64,000 nt of DNA, from NCBI GenBank assembly GCA_035771165.1, contig JAWNZC010000320.1:1778001-1842000 (forward strand), in the 5' to 3' direction. This stretch comes from Paragorgia papillata (Eukaryota > Cnidaria > Anthozoa > Scleralcyonacea > Coralliidae). The notes under the pieces are model-generated. The model was not told where the DNA came from, ran no database searches, and worked only from the letters and a program-made list of their open reading frames with translations. Both the position numbers and the translations under genes were made by a program. Shown one piece after another: positions 1 to 64,000 of this stretch; position 1 is the stretch's first letter; each line of letters begins with the position of its first letter.

Positions 1-551
1 TCATGTGTTCGGATTCCATAACCATGTGGAGATTCCAGGTACACTCTGCTGTGTCCTCTTCCCTTTTGAACTGTGGTTCCAGGGTTATAGCACCAACTGC
101 AACCATACTGGCCATTGAATTGATGTATGTTTTGCAAAACACGCCTGGCAACACTGTCGCAAGAGCAAATGGAAGCAAATACTTTCGAACACACTTCTCT
201 TCCGCAGCGCAACCACTTCATTCCACAATCTGACAGTTTCCTGAGTTCTTTGGTAAATGGATCAAGAAATTCCATCATAGAAGGTTTACCAGTACCAAAC
301 CACAAACCAAGAAGAAAAATGTTTTGTTTCCGTTGCTGAGGGGGGAGTTCATTAACAATGCCCTGTAGTGGCCAGATGCTGTAGCTGGAGGATTGGAATA
401 TAGGCACACTGTCACAATTAAATGAGAGACTTAATGAATTTGGATCAGTAAGCAGTTCTCCATTTGCAATGGATTTATACATCTGACCATCATAAATATC
501 TTCAATGGAATCTGGAGAACGTTTTTTCGCGAGAAAAACGATAATCCAAAT
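1..551 (-). CDS. Partial tnp2-like transposase, runs off left edge
   Basis: The minus strand is open without a stop from about 551 down to base 1, about 180 codons, and the frame leaves the window. The translation carries a run typical of the tnp2-like transposases common in invertebrate EnSpm/CACTA-type elements: a YDG box (IEDIYDGQMYK), then LSLSFNCDSVPIFQSS, SIWPLQGIVNELPP, GLWFGTGKPSMMEFLDPF, and a Cys pair in FNGQYGCSWCYNPGT. The family assignment is from memory of this pattern; the open frame and motifs are seen directly. No start is visible: a TGA at 552-554 closes the frame upstream, so the piece could begin at an intron acceptor or be a fragment. It is probably a mobile-element gene, possibly intact beyond the edge. 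Confidence 0.6.
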   Translation of the reverse strand, partial: MWIIVFLAKKRSPDSIEDIYDGQMYKSIANGELLTDPNSLSLSFNCDSVPIFQSSSYSIWPLQGIVNELPPQQRKQNIFLLGLWFGTGKPSMMEFLDPFTKELRKLSDCGMKWLRCGREVCSKVFASICSCDSVARRVLQNIHQFNGQYGCSWCYNPGTTVQKGRGHSRVYLESPHGYGIRTH

Positions 552-654
552 TCAGACCTGAACCTTGACGTTGAAATAAATCGAGTAATTGTTTCTCCAG
601 AGGAAGGTATATGAAAAAATTACCTTCCTCTAAGAGTTTCTGCTTATCTTATAT

Positions 655-2290
655 CTAAGAGTTCCGTCTTACATTTAAGTATTTTAAGTACTTACATTTA
701 GCCACTTGTTCTATTCTCGGTCCATCAACCATGATTCTCACTACACATCCACTATTACGACTTATTATCATTACCTTGGTCTTCTTCACATTAAATTTCA
801 TATCATAATCTTTTCCTCTTTCATTTAGACAGGTCATAATCCTCTGTAAACCCTCTTCTGAATCTGCAACCATCGCTTGATCATCTGTATACCTAATGTC
901 TCTAAGTCTCTGTCCTCCAACCAATACTCCCTCTTCTGCTACTTCCTCCATTGCCTCTCTCATCATGAATTCCACATATAATGAAAAAAAAACCCTAATG
1001 CCTTTTCATTACCAGAAATTTGGGACATTTTGCGGCCACGTTCGTAGCCAGTGGTTACTCCCATGATAATAATATACAGTAAATATTTTGCGAAAATGCA
1101 AACGGCTGCTAAGAACAAAGATCGCCTCTGCTTTCAAAGTAAACAAACATGGCTGCAGGCTGCTCGAAAGAGAAGAGACCTCCGTGGCTTCGTTGTTTGT
1201 CCTTCTCGCAGCTCAACTCCACGTTTAGACATAACGGCCTCCTGCTGATAGACGAAATCGGAGTTTCGACTGTGCATACAATCTGAGTCGGGATAAAACG
1301 TAGTTCGTTTATAACATGAGGCTGAAGCAGCCGCAGTAAACATAACATTTCTGATTTCAGAAACTTTTTAATGCTTAGGTATTCTATAAGGATAAAATTT
1401 GCTTCTCAATTATCTTTGACAATAATCCTAAACGTAGTGTCTAAATATAATGAACTCAAAACATGAAAAAATAGTCCCAGCCTATGTTATCTTCCCGTTA
1501 TGCTTTAATAGACACGATGTAATTTGCATAGGGGCCCAAATTGAAAAGGAAACTAATTTGCATGTGATCCTAAATAAAACTACGATTTGGTGTATTGCTC
1601 AAACACACTGTAAAACCAAGAAAGTTTAAAGGCTTTGGGAACCGCAATGTTGTTAGATACGGAGATATTTACGAGTTATATTAGCAGTTCGAACATTGCT
1701 AAATACATAGCAAGCTCCGCACTTTACATCGTTCGCAAGGAAAGTGGTGTATTTGGCAGATTTGTATCGCATGTTTAGCAGGATTACTATGGCTTACATA
1801 ACAGAATGAGTCAAATAAGCAGCGTAAATAAATCGATGTTGGGAACCGGCTGTGTATTTCGGTAAGCGAACATTTTTTGTTATAACGTTTCCTTACTTAA
1901 CTCTTAACAGGAATCGAGCTCCGCAACCGAGAAGTCTATGTCCCTAGTAGGATAAATTTTAAAATTTACGATTTTACTGTATTATTCCTTATACGATTTG
2001 GCCGTCATGTTTAATGGCATATATGCGCCCGCGCGACGCCATCTTGTCCCAAATTTCTGGTAATGTCATAGTCGATAAATCACACATATACCTCGTTCCC
2101 GATTTCAATGCTTCGTTCACACAACATCCTGAACACTCCTATTGCATCTCGTGTACTGCATCCCTTCTTGAATCCAAATTGATGTCTGCTGCTATAATCC
2201 CTTGATTTTGCTACTAGTCGTATTTTCAACACTCTCAACATAATCTTTGATGCATGTGCAATAAAGACGAAAGAAATCTTTGTCAGAAAA
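655..2290 (-). pseudogene. LINE reverse transcriptase fragment, split by a MITE
   Basis: Two minus-strand pieces form one non-LTR reverse transcriptase. The upstream piece (about 2,290-2,068) reads HQFGFKKGCSTRDAIGVFR, SIEIGNEVYV, then a TGA where a Cys codon is usual, then FIDYD. The downstream piece (1,007-655) resumes with EKAL and continues to LRDIRYTDDQAMVADSEEG, the catalytic Y-x-DD box, and MKFNVKKTKVMIISR. The interruption at 1,008-2,064 falls inside the FIDYEKAF motif A region, and the LINE sequence continues on the other side, so this is one RT cut by an insertion. It also has stops and frame changes (TGA TGA after the junction), so it is inactive. An RTE/Jockey-like affiliation is a guess. 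Confidence 0.7.
1008..2064. mobile_element. MITE-like DNA element inserted in the LINE RT
   Basis: The 20-base string ATTACCAGAAATTTGGGACA starts at 1,008 on the plus strand and recurs as its reverse complement ending at 2,064, giving terminal inverted repeats around about 1.06 kb. The RT coding sequence of the surrounding LINE stops at one end and resumes at the other, which fixes the boundaries to within a few bases. A 3-bp duplication (TCA) is possible but the termini are not symmetrical enough to be sure. Inside is a short open frame at 1,149 (MAAGCSKEKRPPW) with no recognised domain. No transposase is visible. Confidence 0.6.
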
Positions 2291-2499
2291 ATTGGTTTAC
2301 AGACTGAAGTAAGAAAGCTAAGAAAAGATCATGTTGCATTGGGATGAACCAACAATTTTAAACTCGACCAGAAACTATTGAAAAATCAAGAAAAATAGTG
2401 ATAAAGACCAGAAAAGATGCCGATAAATGCGACTGAAAAAAAAAGATGTTTCCTGATGTGTCTCTTCAAAGCCGGTAGAAGACTTATGCACTGGTATAT

Positions 2500-3250
2500 C
2501 TTACTTAACTCGATAGAGAACGATGAATTGACAAGAACATCAAAACAAACAGCATTTTACGTTTTTGAAGAGAACTGATTGTTTTTTTTGTCAAGAACCG
2601 AACGAGGAAACCAAACACCGTAGGTAAAAAGACAAATTGAATTGGCAGTGTTTGCAGTATAAGCCGTCTGAGCAGAGTCAAAAGAAAATTTAACGGTAAG
2701 TGATTCTTATTTAACTTACCAGTTTTGTTTAGCTGATTAGAGTCGATATATATCCAAAACCTTTTCAGTAACTCAGTTAAAACAGCAAAAATCTTGTCAA
2801 ATAATATACATTTTCCCAGGTGTTTTTTTCCAAATGTTCTAGTGAAACTTTGCATTAAGCTTATAGTTTTTCCCTGGTTGGCTTTTTCTCTCTCATACTT
2901 ATAGTCTCCAGGCTGTTAACTACGTTTTTTTTTCTGTTCTGATGTGGTTTTTTGAGGTTCAACATCGGAATTATATTAAAACAGTTTAATAGTCACCTTT
3001 ATATGAGCATTAGGACGTGGCACAAATTTTTCCTCAGCCACTGCTATATATTTTGAAATAAAACATTGCTTTGGAAATTGGTCAATAACAGAAAAACTAC
3101 ATGTATAAAACAGGATGTAAAGGAGCAGCGGGGGGTTATACTTGTATACAAAAACAGATCAGGCGTGAGGTTCGCTTATTTTAATCGGGGGGGGAGGGTG
3201 TATTTAAACGTATGTAAAAGCGGGCGAAGGGTTGTTGCGTTTATGTATTA
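2500..3250. repeat. Dispersed repeat, copy 1 (pair with 11,870-12,680)
   Basis: Two blocks match another part of the window in the same order. Around 2,560-2,730 (GAAACCAAACACCGTA..., GGCAGTGTTTGCAGT, TTTAACGGTAAG) resembles 11,890-12,030. A G-rich block followed by GTAAAAGCGGGCGAAGGGTT at about 3,188-3,245 resembles 12,600-12,675. This is a diverged copy of an interspersed element; no coding sequence is supported. Confidence 0.5.
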
Positions 3251-3509
3251 ATAGTTATTACCTCCGCCAGGAAGTTGTTTTGAATGTTTTTACCCCGTTT
3301 TGTTTGTTTGTTTGTTTGCTTGTCTGTTGGTTTGTTTGTTTGTCTGTCTGTCGCAAGGATATCTCAAAAAGTAATGCACCGATTTTTATGAACGTTTGCA
3401 GAAGGGTTGGCCATAGAACAACGACCAATCCATTAAATTTTGGTTGAATTTAATCAAACTTTGGATGAGAAATTAATAAAAATCTGACCTCAAGATTCTC
3501 CGTGTAGAA

Positions 3510-3595
3510 GAAATGCTTGATTGCGCTCATTATCTTTATTTTATGCAAATATTTTTGCATAATTTTGGTACGAGTGCAATCAAGCATTTTATTCA
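3510..3595. repeat. Short palindrome
   Basis: AATGCTTGATTGCGCTCATT near 3,511 pairs with its near reverse complement GAGTGCAATCAAGCATTTT near 3,573-3,592, with a TTTTATGCAAATATTTTTGCATAA core. It can fold into one hairpin and is probably a small fold-back element. Confidence 0.5.
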
Positions 3596-3798
3596 TACAT
3601 GCATGTGTTGATGTCGCGAGCTAGCCTGGTTAGTGGGATGGCTCATTTTCTTTTTAAACATCTCTAATAACCCGCTGGCGGATGTATATGCAGTCTCTGA
3701 CTGTCCTCTAGATATTATTATTATTATTATTATTTCTCTTTACATAGCTTATGTTGGTACAACCTGCCATCTACCTGCAGCCCGCAGTTATTGATGAC

Positions 3799-4340
3799 AA
3801 GAGGTCCTTTCCTACACATCCAATACTTTTCGTAGTATTCTAGCAGTTCCCAAGAGTCCAGTTTTTTGTAGGGTTTCTACTGTGGTGTTAATCTCCAACT
3901 TAGCCAAGTTACCTTTCACATTTTTTGTTACTGTTCCCAAAGCATCAATGATGATCGGTATAATTATCACCTTGTCTACCTCTCCTAATTCCCAGCATTT
4001 TGGAAGCTCGTATCTCGTATCTCAGATCTGTATATTTGTTGATCTTTGTTCTTTCACCGTCTTCAATCCTTGTGTCAAACGGGCATGCAACATCGACAAT
4101 ATAACAGGTCTTCCTCTTCTTTTCCAAAATTACAAGATCTGGCTTATTATGTTCCAATTGTCTTTCTGTCTGGATTGTAAAGTCCCATAATATCTTGACC
4201 TCCTCATTCTCACGAACTCTGCTCTCTTTACCCACGTAGTGCTCATAACTTTTTTCCGCAAATGGAAAACCATACTTTTGGCAGAGATCCCTGTGGATAA
4301 TGGCATCAATCTTGTCGTGTCTGACGTTCTTGTAGTCATT
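3799..4340 (-). pseudogene. RLE-type LINE 3' ORF fragment (PD-(D/E)xK endonuclease)
   Basis: The minus strand reads DYKNVRHDKIDAIIHRDLCQ, HYVGKESRVRENEEVKILWD, then NKPDLVILEKKRKTCYIVDV and ACPFDTRIEDGERTKINKY. The PD ... V/IDV ... K-x-x-KY arrangement fits the restriction-like endonuclease that closes the ORF of R2/Hero/NeSL-type non-LTR elements. One frame change near 4,000 leads into IIIPIIIDALGTVTKNVKGN and LGTARILRKVLDV, ending near 3,799. Zinc-finger and RT parts are absent, so this is a 5'-truncated copy. It lies between ATT triplet repeats (3,715-3,735 and 4,350-4,460), typical of LINE tails or insertion sites. The frame break and truncation make it inactive. Confidence 0.7.
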
Positions 4341-4346
4341 TTGTGC

Positions 4347-4348
<2 letters not shown>

Positions 4349-4386
<38 letters not shown>

Positions 4387-4397
4387 AATAAAGTTTC

Positions 4398-4460
<63 letters not shown>

Positions 4461-4461
4461 A
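4349..4461. repeat. (ATT)n microsatellite
   Basis: Two long runs of the triplet ATT are separated by TAATAATAAAGTTTCC. They account for the spurious poly-Leu and poly-Asn open frames here. Confidence 0.95.
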
Positions 4462-5017
4462 GACCATTATTATTTTCTCGTCTCCCGTTTGTAAGGACGC
4501 GCTGGCGTTGTTAACAAGAGAAGGTGTTGTTTGACAAGAAAAATTATGCGTGAGAAAACTCGGTTCATATCTCGGCGTGGGAGTTTTCGCAAAAATGCGT
4601 TTGGTTTGGTTTTGATGCAAGCCAGATCATTTACTCATGTTGTTTACACAACCTTGGCGAAGTGGTGAGAATGTACTCTTCCATAATAATTATGCTTTCA
4701 GTTCATGTTCAAAAGGAAAGTTGTGATATCTATTCTGAATTATATATGTTAACATCGTGACTAATGTAAAACACACACTTTGCAAAACTCTATTATCGAC
4801 AGGGTATGGAACATATTTCCAACAGAATTAAGATACAATTCCATAACTTTTAATCAATTTAACTCTGTTACCGGGATTGTTGCCACTTATTAATTTTATT
4901 CTGTCTAACAACAGGCGATTTTATACTCGTCTACTGGAGACCTGGTAATCTGCCCTGTAAAAGTTTAAACTATATGTACACTGATTCTGTACTGGACATT
5001 TTTGCCATTTGCAATTT

Positions 5018-6780
5018 ATTACTCGGCTACTATGGTAGACCGAGTCTAGGTTTCGGCTCGGTTTCTTTTTTTTTTCCTTCTTATTTTTGGGTGTCGCAAT
5101 TTTGCATTTTAGCACATTTTACTTCCGCTACTATTCATACTTCCGGTGAGTTGTTAGCCGTCTGTGAGGCATGTTGTAAGTTCTTTGCTGCTTTTGCTTT
5201 TGCTTTTGCTTTTGGAATTCGACCAATCTCGTTCCCAGAGCCCACGTTCCCCACCCGGGAAACGAGAGACTCTGGGATTATCCGTTTCAAATCACAGGAT
5301 TCTTGTTATTCCGGTTGAGGTACGCATGCCTAAATATCCGAGCGGAATCTGGATAGTATGTTCTCCTTGTTTGACTTTTCCCCAAACAAGTCAATGGGGT
5401 TGCTGGCGAAGCTCGAATTATAGCATCTACACACATACGGCGAAGATATCGATCGCGGCAACGGCTTCACTGGAGTCTTGTCGTCCGACATCTTTGTTAT
5501 TTTGGTTTTATTAATTCTACTTCCGGTCACTTCAGACCAACACATGCTCACTATTCAGCCAATAACGTAACGATTTGAAACGGATTATCCCAGAGTCCCT
5601 CGTTTCCCAGGTGGGGAACGTGGGCTCTGGGAACGAGATTGGAATTCGACAAAAAGTTAAACAGCTTTGCCTTTTGATCAAGGTGTTCTTGCAAATTGTT
5701 GATTGATTTCGAAATAGACTGAGTGGCTTTCTAGTTTAACAGTGATCAGATGTGGCTGACAACTTTCGTAAATATGTTCACCAGGGTGAAGTATGCACCA
5801 CATGCAGCCTTCGATCTGATCTTCCTCGGCCCACTCCCACCTTTGCTAGCGCGGTATAAAGCCTCTGCGGAGGAGAGAGGCCTTTGTTTCCGACTTCGAT
5901 GTTGTGATTGCTGCAATAACACTACATGCAATCAGTGCCTTTTACCCAAGCACCTCCGCACTTTGCCAGTAGCCCGAGTAGAACGCCTGACCCAGGCGTC
6001 TTGTTTTTTTAGTTTTCGGGTCACAAATATGCATTTTTGCACAACTTACTGCCGGTCAAGCCTGCCGCCATTGAGTGTGCTACGATGAATCAACAGACAT
6101 TCGTGTTCCTATTCTGTGGTTGTGTCGAGCATGCCACTGATCAACTATTGGAAAAATTCTCCAGAATGAGAGAAACACAGAGAAGGTTTGTTCATGAAGG
6201 CAGTTGCAGAGATACGAGAAACAACCGCTAGTGTTCGCCACAGTACATCAAAGAACGTATATACGTGCTGTTTACCAAGTAATTGCCTGCTGCTTAATCC
6301 AACAACTACAAAACGCAGGTAATAAGCGCCGAATAACGCAAAAGTTATAAATATGTTGATTGTTGAACTGTTTGCATGTATAGACATTATGTAGGTGTCG
6401 TGTTTATACATTTGGAAACGTGTTTCAAACCATGTTTAAAAACATATTTTCTGTTTGCTCGATTTAAATAAATTCTATATCGAAATGATTGCTTGAATCT
6501 TCCGAATCTAACACTATAGGTTTTGACCTCTAAACGTATTAATATCCCTTGTTATTGGAAAAAACGAGCTTGTTTACCCTAGCAAATGCTTCATGCATCG
6601 TTGTACTTCATATAAGATCATATAAGATCACATATAGAAGACCTCGTTCGGTTTGTCAAAAAATTTTGCACTGTTTCGCACGGCAGGTTTCTAGATGTGC
6701 AAGGGCTACGTCAAGGTTGCAGAAATCAGTAGCCCAAGTGAACGCCTAACGCCAGACGATTTTACTCTGTCTAATGCCAG
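5018..6780. repeat. Dispersed repeat family with 'AGTAGCCCGAGT' ends
   Basis: Starts with TTACTCGGCTACTATGGTAG and a GTCTAGGTTTCGGCTCGG block, and contains CAGTAGCCCGAGTAGAACGC at about 5,968 and a second, similar end near 6,729. The stretch TTTAAATAAATTCTATATCG with TTGAATCTTCCGAATCTAAC (6,460-6,510) matches 13,165-13,225, and the start block matches 10,565-10,607 and, reversed, 15,800-15,845. It is an interspersed non-coding family with at least three diverged copies in the window. After 6,740 a short unit (GCCAGACGATTTTACTCTGT) is repeated about three times. Confidence 0.55.
5228..5645. repeat. Inverted-repeat element (MITE-like)
   Basis: TCTCGTTCCCAGAGCCCACG at about 5,228 through TTATCCGTTTCAAATC (5,296) is mirrored by GATTTGAAACGGATTATCCC (5,572) through GGGCTCTGGGAACGAGATTG (5,641). 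Arms are about 70 bp with a spacer of about 280 bp. It lies inside the surrounding dispersed repeat. No coding potential is seen. Confidence 0.7.
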
Positions 6781-6896
6781 ACGATTTTACTCTGTCTAAC
6801 ACCAGGCGATTTTACTCTGTCTAGCGCCAGACTATCTTACTCCTCAAATGCGGACGTCCTGTTAATCTGCCCTGCTTTTCAATTATCACATTATAT

Positions 6897-7392
6897 GGGC
6901 CTGTTCGCACGAGGCGAGTTATCTCGGGGGGTAGGGTTATCCCTATCCCTCGAGATATCTCGGTGTTAGTTTATTTCCATGTTAAAAAAGTAAACCGTTC
7001 ACATGAGACCGAGATAACTCGGGGATAGGGATAACTCGTTCTGAGCGATATAGGGTAACCCTAGGCCAGAGTTAACCCTACCTCCATGTGAACGCTTTCA
7101 CCCGGCTTATCTTGGGGGTTTATGGTCAACTTTTGTATAATTACGCATGCGTACATTGTAAAAAAACATTCTAATTTATACGCACTATTCTTGTTCACGT
7201 GCCATTTGCGTGCGTTTAATTGTTGACCTTACTGGCGTGTTATTTTGTTCACGTGAAAGCTAGGTTATCTCGGGGGCCAGGAACAACTCGGTAGTTGCGT
7301 TTTATCATGTGAAACAGGGTCAACTTTGACGAACCCTAGCCCCCGAGTTATCCCTATCCCGCGAGGTAACCCGGTCTCATGTGAACAGGCAA
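6897..7392. repeat. MITE-like element with GCCTGTTC termini
   Basis: Begins GGGCCTGTTCGCACGAGG and ends CTCATGTGAACAGGCAAT, so the termini are inverted repeats. Internally, ATCTCGGGGG/CCCCGAGATAAC blocks alternate in both orientations (6,925-7,060 and 7,260-7,375), which would form a multi-branched fold. No open frame. Confidence 0.65.
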
Positions 7393-7512
7393 TTACTGCT
7401 TTGAATATAAATTATGAGATAGAAAACTCCCGATCTTGGAAATATTTATGTTTAATATGTATGGCATCTCGCAGTCTAGCCAATCCTGTATATTGCTGTT
7501 TTCAATGTTTCT

Positions 7513-7517
7513 AACTA

Positions 7518-7570
<53 letters not shown>

Positions 7571-7830
7571 GACTGACTGACTGACTGACTGACTGACTGA
7601 CTGACTGACTGACTGACTGACTGACTGACTGACTGACTGACTGACTGACTGACTGACTGACTGACTGACTGACTGACTGACTGACTGACTGACTGACTGA
7701 CTGACTGACTGACTGACTGACTGACTGACTGACTGACTGACTGACTGACTGACTGACTGACTGACTGACTGACTGACTGACTGACTGACTGACTGACTGA
7801 CTAACTATCTATCTATCTAACTAACTAGAA
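7513..7830. repeat. (TAAC)n-(TGAC)n-(TATC)n tetranucleotide array
   Basis: A continuous 300-bp run of 4-bp units: TAAC at the left, a long homogeneous TGAC block, then a few TATC and TAAC units at the right. It directly abuts the 3' end of the minus-strand Penelope-like copy at about 7,836. It is not the TTAGGG telomere repeat. Confidence 0.95.
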
Positions 7831-7835
7831 CAAAG

Positions 7836-8945
7836 AAAGAGGTACTGAAGTTTAGAAATTAGAAGACTTTCCCTCAGTAAGAGTTCAAATTTAGAAGTGG
7901 AAGAAGCCGTAAGTATTCTAAAATCAGAAGGAGCAACAGGATGATCAGTTTTGAGCTTGTGAGAAAGAACACTTCACAAAGCTGACATTGAACGCTTCTT
8001 TCCAGTCAACGGCGAAACACCCATATGTTCTGAGATACGTGTGTGAATGTGTCGGCGTGTTTGTCCGACATACAATGCACCACAGCATTGACACTTGTAC
8101 GAGTACACAACATGTGATCTCAGTCCAAAGGGAATTCGGTCCTTGAAAGGAAAGAAGTTTGAGAGGCGAACAGAAGGACGAAATACAAAACGGAAATTAA
8201 GTTGCGGATATGCAGAAGAGAGTAGTTGACGGAGTTGGGTTCGTATCACTAGACCATGGGAACCAGTAAAAGGAATAGAAAAATACAGAACTTGTTTAGA
8301 GCAAGAGTGAATACTATGGCTGGTAGAAAATACTTTATCTAAAAAGGTACTAATACAGTTGTCCAAGAATGGGACTGGATAACCATTTAGAGTGAAAATT
8401 TGTTTAAGTTTCTCTAGCTCAGCGTGGGAAGAAACATAAGAAGAACATATATTAAAATAACGAGAGACTAGCGAAAGAATAAGTCCTCTTTTATAAGAGA
8501 TGGGAATAAAGCTGTCAAAGTTAGTGAATAACCCAGTGGATGTACGTTTATGATGGACAAACGTTAAGAAAGCACCATTAGAACGGGTTATGTTAACATC
8601 TAAAAAAGGAAGAGATAAGTCATTTTCTAGCTCATGAGTAAATTGAATGTTAGGATGTCTGGAATTAAGATAAGAAAGAAATGGGAGAACATGTTCCTGT
8701 GAGCGGAAAATTAGAAAACAGTCATCAACATAGCGAGGATAAAAGATAGGTTTAAAATGAGAAGGACAGTCAGTCAACCATGATTTCTCATGAAAAGATA
8801 AGAAAATGTTAGCAAAAAGTGGACCAAGCGGTGAACCCATAGCAACACCATCAATTTGTTCATACAATTCACCATTGAACAAGAAATGACAGTTTTTAAA
8901 GGAAGAATTTAAAAGATTAGTAAACTCTTCACGAGAAAAGGTTCT
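7836..8945 (-). mobile_element. Penelope-like element copy 1 (RT plus GIY-YIG), 5'-truncated
   Basis: A 302-codon minus-strand frame (8,882-7,974), extendable to about 8,945, carries the Penelope-type reverse transcriptase box GVAMGSPLGPLFANIF, the catalytic RYVDDCFLIF, the LSLPFLDVNI segment, and at the C-terminus YKCQCCGALYVGQTRRHIHT followed by ISEHMG, the GIY-YIG endonuclease pattern of EN+ Penelope-like elements. The 5' part of the RT (fingers and motif A) is missing; the copy begins where its inverted partner begins. After GVSPLTGKKRSM the frame shifts, and the remaining 3' coding sequence down to 7,840 is out of frame. It ends directly in the tetranucleotide array. Non-functional as it stands, but its motifs are better preserved than those of copy 2. 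Confidence 0.88.
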
Positions 8946-10385
8946 CGGCCAGATGTCTTATACGGACTTCCTAAAGTACATCCTCTATAGCTACACATTC
9001 CTATAAAATCGCTGAATTTCTTGTTCCTCTCGTCCGTCCTATATCAACTAATATTTACACCATAACTGACACATTTTTGTTTGTTAAAGAACTTCTTAAT
9101 CTTTCAATAGATACTAATCTTGTTGTAATGGCTAGCTTTGGTATTAAATCTCTCTTTACTAACATTCCATTAGATGAAATCATTGGCATTATTGTGGGCA
9201 AATGTTTCTCAAACTGTATTCGTTTCCATGGCTTTTCTCGTGAAGAGTTTACTAATCTTTTAAATTCTTCGGTTAAAAACTGTCATTTCTTGTTCAATGG
9301 TGAATTGTATGAACAAATTGATGGTGTTGCTATGGGTTCACCGCTTGGTCCACTTTTTGCTAACATTTTCTTATCTTTTCATGAGAAATCATGGTTGACT
9401 GACTGTCCTTCTCATTTTAAACCTATCTTTTATCGTCGTTATGTTGATGACTGTTTTCTAATTTTCCGCTCACAGGAACATGTTCTACCATTTCTTTCTT
9501 ATCTTAATTCCAGACATCCTAACATTCAATTTACTCATGAGCTAGAAAATGACTTATCTCTTCCTTTTTTAAATGTTAACATAATCCGTTCTAGTGGTGC
9601 TTTCTTAACTTCTGTCCATCATAAACGTACATCCACTGGGTTATATTCACTAACTTTGACAGCTTTATTCCCATCTCTTATAAAAGAGGACTTATTCTTT
9701 TGCTAGTCTCTCGTTATTTTAATATATGTTCTTCTTATGTTTTTTTTCCACGCTGAGCTAGAGAAACTTAAACAAATTTTCACTCTTAATGGTTATCCAG
9801 TCCCATTCTTGGACAACTGTATTAGTACCTTTTTAGATAAAATATTTCCTACCAGCCATAGTATTCACTCTTGCTCTAAACAAGTTCTGTATTTTTCTAT
9901 TCCTTTTACTGGTTTCCATGGTCTAGTGATACGAACCCAACTCCGCCAACTACTCTCTTCTGCATATCCGCAACTTAATTTCCGTTTTGTATTTCGTCCT
10001 TCTGTTCGCCTCTCAAACTTCTTTCCTTTCAAGGACCGAATTCCATTTGGACTGACATCACATGTTGTGTACTCGTACAAGTGTCACTGCTGTGGTGCAT
10101 AGTTGTATGCCGGACAAACACGCCGACACATTCACACACGTATCTCATAACATATGGGTGTTTCGCCGCTGACTGGAAATTCAATGTCAGCTTAATTGTC
10201 AAGTGTTCTTTCTCACAAGCTCAAAACTGATCATCCTGTTGCTGCTTCTGATTTTAAATTACTTACGGCTTCTTCCACTTCTAAATTTGAACTCTTACTG
10301 AGGGAAAGTCTTCTAATTTCTAAACTTAACCCCGTCCTTAACGCAAACATAAGTTCAGTACCTCTTTCTTTGTTCTAGCTTATGA
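8946..10385 (+). mobile_element. Penelope-like element copy 2, degenerate, head-to-head with copy 1
   Basis: The plus-strand partner starts with a degraded RPDVLYGLPKVHP segment near 8,950, then an RT frame (9,077-9,706), a second frame (9,737-10,102) and a third (about 10,196-10,378) that together cover the RT, the GIY-YIG domain and the C-terminal tail. Motif A reads ASFGIKSLFTNIPL: a Gly (GGT) stands where the family has the catalytic Asp. There are frame changes near 9,640-9,740, a TAG in the GIY-YIG box (10,100) and a further TAA (10,147). Motif B (GVAMGSPLGPLFANIF) and YVDD are intact. It shares very high identity with copy 1 in opposite orientation. Its 3' end has a unique tail and not the microsatellite. 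Confidence 0.88.
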
Positions 10386-10559
10386 CTAATCTAATTGTTA
10401 TAATCATACTCTTTAACCGACATCTGAATTTTTATTTACTTTTTGCTATTATAATCTTAAAATCTTTACGTTCATTTGTTTCTTTAAATTTTTGAATTTG
10501 TTATTGTACTATTTTGACCGTTTGTAATATAATATTTGAATCATATATATATAAATACG

Positions 10560-10612
10560 TAATTACTCGGGCTACTGTGGTAGCCGAGTCTAGATTTCGG
10601 CTCTGTTATTTT
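10560..10612. repeat. Dispersed repeat terminus (family of 5,018)
   Basis: TAATTACTCGGGCTACTGTG followed by GTAGCCGAGTCTAGATTTCG is the same block seen at 5,018-5,062 and, inverted, at 15,800-15,845. It probably marks one end of the second copy, whose other end is near 13,485. Confidence 0.5.
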
Positions 10613-10630
10613 ATTATTTTTTTTTTTTTG

Positions 10631-11415
10631 GGGGGGGGGGGGGTCGTGATCATTAGTCTCCCGTTGTCACAGCGGATTTGGACTCCCAGTAGATCTCGAC
10701 CTCCCGGTCCAAATCTCCTAGTAGATGGACCCCCGTTGGCGGATTTGGACCCCCCTTTTTAAACATTTTTTATACCCAAAACAACCCAGAAAACGATGAA
10801 TATGTTACATTCATTAATTTTCATATCCAAAGCCAGTTATAAACCTCACATAGTTGAGCTTATTGTGTTGCAATAGCGAATAAAAAACATTGTTGGGCGA
10901 CATTTTCATAGTTCGAAAATTTGGTTCGTTGACGTACATGCATCAAATAAAATTTTATTGCCAGTTACATTATCTAAATTCAAAAATCTTAACACTGTGT
11001 TATTAAACTGAGTAAGTACTACAAAAAACTAGAAAGTTACCAAATGGAAAATATATATGTATACAACTACAAGGATAAATAAACATCACTAAAAATGGAG
11101 AGCGTGGAGATCGCTTTTACTAACTCTGGTAGTGGTTTCTATTTTACGATTTGTGTTCTTTATCACTAATATAAAGTGACAAAAACACTTCAGACTGTTC
11201 GCTATTATGAATTTCGTTTATATTATTGTGTTCACACTACATATACTTAGCTTTTGGAGGGGGGTCCAAATCCGCCAACGGGGGTCCATATTTACTAGTA
11301 GATTTGGACCCCCGGGGGTCCAAATCTACTACGAGAAATCTACTAGATCTACTTGGTCCCTAGTAGATTTGGACCGGTGGTCCGAATTTAGGTGGGTCCA
11401 AATTAACTGGGACAA
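10631..11415. repeat. Inverted-repeat element with GGATTTGGACCCC ends
   Basis: After T and G homopolymers (10,620-10,643), blocks such as AGCGGATTTGGACTCCC and CCCGTTGGCGGATTTGGACC (10,672-10,760) are mirrored by GGGTCCAAATCCGCCAACGG and many GTAGATTTGGACC units at 11,263-11,405. The spacer (10,765-11,250) is AT-rich with no gene. It resembles a MITE with long internally repetitive TIRs. Confidence 0.6.
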
Positions 11416-11869
11416 AGGCCGCGCGATGGCGATTTCATGACCGCGTTTTCTCTTGAATGCGTTTTCTCTTGAACGAAGCTTTTCTTGCCATTTTATCGAT
11501 GTTTTTGAATATTTCCACAACATTTCTTGGCACATTATATAGCAGTCGTCTCAAACAAAGATGTCAGAGTAGTAGTCGGACTGTCAGCGAATCAAAGTGT
11601 ATTAAAAATAATCCCCGAGCCCGGGCGTAGGGCCCAAGGCCCGCAGCCCGGTGAGGGTGCTAATCTCGACATGCGTGTAGTCCACTTTACACGCGTGAAG
11701 AAAAAGCGAGGGAGACGAAATCTGGGAAATAGTTTATATATATATATATATGTTTGGTACGGTGTCACGGACGAAGAAAACTATATACTCTCACACAAAT
11801 AGTATTTTGCTTTCGTTTATTTAAACGAAACGAAATGAAATGGAGCACGAAGAAAAAAAGGATTAAACC

Positions 11870-13490
11870 CGTTTAATATATCTTGAAGAGAAACCAGAGA
11901 ACTTGAAGAAACCAAACGCTGTATGGTAAACAAAAACTCGATCTGCAGTGTTTGTAGTCACTCCGTGAGTCCGTGGTCAAATCGTTTTAAAGTTAACGGT
12001 AGGATTCTTGTTGTTTTCAAGTTTTCGCTTAACCTAAACAATATACAGCTTCACGTTTTCGTGCTTTCCCTTTGCTCGTCCAAACCATAAATCAGTTTAA
12101 CTAAAGCTAACTTAAAACACTACCTTTAAGGCTTATATTAACCGTGGTGGACGTGCATGCACTTTTTATTACTAAAAATACTCATGGCCTTTGTCGGTTT
12201 TCTTGGCTGTGTTTCGACTGAAACGTTGTCTTTTTAATTCTTCTTTCTGGAATCCGATTCTACTGAATTGTTTTTATCTCAGACTCTATTATAAATTTTT
12301 TAATTTTAATTCTGCCTTTGCAAAATGTACATGCATAGAGAAGCCATTTAAAGGCTTGCTAAAATTAATCCCTTTTGAAACCTCCTAAAAACAATATATT
12401 TTTTACAACCAGAATTTAATAATGAAATCTAAATTTTGCTTTGATATGTTCAACTTTCATTAAATGATTTAAATCAGTTTTGTCGTCCTATCGACCTATC
12501 CATAAATTCTATAATTTAATATCCCAAGGATTTAATATCATATGTTTTTATTCTGTTTGTTTTTGTATTGGCTGTATATTAGGAGTACTTATTTTAATCA
12601 GGGGGTGGGTGGGTGTGGGGGAGGGGTGTTTAAAAAAAGCATGTAAAAGCGGGCGAGGGGTTGTTGCGTTCATGTATTTCTAGTCCGAAACTTTAAACTG
12701 AAGGAGTGAAGGACGTCAGAGAACAGTCATGTTTAATTATTGCGAAACCGTGCACCGAACATGTTCAAGACAACATATTGATATCTTACCGGTATTTACT
12801 CTATTCGGTGCTTATTATTATACTTGCATTTTGTAGTTGTTGGACTATAAAGCAGCAAGGCCAGGACCAGCCTGTTTTGAAATAGCTCGTCATCTTTTAC
12901 GTACTAGGTCTACCACGATAGCCGGCGTGTGCAGTTGTAAACATTGTAAAGCCTTTGTCAGCCGCATTACTGATCAACTATAACTCGGTCACTTGCAAAG
13001 CTATTCAAACAAGTAAACAACTGAGAAATAGTGAAATGTCTTGTGAATATTCAAAAACATCGATAAAATGGCAATAAAAACTTCGTTCAAAAGAGAAAAC
13101 TACGTCTAGATATCGCGTGTCGTATTACATTTGGAAACGTGTGTTTTAAAACATGTTCTGTTTGTCCGAATTTAAATAAATTCTATATCAAAATGATCGC
13201 TTGAATCTGCCGAATCCGACGCTAATACGTTTTGTCTACTAAATATATTAGATCCGTTGTTTAATTTTCAGACTAAAACGGCCTTGTTTACATTAATACT
13301 ATTAATTAGCAAACCTTCGGCGCTTCCTGCACCGCAGAAGTTCATTTAAGACCATAGATTCTATTTGTGAAAATCTATGCAATTATGCATTGCCATTGTC
13401 AGGTAGTCTTGCTCTAGCACAGGCTACGCGAAGCTTTCAGAAATCAGTAGCCCGAGTGAACGCCTGAGCAGGCGTCTTGTTATCCTTAAG
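11870..13490. repeat. Dispersed repeat, copy 2
   Basis: Contains blocks shared with 2,560-3,250, with 6,460-6,510, and with 15,330-15,460 (CGGCGTGTGCAGTTGTAAAC, TAACTCGGTCACTTGCAAA). It ends with CAGTAGCCCGAGTGAACGCC and TGAGCAGGCGTCTTGTTA at 13,445-13,483. Together with 10,560 it suggests one roughly 2.9-kb copy. No coding frame is supported. Confidence 0.55.
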
Positions 13491-13642
13491 ATTTCAAACT
13501 GCTCCGATGATGTTGCGCTTCAAGCAATGAAACGTTACGTAATTAAAATTTTATCTTTGAAGTTATGTCTTGTCTAAAAGTTATTTGCTGGGCACTTATT
13601 TTCATTTTCAAATTACGTTTCCAGCCTGGTATATCTATTGCT

Positions 13643-13764
<122 letters not shown>

Positions 13765-14560
13765 AAGCTAGATGTATTTATACACAATTTTATTTCGTTA
13801 TGTCGCTATTAAAACGTGAACTGGTCACACCTTTTTGCTGTGTTTTCATAAGCACAAATCACCGTGTTTTTTCTACGAGTTAAGCATTAATGTTGAGCTT
13901 GTTATTTTTCTCACAGTTCAAGCACGTACACATTCCTTGTTTATTTTAACCTTTTTTGCTTTTATACGACAAAAGTGCTTCCGACTTCCGTGGATACTCT
14001 GATCATGCACGGTTTTTGACCAAACTTAGCTTGCGTAATATAAATGTTATTTTAAAAAGTGCATGACTACATGAAGCCTTGTATTTGCACGACGTCTGGT
14101 CGCTTATCCTAAACAACCAACAGTCTTTGACAGTGCTCGTCGGAAGTAACTAATCCTGCATCATGCCAAACTATTATCGATTAAACGCACTCGGGCAAGC
14201 GTGCCGTTGAGCAACTCAACGCTTGAGTTTTGTCTACTCTCTAGGATTTGAGTGTAAATGTTCTTCGAGCTATTTTACTTAGAAAAATTTATAACTTTAT
14301 AAACAATCTTCTGATTGCTGGTTAGAGTGTTAGACGCTATAACTATTGAGCTACTGCACTATACTGCTATAATAATATATGTTAATGTCGTAATCAGGTT
14401 GTTAAGGGAAGAAACAGATATGCTTTGCGCATGCTCGGATATGAGATGCATTACAAAATTAACACATATGATCATACTTGCTGATATGATGCACATAGTT
14501 TAATAATGACATATATGCATGTCATACATCGAACTCAATCTACCTTCAATGGCCCTTTTA
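13765..14560. other. No recognised feature
   Basis: AT-rich sequence with no convincing frame or repeat on either strand. Short open frames are not supported by codon pattern or motifs. Confidence 0.5.
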
Positions 14561-14623
14561 CCTTTTAGGAAAAACCCGCAATGCATTGTGGTAGTTGGGT
14601 ATCACTTCACTTCCAGGTGAAAT

Positions 14624-14865
14624 GGCTGCCGCGAGGCGAGCACTTTTACTTGGAAGAATAATTGATTGGTTTTAACCGCTTTTATCTTTCGAGAGTAAAC
14701 TTTACTTATTGCAGCATAACTAGGGGGTATTTACTACATTCTGTGGAAAAGGTAATGAAGTTACTGCAGTCGTTGTCGAGAAGGTCAATTCAGAGTGATC
14801 GACTGAGCGAACACGCTTCAAACAAAAACATTTATGAAGAAAGGTCTGTGCGAGCGTTAGCAGGT
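14624..14865 (+). CDS. Candidate 5' exon, unknown
   Basis: A CpG-richer patch (14,570-14,660) includes GTGAAATGGCTGCCGCGAGG, a good start context, but that frame stops after 17 codons. A second start at 14,755 gives MKLLQSLSRRSIQSDRLSEH and runs to GCGTTAGCAG followed by gtgagtaag (14,866), a near-consensus splice donor. No domain is recognised and no matching downstream exon was found, so this is only a possible first exon of a host gene. Confidence 0.2.
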
Positions 14866-15319
14866 GAGTAAGCTTATCAAGTGGCGATCAATAAAATATT
14901 TTGCTATGTGGATATTTGTTTGTAGTTTATCTGTACAGATCGTGTCGTTTTTGCAATTGTGCACGTCTCTTTAATGCCTTTTTTCGCTTATTGAGACTGA
15001 CAAAGTTTGGCCATGCTTCCGATCAGACGTTCGATAAACAATACCCCTACTAACAATGTTTTGGTTCTGTTTTGGCCCGAAAACTAAGCTTGTCCAGTGA
15101 GCAAAAATTCAGGTTTTTACAAGAACTGCAACTCAAAAGTGCTTTCGCGAGTTTTGCAGCCGCCGTTTTGCTTATTTTCTTTGTGTCTTGATTCGTCTCC
15201 TCCCAAGTAATTTAGTAAGTTCTAAAATATTATGCACTTGACAAAGTTTAGCCCCAGGGTAGGGGGGAAGATCAAACCCAGGGAGATTTGACATTTTTTG
15301 AAAATTTACTTCAAATTCC

Positions 15320-15975
15320 TTACTACGATCGCCGGCGTGTGCAGTTGTAAACATTGTAAAGCCTTTGTAAGCATGTTTATGATGAAGACAATTGTCAGCC
15401 GCTTTAACTGATCAACTATAACTCGGTCACTTGCAAAAGGTAAAGCTATTCAAACAAGGAGAAAGCCGTTACTAGGTAAACAGCACGTATATGTTCTTTG
15501 ATATACTGTGGCCCTTTCTTGTGTCTCTAGTCCTCAAGTCAAACTTCCTAGGTACTGATGTCAACACGGCATTTTTTCGTGTCTGTAATAAATTCGTCTA
15601 TTCTGTCTTCATGGACAAACCTTGTCAACAACATTACTGATCAACTACTCGTGAATTCACCAATACCGCCGGAAAACACCTCAACCCAACTCTATCAAAG
15701 GCAAAAGAACTCGAAAAAAACGAGCATGCAACATGCCTTTACAGTTTCGCAAGGCCTGACGGGATGATGCAATAATGCAATTTTGTGTGGCGAAAAAAAA
15801 CCGGAGACGAAACCTAGACTCGGCCTCAGGTAGCCCGAGTAATAAGTAGACAAAAAGCAAGTGTAGGCAGTAGTTTGTAACTCTTTATTGGCCAGGTTTC
15901 CGACAGCTCTCCCCTAGACGAGTAAAATTAGTAAATTCGTCTGGCGGTAGCCAGAGTAAAATTAATAAGTAGACA
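15320..15975. repeat. Dispersed repeat, copy 3 (reversed end)
   Basis: CGCCGGCGTGTGCAGTTGTA and the CACTTGCAAAAGGTAAAGC block at 15,330-15,455 match copy 2. GAAACCTAGACTCGGCCTCA with GTAGCCCGAGTAATAAGTAG (15,805-15,848) is the reverse complement of the start block at 5,018. AGTAGACAAAAAGCAA is repeated at 15,845 and 15,970. Confidence 0.5.
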
Positions 15976-15979
15976 AAAA

Positions 15980-18650
15980 GCAACTGTAGCCAGTAAAGGA
16001 TTCAGTTAAGTAAGATTAAGAAGCACCCTCGAATTAATTCGCCAAAAGATGAGAACTGATGCTTACGATTAACTTCAATATAGAGACACTACGATCATTT
16101 TAGCAATATACTTTAAGACGTTTTGAAAGTCGTTAAACTAACTTCAATTATTAACCGTGACTTGTTTAAATTGTAAAATGAATGTTGTCTTCTAATCGCC
16201 ATCGTCGTCCTAGCATCTTAAAGTCCTTATTATTATACTATTTTATAACCTCGGCACCCAAACAACAAGAATAAATGATTGTTATTTCCAACATTTACAA
16301 CGTAGAAATAATCGCTTATAAGTGTTTCGGGGAAAAAACATGCTTCTATAGAACTGAGTAGAGAAAGTTCACTAATATGTTTTAAGTCAATAAGAGTCGG
16401 GTATCGAATGCAAAAATTTGAACAACTTCTTTTTTTCCTTTGTCGTCCATATTTTCATTCATGGTATAATACAACGGTAAAGAGCTACCGAATATGAACG
16501 AGTTTTCTGATTGGTTATATAAGTAATCAATCACATTGTCAATTACCATTTCCAAGCTTTAATCTCGCCAACGCTCATACACTATAAACTAACTTTCACT
16601 CATGTTTATCTGCATATGGTGAAAGACTATAATCGGAATACCACTCTTCAAAAATTTGGTGTAGTTCTATACTTCTCGAAATATTTGTGATTCCAAATGC
16701 AGTGAAGTATGCAGATAATTTTCAGACTGTAGAAAATGTAATTACATTTTCACAACAACGTTTGCTCCATCGCTCGGCTCAGCTGGCGTTAATTAGCAAT
16801 GATCAATACTCCAATCTCATTGGTTCCTTGTACACAAAGAGAAAGGAATGTATCGCTCTGAAGAGCTCGCCGTAGAGTAGACGTTAGTGGGGAGGAAGTT
16901 AGCATACGACACTAAAGAATTACGTCTGCAAAGGAGGCTAAGAAGAAACGGGAAGTAGCAAAGGTTTTGTAACGAGGGTTCCAACCTTAATATATGGCTA
17001 TATATAATCTCTTTTCAGTTCAATATCCTTATATACTTTAACTGTTGTTGTCAAACTGTTACGATCGATTTTCTTAACTCATTCCTGTCCGAGGGCTTCC
17101 CCAGACGTGAATAAAATCGTCTGGCGTTAGCCAGAATAAAATACTAAAGACTAGAAACAACAATCTAAATTAGTCTTTAATTAAAACCTGCCTTACCTTG
17201 GAAAAAGAACAACCAACCAATGACAAAAAGATCAAGAAAATCTTGAAATACATTTTCCAGTTATCTGAACACGAAGAAAAAGTGTTAATATATACGCTAA
17301 CTTTGAAAAGTCATATGTATATATATATGACAACCCATTTAACAAATAACACAACACATGCCGCAGCATTAGCAAATACAACTGCTAAATGGCAAAGCTT
17401 GACAAAATGCTGCGAAACAACACGGACACCTCACCATATGCATGAAAACTGCAATACATTTTCGGGCTTAAAACATTACATGGTCTGCAACATTAGTAAG
17501 TTTGTATTCATGATACTTCATGACATTATGTGTACAAAATACTACCAAACACGAAACAGCTACACAATTGGCATGTACAAAGAATATTTGAAATAAAATA
17601 AGTGACAGTCATGCTAAAACAGCTAAAGATTTATTAAATATATACTGTAAGTAAATTAGGGCGATAATATGACGTATCTCTCGATCGAGAAATGGCTCTC
17701 GCTCTTCTAAAACCTTACAGGAGCAAAAATTTGGGAAGATATGCTAGAGAATGTAAGATGTAATAGAAATCTAAATAGATTTAAACGATATTTGCAATCA
17801 TCGCTTCCTCAATTAGACTATTTCATTGTAAATAGACTTGTACATATATATATAAATGTATATCATTCGTCTTTCTTGCGTTAAGCATGCAGATTTATTT
17901 TTTTTAACTGAAGATTCTTCAAATTTAAATATCTCTCTCTTCCTCTCTATGTTACCTGTATCAAAGTATCTTGCAGATGTCTCGTCTTCGCAACTTGGCT
18001 GTTTATGAAACCAAAACACAACAACGCAAAGATTTATGTCAACATCAGATCAGCAATGACAATGAAACCCCGATTGAAATCTTTCGCTTTAGTTGCGAAA
18101 GTCAAAAGCTTCAGCTCGGCCGTATTCAGCTATTGTTCTTCGTTTCAGCTGTACTTGGGGAAGTAAACAAATGTCGCAGCAGTTGGTGACTGATCTTTTC
18201 ATAAGTTGCAAAATTACCATAAGCTGTCTGAAACAACTTCCTTCTTTTTTCTTGGAGATACTGATATAAACAACAATATTCTAGGTGAGACAAATACGTT
18301 CTTTCAAAAAGGACTACATTTCTATAACCGGCAATTTAAACAAACTCTTTAAATGTACACCTTCGTTTATATCATTATTTTACTCTTGTCTTTCCCAGCG
18401 GCATATTAATACTTAATTGATTTTCTCTCTGATTATCATTAAAATAAAGCCATTCAAAATCAATTACAATGCAAATTTCTCCAATATTCTCGTTTATTTT
18501 ATCCAATAGTCATACCTTTTCGCATAGATTTTGCCCATTTATTTTTACATCACTTTCTCTCCTGCATGCACATGTAACCACAAAGCTCAATCGTATACAT
18601 TAATTTAATTTACTGATTTGTTAATTTAAAATTCAGTTCAGTTTAAAATT
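15980..18650. other. No recognised gene
   Basis: AT-rich, low-complexity in places. The 132-codon frame at 17,198-17,596 is rich in Thr, Lys and Asn with no motif and looks like chance. A frame at 17,971-18,189 begins after a pyrimidine-rich CTTGCAG and could be an exon, but nothing supports it further. Confidence 0.4.
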
Positions 18651-18656
18651 CGGTTT

Positions 18657-19092
18657 AGGCTGGTCATGTGGCTCCCAGAATCTGGGTGATTATTTTGAAA
18701 ATTGTCGCAATACCTTGAGGGCAAGAATAAAATATCGAGGAAAGCTCATTGCGAAAATTAAGCACTCCATGGAGAACAATCTGGTATTAGTGAAGGAACA
18801 ATTTGAACTTCGACCGAAAGTCTTCCGTCGTTTAATCCAACGAGCAGCAAATTTTAAAGAGATTTTATTCTTCGACCGGATTTCTACAGTCATCAGTGAT
18901 CTGATAAATTATAGCCGCCTGAAGATGGAACAGAGAGTTTCAAATTTTACTGTACGCGGGTTTAAATTTCCTCACTATCAAGACTATATGCGAAATTCAC
19001 AAATTCTATTGGTTAACAATCGCTTGAACCTCCATGCAAAAGAAAGTGGAAATTATCTCACTGCATCTCTTTCAACGGCCAACACTCGCTGA
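18657..19092 (+). CDS. Candidate terminal exon of unknown protein
   Basis: After TTCGGTTTAG (an acceptor-like AG) an open frame of about 145 codons runs to TGA at 19,090. It reads LGWSCGSQNLGDYFENCRNT, then a basic stretch (RARIKYRGKLIAKIKHSMEN), ELRPKVFRRLIQRAANFKEI and LINYSRLKMEQRVSNFTVRG. Composition looks protein-like (mixed charged and hydrophobic, few repeats), unlike neighbouring chance frames. I do not recognise a family. No upstream exon could be fixed. It could equally be a decayed element ORF. Confidence 0.3.
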
Positions 19093-19099
19093 GAATACA

Positions 19100-20215
19100 T
19101 ATACAGATTCAATTAACACCTTGGGCTTGCAGCTGTCAACAAAGCTTTAGATTCTTATTCTGTGCTTTAGAAATTCCAAGAGGTTAGTTCATTACATTTA
19201 CTATTCTAAATCGCATCAATGCAACAGTTTCGTGCCGTTTCGTGCAGCGGCGGGTGTATAAAGTAGGCACTTATATTTGAATTGTATTGCTGATTTTTAA
19301 AACGCTAACCTTGTAATAACATTCATCATAAAAGGAGCCACAAGTTCATGTTATCAACTGTTATTTGTGAGCCTCAGTTTCATTAAAGTTGTCTATCAGT
19401 ATTCAGTATCGCGTTTTACTTACTCATGTTAACATTTTACAGTATTATTATATCGCATGAACGTTGTTGCTTGTTCAATGTTTTTCTTCTCACTCATGTC
19501 TGTATTAATAATACAAACAGAACTTACCACTCAACCAGCGCGAATGTTACCGTTCTATGTTTCCTAAATTATGGAAAATACTTCGTTATGAACGTTAAAT
19601 TTCGAAAGATCCAAATTATTGCATGACCACCGTTCAAATAGTATATTTTAGTAAATATGTTTATATTTCGCTTCAGTCAACATCGTTCTTGAGACTTGAT
19701 AAACAGCTCAGGCACATTTGTATTACCTTTAAATATTACTTTGCTCCTGTATTTCTTCAGAGTTTACTGAAACTGTCTACTCTTTGTTTTTTAGGCAAAC
19801 ATTTCGTACAAACAACGCGCAACGAAACGCTTGAAAACATTGACAGTTGCCACAATATTAAAAACAACAAAGGCGAAGCGGCGGGACACAAATGACAAAT
19901 CACACAAAACGGCTATCAACTGAAGAGATTTACGTCTTATTTTACTATTCCAAAGAGCCAATCGAGACTTTTAAGCGGCCTTCAAGTTCAAGACGGCGAA
20001 TTCTGTTTCTACCTGTACACACGGTTTTACAGTATCGCATAACACTGAGGAAACCGACGTGAATAAATATCGATTTAGGCATGCAGTCTGGCTTTCTTGA
20101 GAATTATTAACGTACACCTTGTCTTGTCACAATAAAATAATCACATAAAAACATTGTCTTTGTGTGATTCAGTTTAGGCACGTTTCTAAATAACCCACCC
20201 CCAGTAAGTTATATT
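19100..20215. other. No recognised feature
   Basis: AT-rich sequence with short frames only; nothing supported. Confidence 0.5.
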
Positions 20216-20217
20216 TT

Positions 20218-20315
20218 TGCCCTCGAAACACGTGACCAGCCTAAACCAGGGTCTTTTCGCAGTGGTGCATGGCGGGGGCGAGGAAGCGGAGATAAGACCC
20301 TGGGTACGAGGATGT
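20218..20315. repeat. Short palindromic repeat
   Basis: CCAGGGTCTTTTCGC and GATAAGACCCTGGGTACG form a hairpin around GCATGGCGGGGGCGAGG. Probably a MITE remnant. Confidence 0.45.
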
Positions 20316-20566
20316 TAAAATGGTCGAGGCGAAAGGATTTATTGTCGTTTATGGGGCGACGAAGATGTAAAATGAAGGTCTGACATTCACCACGAATAAC
20401 CTAAGGTTTATATGCTTGTTAATCAGTCTTGAGCATTGACAGATTGCCCAAAATTCGTCTAATAGAATTGCTTCGTAGGGGCGCTGATTATATTAAATTA
20501 ATAATCGTGGTCGAAATATTTATTTTCAACGTTTGACTTTGCCGATGTTCTTACCGCATGTTTGTG

Positions 20567-20827
20567 CACAGGGAGCCCAACTCTGACGCCTCTTTTTTTG
20601 TTTTATTATATTGAGCTTGACTGAAAACCGAGGCCGCTTAACAGTTGTGTAAGCTGGGATCGCGGCGCTTCTCTTATGCGCTGTAATTTGCATATATATG
20701 CATATATTACCAACTGTTAAGAGAAGCGCCGCGATCCCAGCTTACACAACTGTTAAGCGGCCTCGGTTTTCAGTCAAGCTCAATATAATAAAACAAAAAA
20801 AGAGGCGTCAGAGTTGGGCTCCCTGTG
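20567..20827. repeat. Near-perfect 260-bp palindrome (fold-back element)
   Basis: The left arm from CACAGGGAGCCCAACTCTGA through AAGCTGGGATCGCGGCGCTT is repeated as its reverse complement ending GGGCTCCCTGTGTG. Arms are about 100 bp with almost no mismatches, around a TGCATATATATGCATATA core. The segment AAGCTGGGATCGCGGC occurs a third time at 20,830. No coding sequence. Confidence 0.85.
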
Positions 20828-20872
20828 TGTAAGCTGGGATCGCGGCACTTCTCTTTTAGTTAATAATATTAA

Positions 20873-21030
20873 CTACTTATTGACCGAGCGTGAGGTCTGT
20901 ACTAGTGAAATATCGGACCGATGTTTTTTTAGTACGGACAGAGACGAGCGCAGCGAGTTGAGGTCTGTGCAAAAAAACAGAGGTCCGATATTTCACTAGT
21001 ACAGACCGAACAAGCGAGGTCAATAAGTAG
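20873..21030. repeat. Second palindromic element
   Basis: CTACTTATTGACCGAGCGTG and GTACTAGTGAAATATCGGAC at the left are mirrored by GTCCGATATTTCACTAGTAC and GAGGTCAATAAGTAG at the right. It lies 45 bp from the first palindrome, in the flank of the large nested element. Confidence 0.75.
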
Positions 21031-21034
21031 TTTA

Positions 21035-21597
21035 TTATATGGCCATAAATGTTGTGAACGTTCTGTGAAAACTCGACCCATCTTTCTTGCGAACTAAATG
21101 AAAATGGCAGACATTTTCCCATTTTTAAAGTACTTTCCGTTGAGCTAGAATCCTGAACTTTCTACCCCAAATAGCATTTTTCAATTGCTTTTGTTTGACA
21201 TATTGCTCAAGACCGTACGTTAAGTAGTTGAATAAAAAATCATCTGAAATTCTAATACTTGTGAGAAGCAAATGTTATATTATTACGAACAATGTTACGA
21301 ACGTTTTGGACATTTTAAAAACTTTCACAAAACGTGGAAACTCGAACAATACATCAAATGAAAGCTTATAAAATTTCTAACAACATACCTGACAGATATA
21401 TTTCAACAATGAGTAGTTCTGAAATTATAATCCATCTTGTTGCATATACTGACATGACTGCCATTTTGTTTATAAAACTTACGGTCGCGAACGGCAGATT
21501 CCGCTCTGAGCGGGCGGATACGGGAAATATCCGACCGCTTATGAACCAATCAAATTACAGGATTTCCGTATTCGGACCTCTCAGCGCTGCCATGTAA
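21035..21597. other. Left flank of the nested element, no gene
   Basis: No recognised gene. The last 110 bp (CGCTCTGAGCGGGCGGATAC ... CTCAGCGCTGCCATG) has inverted CGGATA/TCCG words and may be part of a repeat. The retroelement repeat A1 starts at 21,598. Confidence 0.45.
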
Positions 21598-21757
21598 TAA
21601 ATGAGGTTATTAGATAACCAAGGTTAACAACTAATGAACTGCGCAGGGCTTGGGGCGAGAATGCGATTGAGAGGCACACCACGCTTGGCCGATCATTGCG
21701 CCTGTTGACGGCACAGCGAAGACGTAGCATACAAGAAGTAAGAAATTTTCGAAAATA
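21598..21757 (+). repeat. Split direct repeat A1
   Basis: 160 bp from TAAATGAGGTTATTAGATAA to GAAATTTTCGAAAATA, repeated at 53,389-53,549 in the same orientation with one small indel (GCGATTGAG against GCGATATGAG). The gag-like start codon follows immediately. Confidence 0.9.
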
Positions 21758-21760
21758 TAA

Positions 21761-22495
21761 ATGGAGACGGGGAACGACGGAGAAAGTAGCAGTGGTGGTA
21801 CGACACACGCACGAACAAGCGTCGATTGGTCACTTGCCTTCCAGTCAACTGAATTCCGAGCTGGCCTCGTGGAAGTGGTAGCGCAAGCCGTAGCGCAAGC
21901 GAATGGACCACAGTCAGGACGTACGCCCGATCAACAGTCCCGCGAACCTCAACACGGACGAATCCAGGCTCTCGAGCAACTTGGCGACACCATCCCGGGA
22001 AGCAGCGCGGAGAAAAGATATCGAGTCGCAGACATTGCTCGTTCAGGTATGACCAGCAATTCACAGCCGTCACAGCAAGGTATGTTAACTGCTCCTTCAT
22101 TTGTTGGTATTGCGAACCCAGAGTCGACCGCGGTGGGGCTAAGTCTGGTGAATCAGGCAGGGAACTCTAACATTCGGGCAAACATAGGCGAAACGGGGCG
22201 CTTGAACTTCACAACTGATCAAAATTGCCAAGCGTTTCCCTCCGGGCCGCTAACTGCCTTTATTCTCGGGCCGGGACGCCCGCCAATCCCACCGAAAGTC
22301 GTTTCGACAATACTAGAAAACAAGTTTCTTGAGATGGCCGATCTTCTCCCAGAAAATTTAGAGGCCCCAACGACCAAATCGCCTTCATTTACCATCGAAG
22401 GGTGCTCGATCGTGCCTGTTACTAAAGTCACCGCGCGAAAGAGTAAAGAGGTGTCAGATATTTTGACAGGGTGGAGTGCTTTACTAGCTACGTGA
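21761..22495 (+). CDS. Gag-like ORF of the YR retroelement, N-terminal part
   Basis: 244 codons starting at the ATG directly after repeat A1 (METGNDGESSSGGTTHARTS). The first half is Gln, Ser and Gly rich; the second contains PSGPLTAFILGPGRPPIPPK, KVVSTILENKFLEMADLLPE and CSIVPVTKVTARKSKEVSDI, a pattern seen in Gag-like proteins of cnidarian DIRS/Ngaro-type elements (from memory). The TGA at 22,493 comes just before a region that continues the Gag protein in another frame (GWSALLAT then FTSYVTV), so the stop probably results from a small indel and is not the natural end. The role would be nucleic-acid binding and particle assembly. Confidence 0.65.
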   Translation: METGNDGESSSGGTTHARTSVDWSLAFQSTEFRAGLVEVVAQAVAQANGPQSGRTPDQQSREPQHGRIQALEQLGDTIPGSSAEKRYRVADIARSGMTSNSQPSQQGMLTAPSFVGIANPESTAVGLSLVNQAGNSNIRANIGETGRLNFTTDQNCQAFPSGPLTAFILGPGRPPIPPKVVSTILENKFLEMADLLPENLEAPTTKSPSFTIEGCSIVPVTKVTARKSKEVSDILTGWSALLAT

Positions 22496-22895
22496 CGGTG
22501 ATTTCAACTTCTTTCCCCGGTCGATCGCGCGATCTGCTTGCTTACTTGGCGCTCATTATACGCATGCCGCCAAGCGTTACAGCGGCATGCGTTGGTGTAA
22601 TCACGATTGCGCATTTCGCCTCGAAGCCGCAGCGTCGAACCTCAGAGATTGGAGCAAAATGAAGCCCGATTTGTATAGCTATCATACCTCATTCGGTTTT
22701 AGCGACAGGAGGGCCGCGAAACAAGGGGCGTGGCGTCGCGAAGCGTGGGGCGACAATAAGGCCAGCGAATTATGCAGAACGTGGAATACAGGTTCGTGTA
22801 GCAGCCCGCGAGAAACATGTAGATTTCGTCACAGCTGCAATCGATGTGGTTCCCCAGCAGGCCGAGATCGCGAGCGCAGAGGTCGCTCAAAATGA
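22496..22895 (+). pseudogene. Gag-like ORF continued, CCCH and zinc-knuckle region
   Basis: A different frame (22,587-22,895) reads LRDWSKMKPDLYSYHTSFGF, QGAWRREAWGDNKASELCRT, then WNTGSCSSPRETCRFRHSCN and RCGSPAGRDRE. The C-x7-C-x5-C-x2-H spacing followed by C-x2-C is the cysteine-rich end of Gag in DIRS/Ngaro-like elements. It is joined to the N-terminal part only by frame changes near 22,480-22,600. It overlaps the RT-containing frame from 22,846, as expected for gag-pol overlap in this class. Confidence 0.6.
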
Positions 22896-23629
22896 ACAAA
22901 AATCGGTAGAACTTGGAAACTATGCAAGAGTCATTTCACCACCTTGGCAGCTTAACAAACTTTTGCCAAAAGCCCACGTGGTTTCACCAATAAACATAAC
23001 GAACTTAGAGACGCAATTAATTGCGCATCCGGATCGCCGGAAAGTAAATTACGTATTACATGGTTGTTTTTATGGTTTTAAACTTGGTTTTAACTCGCGC
23101 TTATCTCAACTCAAATCGGCAATTTCCGACTGTCCGTCAGCTTATGAACACCCGTCAGTAATAGACGAGTACCTTGGCAAAGAAGTCGGTCTGGGACGCG
23201 TGTTTGGGCCTACGAGCACCCCTCCGATAACGAATTTGCATGTTAGTCGCTTTGGAGTTATTCCAAAAAAGGGCAAGGGCTGGCTACTTATTCTGGATCT
23301 CTCATACCCATTCGAACATTGCGTCAATGACGGTATAAAGAAAGATGAATTTAACCTGCAGTATTGCCGAGTTAAAGATGCGATAGATCTAATTGTCAAA
23401 ACAGGAAAGGGAGCGTTAATGGGCAGATTGACATTCGAAGCGCTTATCGCATAATCCCTGTTCATCCATCGGACAGGTTTTTGTTGGGCATGCAGTGGAA
23501 AGGACAGTACTATGTCGACTTGTCTCTTCCCTTCGGCTTACGCTCGGCACCTGGTATTTTTAATTGTCTAGCCGACCTCTTTGAGTGGAGTTTGGTTCAT
23601 AATTACGACGTTCGCGAACTTTTACATTA
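22846..23629 (+). pseudogene. Reverse transcriptase, N-terminal half (YR retroelement)
   Basis: Frame 22,846-23,454 contains LGNYARVISPPWQLNKLLPK, NYVLHGCFYGFKLGF, HVSRFGVIPKKGKGWLLILD and LSYPFEHCVNDGI, the finger motifs of DIRS-type RTs. Motif A follows LIVKTGKGALMGRL, but a base is missing at the Asp codon, so the frame reads TFEALIA and stops at 23,454. In the next frame the sequence continues YRIIPVHPSDRFLLGMQWKG, DLSLPFGLRSAPGIFN (motif B) and DVRELLHY. It ends at CATTA (23,629), where the inserted elements begin, one base into the Tyr codon of YLDD. The protein copies RNA into DNA in active relatives; this copy cannot. Confidence 0.8.
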
Positions 23630-23892
23630 TTGCTGCCGCAGGCAACACTCCTAATTTTGACATGCTAAGGTTTCTCCAGAGTTCACTCGACCCAGTCTTT
23701 CGCGCCGATCTATGTGTTGTCGAGATTTCGATCTCGCGTCTGTCCATATTTAAGATGTCGTAATTCCGGGGGGGGGGACCGGGGGGGAGTGCGAGAAAAA
23801 TATTGAATTGCGTGCGCATGTACTATTCTATGTGCTCTACAAAATCTCAACTCTCAAGAATTTGCAAGCTTTTTATTCTGGATCTGACTTGA

Positions 23893-24253
23893 TGCAAAAT
23901 ATACGAACACTTCCCGAAGAATCCAGGTAAGTATGGCTTTATTTCTTTCTGCTAATATCCATCAAGGCGATGAACTGTTTAGCGTTCATTCTAGAGGCAA
24001 GCTATGTGCTTTTATGAGTTTATCGGCGCTTCTTACAGCCCGAAATATCCCATTGTCCGCATGGTCGTTTACAACATTTAATAATGTCTTAATACAAGGA
24101 GACAAGATGTACTTAAGAGCTCTGAAGTCTGAATAATGGGCTATTAGTCCTAGACCCTGGTGTAGAATTTTTGTCTATAGATAACTTACCAACAATTGTT
24201 ACTGTTAATAATTCATGTACGAATACATGTAGTACGATGACAAATAGTGGTAT
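23893..24253 (+). pseudogene. Helitron-associated cysteine-peptidase-like fragment, 5' piece
   Basis: The open frame with ATG at 23,933 reads ALFLSANIHQGDELFSVHSR, GKLCAFMSLSALLTARNIPL and FNNVLIQGDKMYLRALKSE, then TAA. The IHQGD-x-LF ... SRGK-x-CAF-x-SL pattern, with Cys as candidate nucleophile after a Gln/Leu position, matches the OTU/herpes-DUB-like domain often found in PIF1-helicase proteins of Helitron-like elements in cnidarians and fish (recalled, not searched). A one-base shift leads into NNGLLVLDPGVEFLSIDNLP TIV (24,131 on), which continues the domain. The BEL LTR interrupts the frame at 24,254. The 3' piece resumes at 49,652. Confidence 0.6.
24250..24253. repeat. BEL target-site duplication, left (GTAT)
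   Basis: GTAT directly precedes the left LTR and recurs directly after the right LTR at 49,652-49,655. Joining the flanks across one GTAT restores the peptidase reading frame. Confidence 0.85.
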
Positions 24254-24492
24254 TGTCCTAAATTCTCGCTTCCGCTTAAGATTGTATCCAGGGCAAATCA
24301 CATACATAAAACTAAACTTTAATAATAATAAAATACGACAAATGTCTCACTGTTTGCGTTCTCTTCTTCGCTTGAATCTCGCTCGCAACCTCTCCCTCCC
24401 ATGAAAAGTGCTTGACTCATCAATACCTCATAACGTTCGCGCCGTCTTCGTTTACCTTCGGAAAGTTCCGGAAATAGGCCCAGTTCATTACA
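24254..24492 (-). repeat. BEL 3' LTR
   Basis: 239 bp, TGTCCTAAATTCTCGC ... CCCAGTTCATTACA on the plus strand, identical to 49,413-49,651. On the element strand it starts TGTAATGAACTGGGCC and contains ATTTTATTATTATTAAAG, a possible polyadenylation region. The internal polypurine tract abuts it. Confidence 0.93.
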
Positions 24493-24502
24493 CACTCCCC
24501 CA
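24493..24502 (-). other. BEL polypurine tract
   Basis: On the minus strand CATGGGGGAG lies immediately before the LTR start TGTAATG, the expected place for the plus-strand primer. Confidence 0.75.
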
Positions 24503-24642
24503 TGTATACTCAAAGAGTTATACATGTTACACTAAGAACTGGGGAACTTATAATAATATAAATGTTTCTTATAACTAATCAACCGTCCTTTTAAGTGTTC
24601 ATAATATATCAAGTCTCTGCATAATGACAAAGGTTTTAAAGT

Positions 24643-27600
24643 TCAATCATCCTCGGACATGTCTCTTATGCGTAACCTAGCTGCCGCTGCAGCATCCCTC
24701 TTCGCTCTCGGTCTAAACTCTGGTGCGTTTACGCGTAGCTGAATGTTACTCTCTTTGTCACATTCCAACTCCAATGAGTATAAATGTTGTATCGCACGTT
24801 CTAGGTAATGATTTCCACCAGCAGTTTTGAGCTTCGCTCCCCGTATTACACCGTCTCTACCCGTAATATGTTGCTTAACTACGGCAAGCTTCCAAGTATT
24901 TCTGGGTTTCTGATCCTCTTTCACTATCACAACTTCGCCAACTTTGGGATATTGAATTGATTTCGGTCTCGTCATTCGATGTTGTTCACGAAGACCACGC
25001 ACATATTCTCTGGTCCACCGATTCCACATCGCCTGTTTGCACTTTAACAATTGCTTGGCTCGTTTTCTCAGGTCTTTCGCTTCGATATGGTGCTTCTCCA
25101 ATTCAGGGACATTAGTAGGTTGGGTGTGTAGCATAGAATTAGGTGTGAGCACGGGTAACTGCACATCATCTTCTAAATAACACAGTGGACGATTGTTGAT
25201 CGCTATCTCGATATCTAACACGACTTCTTCAAGCTCCGGCCACGTTAAGACCCCGTTCCCAATTGACTTATAGAATGAACTCTTAAATAGTCCAATTAAA
25301 CGTTCAAGTTGTCCTCCCCACCATGGGGCCCGACTCAGATTGAACCGCCATTCCATTGACATGTTGGCTAAGAGGCTGTTTAGATTCTCATCTTGTCTTA
25401 CGAGTTGAATCCACTTTGCGGCCGCCTTGAAGGTCTTCGCATTATCGGAGTAGATTAACTTCGGTCTTCCTCTTCTCGCGATGAACCTTTTCAGACTCAT
25501 GATAAACTCTTTCGTATCCAACGATCTCACGACATCAAGGTAGACTGCTCTTGTTAAGCTACAAGCATAAAGTGCCAGATAAGATTTAGCTTCTTTCTTC
25601 GATTTTGTTACGTACTTGATCGGCTCGGCAAAGTCCACGCCAATCACTTCGAATGGTACTGAACCTTGTGTTCTCGTAGTTGGTAAATTCCCGGGGGGTG
25701 GTACTTCATAGGCTTTGGCTCTAAATCGTTTGCAACCGTTACAATCTGATCTGATCTTCTTGACTAGACGACGAAGCCGAGGAACCCAGTAACGTTCACG
25801 TACATTCGCCATGGTCAAACCGACTCCCCCGTGTAAGGTCGTTATATGTGCTTCGCGAACTAAAGATGAGGCAAATGGATGAATGTCTGGGATGTACACA
25901 GGATATTCTCCGATAATTCGCCCTCTACACTCCAGTATTCCAAGGTCGTTCTCTTGTAGGTTTAACTGCTCTCGATCGGCTTGGAATCGTAGATCGTCCT
26001 TGACTGCTTTTTGGGCACGCCGTATCCACCACTCTCGTTGTTCTTGGGCTTCGCGACTGTTAATAGGACCGATCTTTCTTTCGGCATGTCGTTGTTTGCA
26101 ATTCGCGATGAAACGTCGAACCCACGCTCCGATTCGTAGCACTTTCGGTAGTGAATATTTCTCTAGTAGTGGATCTAGGATGTCTTCTTTGATGATTGCA
26201 ACTTTAAAGATTTCCTTTACCACCTTCGCTTCTACTCGGCTATCTGGTGTTGGCTCTAGAACTCGTTGTACTGGCCACTCTGCAGGGTTGCTCAACCATG
26301 GTGGACCATCTTTCCACACCTTGCTCGCTTTGATCTTTCCTCCCCGACTTCCGATGTCAGCAGGGTTTTCCCCGGTTGGAACATGGTGCCAAATGACGTC
26401 AACATGCTGACGAATCTTTTGTATACGGTTCGCTACAAATTGGCGGTATTCACCTTGATCTCTAATCCAGTACAGAGCTACAGTAGAATCAAGCCAACAG
26501 TGGATGGTTGTTTGATGGTCTGTGAGTGCTTGCTGGACGTTCGTAGCGAGGTTGACAGTCATATGTCCCGATATTAGCTCAAGACGTGGGATCGTTAAAT
26601 TCCGCTTCGCAATCCGTGATTTCGAACATACCAACCCTTGCGTTACACTATCCTCTTGTTTGACTACCGCGTAGACAACCGCGCACACGCCGTTGGAACT
26701 TGCATCTCCGAATCCGTGCAAGGTAAGCTCTTGGATAGGTTGGTGGCATGGGGCTAAGGGACGAGGAATGGTATAGGTCTCGAGCGTTTCGTTCCATTTC
26801 TTCCATTTTGTTTGTAATGGCTCTGATAGGTTTGCATCCCATGATGTCTGGCTGTCACATGCACTACGATAAACAAGTTTCCCGGCCAGTGTGGTGGGTG
26901 AGGCCAAGCCAAGGGGGTCGTAAACTCTGGCTAATTTCGACAAAACGGCTCTCTTAGTTACTGGTTCAGATGCATGGTCTGGGGTAAGGGTGACGCTTAT
27001 GGTGTCTTGCTTCCTATCCCAGGGCACACCAAGGAGTTTCCCATTAGGCTGTTCAATCCCTCCTAACTGACTTTTGGCATACGTTAGTTCACTTGATTCT
27101 AACGGCGATTCATTCTTTGGCTCGAGTTCGGGTGCATTCGAATGCCATTTGTGTATTGTGAAAACGGCATCATTGAAAACTTCGATAGTTTTCTCTTTCT
27201 GGGTTTGGGTTTCTGGGACTGTGGTACCACCCGTGATCAAATCATCCACATACAACCCTTCGGTTAACTGCTTCACTATCTCGGGATGGCGTTTCTCCCA
27301 TGCTTCAAGGTGGTGCTTGATGACTCCCCCAAGAAGGAAGGGGGAACAGGTCAGTCCGAACAGGGCTCTGGTAAAACGGTAGGCTTGTATTTCATTACTC
27401 CCAGGCTCTTTCCAGTGAAATCTCAAAGAATCACGGTCTTTGGCTTTTATTCTGACTTGAAGAAAGGCCTGTTTTAGATCACCGGTCAGAAGAATGGGGT
27501 GAAATCTAGATCTAACAAGGACATCCCACAGCAGGTTCTGGAGAGGGGGACCCGGGTGAAGGCAATCATTGAGGGATGGCTTCGATTCATTCTCTTTCGC

Positions 27601-27852
27601 TGACGCGTCGTACACCACCCGTAACTTGGTGGTTTCGGCTTGCTTCCTCACTACAGCCTTGTGGGGAATGTAAAATTCTTTCTCAGATGTAGTGGCAGGT
27701 GCTGGCTCAATCACCCCCTGTTGGAGCTGTTCTTGTATGATCTCATTGTAATCGGAGTACTGTCCGTTTCGTTCCAATTTCCTAACAAGCTGCTCTAGCC
27801 GTCGCTTACTGCCATTCTCATGAGTTGGAAGTGGGGGTGATTCCCCTTCCAA
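24643..27852 (-). CDS. pol: BEL/Pao Pol: reverse transcriptase, RNase H, integrase
   Basis: 1,069 codons. In order: RT (about residues 50-330) with LRVVYDASAKE, HPILLTGDLKQAFLQVRI (motif A), ALFGLTCSPFLLGG (motif B) and catalytic GLYVDDLITGG; RNase H (about 375-500) with HGFGDASSNG, IPRLELISGH and CWLDSTVALY; an HHCC zinc region (HITTLHGG ... CNGCKRF, about 670-705); the DDE integrase core with VIGVDFAEP, LIYSDNAKTF and GGQLERLIGLFKS (about 730-850); and a BEL-typical C-terminal domain with GEVVIVKEDQKPRNTWKLAV (about 960-990). All catalytic residues I can check are present. Pol lacks its own start in the family; here it overlaps gag by 58 bp in another frame because of a one-base offset in a G5 run (27,833-27,837), either an assembly error, a mutation or a frameshift site. 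Confidence 0.95.
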   Translation of the reverse strand: MEGESPPLPTHENGSKRRLEQLVRKLERNGQYSDYNEIIQEQLQQGVIEPAPATTSEKEFYIPHKAVVRKQAETTKLRVVYDASAKENESKPSLNDCLHPGPPLQNLLWDVLVRSRFHPILLTGDLKQAFLQVRIKAKDRDSLRFHWKEPGSNEIQAYRFTRALFGLTCSPFLLGGVIKHHLEAWEKRHPEIVKQLTEGLYVDDLITGGTTVPETQTQKEKTIEVFNDAVFTIHKWHSNAPELEPKNESPLESSELTYAKSQLGGIEQPNGKLLGVPWDRKQDTISVTLTPDHASEPVTKRAVLSKLARVYDPLGLASPTTLAGKLVYRSACDSQTSWDANLSEPLQTKWKKWNETLETYTIPRPLAPCHQPIQELTLHGFGDASSNGVCAVVYAVVKQEDSVTQGLVCSKSRIAKRNLTIPRLELISGHMTVNLATNVQQALTDHQTTIHCWLDSTVALYWIRDQGEYRQFVANRIQKIRQHVDVIWHHVPTGENPADIGSRGGKIKASKVWKDGPPWLSNPAEWPVQRVLEPTPDSRVEAKVVKEIFKVAIIKEDILDPLLEKYSLPKVLRIGAWVRRFIANCKQRHAERKIGPINSREAQEQREWWIRRAQKAVKDDLRFQADREQLNLQENDLGILECRGRIIGEYPVYIPDIHPFASSLVREAHITTLHGGVGLTMANVRERYWVPRLRRLVKKIRSDCNGCKRFRAKAYEVPPPGNLPTTRTQGSVPFEVIGVDFAEPIKYVTKSKKEAKSYLALYACSLTRAVYLDVVRSLDTKEFIMSLKRFIARRGRPKLIYSDNAKTFKAAAKWIQLVRQDENLNSLLANMSMEWRFNLSRAPWWGGQLERLIGLFKSSFYKSIGNGVLTWPELEEVVLDIEIAINNRPLCYLEDDVQLPVLTPNSMLHTQPTNVPELEKHHIEAKDLRKRAKQLLKCKQAMWNRWTREYVRGLREQHRMTRPKSIQYPKVGEVVIVKEDQKPRNTWKLAVVKQHITGRDGVIRGAKLKTAGGNHYLERAIQHLYSLELECDKESNIQLRVNAPEFRPRAKRDAAAAARLRIRDMSEDD

Positions 27853-29858
27853 GGTAAGGTTGTCTCATACCAACCCGTTTGATCTCTTCTAAGCTGCTCT
27901 TCGAATTCATGATAAACAGTTTTCTGATCATTTTCATTTCTGTCCGCAAGTCCGAGGACATCTAATGAACATAACTGTTCATAATCAAGGGTGCTGGATT
28001 GAGTTAACAGGATGGGCCCATCCCTTTCCTTCCCTGGAGACATCACCGTCCAACCAAGGAGGGTCTTCTCAGCGACCGGCTCACCTGGGCACCCCACCTT
28101 CTGGGCTGCAGTGGTTTTAATCTTGGCGTAATCACTGACCCCGAGGACGAGGTGAATAGGTATTTGTGTACGGGTGTCAGGGTCTTCGAATTTTGCACCG
28201 TTCAAATATTTGTATTTCTCTAAAAGGTGGTTATAATTTGGGTTGGGGAGTGTCATCAATTCAGGTTTGTCGACTTTTGACACTTCAATTCCAAGTTCGA
28301 ATTTCTGATCTAGTGATTTTATGTTAGTAGCATAAATTTCTACTCTGGTGGTGGTGGATCCCAACATCATTTCAATTCGTTTTGTTTTAACAGCTTTGGG
28401 TTTTTTCTTCAATGCATTGGTTAGACTACTGGAAGCATAAGAGCTCCCAGCCCCAGTATCCAGCAGTGCATGGGTCTTAATGCCATCTATATCAACAAGC
28501 ACCACTGGATAAATAACTTCGCCATCCCCTCCGGTATGAGCTGTTTTGACTATTTCATGCTCATCTACTTTGGGTGCATCACAAATTGACGTATGATGTC
28601 GTCTATTGCATAGTCGACACTTCGAGACACTCTTACATTCAGATGCCCTATGGGAGGGCCCTGTGCAATTAAAGCACAGGCGCTTTGCAGCTAGAAACCT
28701 TTTCCGGTCCTCGAATGTCAACATTGTGTCACACTCAGCAGACCTGTGACTCTCAGAATTACAATATACACACTTTCGAGAACTTTTACTTATCTGATTA
28801 TTTTGATATGGCTTCTGTTGTGTTGAGAACTGATACCTGCCATGTCTTCGCTCTGGTTTCTTCTTCCCATCATCTGGTTTCTGCACTTCGACTGGATTCC
28901 TTCGAGTCCACTGTTGCAGTGCTTCGGTTAGTTGTAGATAATTCCATTTATCCCAATCTGGGTCGTTCCGCACTAGATCACCCCGTATATTTGGCAATTT
29001 ATCCAGTGTCATGGCAACAGTTCCATTCACAGCATCCAATTGTTTCATTGTCTCAAGTGACTGTACACAATAGGATAATTTCTCATAGAAATCATGGATC
29101 TTTCTTGGATTTGATGTTGTTGTATATGGAAGCTCAAGAATTTCTTTGACATATGTTTTTACTATCTCACTCTCTTTGCCAAATCTATCCTTGAGAATTG
29201 AAATTGCTCTGTTATAGCCCTCTGCAGTGAATGGGAGAGCCTCGATCGCACGTTTCACTTTGTCACATAACAATTCTCTTAAATATGTAAATTTCGTCAC
29301 AGGTGGTGCACTTGTTTTATCAATAGTCTCAGAAAATTGTCCCCAAAATCTCGGCCAGTCCCCGTACGATCCATCGAATACTGTAATTGTCATTTTGGGC
29401 AGTCTCGCCTGTACTTTTGAGCTAGAATTTTCACTTGACTTCGCTTCATTAGACTCTGGTTTCAAATGCTGCGCTTGTAATTTCATTTTAGCCTCGTAAA
29501 GTTCCATTTCAAAGTTCATTTTCTTCTTCTGATCGTCGTCTTCGCGTTTCTCTCGTGTTTTGCTCAGCCACTGTTCTAGAATGTCGATTTTCTCATCGCC
29601 TTCGTTCATTTCACTCTCCATTTCACTGATCCATGCGTCGATCTCGTCACTGTTGTCCTTTGCGGTTAGTTTCTCTACTTCGACTGTTCGTACTAGTTTA
29701 CTAACGTCTTTTAGTATTTCTCGCAATGTCCCGATATGTCTTTTGATAGCACTCTCTTTTCCCGTTGATAATATCGTCTCTGTTTTCCCCCTAGCTCTTC
29801 CGAGTTGCACAAGTATCGTCGTCAATTCAACGATTGATTCTGGATTTTTATCCGCCAT
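27795..29858 (-). CDS. gag: BEL/Pao Gag and aspartic protease
   Basis: 687 codons from ATGGCGGATAAA. A coiled-coil-like charged N-terminus (residues 1-140) precedes the BEL Gag core (DUF1759 type) with PKMTITVFDGSYGDWPRFWG, FTYLRELLCDKVKRAIEALP and LTEALQQWTRRNPV (about 150-330). Three CCHC knuckles follow: CVYCNSESHRSAEC, CFNCTGPSHRASEC and CRLCNRRHHTSIC (about 365-430). The protease has VLVDIDGIKTHALLDTGAGS with the DTGAGSSY active site (about 455-480). The frame ends out of register just after LPWKGNHP, where pol should continue; the cause is one missing base in a homopolymer. The start is chosen because it is the first ATG after the leader, 35 bp from the insertion point. Confidence 0.93.
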   Translation of the reverse strand: MADKNPESIVELTTILVQLGRARGKTETILSTGKESAIKRHIGTLREILKDVSKLVRTVEVEKLTAKDNSDEIDAWISEMESEMNEGDEKIDILEQWLSKTREKREDDDQKKKMNFEMELYEAKMKLQAQHLKPESNEAKSSENSSSKVQARLPKMTITVFDGSYGDWPRFWGQFSETIDKTSAPPVTKFTYLRELLCDKVKRAIEALPFTAEGYNRAISILKDRFGKESEIVKTYVKEILELPYTTTSNPRKIHDFYEKLSYCVQSLETMKQLDAVNGTVAMTLDKLPNIRGDLVRNDPDWDKWNYLQLTEALQQWTRRNPVEVQKPDDGKKKPERRHGRYQFSTQQKPYQNNQISKSSRKCVYCNSESHRSAECDTMLTFEDRKRFLAAKRLCFNCTGPSHRASECKSVSKCRLCNRRHHTSICDAPKVDEHEIVKTAHTGGDGEVIYPVVLVDIDGIKTHALLDTGAGSSYASSSLTNALKKKPKAVKTKRIEMMLGSTTTRVEIYATNIKSLDQKFELGIEVSKVDKPELMTLPNPNYNHLLEKYKYLNGAKFEDPDTRTQIPIHLVLGVSDYAKIKTTAAQKVGCPGEPVAEKTLLGWTVMSPGKERDGPILLTQSSTLDYEQLCSLDVLGLADRNENDQKTVYHEFEEQLRRDQTGWYETTLPWKGNHPHFQLMRMAVSDG

Positions 29859-29893
29859 ATTGCTTATTGTATTCGTTGTTTTCTATAAATCTC

Positions 29894-29901
29894 CATATAA
29901 C
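29894..29901. repeat. Target-site duplication of the inner DNA transposon, left (CATATAAC)
   Basis: CATATAAC lies next to the left terminus and again at 49,364-49,371 next to the right terminus. Both copies are in the BEL leader. Eight bases is the duplication size reported for Zisupton/KDZ elements. Confidence 0.88.
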
Positions 29902-30020
29902 GATAGGCACTTATAGTACGTATTCCATAAAAGGGCATGAGTTGCGTAATGTGAAAGAGCAAATACACGACGCTCAATGGCATATACGCGACTTTAACGA
30001 GCAAATACTTGACGTTTCCA
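29902..30020 (+). repeat. Left terminal inverted repeat with three 21-bp iterons
   Basis: Starts GATAGGCACTTATAGTACGT. CCATAAAAGG (29,924-29,933) fits the CArG form CC(A/T)6GG. Iterons at 29,958, 29,979 and 30,000 share the pattern AGCAAATAC-x-x-GAC (the middle one is diverged: GGCATATACGCGAC). These are candidate transposase-binding sites, and they lie 50-110 bp upstream of the transposase start codon, so they may also act as its promoter or repressor region. Confidence 0.8.
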
Positions 30021-30070
30021 GTGCCTGCGCAATGTTGGTTAGCTTTATATGGCTGAATTAGGATTGCAAA

Positions 30071-31673
30071 ATGGCGGAAGAACGAACTAGCCATGCACAT
30101 CCATTGGCGCATCCATCTATTTATTCAAATGGTGGAACTTGCGATTTCAGTCTTTTGCGTTGTGGTCGGGCTGACTGTGGGACTGAAAATTGCAATGGAA
30201 GACTGTATCACTGCCCATTATGTCCTCCAAACAAATGTGCTAAAGAACTTCCTTCGCGAGTAAAGGAACATTTTAAGAAGGTCCACTGGGAAAGCAGAAT
30301 TCATGAATTTCCAGGTATAATTTAAACGATGATTGTTAAATTTCACGTCATTGAAAATCCATGCATAATATTAATTTTAGTCATGTGGCCACGAAATGAT
30401 TGAAAAGATGGTACAATCACAGAATAGGATTCTGTGGTACAGTATTAAAGGCTGATATTTATATAAACTACAAAATACTGACGTTTTGAGTGTAGCTTTT
30501 CATTTATTCAGAAAAAGATGTTACTCTACAGTACAGTCAGTACTGAATGGTTAATATTCTTTACTAATCTTCACTGAAATGTCAGTATCTCGTTGTGCTG
30601 TACAAAATATCTGCACTTCACCACCTTTTCACTTTGTTGAATATCAGAGCCACTGCCTACACTTTTTGTGTTCTTAGAAAATAAAAATGTGTTCTCAATG
30701 TACAGAGTGTATCTCTGACAAGTTCTTGGTGGAAATAGTAAAGTTATGACTATAAATCTTGTGGATATATTAACCCATTGCTGCCTAGAATAATCCAGAT
30801 AGGTGTCTGAGGATTCTTCTTTGAATGAGTACAATTGTCTGGCATTTATGACAAGAGTAAAACAAAAAGACTGTTTTTGTCTGGCTCAGGTGGGAATGGG
30901 TATTGGGTGAAAACATCTGTACACAAATCATTTAACCATTAATTGTAAGAGTTGATTATGCTTGTCCAGAATAATCTGAACTGACATACATTTGGCTGAT
31001 AGGCCAACAGACCATTTGGCCAACCAGGTTTGATCAACAGATACCTCTTTAGCCAGGCCAAAAAAAATATATGGATTTCCCATTTCCTGACCCTACCTAG
31101 TTTTTTTTTCAGCAAAATGCCAATCCTGAACTTTTTATTTGAAGAGTGGGGGGCCTGAGTTGCAGCATGATTTGCACATTGGGATAGCAAGCTGCATAAT
31201 GGCAGAACCTAGTAATGTGCTCAAATGTGCTACCATGCTGTAATTGATATTTGGTTTTGGACTCTAAATAATGACTGGGCTCTAAATATAAAATAAGTAA
31301 AAAAATAAAAATCCAACCTACCCTTCCTAAGTTTTTCTGAATAGAAATAGGAAATCCCAGTATTTTTCTTTGGCCCCAGCATAAGAAAAATTCTTTGTTT
31401 TTTTGTGCTGAACTGTTTTACATCATGACATATCCCAAATTTCTTTTTATATGATTTAAGGTTTAAGCATTCTGAGATGCAAACTGTCCTGCACATTCCC
31501 ATCAAGCCGGCGTGGGTCGGATGACAAGAATTTAAAGGATATCACCCACTATCACTGTTTTGGCTGTAATTGTGGATTTAAGCGTCGGAATGAAGCAATT
31601 CGGCACATTCGTAGCACACATAATGTTCAGCTCTCAATGCAGCCATTATGTTCAGGGCAACAACAACAGCATC

Positions 31674-31717
<44 letters not shown>

Positions 31718-31829
31718 ACACAGCTTCAACAACAACAGCAACAACAACAACAACAGTACTCTGCAACAACAACAACAACAGCAGTTGCAACAACAACAGG
31801 ATCAACATCAACAGCAGCAACAACAACAA

Positions 31830-31884
<55 letters not shown>

Positions 31885-32069
31885 AGCAGCAACAACAACA
31901 ACAGCAGCAACAACAATAATAACAGAAGCAGCAGCAACAACAACAACAGCAGCAGCAATAACAGCAGCAACAACGGCAGCAACAACAGCAGCACAACAAC
32001 AGCAGCAACAGCTAGAACAACAAATGCAGCAACAACAGGAAACAGATCAACATTTGCAATCCCTACAGC

Positions 32070-32103
<34 letters not shown>

Positions 32104-35100
32104 GACACTGTCACAAGAGCAACAACAGGACACAGATATTACAACTGCATTTGACAATCAGTCATTTCAGGAGCTTGAGTTCCGATACAGATCTGCTCAA
32201 TCAAGATCAATGCGACAACAGCCAACCAGGGTTAAATGTCCATTCTCTGATTGTGGCAGAGAATTCCATCCAAATTCCCTCTCAAGTCACATTAAAACAA
32301 AGCATGCTGTAGATGAAAGAAAGGGAATAACATCAACAAGATACTTGAATGGAACTTGTGTTGATTATACAAATGGGATTTATCTGGTTCGCAAACAATT
32401 GCGAGGAACGGATCATCCTATTCATTGTCAATTCAAGACCTCAAGTCCTGCCTCGATAATTTGTAGTGTGGATACCTGTCGCCAGCTTAGCAATACTGCT
32501 TCTAGAAGTGGTCAAGCTAATTTTCTTTGTGATCATCTGAAATCCACCCATTTTATTGGCACTTCAGTTGTTGCTGATCGCTTAAAAGAACATTCTCTTG
32601 ATTTTGTGATCAATACTTTAAAATGGTTGAAATTGGAGCGGAAATCAGAATGTTTGGAGTGGCAGAAGCAAGCTGACCACAACAGAATTCCACTTGTTGT
32701 ACAAATGCCTGTTACACCAGATTTTTCTACTCGTTTTTTCCACTTTTCAGTATTTGCCAACATCAAGAGAGATCATTACTGGTCATTTTGTAAACGTGTG
32801 GTGGTTTCATTTGACAAAGAAAGCTCATCCTTCCACTGCAAGTGCTGCACTTCTCGCCGCTCCTGCATGCACAAGTGCCTTGTCAAGTGGGCAATTGGGC
32901 AGTGGCATCCTTCTGTTATTGGTGCATCTAGGATACTGCAGATGGATGAAGAGATTGGCGACACTCTAGATTTTACTGCAACTGAGGAAAATGTTGCTGA
33001 TGAGCACTTACATGTAGATGAAGATAACAACAATATACCTGGCAGTATGTTTTACCCTCCAGTTGGAGATGTTGCTGTCAAGTTTGTTAAATACTTGTTG
33101 AGTGAGAAGAAAATCCCTGCACAACTCCCATTAGCCTTAACAGTTCAGAAGGAAAATTATGGTAAAAGGTAAAATACTGTAGATAATTGCATGATGTCTG
33201 ACCCACAGTTGTTTAATTTGTATGTTGGAAGATAAATTATTAGTTAAATAGTTCAGTTGTTGGATCAGTTTAGTCATGATAGAAGTCATGTGTATGCATG
33301 TATTGTATTGTATTGTTCTGTTTGTGGTAATATGATAATATAGGTTATGTCTGCTTTATCGCGAAAACTTGCTTACTGAATCTACTATTACAAAAGTTAG
33401 CAATTGTTAATTAGAATTGACCAATCAGCTTAGTTCTCAAGATTGCAACAAAGAAGGAAGAGAATGTTCATTGATGCTCTAATTTTGAACAGTACTGTAA
33501 GTGATAATTTGTGGAAACGTTTTACAATGCAAACATTTAAGGAATTTATCACTTATCAGTTTTAATTTACAATTATGTAGAGTTTTGTAATCATGGGTAT
33601 TGGCTATTAAGTTGGTTAGCCTTTGTGTCAGATGTTTGATTTTCCCCCTAATCCTCAGCCAGTTTGTGCAGTAACTGAAACAAAACAATTGGCTTATATA
33701 CACTTAATAATATGCTTTAATTACTTTTTAGTTATATTCCAACAGAGACTACCTGCTTTTATTGTGAATCACCACTGACTGAGCCATACTGTATCACACA
33801 AAACGCCAAACTAGTGACCCTGAAAGGGATAGTTGAAGGTACATGTACAGTAACGTCATGCATGGTGCTCTTAAGTATGCATTATCTTTTTAAAATCTGC
33901 TATTTTTACAAAATAAAATATCTATAGGATTAGATTGTTAAACATCTCAGTCAACAGTTACTTATTAAGTAACTTCATTATAGTTCTTTAATTAGTTATT
34001 TTAGTTATACTTGAGTCAAACGTTCTTGTAAGTTTAATATTTTATTCTTTTTTTATCTGGTATGAAATAATAAATAACATTCTAAAATTCATTAATAATT
34101 CATGAGGAAAACACAAAGAAAAATCATGAGCGTATCGGATCTATATATGTGATATAGACTTTTTTTCTCGCTGGTTTTTAACGGCTGAGATAAGCTTAAT
34201 TTTCAAAATTACTACGCCAATGAACGTATGAAGTGATTCTTTTTAGAAGCCATTTAAAAACCTTGCAGTACGGGCTTTATCGGCTCTAAAACACTCGGCT
34301 ATCGCCTCGTGTTTTATATCCGATAAAGCCCTCCTGCGCGGTTTATAAATATTACTTAAAAAACTCATTAATAATTCATGAGGAAAACACAAAGGAAATC
34401 AGTACCATGTCCGTGGTTTTATATCTGATAAAATTTTCTTCTGATTTACATAAACTTTAGCTTTGATTTTCTCGCCTTAGACAACGTTATTTTTCAAAAT
34501 TACTACGCCAACGAACTTGCGAGTGATCGTTTTTTTAAGCCATTCAAAGCACTCGCAGAACGTGTTTTATCAGATCTAAAACACTCGCAGAACGTGTTTT
34601 ATATGTGATAAAACACTCCTGCTCGTGTTTTAAATAGTACGTAATACATTACTATGACTTATATTACATGTATATTTGGTTTGTTTTTTTATTATCTCAG
34701 GAGTTTCTTTATATGCAAAGTTTTGTGACAACTGCAAGCTTCCATACAGATATCAGGAGTATTCTGATGGTGTTCATAATTTCAATGACAACTGGATCCT
34801 TAGTATTGGATTATGTGATATGATCAGAAAACATCTCCAGGTGTGTCATTGTGATTATTTAATTTGTTTATATACCTATTTGCTTATACCTATTTGCGGT
34901 AGATCTTTATGGACTTTGTATCTATCACTCCATCTTTCATTTTTTAATTTTATTGTTCTTCATCAGTTTGTTGAAAATATATACAGTATACTGATACAGT
35001 AATACATGTACATGACTTGTATATACGATTATGCTGTTACCGTTACAGTACACTGTGTGTGAGTTCTTTAGTGAATAAATGTATTTTGAATGAGGAGCAA

Positions 35101-38100
35101 GCTGCTGTAAATAAAACTTTTGTGTAGTAAAAATATGATGTCTTTTGAATGTTGTTTCAGGTTCACAATGCTGTAAGCCGAACAGTTGAAGCAATTGAAA
35201 ACTGGCTGCAGTTGCGACCATATCAATTACCTCGCGGTTCAATGCTGAATGCGTACCTTCATTTTGAGGCTCTTTCAGATCACAGCTATGATTTTTCGTG
35301 CCTTATGTGTGGATACTTTCCTCCATTGTTAACTTTAGATGTGGACAAGAAAGGAGTGTTTGAACTGGCAGGTAAACTGCATGTATCATCCAGGATTGTT
35401 TTAGCCTGCGTGCAAACTTAAATTTTGAGTCTGTAGGCAGGCTAGAATTGCTTGTGTCATTCGTTTTAGTGCTTAAAGGATTAGAAAAGGCTGTACTACT
35501 GTAGTATATTACTTTCAGATTAATGATTTGTTCATACTAGCTGTATTTTGTCCTTTTTACAGTAAGTGAACTTGAGCTACCAGACATACATTCTAATTCA
35601 ATTCCGGATAAAGTTGATGCTGATATGTTCTGGCAACAAGTCAATCTCGGGATATTATACAGGGGCATACTGAGAGGTATACGTACTGTAGTTAATATTT
35701 TTCAATACGCTAATGACGTCTGACATGTTTCTGAAAAAAATGGCTAATTTAAAAAAAAGTTTTTCATTAGAGCCTTGCTTTCCCTACGTACAGAACTTTT
35801 GTATTGTAAATAGAGAAATTTATTGCAGTAAAACTGTATAAAGTCAGTGCTTGAGTGTCTTATTTTGTTATCAAAGCAATCCTGTAATTGTGTTATGTAT
35901 AATCATTTTTGATTTACATGTACATTCAGGCACTGAAAAGAATCCCTTGGAAATCAAGCCAACCTACAAGTTCTGGGCCCCATTTATTGGCTCCAAGTGC
36001 AGAAGAGGACGACAGCTTTTTTAACTCTGAATTTAGGAAAGCTAATCACAAGGAGGACCTTAAATCTGCTGGCGCTACATCTGACAACTGCTCTATTGAG
36101 AAACTGATGGATTTGTTCTGTGAAGGGAAAGTATGTTACGCTTTGTCACACGACGACATTGTAGATACAGTAGAATGTAGAATGCTACATAGTTTTATAT
36201 TTTTTTATTATTGCTTGTCAGGTCCCGGTAATTAGAGAAATGGCTAGAAGTTTAAACGTGAGTGATAAGGGTTCAAAGCTGGACATCATTAACCGAATAA
36301 AGTCTGTTCTCAACATTGAAGAAACTTTCTTGAAACTCTTTTCTAAAATGTGGGGTGGTTCAGGTAAGACATTTTTTTTATAAATGTTGTGAATTCATGT
36401 GGGAATTATTGCTTTATATATATATATATATCGATATATAGTAAGGTTAGATATACTGCCGAAACAGAGAACGTGGGAGTCTAACGTTTCGAGCGAAGGC
36501 CCTTCGTCAGAGAGAATATCACACGGGTGATAAAAATGCTATATTCTTGGACAGCGGTGCACATTGTTTTTGTATCTACTGCGCATGCGAATAGATACTT
36601 TGTTGGCATGGAAGGTTTTCCTATGTTAGTTAAATAACAATAGAATATTTTCCCGAGTCAGTCCGAGCAATCTGACGCAGTGGATACATGTACGCCTAAG
36701 CGTGCCTATTTTTATCACTCGCTGTCCTGATAAAAGCAAGTACAGTGGAACCTCATTATCTCGAACTCGGTTATCTCGAACAAGAGTTGATTTCCCTTCA
36801 GCATATTTCTTCACTGTTTTACAGTATAATTTATCTCGAACCCCCGCTATCTCGAAGTATTCTTTACCTCCCTTGAGGGTTCGAGATAGTGGGGTTCCAC
36901 AGTATATGCTAAACAGGTTATCACATTCGTGACTCTGTGATATCAATTTTATCACTTTCATAACGATATCATAATTGTCCCTCGTTCACTGCCCTCACAC
37001 AATTATGATATTGTTCCCCAAGCGATAAAACCGATATCACGTCATTCTTCATATGATAACCTATACTTCTAAAGATTAATAAGTGCATTCTCGCTGACGC
37101 TTCATTGACTGGTGTCCTTTTCACGCGAAAAGGTGCAGGTTCAACTCCTGTGGGATGACCTGAAGTGGGGTGTACAGTACGTTATACAATGTTAGGTTTT
37201 GGCATAAATTTTTTATTATATTTATAACTGTGTAAATTTATTTTCTGTTTTGTGTAAGGTGGGTGGCTAGGAATGACTTGCCCGCATGGAATATGCTACG
37301 GACTAAAGTGGCTTTTGAGACATGAAGGACCTCGGGATCATGTGGATATGGTAATGAACCTTGCTGCACTTCCGAATGTTATTGTGTTGGACATGGCAAA
37401 CATGATGGTCGCCCATGCTAGAAATAGAGGCTACAACGTTTTCCAGCCATTTGAAGGTCGTGTTGCTGAATGCACCCCAGAGAACATCCGAAAGGCAAAA
37501 GATGGTGAGCTGGAGATTGACTGGCCCTGGTTTCCCAATGGCGTGGAACAGGACACAGGAGATGAAGTTGAGAGACCTGATGGTGAACAGCTTCTACGTA
37601 ACCCTTCGACTGGATCGTCAGATCATTATTGCTTATTTGATCAATTTCATGAAAAAAATTCTGTTGATCCAGCTGATTGTTTACGTAGAGTGTCGTGCGT
37701 CAACCAACTTGCTGGGAAGACCAATTCAGAAACGGCTGAACAACTGAACAACAGAAGGAACCGTGACAATTACTTTACAACATCTTTGACAGCACACAAT
37801 TCGGTATTTGTCGAAAGGTTGGCAACTCATTTTAATAATGAGAAGACAAATAGACGCGTCATTGTTAGCCATAGTCGACAGGTAAATTAATATTTAAGGA
37901 GACGAGTGGAAAATATTTATGAGAACAAGGAATGGCAGCGAGGACATGAACGCGAAGAGTGAGTGATTTCAGAGCTATCTTTCGAGTTCTCCCTAATTGT
38001 CACTCGTGATTCTATTACTTTATGGGACCAAGATATTTCTTTTTATAAAACAATCTTGAGAAAAACAAATAAAACTAACAAACAATCCTTTTCATCAAAA

Positions 38101-39543
38101 TGTAAATTATCTTTTCTCACGATACATGTAGATCGTTTGCAAACGATGTCACGTGATTGCAAACGACCTATAAAGCCTGGTTTTCACTAGACGTAAGCGT
38201 GAGCATAACGACGTATACGCAAGCGCAGTAAGCACTTCAAGGTCAATTTAACACTTTGTTTTCCCGAAATTCAAAGGTGTTCATCTACCATGAAGTGCTT
38301 ACTGCGCTTGCGTATACGTCGTTTATGCTTACGCTTACGTCTAGTGAAAACCAGACTTTATTGGCAGACGTCGAAAACTTTGGAATTCGTAAACCATTAC
38401 CTCGTAGAAATTTGATTTCGATCTCGTAATTTTTACAGCAAATTGTCGCGCATGTTTTTGAAGTTTTATTTTTTTAGATTATTGTGTGCTTATTTTACCG
38501 GTTTGCTGAATTTTCATTTGTGTATTCATAAATGTTTGTTTTTCTCTTTCTAGTTTGGAGAACAGCTAAATAGAGATTTGAAAGGACAACTGGTAGTTGG
38601 TGACATCATTAAGCGAAGTAAAGTTCAACCACCTAATTCCAAACGAGCAAGGGTAGACAGTGTTGAGACGTCTTCACAATGTTCAGCTTCATCGACGATT
38701 GGTGCAGTGGTTTCATCTGTGATAGAAGTATTAGATACTACAACTACCCCAACTTACTCTAGCCCTAATTCATCCTCATCTATCTCACCTGTGTCGTTCT
38801 CTTCTTCCATAACACCTTGTGCAAGCGCCGCCGTTAATCCATCCTCTACTATATGTGCTGAATCAGTCTCTATTAATAATTCAGCACCTGACTTGGGCAC
38901 CACATCTAAGCCAGACGAAGCTGAAGTTTGTGGAAATGTCCGTTTTCTTAAAGTTGCTGGAACATGTGTGTCGCTGTGGCTATTTCCCGAAAGATTTGGC
39001 CAGTCTGCTACTTGCCTCAATACGTGCAACACTAGTACACTTACAGCTCTTCTTCTAGGGCACATATGGCTGGCAACAGAAGGTAATTTCCCAGAGGATG
39101 GACCTCTCCATCAATCCTGGTTTTCATCGATTCTGTATGCTACGAGAACCGGGATTACATTATCGAACGAATCTGCTGATGGTGCACGTACACTGACCTT
39201 AGAGGAAACCACATCATATTTATGTAGAAGTCGTTTGATAAGTATCGTTTTGCATCCAGCAACAATCGTCCGAATGAATGACGCCAACCCCTCATCACGT
39301 TTAGCGCACCACCTGGAAGAAATGGTTGGCAAGAAGGCAGCGCTCTTTATTTATGCCAAGAAAGCTGTCTTATTCTTGTCATCTAACAGCAGCTTGATGA
39401 TGGTCGACAGCCACAGGAATGGAAACGTTGGTGCAGTTATTGTAAAGGGGAATACTAATGAACTGCCACAGTTCCTCAAGTCGTTAGAAAGCACCCTTGG
39501 ACTTAACGAGTACTGCTACGGAAATTTTGTTTGTTTCACCTAA
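30071..39543 (+). CDS. KDZ/HMGXB3-like transposase gene, 10 exons, about 1,490 aa
   Basis: Exons with consistent GT-AG borders and phases: 30071-30314, 31461-33168, 33732-33838, 34701-34840, 35161-35371, 35563-35676, 35930-36130, 36222-36363, 37259-37881, 38554-39543. Domains (approximate residues): C2H2 finger HYHCFGCNCGFKRRNEAIRH (111-135), Gln/Thr-rich tract (148-300), C2H2 CPFSDCGREFHPNSLSSHIK (338-364), SWIM finger HCKCCTSRRSCMHKCLVKWA (528-563), CxxC pairs TTCFYCES and FCDNCKLP, SAP-like VIREMARSLNVSDKGSKLDI (910-940), transposase core with candidate acids in LLTLDVDKKG (about 794), VIVLDMANMMVAHARNRG (about 1,002) and NSETAEQL (about 1,116), and a C-terminal DSH peptidase-like domain. 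The core resembles HMGXB3-like and KDZ transposases (recalled). One break: a T6 run in exon 7 shifts the frame; a downstream donor at 35,688 offers an alternative intact reading. Confidence 0.82.
31659..32110 (+). repeat. CAA/CAG-rich coding repeat (poly-Gln/Thr tract)
   Basis: About 450 bp of CAA and CAG triplets with frame slips, all inside exon 2 of the transposase gene. In the gene frame it encodes Gln runs, then Thr/Ala-rich, then Gln-rich segments without a stop. The opposite strand gives spurious Leu/Val/Cys-rich frames. Confidence 0.95.
34075..34640. repeat. Two tandem palindromic MITE-like copies in intron 3
   Basis: A copy at about 34,080-34,352 (TTCATTAATAATTCATGAGG ... GCGCGGTTTATAAATATTAC) and a partial copy at 34,365-34,640 in the same orientation. 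Each contains GGCTTTATCGG...CTAAAACACTCGG...GATAAAGCC, a hairpin. A third copy, reversed, is at 53,766-54,050 outside the nest. Confidence 0.75.
36017..36022 (+). other. T6 run that breaks the transposase frame in exon 7
   Basis: Upstream, the phase from exon 6 reads NPLEIKPTYKFWAPFIGSKC then RRGRQLF and a TAA at this run. Downstream, the frame one base over reads NSEFRKANHKEDLKSAGATS and joins exon 8 in phase. All ten exons sum to 4,480 bases, one more than a multiple of three, as expected for one extra T. Alternatively, a donor 11 bases after the usual one in exon 6 (ACT|gtagtt) enters the second frame directly and avoids the stop. Confidence 0.65.
36486..36512 (-). ncRNA. Hammerhead-ribozyme-like core in intron 8
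   Basis: The minus strand reads CTCTGACGAAGGGCCTTCGC then TCGAAACG. CTGACGA, a short stem-loop (AGGGC/GCTC-type) and GAAAC are the conserved core elements of type I hammerheads that occur in Penelope-like terminal repeats and retrozymes of invertebrates. Stem III and the cleavage triplet are not clearly assignable, so it may be a decayed copy. Confidence 0.35.
36743..36902. mobile_element. Tigger/pogo-like MITE in intron 8
   Basis: CAGTGGAACCTCATTATCTC at the left and its reverse complement ending GGGGTTCCACAG at the right, flanked by TA on both sides (36,741-42 and 36,903-04). The CAGTGGAACC terminus and TA duplication are typical of pogo/Tigger-type elements. Length 160 bp; non-coding; it contains four TTATCTCGAAC-like words. 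Confidence 0.75.
38171..38360. repeat. Palindromic MITE in intron 9
   Basis: TAAAGCCTGGTTTTCACTAG and CGACGTATACGCAAGCGCAG are mirrored by CTGCGCTTGCGTATACGTCG and CTAGTGAAAACCAGACTTTA; arms are about 70 bp around a 45-bp spacer. Confidence 0.8.
38554..39543 (+). other. Exon 10: C-terminal DSH cysteine-peptidase-like domain
   Basis: Last exon of the transposase gene. After a Ser/Thr-rich linker (to about residue 1,290) it reads VCGNVRFLKVAGTCVSLWLF, then FGQSATCLNTCNTSTLTALL (candidate Gln-Cys box) and, near the end, AVLFLSSNSSLMMVDSHRNG followed by NVGAVIVKG. A Cys near the domain start and a D-S-H triplet after a hydrophobic strand fit the arrangement of OTU/tegument-DUB-like (C76-type) peptidase folds. 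This is pattern matching by eye. A domain of the same kind occurs in the Helitron-like fragment at 23.9 kb. In a transposase it could act on ubiquitin-like modifiers or process the protein, but no function is shown. Confidence 0.5.
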
Positions 39544-41154
39544 ATGTATTTGCACACGCGCGATTTGAAATCGCATTAACGAAAGTGCGATAAAAATTGC
39601 AGTCAAATCACGGCAAAAATCAGTCGCCCGTCTTAACACTTTTATGTTTTGAGCTAAAGCTAGCATCTGCCGTACGCTTTAAAGATTTTGTCAATACTTA
39701 AATCAATCGCATTGCTATTCTGGTTGGCTACTGTTTTCCAACCACAAAATTGTCAGTCTTCAGCTACATGTTTTATCCATAGGTTTTTATTGTTTTCGTT
39801 TCTATCAGTAAGCTTTCAACAACTAGATAATGTAAATGTAATAATGTAATGTACAAGAACTTCTTTAACTTTGAAAACAATTTTGTTTTATAAAACTGTA
39901 GGAGAGTGAGGAAACACCTTAAACTGTTTATATTGTAAATCATATATATTTTTGACAGAAGATATATAGCTTATGAGAAGTTGTGAAGTGCTATAACGTT
40001 AATTGTTATATATCAAGTGTCAAAGACCATTTTTCTAGCTTTCTGATTGGGCGAGCGGTACTCGCGTGCAATGGCGGTCCGAAATCGTGATGTTTCCCGC
40101 GTAACCCATGGCAGCGGGCAACATTACATTTATTTTCGTGTGTTTTGTGGCCCCTCGACTGTTCGCTGTTGCCCTCGATCGGCTTCGCCTCGGGAAACAA
40201 CGGTAGTCTCGGGGCCACAAATCAAACTGTTTCCCTCGGCGCCATCATAGTCAATCGAGATATGGTCTGGAAACTCAGCTAAAGTCTTTAGTCTATCTTT
40301 TTTGTTTGCCTTTATGCATTTTTGTGCACGGTGTACTGTCACTGAATTACACATTGTATTTTAGTATAAGGAGCGAATTGTCCAATAGCAACGTTTCAGT
40401 TCAATCACTCAACCGTGCTATTTACATATTAATAAACCTAAAACAAAGGATGTGCACGGTGTAAGGTACGGTTCAACATAAAATCACAGCTCATTATAGG
40501 CGCTTTGAAGTTTGCCGAGTTTCCAGACCATATCTCGATTGACTATGGCGCCAGTAAATAAGTGTTAATTATTATATGGCTAGGTAATTTACCATTTCTA
40601 TACAGTATGGTAGGTAATGGAACCTCCACTGGCGTTGTAAGAAGACTGTAGATTGAGCGCTATACTTAATGGTGTTTATGAATACAAGCAATTAAAAAGA
40701 ATCTGTCCACGCTTCAATGTTTTCTCAAATATACGTCAAACAAATGTTATTTGTATAGGTAATAGCATGGTTCCGAGTGCAATATTTGGAAAAAACATGC
40801 ACGAGTGAGTTTTTCAAAGACTACCAAAATTGCACGAGTCCGAAGGACGAGTGCTATTTGAGGTCTTTGAAAAACTCACGAGTGCGCGTTTTTTTCAAAT
40901 TGCAAAAGAAACGATGCTATTACTTATTAATAATATACATAAAAAAATTTAACATGAAGAGAAACTTTCCAATCAAACTGCTTTGTGCAAATAACATACA
41001 TGAAAAAATTTAACAGGAAGAGCTTTTTTTCTAGTCAAAAATGATTTTTGTACAAATTTAAAAAAATTAAAACTTTGCACTGTATTTCCTTTTTTCTGCA
41101 CTGTATTTCCTCAAAACTGCACTGCTCTCAGCCAATCAGAATAAATAATTCATG
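39544..41154. other. Post-gene region with two palindromic repeats
   Basis: No gene. A 45-bp inverted repeat (GCCATCATAGTCAATCGAGA ... at 40,240-40,283 and its reverse complement at 40,509-40,553) brackets about 310 bp. A second palindrome at 40,755-40,935 contains GTGAGTTTTTCAAAGAC/GTCTTTGAAAAACTCAC around CGAGTCCGAAGGACGAG. AATAAA at about 40,432 is a possible polyadenylation signal for the transposase gene. Confidence 0.5.
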
Positions 41155-44105
41155 TATATTATTAGATATGAAACTACTTGGTTATATGTGGTTAATATTT
41201 ACAGTAATTGTCTGCATATGGGCTTTTCACCTAATATGGGCCGTTTTTACAAAAGATGGAAGGACTACACACCAAATTGTCTGAAATTTTGATATGAAAC
41301 TACTTTCACAGAGTTAAGACCCTGGTAAAAAAATCAGGAGAAAATACAAAGTCCGACTATGTGTTCAAAAACCTGCCATATGTAGTTAATATATACAGTA
41401 TACATATGGGCTTTTCGCCTAAAACGGGCCGTTTTTACAAAAGATGGAAGGACTGCACTAAATTGTCTGAAATTTTGATATGAAGCTACTTTCATAAAGC
41501 TATGGCTATAGTAAAAAAATCAGGAGAAAATACAAAGTCCGACTATGTGTTCAAAAACCTGCCATATGTAGTTAATATATACAGTATACATATGGGCTTT
41601 TCGCCTAAAACTGGCCGTTTTTTACAAAAGATGGAAGGACTGCACCAAATTGTCTGAAATTTTTATATGAAGCTACTTTCATAAAGCTAGGGCTATAGTA
41701 AAAAAATCAGGAGAAAATACAAAGTCCGACTATGTGTCCAAAAACCTGCCATATGTAGTTAATATATACAGTATACATATGGGCTTTTCGCCTAAAACGG
41801 GCCGTTTTTACAAAAGATGGAAGGACTGCACCAAATTGTCTAAAATTTAGATATGAAGCTACTTTCATAAAGTTAGGGCTATAGTTAAAAAATCAGGAGA
41901 AAATACAAAGTCCGACTATGTGTTCAAAAACCTGCCATATGTAGTTAATATATACAGTATACATATGGGCTTTTCGCCTAAAACGGGCCGTTTTTACAAA
42001 AGATGGAAGGACTGGACCAAATTGTCTGAAATTTTGATATGAAACTACTTTCACAGAGTTAAGACCCTGGTAAAAAAATCAGGAGAAAATACAAAGTCCG
42101 ACTATGTGTACAAAAACTGGCTATGTGTAGTTAATATATACAGTATATATGGGCTTTTCGCCTAAAACGGGCCGTTTTTACAAAAGATGGAAGGACTGCA
42201 CCAAATTGTCTGAAATTTTGATATGAAGCTACTTTCATAAAGCTAGGGCTATAGTAAAAAAATCAGGAGAAAATACAAAGTCCGACTATGTGTCCAAAAA
42301 CCTGCCATATGTAGTTAATATATACAGTATACATATGGGCTTTTCGCCTAAAACGGGCCGTTTTTACAAAAGATGGAAGGACTGCACCAACTTGTCTGAA
42401 ATTTTGATATGAAGCTACTTTCATAAAGTTAGGGCTATAGTAAAAAAATCAGGAGAAAATACAAAGTCCGACTATGTGTTCAAAAACCTGCCATATGTAG
42501 TTAATATATACAGTATACATATGGGCTTTTCGCCTAAAACGGGCCGTTTTTACAAAAGATGGAAGGACTGGACCAAATTGTCTGAAATTTTGATATGAAG
42601 CTACTTTCATAAAGTTAGGGCTATAGTAAAAAAATCAGGAGAAAATACAAAGTCCGACTATGTGTTCAAAAACCTGCCATATGTAGTTAATATATACAGT
42701 ATACATATGGGCTTTTCGCCTAAAACGGGCTGTTTTTACAAAAGATGGAAGGACTGCACCAAATTGTCTGAAATTTTGATATGAAACTACTTTCATAAAG
42801 CTAGGGCTATAGTAAAAAAATCAGGAGAAAATACAAAGTCCGACTATGTGTTCAAAAACCTGCCATATGTAGTTAATATATACAGTATACATATGGGCTT
42901 TTCGCCTAAAACGGGCCGTTTTTACAAAAGATGGAAGGACTGCACCAAATTGTCTAAAATTTTGATATGAAGCTACTTTCATAAAGTTAGGGCTATAGTT
43001 AAAAAATCAGGAGAAAATACAAAGTCCGACTATGTGTACAAAAACTGGCTATGTGTAGTTAATATATACAGTATATATGGGCTTTTCGCCTAAAATGGGC
43101 CGTTTTTACAAAAGATGGAAGGACTGCACCAAATTGTCTGAAATTTTGATATGAAGCTACTTTCATAAAGCTAGGGCTATAGTAAAAAAATCAGGAGAAA
43201 ATACAAAGTCCGACTATGTGTTCAAAAACCTGCCATATGTAGTTAATATATACAGTATACATATGGGCTTTTCGCCTAAAACGGGCCGTTTTTACAAAAG
43301 ATGGAAGGACTGCACCAAATTGTCTAAAATTTTGATATGAAGCTACTTTCATAAAGTTAGGGCTATAGTTAAAAAATCAGGAGAAAATACAAAGTCCGAC
43401 TATGTGTACAAAAACTGGCTATGTGTAGTTAATATATACAGTATATATGGGCTTTTCGCCTAAAATGGGCCGTTTTTACAAAAGATGGAAGGACTGCACC
43501 AAATTGTCTGAAATTTTGATATGAAGCTACTTTCATAAAGCTAGGGCTATAGTAAAAAAATCAGGAGAAAATACAAAGTCCGACTATGTGTTCAAAAACC
43601 TGCCATATGTAGTTAATATATACAGTATACATATGGGCTTTTCGCCTAAAACGGGCCGTTTTTACAAAAGATGGAAGGACTGCACCAAATTGTCTAAAAT
43701 TTTTGATATGAAGCTACTTTCATAAAGTTAGGGCTATAGTTAAAAAAATCAGGAGGAAATACAAAAGTCCGACTATGTGTTCAAAAACCTGCCATATGTA
43801 GTTAATATATACAGTATACATATGGGCTTTTCGCCTAAAACGGGCCGTTTTTACAAAAGATGGAAGGACTGCACCAAATTGTCTAAAATTTTGATATGAA
43901 GCTACTTTCATAAAGTTAGGGCTATAGTTAAAAAATCAGGAGGAAATACAAAGTCCGACTATGTGTTCAAAAACCTGCCATATGTAGTTAATATATACAG
44001 TATACATATGGGCTTTTCGCCTAAAACGGGCCGTTTTTACAAAAGATGGAAGGACTGCACTAAATTGTCTGAAATTTTGATGTGAAACTACTTTCACAGA
44101 GCTAA
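41155..44105. repeat. 186-bp satellite array, about 16 copies, inside the DNA transposon
   Basis: The unit runs from GATATGAAGCTACTTTCATA through AAAAAATCAGGAGAAAATAC, CCTGCCATATGTAGTTAATA, GGGCTTTTCGCCTAAAACGG and AAAAGATGGAAGGACTGCAC. Two sub-types exist: most copies have TTCAAAAACCTGCCATATG, while those near 42,105, 43,035 and 43,407 have TACAAAAACTGGCTATGTG and lack one CA step. The last two are exactly 372 bp (two units) apart, suggesting dimer amplification. The first and last units are the most diverged. No open frame. Confidence 0.95.
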
Positions 44106-47100
44106 GACCATCTCAGTTTACGCCAATATTTCTTCCAGTCATGAAATGCGTTTCACAGTGTAACACTTCTTGTGTTGCATGCAATTGCAATTTTGCCTGA
44201 ATCATTGCATGACAAACTGTAGTAAAACTCGGTAAAAGGGATTTTTTAAAATAAGGTTACTGTGCAGCTTATTTAACTAACTTACCTCACTCATAGGGAA
44301 TACTGTCAGTCAAAGTAAAGCTTGAATGTTGATTTATCGCTTGTTGATCACGTTCGATAATATAGTGACGAAAATCCTTCCCAATACTTCCTAATAGTAC
44401 AGTTACGGTTCCGAACATGTTCCATTGGAACCAGTCTTTATCTACCTGCGAGTACGCTCTTCATCGTGAAGTGGTTTTGAATTGAATCAAAAACAAAATA
44501 AGATACAAATTAGTCGTGAAGATCTTGAATATGTATTGTTGGAAAACAATCAGGTCAGTCGCGTCCCAAGAGATGCTTGTTGTTTAATTGTTTAACAATT
44601 AATTAAACTCGAATCAAACAAAGATAATGATGGACTGAGGCTATAACCGGGACACTAATACAATATTTATCACATGAATGTTTACATTTCTAACTTCGAA
44701 CGTTTCATTCTCGTACAGTAAAGGCATGGCTAAGCGTAACAACTTAGTTATACAACATCAGGCCGTAAATACTAAATGCAAATTCTGTTCCACAAATATA
44801 TACGAAAATATAGCACAAGTTTACGCCATATTTTTAGGTTCGTTAAATGTGGGGAAACAGTTTGCATTCCGTTTAACATTTCCCATTGCAGGATGCTATA
44901 CAACAATGTTTGAAAACCGAAAGCGAAGCTTAAATATATGAAGTATAAATATTATAGATGTTTAATCAGCGCTCGCTCGTGTTATAAATAATCTTAAAAC
45001 TGAACGCGAAGCTAAAACGTCCACCCGAGGCCCACGGCCGTGAGGTCGTTCTGCGTTATGGTTCACTTGGAATATAATAAAATGCTTTATTTGGTGTTTA
45101 TGCAATGTAGTAACTACATGCTTATAAAGAACCCCAACATCATGTAAGAAGAGCATCAAATATAACGCACGGACATGTGAAGAATCAACCATATTTTACC
45201 CACTTGTAGCTATCTCTAATTATTTTGTTTCATACAAGAGTTACACCTCAAGGCGCAAAGCATTGGGCTATAGTGCGCCTTTTTGGCATAGTGCCTTCCC
45301 AATAAAAAATAAACAAACATGTAGCTCTTTCATTTATTATCATTTACATTAACACCGAAAAATGTAAAATACGATTTTTATAAAAAATATAACTGCCCGA
45401 AGAATTTCGGGCGTCCAAAAGTTTTTGTGCTATTGTTTCATAATAATGACGAACTCTGTCGGATTAAGTTCTGAACATGGATTACATTTTCTTATATCAA
45501 CAAATTTTGCGACAATGATATGCAAATGACTTTGCTCAATTTGTAGTTCAAATTGGTAACATTGAAGGGTATTTCAACATTTATAGTTGACGAATACGCG
45601 TTGAATCGCGTGTGGTGTGCTTCTGATTTACATATATAGCGGTATATAGTCTATCAGATAGAGCTGTAATGTATAAATATACTGTAGCTATTAAAATAGG
45701 TTATTTTAATATCTAGTTTAGATTCCTATAGTGACAAATTCCTACATTACGCTGTTGGCTGTTTCGTTATTTATCAAGGTGATAGGAATCGAACCTATCT
45801 AGGATGGTTTACTACAGTATAATCCTGCCCACCAGGGACCATTTTTTTAAAAAAGTAGATGGCGCAAACTGTGTATATACACAGTTAAAATATAATAATA
45901 TAAAATAATGCCGTGCTGCGTACTATAGTCTACATGTGTAGTAGTAATTAACTGACTGATGAATATCAAAATTTGGTCAATTCGTTTCTGAGAAAATCAC
46001 ATTTAAAGATGTCCATTTGTGATATAAAGCCGCAAATTAAAAAATGAGCAACTTGTGATGTAGCTTAAGGATGCATTTTATATAAGTAACCCAACACTAT
46101 ACTGACAGCATGTTTTCTCTGCATGAACATTACAAATTAGTATTTCGTTTTTCACTTTGCTCTATCTGAAACACTACCTACGCAGCACTCTAAACCTTCC
46201 AAGCACTAAGTGACGTCACGTCACGTACATAAACATGACAATACAGTATTTGGGAATGTTTGAAGAGAGATACCTGTATTGAATCTCCGAAACAAATAAA
46301 CTAAATCAAAAATTGTAAAAGAACTAAACAGAGCTTATGCATGGCACCTCACCGTAAGTTATTTGGAATATCCAAACTTATTAACTATATATTTCAAACC
46401 AAATTTATTGCACTCAGAATGTAGCACTTGGAATTTATGATCACTTGTAATACTGTATATACAATTCTCACATTCATTTGCATACCTGTACTCTGGAGGA
46501 AATAATGACAAGACTTCACTGCAAGTAAAAAAATACTTACTTTACATGTAAATGTAACACCATGCAGTTAGACTAGTAAGACGTAGCTATTTCCATCAAT
46601 TTCCTGATGAATAACTTTCAACTTTTTTTCACAGAGCTTCCCCCCCCCCCCCCCCCCATTTTTTTGACATACAAGTGCATTAAGTACAGTTATTTATAGT
46701 CAATAATTTCACTACAGTACGTATACCACTGATCTCTATACAACAGTTATATAGAGATCAGTGACGTATACGGTATCTTGTCAGATATATATAATTTCTA
46801 TTTATAGTAATTAAGTACTTTGGTGTTGAATCAAATATACAGTATATAAACAAAAACATTCAACCACACATGTTAAGTGATGTTCATTTAATGTTCCAAA
46901 ACTGTATCAATTCTAGTTAAGCATAAACTAACTTAAAAACAAATTTTAAAATGCTGATAACAAACAACCGTTTTTCAATTTGTTGCATTATGCTACTTGT
47001 ACAATTTTTATGCTTCATGTTCAAACCCTGGAACATGGGCATTCAGGGATTTACCCACAAAAAGATGAGTGCCAAGTAAAAAGATCCTGATTTGATTATG

Positions 47101-49240
47101 ATTGCTGGAAAGTTGAGTGTTTACATCATTAAAATATTAAACAAACATATACAGTATATGTTTTGGCCTTTGGGTAAAAATGTGCTGGACAACAATATTA
47201 CAACTCTGAATACCAAGAGTTTAAAATTTGTGCCAGGTTGTTCCATCCAAAATGGCTACATTTTTCAAGCAATATTACAACCTGGAAAAAAAAAGTCTTA
47301 GAGTTGGCCACAAAAATATCTGGTATATGGCAGAATAACCTAGCCTGTGCTGCAAACTACACCAAAACCCAGGTTATATTACATGCATCTAAGAAAATTA
47401 GTAAGAGCCAAAATAATTGTTTTCGACACTCCTACAAGCAGCATAATTTCGTACTCTCAGTTGATCATATGATTGGCTGCTTAAAAATGCTTGCTGAAAA
47501 ATATTTCTTAGCAGCTCTTTTGCACAAAATTACATTTCACTATTCAGGCAAAAGTGAGTGTAAAGATTTAAAGTGCCTTTCACCTCTACAGGGATTTAAT
47601 ATACAGTGTATTTATGATATTTGGAACATTCTGAGAAGAAATGTAATATATCTTCTCAGACAAAATCTTCATCTTCATGGGCTTTTTCACTGTCAAAGTT
47701 AATGGATATGATGTCTACCAGGAATTGCAAACCAGTTTTCTTTTGTTTCAATTCCACAAGTATTCCTGGTGAAAAAAAAAGGATTCTTTTTTTGATCAAA
47801 TGTAGATTTAATTTTTTTTTCTCTTCAATAACAAGCTTTTACATTTTTCTTCATTTTTTTATTGAATGAACCACAAACAGCTGAACCAACAAGTTGCCTT
47901 CAGAGCTGCAAGATGCAATACTTGTCAAAGCTTTTGTTGGTAACTTGTAAATTTAGTGCATGTGTATATTGTGTAGGCAATAGAAAAGCCAATGACAGGG
48001 TTCCTTATTTAGACCTATCACAATCAAGTTCAAAATAATGCTTGTCACCAGGTGTCAACAACAAGGGTTACACAAATAACTTGTTTTATAGTCAAACACA
48101 GTGCATGCAGACTAGTAGCTAGAATAATGGTTGAATATTTTTCAAATTTTCCAGAAAATCTGATATCCAACCAGATAGTAACATTAATATCCCCTATTTA
48201 ACATTAATTTCCCTTATTTTGTATTAATGTTTTCTGTTCCTTTGATAAGTTATTGGCACTGTGCAGTATCTTTGCCAAACATGTACTGTAACGATTGAGA
48301 ATATATTAATTTGTACAACTGGCCGTATTTTCACCTGGTCCATAATCTTACCAAACTACACTTTTTAACCCATTGCTGCCTGAGCCAGCCAAAAACAGCT
48401 AGCTGCTTCAATATTTTACTCTGTCTAATGCCAGATGATTTTACTCATCCAAGGGAGAACCCTCAGACAACAGTCTAGACAGTATTACGGTAAATGATTA
48501 ACATTAGTGATTAACCCATTGCTGCCTGAACCAGCCACTTTAATATTTTACTCTAACATTAGCCAGATAATCTTACTCACCCAAGGGAGAACCCTCAGAC
48601 AGTCTAGGCAGCAATGGATTAATTGGCTAAGCTGAGAAGCAGTCTGTGTCAGAATAGTACTTACCTAGTTACCTCCCTGCAAAAAGGGTAAAACCTTCAG
48701 CTAGAAAAAGTGACAGTATAAACAAATAAAACTAGCAATGGATCAGATAGCAACATAAAAGTTAATATCGTGACGTTCACATCTTCAACATTCATTTAAT
48801 AATTTTTGTAGTCCTATATTATTATTTTAAACAATTATAACGGTGAACGGTCATCTCCGCTCGCATATATAGACCACTTGCAACTGTTCTCTTGGTGTTA
48901 CAGTATAAATAACTCGCGCTCTGTTAAACGTCGGGAGCGACGGGCTTTAAAATTGTCCTCCTGATGGACCGTTTTATATAACGTCATGTGGGACAGTGCG
49001 AGAGGACTACATTGCGAGCCACGCAAAATTTTTCAATCTTCGTCGTGCATTTTGCAAACTTTCTAATCTGGTAAAATATAGGTGTACAGTGTGTACGTAC
49101 CTGATTAAATATAAAGCTATACTCCATACATCATTCCTCGTGAACGATTCAACGATAACAAAGTAAAAATTCCAAATAAGCCCGCCATATTGAATGATCG
49201 TGCCACCTCAAATGTAGCTTCGCGGTTGAAAGACTTGAAC
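44106..49240. other. AT-rich right arm of the DNA transposon, no gene recognised
   Basis: No convincing frame. The ORFs at 44,678-44,941 and 47,238-47,702 have no motif and look like chance. Visible features are a C17 run (46,637-46,657), a hairpin at 46,730-46,765 (CTGATCTCTATA...TATAGAGATCAG), and two inverted units with TTAACCCATTGCTGCCTGA/GGCAGCAATGG at 48,366-48,621. A related TTAACCCATTGCTGCCTAG occurs in intron 1 (30,772). Confidence 0.5.
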
Positions 49241-49244
49241 CTAC

Positions 49245-49363
49245 CCAAGACGTCGTGTATTTGCTCTTCTCAGTCAAGTATCTGCTCATGAGTGTCATGT
49301 ATTTGCTCTTCCATTGCCCACGCCTACATTCCTTATATGGCATACGTACGGAATATACATATG
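49245..49363 (-). repeat. Right terminal inverted repeat with three 21-bp iterons
   Basis: Read on the minus strand it starts CATATGTATATTCCGTACGT, has CCATATAAGG (a perfect CArG form), and carries iterons ending at 49,307, 49,286 and 49,265: AGCAAATACATGAC, AGCAGATACTTGAC, AGCAAATACACGAC. The first iteron is at position 57 from the end, exactly as on the left. Confidence 0.8.
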
Positions 49364-49371
49364 CATATAAC
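49364..49371. repeat. Target-site duplication of the inner DNA transposon, right (CATATAAC)
   Basis: Identical to 29,894-29,901. What follows (ACGTTCAAAAGG) is BEL leader leading into the PBS. Confidence 0.88.
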
Positions 49372-49392
49372 ACGTTCAAAAGGTCGTCAAAT

Positions 49393-49410
49393 ATCCCGTC
49401 GGAGGTGCCA
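49393..49410 (-). other. BEL primer-binding site
   Basis: On the minus strand TGGCACCTCCGACGGGAT begins two bases after the 5' LTR. Its complement (ATCCCGTCGGAGGTGCCA) looks like the 3' end of a tRNA, including terminal CCA and the start of a T-arm. The tRNA species cannot be named from this alone. Confidence 0.8.
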
Positions 49411-49412
49411 CG

Positions 49413-49651
49413 TGTCCTAAATTCTCGCTTCCGCTTAAGATTGTATCCAGGGCAAATCACATACATAAAACTAAACTTTAATAATAATAAAATACGACAA
49501 ATGTCTCACTGTTTGCGTTCTCTTCTTCGCTTGAATCTCGCTCGCAACCTCTCCCTCCCATGAAAAGTGCTTGACTCATCAATACCTCATAACGTTCGCG
49601 CCGTCTTCGTTTACCTTCGGAAAGTTCCGGAAATAGGCCCAGTTCATTACA
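49413..49651 (-). repeat. BEL 5' LTR
   Basis: 239 bp, identical to 24,254-24,492. It is followed on the plus strand by GTAT (49,652), the right copy of the target duplication. Confidence 0.93.
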
Positions 49652-49812
49652 GTATAAATCTAGCCGTGGAGGTAGCTCACAATATAAACAATCTACCCGT
49701 GGAGGTAGCTCACAATATAAACAATCTACCCGTGGAGGTAGCTCAAAATATAAACAATCTACCCGTGGAGGTAGCTCAAAATATAAATCTACCCGTGGAG
49801 GTAGATTAAAAT
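49652..49812 (+). pseudogene. Helitron-associated peptidase-like fragment, 3' piece with 33-bp tandem repeats
   Basis: The frame interrupted at 24,253 resumes here as SGINLAVEVAHNINNLPVEV and continues with AHNINNLPVEVAQNINNLPV to a TAA at 49,810. The DNA is a tandem 33-bp unit (CTACCCGTGGAGGTAGCTCA + CAATATAAACAAT), about four copies, giving an 11-residue protein repeat NNLPVEVAHNI. Similar NLP-x-V repeats are known to follow the peptidase domain in related Helitron-type proteins (recalled). The TAA ends the frame before any helicase region. Confidence 0.6.
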
Positions 49813-50188
49813 AGCGTCATGAAATTCATAATATAAAGTGTGGCCATATACTATTTGCCAGGTCAATAGTTGTTACTTTATTGCCATAGCATTTTCCTTT
49901 GGGAAACAATCATTTAGTATGTATGCATACTCACTTCCCTCACAAGTGTGATGAGGGTGTACAACTTGGGAGGTTTTGTATACATACTAAATGGATGAAC
50001 CCTTGTAAACTGAAATCGTAACATATGTAATAATGGAGGTTCATTTTAAATGCATTTATTATATTTTACATGAAAATTACCAGAAGTGATATTAAGGAAT
50101 AAAAGGTTCAGATTGTCACTCAAGTTCTTCCCTAACTTAACAAGAATAAAACATAAACATAACATTAATATTAGAATAGGTATAAGTC

Positions 50189-50715
50189 TTAATAAAAGTC
50201 TTTTCTTTTAATAACAAATTCGGGTCCTTCACAAAAGTTTGAAAGGTTTATTCGAGGACAACATCTGTTACTTTGTTTTTTTAACGACTCGAATGTAACT
50301 TTGATCTTCCTCCCAGCTCTTAAAATTGCAACCATGATATCTCTTTCAGATGCAGTGTTCAAGTCCAATGATAGCTCCAATATATCTTTAAGTTGTTGGA
50401 TCTCTTGCTTGTAAAAAACAAGCCGCCGTTTTTCAGAGGGATCAGAAGAGTTTTGCACCAATAGACGAACAAAATATTGAATTTCACATGGATCAACAAG
50501 TTGCAATGAACTGCATCCATCACATTTCCCCAAAAGGTCATCACCTGGAAGAGGGGCAACATTCCTTTTGCAATTGACGCAGCTGTGCATCTTAGCAACT
50601 TCTACAACGCCAACAACATTCCCAATTATAGTTGCAGATGTTGCATCAAGGCTTTCATGAACATCTACTAATGGCTGGTCGAATCCAGTTGTCCCCTTCG
50701 CTTCAAATTGTTCAT
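50189..50715 (-). pseudogene. RPA70-like OB-fold/zinc-ribbon fragment
   Basis: The minus-strand frame reads TTGFDQPLVDVHESLDATSA, TIIGNVVGVVEVAKMHSCVN, then CKRNVAPLPGDDLLGKCDGC and SSLQLVDPCEI. Two CxxC pairs (CVNC, CDGC) after a beta-rich segment match the zinc ribbon in the C-terminal OB fold of replication protein A large subunit. The frame is open from about 50,715 to 50,189 but has no start of its own (TGA upstream near 50,735). RPA-like genes are known passengers of Helitron-type elements, which agrees with its place inside the Helitron-like insert. It binds single-stranded DNA in the family. Confidence 0.55.
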
Positions 50716-50719
50716 TTTT

Positions 50720-51395
50720 TGGAGTGTTTCAAGTATCTGTCACCCTTATAAATTTTAACTTTAAAGTTTTTGAAAATATATGTATGCCCGATGCCCTTGA
50801 AGTCCAAGGAAGAAAGACCGTGTATTCGTGTAACAAAAACCGTGGTGATTAGCGTGTTCCGTAGAATTGCGGCGTAGCGCATAATTTGACAATTACATGC
50901 CGCTGATCGATAGGCGCAAGTAGCTAGCTCAAATTACTAATATCCCTCAACATCCACTGTTACTCCCTCATGCCTATAAAATTATTGCGGGCGCAGCCAC
51001 AATTCTAGCCCTCCGGTTGTGTGAAGTACTTCATATAAATTAAAGATTATTTCTATTCTTTCTCGTACAGTATATTTACTCATGGACTAATAGTTAACTA
51101 TGATCACTATGCTATGATTTACTGTTCACAGACATAAACCTTTGTTGGGCCCCTGTGTTGTTATATGACTGTCTTTTCCCCGTGACTTCGATGAGTAATT
51201 TCACATCAGCCTATTAAAAACTGCTGAATCTTTTTCCCCGTTAGGAAAAAATTCCAGGAAATTTTTTTCATTAGATTTTTTCACGCCGAAATTTTTGTCT
51301 ACATTTATACAGTGATAATATATACGTTGCCAAAATTTGTTATTGCGCCACGCGAACATATATAACATAATTATTTAGTACGTTTAATATAGTAC
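50720..51395. other. Right part of the Helitron-like insert, no gene
   Basis: AT-rich, no frame supported. The insert ends at 51,442 with CTACTAG. Confidence 0.5.
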
Positions 51396-51442
51396 ATGCA
51401 AACATGCTTAGGCAGCACTTTCCTTGCGATAGTAACTACTAG

Positions 51443-51830
51443 TTTAGACGATTATTTTACCTTAGGCCCCGCAGGTACGGATATATGCGCGACTCGGCTG
51501 AAAGCCATCAATCACGCCGCGCAACACCTTGGCATCCCTCTATCGCCGGAAAAATGCGAAGGGCCTACCACGCGCATTGTCTTCCTGGGAATCGAGTTAG
51601 ATTCTATTGCCATGTCGGCACGACTCCCACCTGATAAGTATAGCGAATTTATCCAGCTGCTACTCGAGTGGGGCGACAAAAAATGGTGTAAGCCTAAAGA
51701 TCTCCAGTCTTTGGTGGGTAAGTTGAATCATGCGTGCTCGGTGGTGCCGTGCGGTCGGACATTTATCAGACGCTTATTGGATCTCTTAAAAGGCGCGAAC
51801 CGTTTCCGTCCTTTTTTTACGCTTAAATAA
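51443..51830 (+). pseudogene. Reverse transcriptase, C-terminal half (YR retroelement)
   Basis: Resumes with the catalytic box LDDYFTLGPAGTD, then CATRLKAINHAAQHLGIPLS, PTTRIVFLGIELDSIAMSAR and WCKPKDLQSLVGKLNHACSV, the thumb/connection region of DIRS-type RTs. The frame upstream of 51,443 (from 51,396) belongs to the Helitron-like insert. It stops at 51,828 because of a T7 run (51,812-51,818); one base fewer would continue into the RNase H segment. Confidence 0.85.
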
Positions 51831-52380
51831 GCAGTGTCAGCTGGATATCACGTGGTGGCGGGAATTCTTACCCACGTGGGATGGCGTATATTTCTTCGAC
51901 TTGCCAGAGCGGGCCCCAATGCCTAATTTGTCTCTCGCATCTGATGCGTCGGGAAGCAGAGGTTACGAGGTCTATTACAATGGCGAATGGTTTAATGGGT
52001 CGTGGTTGGCTTCACAACGGCCGTTGGGCATCGCTTATAAGGAGATGTACCCCATTGTGCTCGCATGCCATATTTGGGGTAGGGAGTGGTCTCGTAAACG
52101 CGTTCAGTTCCTGTGCGACAACGAGAGCGTAGTTGCTGTCATCACGTCCGGCACTTCAAAAGATGACAAGATCATGCACCTCCTTCGCGCGCTTTTTCTG
52201 GTGTCTGCGCGATATAATTTCAAATTGATGGCTACACATGTCCCAAGTAAAACTAATGTGGTGGCTGATGCTTTGTCTCGTTTTAACATGCAGGCGTTCT
52301 TCCGACTGGCACCGCAAGCCAACCCGACACCCGTGATCATACCTCAAGATTTGCTAGCGCGGCTGACATCGCAGCTCTGA
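51831..52380 (+). CDS. RNase H domain of the YR retroelement
   Basis: After QLDITWWREFLPTWDGVYFF the frame 51,901-52,380 has the catalytic acids in LSLASDASGSRGYEVYY, IAYKEMYPIVLACHIWG and VQFLCDNESVVAVITSG, and ends with MATHVPSKTNVVADALSRFN, the fourth motif. It degrades the RNA of the RNA-DNA hybrid in active elements. No own start: it is part of the pol polyprotein. The TGA at 52,378 precedes the recombinase ORF by a few codons. Confidence 0.85.
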
Positions 52381-52500
52381 CAAATAGGACGAGGGAATTG
52401 ATGTGCCAAGGTCTGGCTGGCTCGACTCGGCGAACATATTCGACTGCCCAACGCAGATTCTTATACTCGGTTGGTGGATTTGTCTGCTTATCGGCCTACC
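52381..52500 (+). pseudogene. Tyrosine recombinase, N-terminal remnant
   Basis: MCQGLAGSTRRTYSTAQRRF (52,398 on) is the start of the SAM-like N-terminal domain of DIRS/Ngaro tyrosine recombinases. Recognisable recombinase sequence ends near 52,500, where the tandem repeat region begins. The catalytic R-H-R-Y part is absent. Confidence 0.65.
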
Positions 52501-52544
52501 CCCCCTTCTTTTGGGGTCTTGATGGGCTCAATAGCATATTTGGG

Positions 52545-53060
52545 TGCAACCCCCTGATCGGCAGTCTAGCATACTGGGTGCAGCCCCAGACTGGCAGTCT
52601 AGCATACTGGGCGCAACCCCCAGAACGGCAGTTCTAGCATACTGGGTGCAACCGCAGATACAAGTCCCAGATTGGCATTCACTGGGCGCAGTCCCAGATT
52701 GGCATTCACTGGGTGCAGTCCCAGATTGGCATTCACTGGGCACAGTCCCAGATTGGCATTCACTGGGCACAGTCCCAGATTGGCATTCACTGGGCGCAGT
52801 CCCAGATTGGCATTCACTGGGTGCAAGTCCCAGATTGGCATTCACTGGGTGCAGTCCCAGATTGGCATTCACTGGGTGCAGTCCCAGATTGGCATTCACT
52901 GGGTGCAGTCCCAGATTGGCATTCACTGGGTGCAGTCCCAGATTGGCATTCACTGGGTGCAGTCCCAGATTGGCATTCACTGGGCACAGTCCCAGATTGG
53001 CATTCACTGGGTACAGCCCCAGATTGGCATTCACTGGGTGCAAGTCCCAGATTGACAGGT
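52545..53060. repeat. 27-bp minisatellite (about 15 copies) with a degenerate 40-bp-unit leader
   Basis: Unit CCCAGATTGGCATTCACTGG + GTGCAGT, from about 52,665 to 53,055, preceded at 52,545-52,660 by three longer related units with GGCAGTCTAGCATACTGGG. As 27 is a multiple of 3 and the unit lacks stops, long repetitive frames run through in all three plus frames and more than one minus frame (for example PDWHSLGAV, and PVNANLGLH on minus). These are not considered genes. Confidence 0.95.
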
Positions 53061-53243
53061 CGGCATACCTCGAGACGACACCAAATTGGCGCTCAGCATA
53101 CTCGGATGCGAATCGGCGTTGTAGGATATCTGGGTATCTTCGGATAAAAATGGTAACAGTGGTATCAGTGGTTTGGTGCAGTTGTGGGATCACCAAGAAT
53201 AGATTACTTGGATGAGTGATTTATGTAAGCGATATATCACTTT

Positions 53244-53394
53244 TGGTGGTCAGGTCAAGATTGGAGATCACAACAGGGCATCCTGACCTGAATCCAAGTA
53301 ATAACAAGCGTCTGGTAAGTCGGTGAACCCCCCCCCCCCCCGTCTGCACCTAACCAACCATACGGGTAAGTAAAGTGAATGCAGGTGTTAAATG
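53244..53394 (+). repeat. Split direct repeat B1
   Basis: TGGTGGTCAGGTCAAGATTG ... TGCAGGTGTTAAATG, repeated at 53,617-53,759. It differs mainly in a C run (14 C here, 6 in B2) and a few substitutions. Confidence 0.9.
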
Positions 53395-53549
53395 AGGTTA
53401 TTAGATAACCAAGGTTAACAACTAATGAACTGCGCAGGGCTTGGGGCGAGAATGCGATATGAGAGGCACACCACGCTTGGCCGATCATTGCGCCTGTTGA
53501 CGGCACAGCGAAGACGTAGCATACAAGAAGTAAGAAATTTTCGAAAATA
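53389..53549 (+). repeat. Split direct repeat A2
   Basis: Same as A1 at 21,598-21,757 with one indel; directly joined to B1 through TTAAATGAGG. Confidence 0.9.
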
Positions 53550-53616
53550 CCCACCATCCCTCCCTTTAATCAAAAGCTATTTCCACCGATAAAATCGGTG
53601 TGATTGGTGTAGACGG

Positions 53617-53759
53617 TGGTGGTCAGGTCAAGATTGGAGATCACAACAGAGCATCCTGACCTGAATCCAAGTAATAAGAAGCGTCTGGTAAGTCGGTGAA
53701 CCCCCCGTCTGCACCTAACCAACCATACGGGTAAGTAAAGTGAATGCAGGTGTTAAATG
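53617..53759 (+). repeat. Split direct repeat B2, 3' end of the YR retroelement
   Basis: Second copy of B; ends GTGTTAAATG followed by flank CATATGTAATA. The 67 bp between A2 and B2 (CCCACCATCCCTCCC ... GATTGGTGTAGACGG) is unique. Confidence 0.9.
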
Positions 53760-53765
53760 CATATG

Positions 53766-54050
53766 TAATATTTATAAACCGCGCAGGAGGGCTTTATCGG
53801 ATATAAAACACGAGGCGATAGCCGAGTGTTTTAGAGCCGATAAAGCCCGTACTGCAAGGTTTTTAAATGGCTTCTAAAAAGAATCGCTTCATACGTTCAT
53901 TGGCGTAGTAATTTTGAAAATTAAGCTTATCTCAGCCGTTAAAAACCAGCGAGAAACTTAGAGCGAGTCTATATCACATATATAGATCCAATACGCTCAT
54001 GATTTTTCTTTGTGTTTTCCTCATGAATTATTAATGAATTTTAGAAATAT
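53766..54050. repeat. Palindromic MITE-like repeat, reverse copy of the intron 3 repeat
   Basis: Reverse complement of 34,075-34,352 (GCGCAGGAGGGCTTTATCGG ... CCTCATGAATTATTAATGAA) with high identity. It starts within about 10 bp of the end of B2. Confidence 0.8.
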
Positions 54051-54091
54051 ATATACAAATTGCAGCGCGCGGTAATTTGAAACTCGAAACA

Positions 54092-54305
54092 GCTGTGGGC
54101 TTCTGTGCCACGTGAATGGCGCGTGACGCTCACTGAAAGCTCTTCTCTTCTCTCTCGCGTGTTTTATCACACCGCGGGTGTTCCGCTAACGTCAATTTGT
54201 TGGAGCTTAAATTACACGACACAGAACGCGGCACTTCGTGTTTAGTCGTCTCAGCTTTCAGTGAGCGTCACGCGCCATTCACGTGGCACAGAAGTCCACA
54301 GTTGA
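54092..54305. repeat. Inverted-repeat element
   Basis: CTGTGGGCTTCTGTGCCACG and AATGGCGCGTGACGCTCACT are mirrored at 54,255-54,305. Arms are about 50 bp and the spacer about 110 bp. Confidence 0.75.
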
Positions 54306-54870
54306 GTAATAAAAGACAATTATATGGCAGAATGATGCTTAGCAAATAAAACGTCGCCTAATTAATTTTTTCGAGTTAGTACAGCGGGTTGTATAATTCT
54401 TCCTTGGCTAGATTTGTGAAAAATCGTTGATCGTTAGCTAGGGGGAAAAATCGTTTTTAATCACGAACAGTCCAATCCTTGATGTTTCTAATTACCAGAA
54501 TTTTTTGGTTATATGACCAGTATCGACGCTCCGAATACGTCATTGTAGAAAATGAAGTTTTACTTCCGCCATATTTAATTCGAAATATTGGCGCATGCGC
54601 AGCCATTTTTCCCCCTAGCGCTTCCAGATTCTAGTTTCTAGCTCGTTTCTAGCCGTTCAGATTGTCTTGAAAGGTAATGTATTTTCAATGGGTTATGAAT
54701 TTCTTGTCGAATTTTGTTAAGCATTGCACAGTATACTAATAAATCTAGTTTTCTTTGTATTTTTCTTATAGATTGTTGACATAACTGAGATTTCGATCGC
54801 GAATTTGATCTATTCCAAGTTATGCTCTTTCGTCGACCAAAGATCAAGTCGTGAGAAGTCAGTTTGGTAC

Positions 54871-55106
54871 ATTGAACTAAAAATAACTGGAACGCTACGT
54901 TCAGTAAACTGCGCATACAAATCTTGAAGCCAAAATTTGACTCCCATGAAGCCAGTTTTGACTCCCAGACACGCACTTCCACGCGTGTTTCTACTTTTTT
55001 TGTTTTGGCCGTGTTTGTTTTTTTCGTGGAAAGGCTGGGTACGACTTGCATAATTTGGCTTCAAACTTCCGGTTGAACGTAGCGTTCCAGTTATTTTTAG
55101 TTCAAT
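54871..55106. repeat. Inverted-repeat element
   Basis: ATTGAACTAAAAATAACTGG + AACGCTACGTTCA at the left is mirrored at 55,073-55,106, with further internal pairing (TTGAAGCCAAAATT / AATTTGGCTTCAA). Confidence 0.75.
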
Positions 55107-55231
55107 GGTTTGGTAGCAGAACTTTGTCCATGAAAACATCGCCAATTGGCGTTCAACGTTGGAAGCGAAATTGAAAACACGACGGCACCAGAATATAAAG
55201 AGGCAAAGAGCGACTTTAATTCAGTCTCATT

Positions 55232-55400
55232 GTGGACGATGCTATAGTCTATTGTGTCAAGTCAATAAAGAAGAGATTGAATAGAAAGTGTAATGGCGAG
55301 GCTTTCCCATCAAGTTCAAGAGAGATAAACCGACGGAGTATACTGAAATATCAGATGGACGAAGCAAAGCTGAAACAAATCATTAGCATGAAAAATTCAG
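55232..55400 (+). CDS. Candidate exon, unknown
   Basis: Open frame MDDAIVYCVKSIKKRLNRKC ... LKQIISMKNSG ending at ATTCAG|gtaact, a possible donor. No domain recognised and no partner exon found. Weak. Confidence 0.15.
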
Positions 55401-55794
55401 GTAACTTTATGCTCATAATTACTATAATTACTAGCTATTATCATTCATTTCGTTTCTATCCTGCATTCTGATTGGTTAATTCACCTGCAAATAACTGAGT
55501 GCAAATAATGTTATGAGCATGTTGTCATGTGCAGTCACTGCAGTGCACTAGCAATGGCGCTGCTACTGCAAATAATTTTCATAAACATGGCCGCTAGTTC
55601 TTCTGGTCTCTTCAGCTATCCGAGGAAATAATTGAGAGTATTTGGAAGCATTCATAATGACAATGTACTTTAGAAAAGAAATAGTTAAAAGGAAGATTTA
55701 GTGAGATAAAAAGCAACACTCGTGCCATCTCTAACTTCAGGCATTTCAAATTTTTAACTATTTTATGAATGATAAATCAATTATTGAACTCATC

Positions 55795-56325
55795 TATCGC
55801 AAAATATCATGATTTGTCAGTGTCTCGCTACAAGTTATTTGCCTCTGCCTTCCGCATCGGCAAATAACTAGTAGCTCGCCACTGAGAAATCATGATATTT
55901 TGCTCATGACAAATCATGATATTGATAATTATTATTCAATTTATTTTTATCTTCCTTTTAATTGGTTGAGGGACCGCTACGTCACCTGCAAATAACTGCC
56001 TACAGATAACAGTCTGCTCATGCGTATTAGTCGGAGATGTTGTTTTGCAGCAAATAATGTTCTACTCATGCGTGTTACACTCAATTTCGGCAAACGTGAA
56101 TCGCTCGTTCAGCCAAGCTGGAAAGAAATTTAATGAATGGACAATTACAGGTAAACAATATGTCAAATAAAAAATAAATCGAATAATAAAACAATTATTG
56201 AACTCAGTTTTCACAAAATATCGTGATTTGTCAGTGTCTCAAGGCATTGGCAAATAACTGATCTGCTTGCCACTGACAAATCATGATATTTTGCTCAACC
56301 TTGTCCAATAATTGTTAATTCATTT
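55795..56325. repeat. Two related palindromic repeats (CAAATAACT family)
   Basis: At 55,795-55,930 and 56,185-56,320, ATTATTGAACTC-x-CAAAATATC(A/G)TGATTTGTC and its reverse complement ACAAATCATGATATTTTGCTC bracket GGCAAATAACT words. The pair are diverged copies of one fold-back repeat. Confidence 0.65.
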
Positions 56326-56763
56326 CTGCAATACCCGTATCTAAACCACTTGAATAAGAGCTCTGGGTGATTTTTAAAATGAAGAGATTTTTACGGGAGG
56401 CCTTTATTCGAGCATGGCCTTTATTGGATATAGGGCCTTCTTCTTTTAAGATACAAATTAAATAGTCACACCATTTTCTTAAAATCAGGTTTCAAAATGA
56501 TTATGAGAAAACTAGGGGACCGATACTATTCGCGCTGAGCATTTATTTCCTTGAGCATTTATTTCCTACTCTATTTGAGTAGGCTCTCTCGGGAGGAAGG
56601 AGAGCTTGCCCGCACGCCATGCAATTTGCATTTACACCCCTTGCTTAACCCGACCCATTTAATTAATTAACTAAGCAGAATTTATTAACCACAAGTTTTA
56701 TCAAGAAGCGATAGTGGGTGAGCAAAATGAATATCAAGACTATCAAGGACTTGTCTATGGCTA

Positions 56764-57367
56764 CCGTATTTTCTGGGCGATAACCCACACAGTTTATAAC
56801 CCGCACAGCAACAAAAATGTCACTTTTGGAAAAATAAATCAGCGTATTACCCACACCATCGGATAACCCGCAGCTGCTAATAATAGGTTTGGGCAAGGGA
56901 GCACACCAGACTGACTTGTAATTCTTCTTTGTTCTTCGGTGTTCCTTCATTTATATTCAGCCATTTTGAATAATGCAGTATATATCATTAGTGTATCGCA
57001 GGCACGGGCTACAGAGCCAAAGGAAACCCGAGTGCATTCCGAAAATGAAATAACCAGGCTGTAGCCTGCGATACGCTAATGATTATACCGCATTATTCAA
57101 AATGGCTGAATATAAATGAAGGAACGCCGAACAAAGAAGAAGAAATACAGGTCAGTCTGGCGTGCTCCCTTGGTTTGGGACCACAAAATTAAAAAAAAGT
57201 ACAGTACCAGTAGTTGAAAGATGAAAGTAGATCCTTGGTCTCCAGTCTTCGTGATGGTGGCGTCTTAAGAATTCAACAGATTACCCGCACCACCCTATTA
57301 CCTGCACTAATTATGTTTCCTAGCAAAATTAAGAGATAACCCGCGGGTTATCGCCCAGAAAATACGG
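56764..57367. mobile_element. 604-bp TIR element with TA duplication
   Basis: CCGTATTTTCTGGGCGATAA at 56,764 and TTATCGCCCAGAAAATACGG ending at 57,367, flanked by TA. Internal direct words (ACCCACAC, ACCCGCA) occur near both ends. A second inverted pair lies inside (see next entry). No transposase. Terminal pattern and TA suggest a Tc/mariner-pogo-type or related MITE. Confidence 0.75.
56893..57172. repeat. Palindromic element nested in the 604-bp element
   Basis: CAAGGGAGCACACCAGACTG ... TCAGCCATTTTGAATAATGC is mirrored by GCATTATTCAAAATGGCTGA ... GCGTGCTCCCTTGG. Arms are about 115 bp, the spacer about 50 bp. Confidence 0.75.
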
Positions 57368-57369
57368 TA

Positions 57370-58870
57370 TATGTTGAAGTCTTATTTTTGTATCCGACGT
57401 GTCGGTGAGAGATCATGAGATAATTCACTGAGTTGTGGATGCAAGCTGTAGTGAGCGCACTAAACGTACTAGACTGGAGAATTGAAAATATGTTGGTCTG
57501 GCAAGTTGGTAAATCAACATAATTTTGAATAACAACAGGGTATTTCACAGATTATGCTCGGAGTCAGAAATTTATCAGTAAAATTACAAGTATCAAACAC
57601 GCATGTGTTGCTGACAAGAACAGCCGTGATTGCATATCCTAGACATTGCTGTAAATTACATACATACAGCATTAGAACTTTGAGAACTCGATCATCAAAT
57701 ATACATTTAGTTCTGTCAAATTACTGTAAATACGGCCTATTAATATTCCCATGATCAGGCCGTCAAAGTCGAAAATTGGTTGCACAAGTATAAATATCAC
57801 CAGGTATAAATATTAAATTCAAACAACTTCGAAGTAACAATAAATATTCACTTACAGAGTATAAGGATAAATAGCTCGAAAAACTGTGAATGAATCTGGG
57901 ATGTTGACACTCAAGACTCAAGACTCAAGAGATAAAATATCTGTTAACAGAATCCCAATGCTGTGGCAATGACAACTATTGTTTTGCAATCGAAAACAAT
58001 GAAAACTGAAGAGCCATTGTGGTGTTTGTTTACTTTACATATTAAATTGACCAATCATAATTCTCGGCTGTCCGAGAGTGATCAAAATAACCAGGGCTTG
58101 CAGGCAGGCTCTCTTTTCCTCTTCCTCTTCTCTCCCCCGAGAGCCTGCAACGCAGGCTACTATTCAAGCTTTTACAGTATTGCCATAATTATATTTAGTC
58201 GGTGATACAGGGATTTTTCATCTATATCGTTCTCTTATACTAGCAGTTGTTTCACTATTAAATTTGCTGCGCGACAAAGTTTTCTGATGCATTCCATACC
58301 ACTCTTTTTATCTATAATTCCGCTATATTCGCCCCGGTTAGTGTGGTAGTGCTGTTGGTTTGCACCTGACTATAAAATTGTTCAGAATTCCAAGTCGTTT
58401 TGATTTCACCTCAAATCAAAGTTGATTAGCTTCAAATTCAAAGTCACATTTTCTCTAATTTATTTATTTACAAGCTTTGCCAAAAATGGCAGGGAAGTCC
58501 CACAGAGCTTGTGTCTCCATTACGGGATCCCCAAAATACAAAATTAATATGAAAAACATTAAAAAATAAATATAAATAGTAACTTCTAACCTAAGACTCG
58601 TGAAGACATAAATTATCAGCACATTTTAACAAGAAGACCGGACAGAGGACGTTTTAAAAGTTTGTGGAGTTTCAACATTGTATACGTGTTCAGTTGCGTG
58701 CTGGTAGTATTCTAACAGTTTAGATTTTTTTTTTAATTGTAGATAATGGAAGGGGAACTGGATAGGAAACTTAAAACCAAACCGGAAACGATGTCGCATT
58801 TTGGTGGTCCCACCTGGCTAAAATCAGACACTACTCAACTTAAGTATATTACAGTTATTACACTATTGTT
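57370..58870. other. No recognised gene
   Basis: AT-rich. CAAGACTCAAGACTCAAGAG at 57,913 is a short tandem repeat. GCAGGCTCTCTTTTCCTC ... GAGAGCCTGCAACGCAGGCT at 58,100-58,160 is a small palindrome. ACAAGCTTTGCCAAAAATGG (58,471) with TTTATTTATTT before it resembles a LINE 3' tail on the minus strand, without coding sequence. Confidence 0.4.
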
Positions 58871-59298
58871 TAATTTCAGCAATAGCTGATCGCATGTGGG
58901 ACCACCCGTAACCTGTTTAACCTGAATGTCAGGCCTTTATTTGTTCCCACCTTCCGCGAAACCCAGCAGCGCCGGCAGAGGTGTGGGCGAGCGAGAAGGT
59001 GAGAAAAATAAAGGCCTGAGGAAACTCTTAACAAAACTGTGGGGACTCCGTCCATCTCATGGATGGGAGCTCTGATTGACTGACTAATTGAAGTAAGGAT
59101 TTTGATTGGTTCATTCAGATAAACAACTTGCCCAAAGGTGCACCGTCCCGGTGCACACCGTGACAAGGTCATCGCCATTTCTCGAATCTGTTTATCGTGT
59201 ACGTTTCTGTGACCAATTCATTCATTCATTTAATAATTTATTATGTTGGAAAATCAAACCATAGAAGGATTTTTCGAAACCGCTTTGTTAAATTCAAA

Positions 59299-60446
59299 GC
59301 AGGCGTTCTGTTCTGGGGGAAAGGTTTGAGAGGGGCAGCGGAAAGAGGCTTGAGAGGGCGCCGGTGGAGCGCGCGCGAGAGGCGAGAAGAAAATAGGGGG
59401 GGGGGGGGGCGGGGGAAAAATTGGGGGGAAAGGCGAAGGAACGCCTGCCAAAATCCTATTCATAAACGAGACTTTTGTGTCCAAAACCTTCGGTTAAATT
59501 CCCATTGGTTCATATGCGTATTGGCGTCAACACTCCGTGAGTCCTCAATGAAACCTGTCAACACACCGTAAAAGCTTTCAAACCAAACACTTCTCAGTCT
59601 GTTCGTAACTTCACCTTCGGATTGCTGCGATTGCGCGGATTTCATCTGCTTCCTTTGGCCAGGACTTCGGTCTGGTGAAGAAACTGACGTTGGCAAAAGC
59701 CGTTTCACGCGAGTGTTCTCTTCATCACCAACCATTGTCATCGACGAAAACTGTGGATGCATCTTGTTTACAGCAGCCTTCAGTTCCATAAAATACTTAG
59801 CGAAGTTTCGCATCCTTCTACCGCAGCTTTTACATACGCGATTTGACAAGTTCGGATCTCGAGAAGCATCGATTCCAATAGATTGACAAAACGAGGCTAA
59901 GACAACATTTTCACGGTCAATTTCATCTGCGGTATTAAACCTGAAGGAGGCAACTCTTTTCAGTGGAAAACTGCACTGACATACCCGACAGAACTGATTC
60001 GGAGTAGGAGCATTTCGAGGTCTTCCTAAGCGCGATTTTGTTATTTTCTCCGGAGTAGCAGTTGCACTACCCAGCGCGAGACCCAGCGCGCTCATCCCTC
60101 AACTGTGACAATGACAATTATGCCTTTAGTAATTGTAATTAGCAATTCCCGCGAAAAACCATCACCTATGGCGAGGCATGTTCACGCTCAATCAACGTTT
60201 ATTTCCGGAACTGTTTTTCATTGGTTATTTGAAGAGGTGTTGATTATAAGTTCCAGTCAAAATTGTCTCGTTTATGAATAGGATTTTGGCAGGCGTTCCT
60301 TCGCCTTTCCCCCCATTCCCCCCCCCCGTATTTTCTTCTCTCCTCGCTTTATTTCTTTCTCGCCTCTCGCGCGCGCTCCACCGGAGCCCTCTCAAGCCTC
60401 TTTCCGCTGCCCCTCTCAACCCTTTCCCCCAGAACAGAACGCCTGC
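59299..60446. repeat. Long inverted repeats flanking the ZAD-like gene
   Basis: GCAGGCGTTCTGTTCTGGGG ... AAAATCCTATTCATAAACGAGAC (59,299-59,471) is mirrored at about 60,266-60,446 (GTCTCGTTTATGAATAGGAT ... AACAGAACGCCTGC). Arms are about 170-180 bp and contain G/C homopolymers that differ in length. They bracket about 800 bp including the gene below. This could be two MITE copies in opposite orientation or the ends of one element. Confidence 0.8.
59460..60095 (-). CDS. ZAD-like zinc-finger protein, probably truncated
   Basis: 211 codons from ATGAGCGCGCTGGGTCTC. After a basic patch (KSRLGRPRNAP) comes FCRVCQCSFPLKRVASFRF, then VVLASFCQSIGIDAS and NRVCKSCGRRMRNFAKYFME. CxxC ... CxxC spacing with an intervening helix fits the zinc-finger-associated domain (ZAD) that mediates dimerisation in arthropod and other invertebrate DNA-binding proteins. 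The rest (SSPDRSPGQRKQMKSAQSQQ) is charged and low-complexity, with no further fingers. The last residues (FWTQKSRL) lie in the inverted repeat, so the natural C-terminus may have been lost or lie in another exon. A donor-like GTAAC near the end of the unique part is possible. It could be a host gene fragment or cargo of the flanking repeats. Confidence 0.5.
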   Translation of the reverse strand: MSALGLALGSATATPEKITKSRLGRPRNAPTPNQFCRVCQCSFPLKRVASFRFNTADEIDRENVVLASFCQSIGIDASRDPNLSNRVCKSCGRRMRNFAKYFMELKAAVNKMHPQFSSMTMVGDEENTRVKRLLPTSVSSPDRSPGQRKQMKSAQSQQSEGEVTNRLRSVWFESFYGVLTGFIEDSRSVDANTHMNQWEFNRRFWTQKSRL

Positions 60447-60466
60447 TACGCAGGCTAATTACAAAG

Positions 60467-60575
60467 TGATAACATAACATATTGGCTGATTAGTGATTAA
60501 ATGTCCCTCAAACCTCCCTCGGCTTTCGGGTACATTTAATCACTAATCAACCTATATGTTATGCTATTACTTATA
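60467..60575. repeat. Palindromic repeat
   Basis: GTGATAACATAACATATTGG and TTAGTGATTAAATGTCCCTC are mirrored by GGGTACATTTAATCACTAAT and TATATGTTATGCTATTAC. Short fold-back element. Confidence 0.65.
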
Positions 60576-60750
60576 AATATATACAATATAAGTGACCATA
60601 AAATCTATAACAATACACATGAATAATTTAAATATATAAAAATTTAGCGTAATTTAGGATAATTAGATATTAAAAATCTATAAAAACTAGTTTTTGCACA
60701 TTGCCGGAATAAAAGAAAGTCTAAACCTGTCAGTACGTGTTTTGGGCAGA

Positions 60751-61278
60751 TTATACTGGTGACAGATTATACTGGCGACACTGCCTGAGGTTGTACTTTG
60801 CCAGATGTCTAGGAGGCATAAGACTAAAAAGTCTATGTGATGGGCTGGAGATAGTCTTAAACAATTTATACAAGGTTGTTAAACTAAACCGATCTAAGTT
60901 AAGACTATACGTTTTTCCTGGAGAAATTATTGAAAGTGCTCTCTTCTGCACTCTCTCGATGTCGTCACACAAATACTGATGCAAAGCATGGTGAAAGACG
61001 GGCGAGCTATATTCAAGGACTGGCCGAATGGTCGTACAGTATAAGTTGATGATGTCATCTAATGGCATACCAGCACGTTTCAGCAAAACCAAAAAGTACA
61101 GGCGCTTATTCGCCTTCTTTATAGATTCTGTAATGTGATTGCTCCACAATAAGTTGCTAGAAATATTAAGACCCAATATTTTTGCGCTGTCTACCACTGG
61201 AAGGACCTTATCACCAACTGTAATGGGATCAAAAGCATGTTTTTTCCTGCTAAAAAATTGTGCTGTTGGTGTAAACAT
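60751..61278 (-). pseudogene. LINE reverse transcriptase C-terminal fragment
   Basis: 175 codons on the minus strand: KILGLNISSNLLWSNHITES, KKANKRLYFLVLLKRAGMPL, then IRPVLEYSSPVFHHALHQYL and CDDIERVQKRALSIISPG. This is the thumb and post-RT region of CR1/L2-like LINEs. The frame is intact but the catalytic RT part is missing upstream, so it is a 5'-truncated copy. It ends near the expected LINE 3' end (60,751), followed on the element strand by GTCTGTATAAT-type sequence with a few direct repeats (ACTGGTGACAGATTATACTGG). Confidence 0.8.
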
Positions 61279-63155
61279 TCAAAATACACAATAGCACGGC
61301 CTCGTCGTTTTGTGGAATTCTCAAAGAAAAAGACTTCAGATAATGTTGGTTACGATGATAAGGTTGAGCTTTCCTAAGACTTCAATTTTGTAGTGACTCG
61401 GTTAATTCCGTATTGTCTTTACAACGTAGCATTAACAAATGGTTTTTCTACGTTGTCAACAGTCACGATGGTGCGAAGATTCTTTTTGGGACTGCAGGCA
61501 TTTGGAAAAGCTTTATATATTTGATATAAAATTAGATTGTTTAAACACGTATTCATTGTGTTTTCTCATTAAAGTCCCTAATACTCTGAACTGTGCGAAC
61601 CACGAATATGTGAAAATTAGCTGGAGAAAGTGATTTATTGAGACCCATGCATCCCTTTATTGATATTTTCCCGTGTTCAAATGGAATAAACCAAATATTA
61701 AGAACCAGTACGAAATATAAGTATATAACATATGCTATTTGCATATGTACAAGTACATGTTTATCCTTAGCTTTTGTAATTATGGGATTGAATCTCAAAT
61801 CAAGCCCTTCTGTTCACAACGTCAGTTTATGTCTTTACACTGTTTTGAATATTTGATAAACAAAGAAAAACCTTTTAATTCAGACGCTATCTTCAGATGC
61901 AGATTAATTAATCTGAATGTCAGAAGTAATTAATTTATATTAGTTCAAGATCACGTCAGTTTTCTTTGATGTACTGCGGTTGCTTATTTATAATAGTTAC
62001 TCCCAACCATGCATAAGTCAAGTTAATTGCCCCGTGCTAATATAATTTAGCCTGGGGCAATTAACTTGATTTATACGTGTTTAGGAAATTAAAGGTTAAT
62101 GGTCACCAATGTCATAAACGATTTATCATCACGACCGAAGTGTTTTTTAGACAACCTCTGTGATAACGAACTCAGTATCTCAGTTTTCTTAGGTGACCTC
62201 GGTGATCTTGAACTAAGTAGGTTAGTTACCTCAACATCGGTAAGGCCCTCGGTAAATAACTGACGTAGTTACCTCAGGTAACTAACCTATACTTAGTATA
62301 AATACACCGATGATTATAGAAAATCATGCGCACTGATTGGTCGAGCTACTTCGGACTAATTCTCGATAATCACCTACAACGTTTATTCAAAATGGCTCCA
62401 GCCAATTTGTCAATGCTACAGACGAAGTAACAATTTCAAAGAATGTTTTTCCTAAAAGTACAAAAATGTGTATTCATTTCATCACGGTTATTATTCACTG
62501 ATATTCACCAATAATTAAGTATAATGTAAGTCTGGTCATTTTACATGTCTTATAAGTTTTCGTAGAAAATTTTAGCTTAATATACGACTGCTGCTTTTTA
62601 CGGTTTTTAGAGTTAGAGTTTTCAATTTTGTTAAAGTGCGTATGAAACGTATATTAAGTCTGTCTTATTTGAAATAACATTTAAAATGCCTGACAAAGTA
62701 ACATCTTTCGCAGTTTCTCGTTCCCTTGCTTCGTTGTTAAGATATTTTAGTTTGTTTGATAGGCAAATTAAACAACTTGATGTCTATAACATAGCGGAGG
62801 TTATAGACCATTTTAATAAGTGTAAACTATGCCATTTTCCGCCATTGACGTTATTTTCAGCTTTTTGAATACATTGAAATAGGGTGAAAATTACGTATTC
62901 TATATATACTTATTGAAAGGGTCTATAGACCTTCTTCTTTTGTGTGTATATAAATTAGTCCTTATGACCTCGTTTTAAAGTAAAAAAAACTTCATAGGGG
63001 CTAATTTATACACAATTTGTGGGTTTCACCGTGCATGTTTCATTTAAAATTTTAAGCTTTCGGCTAGTAAACTCGGCTGGTACATTTAATTTATTAATCG
63101 CCATGCAAAGCTTCAAACAATATATTTGTTTCTTAATTCGTCGGTCATTTTTGAG
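61279..63155. other. No recognised gene; one hairpin
   Basis: AT-rich. AAGTCAAGTTAATTGCCCC (62,017) and GGGGCAATTAACTTGATTT (62,054) form a hairpin. GGTTAGTTACCTCA / TGAGGTAACTAACC words at 62,219-62,290 form another. The short frames here have no motif. Confidence 0.45.
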
Positions 63156-63159
63156 TAAG

Positions 63160-64000
63160 GTCCATACCTTTGCTATAATATACTGGACCTAATCATAACT
63201 AACATTCCCCAATATTATCAAAAGGACAATCTACAATCTTTTTCCCCTTTTGGATTGTCGGATCACAATGTCTTGTTGTTAACCCCGAAGGATAGACCTA
63301 CTTCTGCCAACCGTAGAAAAATGATTTTAAAGAGAAATTTAAGTGTAGCTCGGAAAAATGAACTTGGTCGATATTTGAGCTCAATAAACTGGGACATAAT
63401 TGATTCAGGCAAAACTTGTGAAGAAAAACTCTCCTTTCTGGAGGACATTATCAAAATCGGATTGGATTTTATTATGCCAATTGATAAAGTGAAGTTTCAC
63501 CCTAAGAATGCCCCCTGGGTCACACCTAATTTTGTTTACTTAATCAAATGTCGACAAAAGGCTTTTCGAGACCAGGACAGTGCCTCTTTCCGACGTTATC
63601 GCAATCTCGTGAACCAAGAGAGGAAAAAATTACGGAGTAACTATTTTTCCAGTAAAGTTGAGAATCTTAAGAATGCAAAGCCATCTGCCTGGTGGAAGGA
63701 ATTGAAAAAACTGTCTGGTATGCAAACCCCTACGCAATCTGAGAATTTGATCTCTCAATTACATATTGACAACATCGATAAAGAGAATTTATTGGATATT
63801 GCGAACAGAATCAATTCAGCGTTTGTGGAACCTATGCAAGAATATCAACCTCTCCAAGACAACCCATTCACCGACACAATAATTGGCCCTGACTATGAAT
63901 TCACAAATATTACAGAAATCTCAGCATATAACATCCTCAAAAAAACTTAATGTCCGGAAAGCTAGTGGCCCCGATGGAATTTCCAATTGGATCCTAAAAG
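63160..64000 (+). pseudogene. APE-type LINE ORF2 fragment, runs off right edge
   Basis: From about 63,165 the frame reads YNILDLIITNIPQYYQKDNL, then SPFGLSDHNVLLLTP, where SDH is the last catalytic motif of the apurinic-type endonuclease. The linker follows (WDIIDSGKTCEEKLSFLEDI, KFHPKNAPWVTPNFVYLIKC, SAWWKELKKLSGMQTP). At 63,939-63,945 an A7 run shifts the frame; one base over it reads LNVRKASGPDGISNWILK, the first RT motif, at the window edge. The 5' part (most of the endonuclease and ORF1) is missing. The element is L2/CR1-like and could pair with the family at 60.8 kb. Confidence 0.8.

Follow-up and report, generated by a model that had tools for sequence, protein, structure and literature searches.

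Structure of the locus

The window (i.e. the whole 64,000-nucleotide stretch of Paragorgia papillata DNA that was analysed) contains a large DNA transposon inserted into a BEL/Pao retroelement, and the transposon carries a ten-exon gene whose product is likely a DDE transposase (Table 1). The target duplication (TSD) CATATAAC is exact on both sides, at 29,894 and 49,364, as the original prediction had stated. In a gap-free alignment of the inverted ends, 77 of 119 positions were identical as compared to a mean of 32 and a maximum of 53 for 20,000 random internal pairs, bearing out the predicted match over about 119 bases. A common motif had been placed at position 15 from both ends, and GTACGTAT was present there at each terminus. 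Iterons had also been correctly predicted for both ends, with the first at 57; there are three per end at a 21-bp spacing, and their starts lie at 55, 76 and 97 from both termini, so that the true start is two bases further out. The iteron consensus is AGAGCAAATACnnGAC, with 10 of 21 columns invariant across all six units. Abutting 8-mers matched by chance in none of 20,000 random position pairs. The signals of the transposon exceed chance, since no random 8-mer match occurred and further copies of the ends are present in the genome; chance repeats as the source of ends and TSD were rejected because the random-pair controls fall short.

Table 1. Positions of the transposon, its flanking duplications and its exons in the window
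Feature	Position	Strand	Remarks
Whole transposon, 19,462 bp	29902..49363	+	TSDs, inverted ends, 16 left-end matches in genome
TSD CATATAAC, left copy	29894..29901	.	Read from sequence
TSD CATATAAC, right copy	49364..49371	.	Read from sequence
Left inverted end, 119 bp	29902..30020	+	GTACGTAT at 15; three 21-bp iterons from 29956
Right inverted end, 119 bp	49245..49363	-	Same marks at same distances as left end
Exon 1	30071..30314	+	Start codon, Cys-rich N terminus; P0001 and P0021 N termini match
Exon 2	31461..33168	+	C2H2-like fingers, Q/T-rich tract, SWIM-like CxC...CxH (about 32837-32872)
Exon 3	33732..33838	+	Part of CxC4
Exon 4	34701..34840	+	Part of CxC4
Exon 5	35161..35371	+	D793, candidate first catalytic Asp (35338-35340)
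Exon 6	35563..35676	+	
Exon 7	35930..36130	+	One-base frame break, T run 36017-36022, window copy
Exon 8	36222..36363	+	SAP position; by alignment and a relative's model
Exon 9	37259..37881	+	D1000 (37390-37392), E1116 (37738-37740)
Exon 10	38554..39543	+	S/T-rich linker and C-terminal domain
Long 3' part	39544..49244	+	No recognised gene; 186-bp satellite array; pieces in other copies

The BEL host element spans 24254-29882 and 49372-49651 on the minus strand, and matched Peptidase_A17 in Pfam (143.9 bits). Its LTRs (24254-24492 and 49413-49651) are identical at 239 of 239 positions, in agreement with the identity originally claimed for them; they begin with TG, finish with CA and have GTAT at their borders (flanks read by eye), and their neighbours are presumably primer-site-like and purine-rich stretches. 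The transposon separates the BEL 5' LTR from the beginning of the gag frame. Being inside the BEL element, it moved later than BEL, which is itself young as its LTRs are identical, unless these were homogenised. The BEL coding region consists of two overlapping frames, split at a homopolymer (27795-27864).

Other repeats were observed in the window. Positions 21598-23650 and 51393-53759 appear to be the halves of a retroelement, which we take to be DIRS-like, split around BEL; RT-type text is on the left, an RVT_3 match (at 51790) is on the right, and 160-bp repeats at 21598 and 53389 are 99.4% identical. Seemingly, one more insertion lies within this region (49657-51392). A repeat of ~280 bp is located both inside the transposon (34080-34358) and outside it (53762-54046) with 96.5% identity, and has a 70% relative adjoining the inner copy (34345-34644). 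A 1.1-kb inverted pair (96%) with reverse-transcriptase-like frames was observed at 7848-10327. The observed/expected CpG ratio was 0.72 within 29902-49363 as compared to 0.96 in the remainder of the window, and the lower ratio inside the transposon may reflect methylation of the family. In viral collections, the iteron pattern was met in 18 stretches with one match apiece, which was taken as chance, and no relatives of the transposase were found among 22 pattern-matching stretches.

The probable transposase gene and its integrity

The gene (30071-39543) conforms to the ten exons and in-phase introns of the original prediction, with GT-AG borders at all nine introns and phases that fit because the text reads on through exons 1-7 up to a break and through exons 8-10. 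The element had also been called intact, which proved to be wrong for the window copy: a one-base break in exon 7 had been overlooked, and the frames read on each side of it were identified from the sequences of relatives. As assembled, this copy cannot make the full protein. A sequencing error is a plausible cause, as the BEL frame likewise breaks at a homopolymer. Exon 7 is open in all four other copies for which it was fully covered by the fetched stretch (C206 was partially covered). Two of the four other copies checked, C413 (1,479 aa) and C146 (1,493 aa), have an uninterrupted frame across all ten exons, from the start codon to the stop codon. The frame of the C461 copy is broken in exon 9 and, for C12:354k, two exon edges failed to map when all exons were compared. 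Pairwise pN/pS among five copies was 0.26-0.62 in nine of ten pairs, and 1.42 in one pair with three silent changes.

Domains and relatives of the protein

The read-through protein minus its Q/T tract was used to search for relatives with a cut-off of E <= 0.001. Thirty relatives were recovered among 7,990 proteins scored, i.e. proteins of a sea anemone, fishes, a crinoid and an acorn worm and unnamed records, with the fish relatives named as uncharacterised or HMG domain-containing protein 3. In the protein core, Actinostola P0001 exhibited 45% identity over 482 columns and the other relatives about 30-40%. The window protein joined the two Actinostola rows (100/100) on a long branch in a 31-row tree, which would fit a cnidarian host.

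A CxC4 domain (PF18717) was detected in the window protein by Pfam with 35.8 bits versus a cut-off of 26.9, and extends from about 33161 to 35196 across exons 2-5; CxC4 is present in 19 and SAP in 16 of the 30 relatives. A SWIM/SAP transposase had been predicted, and both marks were found, i.e. the CxC...CxH motif of exon 2, which by its pattern we take to be SWIM-like, and a SAP position located between the first and second candidate catalytic Asp residues; Pfam reported neither SWIM nor SAP in the window protein itself. Matches to the C2H2-like fingers of exon 2 were under Pfam cut-offs, neither the window protein nor its 30 relatives gave an HMG box in Pfam, and one relative has a weak BED finger. 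Conservation of D793 (28/30), D1000 (28/29) and E1116 (26/26) among the relatives suggests that these residues form the catalytic triad. The predicted model of a relative aligned with many DDE enzymes and resembles RNase H-fold transposases, the best being ISCth4, but the Foldseek result was not significant. A profile search of PDB gave 13 weak matches, mostly to zinc fingers and also to a SAP-type protein (presumably Hcc-1), huntingtin and an RNA-editing protein.

Additional domains were observed among the 30 relatives (Ulp1 in four, PHD in three and OTU in one), and the Ulp1 and OTU parts of P0004 and P0028 are C-terminal when their sequences are read by eye. The C-terminal domain of the window protein matched nothing in Pfam, nor any PDB sequence with E below 0.1, and gave a mean pLDDT of 36.5 when folded without an alignment. 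Protein searches with the tails of the window protein and P0001 recovered the queries alone. A cysteine protease was considered for this domain on the basis of what we took to be a cysteine-protease-type motif resemblance to the Actinostola P0001 tail, and was rejected as the likeness was not above shuffles (812 of 1,000 as high). Among the tails of 18 other relatives, P0014 gave the best match to the window tail, a score that was reached by 6 of 200 shuffles.

The 3' half of the transposon includes a 186-bp satellite array of 15.5 copies (41215-44096), to which a 370-bp unit also fits. A second gene in this half was rejected, the longest open frame being 174 aa without a Pfam match; a spliced gene made of short exons could still lie there.

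Copies of the transposon in the genome

The 617,864,297-base assembly (618 Mb) was searched with the left 159 bp of the transposon. At least 16 left-end matches were obtained (all 16 candidates were scored), of which four, including the window copy, were 100% identical. The start base is common to 15 matches, with the remaining one starting four bases in. Two matches keep 83-87 bp only and 14 are long, with the first 1.2-1.7 kb at 88-100% at different sites. Right ends were looked for at ten expected places in the fetched stretches and were present at eight, all with their last 40 bp identical to the window; for C367 and C105, the right end was not found within the fetched stretch. Leaving out C323 (which reaches the contig end), C424 and both C473 matches, and taking C12:300k and C12:295k as one, nine two-ended copies were counted, including that of the window. 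These range from 17,483 to 24,615 bp, indicating that large size is a trait of the family.

Exact 8-bp TSDs (i.e. CATATAAC, GTACATAG, CACTGCAG and CTTTCCAG) were observed for four of the nine two-ended copies; one other has a TSD matching at 7 of 8 positions and four have none. A search with the element's ends for further copies with 8-bp duplications had been proposed, and three besides the window copy have exact ones. Cross-copy pairing of ends (n = 72) produced one match at 8 positions and none at 6 or 7; this match, between C14-left and C265-right, suggests an inter-copy exchange or an assembly switch. A search for empty sites had likewise been proposed, and a related one was found for one copy. 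The flank of C12:300k resembles a diverged unoccupied form of the C12:354k site (89.6% over 251 columns, and 94.1% over 68 on the other side), and the alignment continues across the insertion point without interruption, a single CACTGCAG being present there; this is a paralogous site and not the same locus. Introns differ by 0.47-1.65% among five compared copies. The original description of an unusually large, young and mobile DNA transposon with an 8-bp TSD was borne out. The family is real and recently mobile, is 17-25 kb in length and has at least two copies with an unbroken enzyme gene.

The left ends of C12:295k and C12:300k share the same 300-bp flank and are 4,850 bp apart (C12:293747-301755), which looks like a local duplication of the flank and 5' part. 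An imperfect palindrome of ~198 bp with arms 85-93% complementary was observed in intron 9 (38167-38364), and is also present in six other copies.

Interpretation and alternative explanations

It is very probable that these sequences represent an autonomous family of DNA transposons, 17-25 kb in length and active in the recent past, with a spliced KDZ-related DDE transposase of the HMG domain-containing protein 3 lineage. The ends, the 8-bp duplications, the insertion into a young BEL element, the many near-identical copies, the related unoccupied site and two unbroken genes in other copies were observed directly. During transposition, the zinc fingers of the N-terminal part, together with the SWIM-like motif, would bind the iterons at both ends and the two ends would be brought together; D793, D1000 and E1116 would then carry out cleavage and joining at positions staggered by 8 bp. 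Gap filling by the host would generate the 8-bp duplication. Cut-and-paste is assumed as the default; a copying route is possible as the nearest fold is that of ISCth4, which we take to be of the IS256 type. The window copy may have been moved by the enzyme of another copy or have broken post-insertion, or the break may be a sequencing error.

The original assignment to the KDZ type was sustained in part. The KDZ link derives from CxC4, the 8-bp TSD and general anatomy, two KDZ features having been found (i.e. an 8-bp TSD and a CxC-type cysteine cluster). TSDs in the KDZ superfamily are 8 bp, but 7 bp in Kyakuja, and 8 bp is also common to hAT elements; Pfam detected no hAT domain in the window protein or in any of its 30 relatives. 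The KDZ transposase domain (PF18758) was unmatched by the window protein, which was searched as two pieces with an E limit of 5, and by all 30 relatives up to E 0.01, in single-sequence HMMER searches that can miss remote kinship. The transposon is filed as KDZ-related, and not as a proven KDZ member, because it behaves as a KDZ element and has CxC4 and TSD length in common with these elements but PF18758 is unmatched. Whether it is simply a diverged but canonical member of the KDZ superfamily in the Pfam-domain sense (Zisupton or Dileera lineage) turns on the same data, and we lean modestly towards this being so: CxC4 is above the cut-off in the window protein and widespread in its relatives, and the available parts of two papers describe an 8-bp TSD and long TIR in fungal KDZ1 (PMC12810828) and a multi-exon structure in nematode Zisupton (PMC9297572), while the unmatched PF18758 argues against it.

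A separate DDE lineage closer to the IS256/Mutator-like transposases, having CxC4 alone in common with KDZ elements, appears somewhat unlikely. Neither the window protein nor any of the 30 relatives matched a Mutator/MULE profile in Pfam; DDE enzymes in general have an RNase H fold, and CxC4 points to KDZ. A broader proposal, which we regard as rather unlikely and offer as speculation, is that a distinct giant-transposon lineage, ranking as a superfamily apart from Kyakuja, Dileera and Zisupton, has as its transposases the animal CxC4/SAP proteins called HMG domain-containing protein 3. Such enzymes would combine an ISCth4-like DDE fold with a SAP domain placed after the first catalytic residue and before the second, and their C-terminal modules would be interchangeable (Ulp1, OTU, PHD or unassigned); the lineage would still be autonomous here and would have domesticated kin in vertebrate HMGXB3-type genes.

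The frame breaks in the window and C461 copies would fit a non-autonomous or dead passenger in a genome without a functional enzyme, but the open genes of C413 and C146 and pN/pS values mostly below 1 make this quite improbable. A conserved host gene lying by chance inside BEL is hardly credible: the label HMG domain-containing protein 3 is attached to some fish relatives, but the same end occurs in the 14 long copies at different sites with TSDs. A single-copy host gene, whether domesticated or, as kept in view by the original prediction, conserved, was rejected given 16 left-end matches.

With the transposon family as the preferred reading, a widespread and unexplained group of animal proteins (uncharacterised or HMG domain-containing protein 3) is tied to a concrete mobile element, and this lineage can now be linked to termini of known position, to target duplications, to a related empty site and to transposase genes without breaks. 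It becomes testable whether this enzyme lineage still moves DNA, and whether the host genes named HMG domain-containing protein 3 are tamed transposases. Zisupton and HMGXB3 were not met together, nor were KDZ, 'SAP domain' and transposon, in the literature searched, with Repbase and most subscription journals outside the search, where a prior description is possible. HMGXB3 and transposase were met together in the available parts of this literature in the context of pogo-like elements.

Comparison with known systems

KDZ elements are known from fungi, fish and nematodes, and the present family is not described in the portions covered of this literature (PMC12730594, PMC9297572, PMC12810828, PMC12062965, PMC9926710, PMC3424704, PMC12477816), which for cnidarians list one likely KDZ transposase gene of Hydractinia. 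Cryptococcus KDZ1, as described in the accessible part of its report, is an active fungal element of ~11 kb with a 241-bp TIR and an 8-bp TSD (PMC12810828). KDZ elements, including KDZ1, share with the present family an 8-bp TSD, a long TIR, large size and a KDZ-associated Cys cluster; unlike them, the present family does not match PF18758, is 17-25 kb and not the ~11 kb of KDZ1, and has CxC4 and not CxC1. The CxC4/SAP proteins of Actinostola, fishes, a crinoid and an acorn worm have the DDE residues, CxC4 and SAP position in common with the window protein. Those proteins were met as predictions without element ends, whereas here the protein is tied to a TSD, ends and copies; some also differ in their Ulp1, PHD or OTU domains from the C terminus found here. 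ISCth4 (6xgx, 6xg8), presumably of the IS256 type, is without a sequence-profile match and, in contrast to it, the present transposase has SAP between the first and second Asp, is eukaryotic and is spliced. Ginger1 transposases have exchangeable C-terminal OTU, Ulp1 or PHD domains, according to the part of the source available (PMC2836005). The same C-terminal domain types occur in relatives of the window protein, but Ginger1 is a different family whose core is Gypsy-integrase-like.
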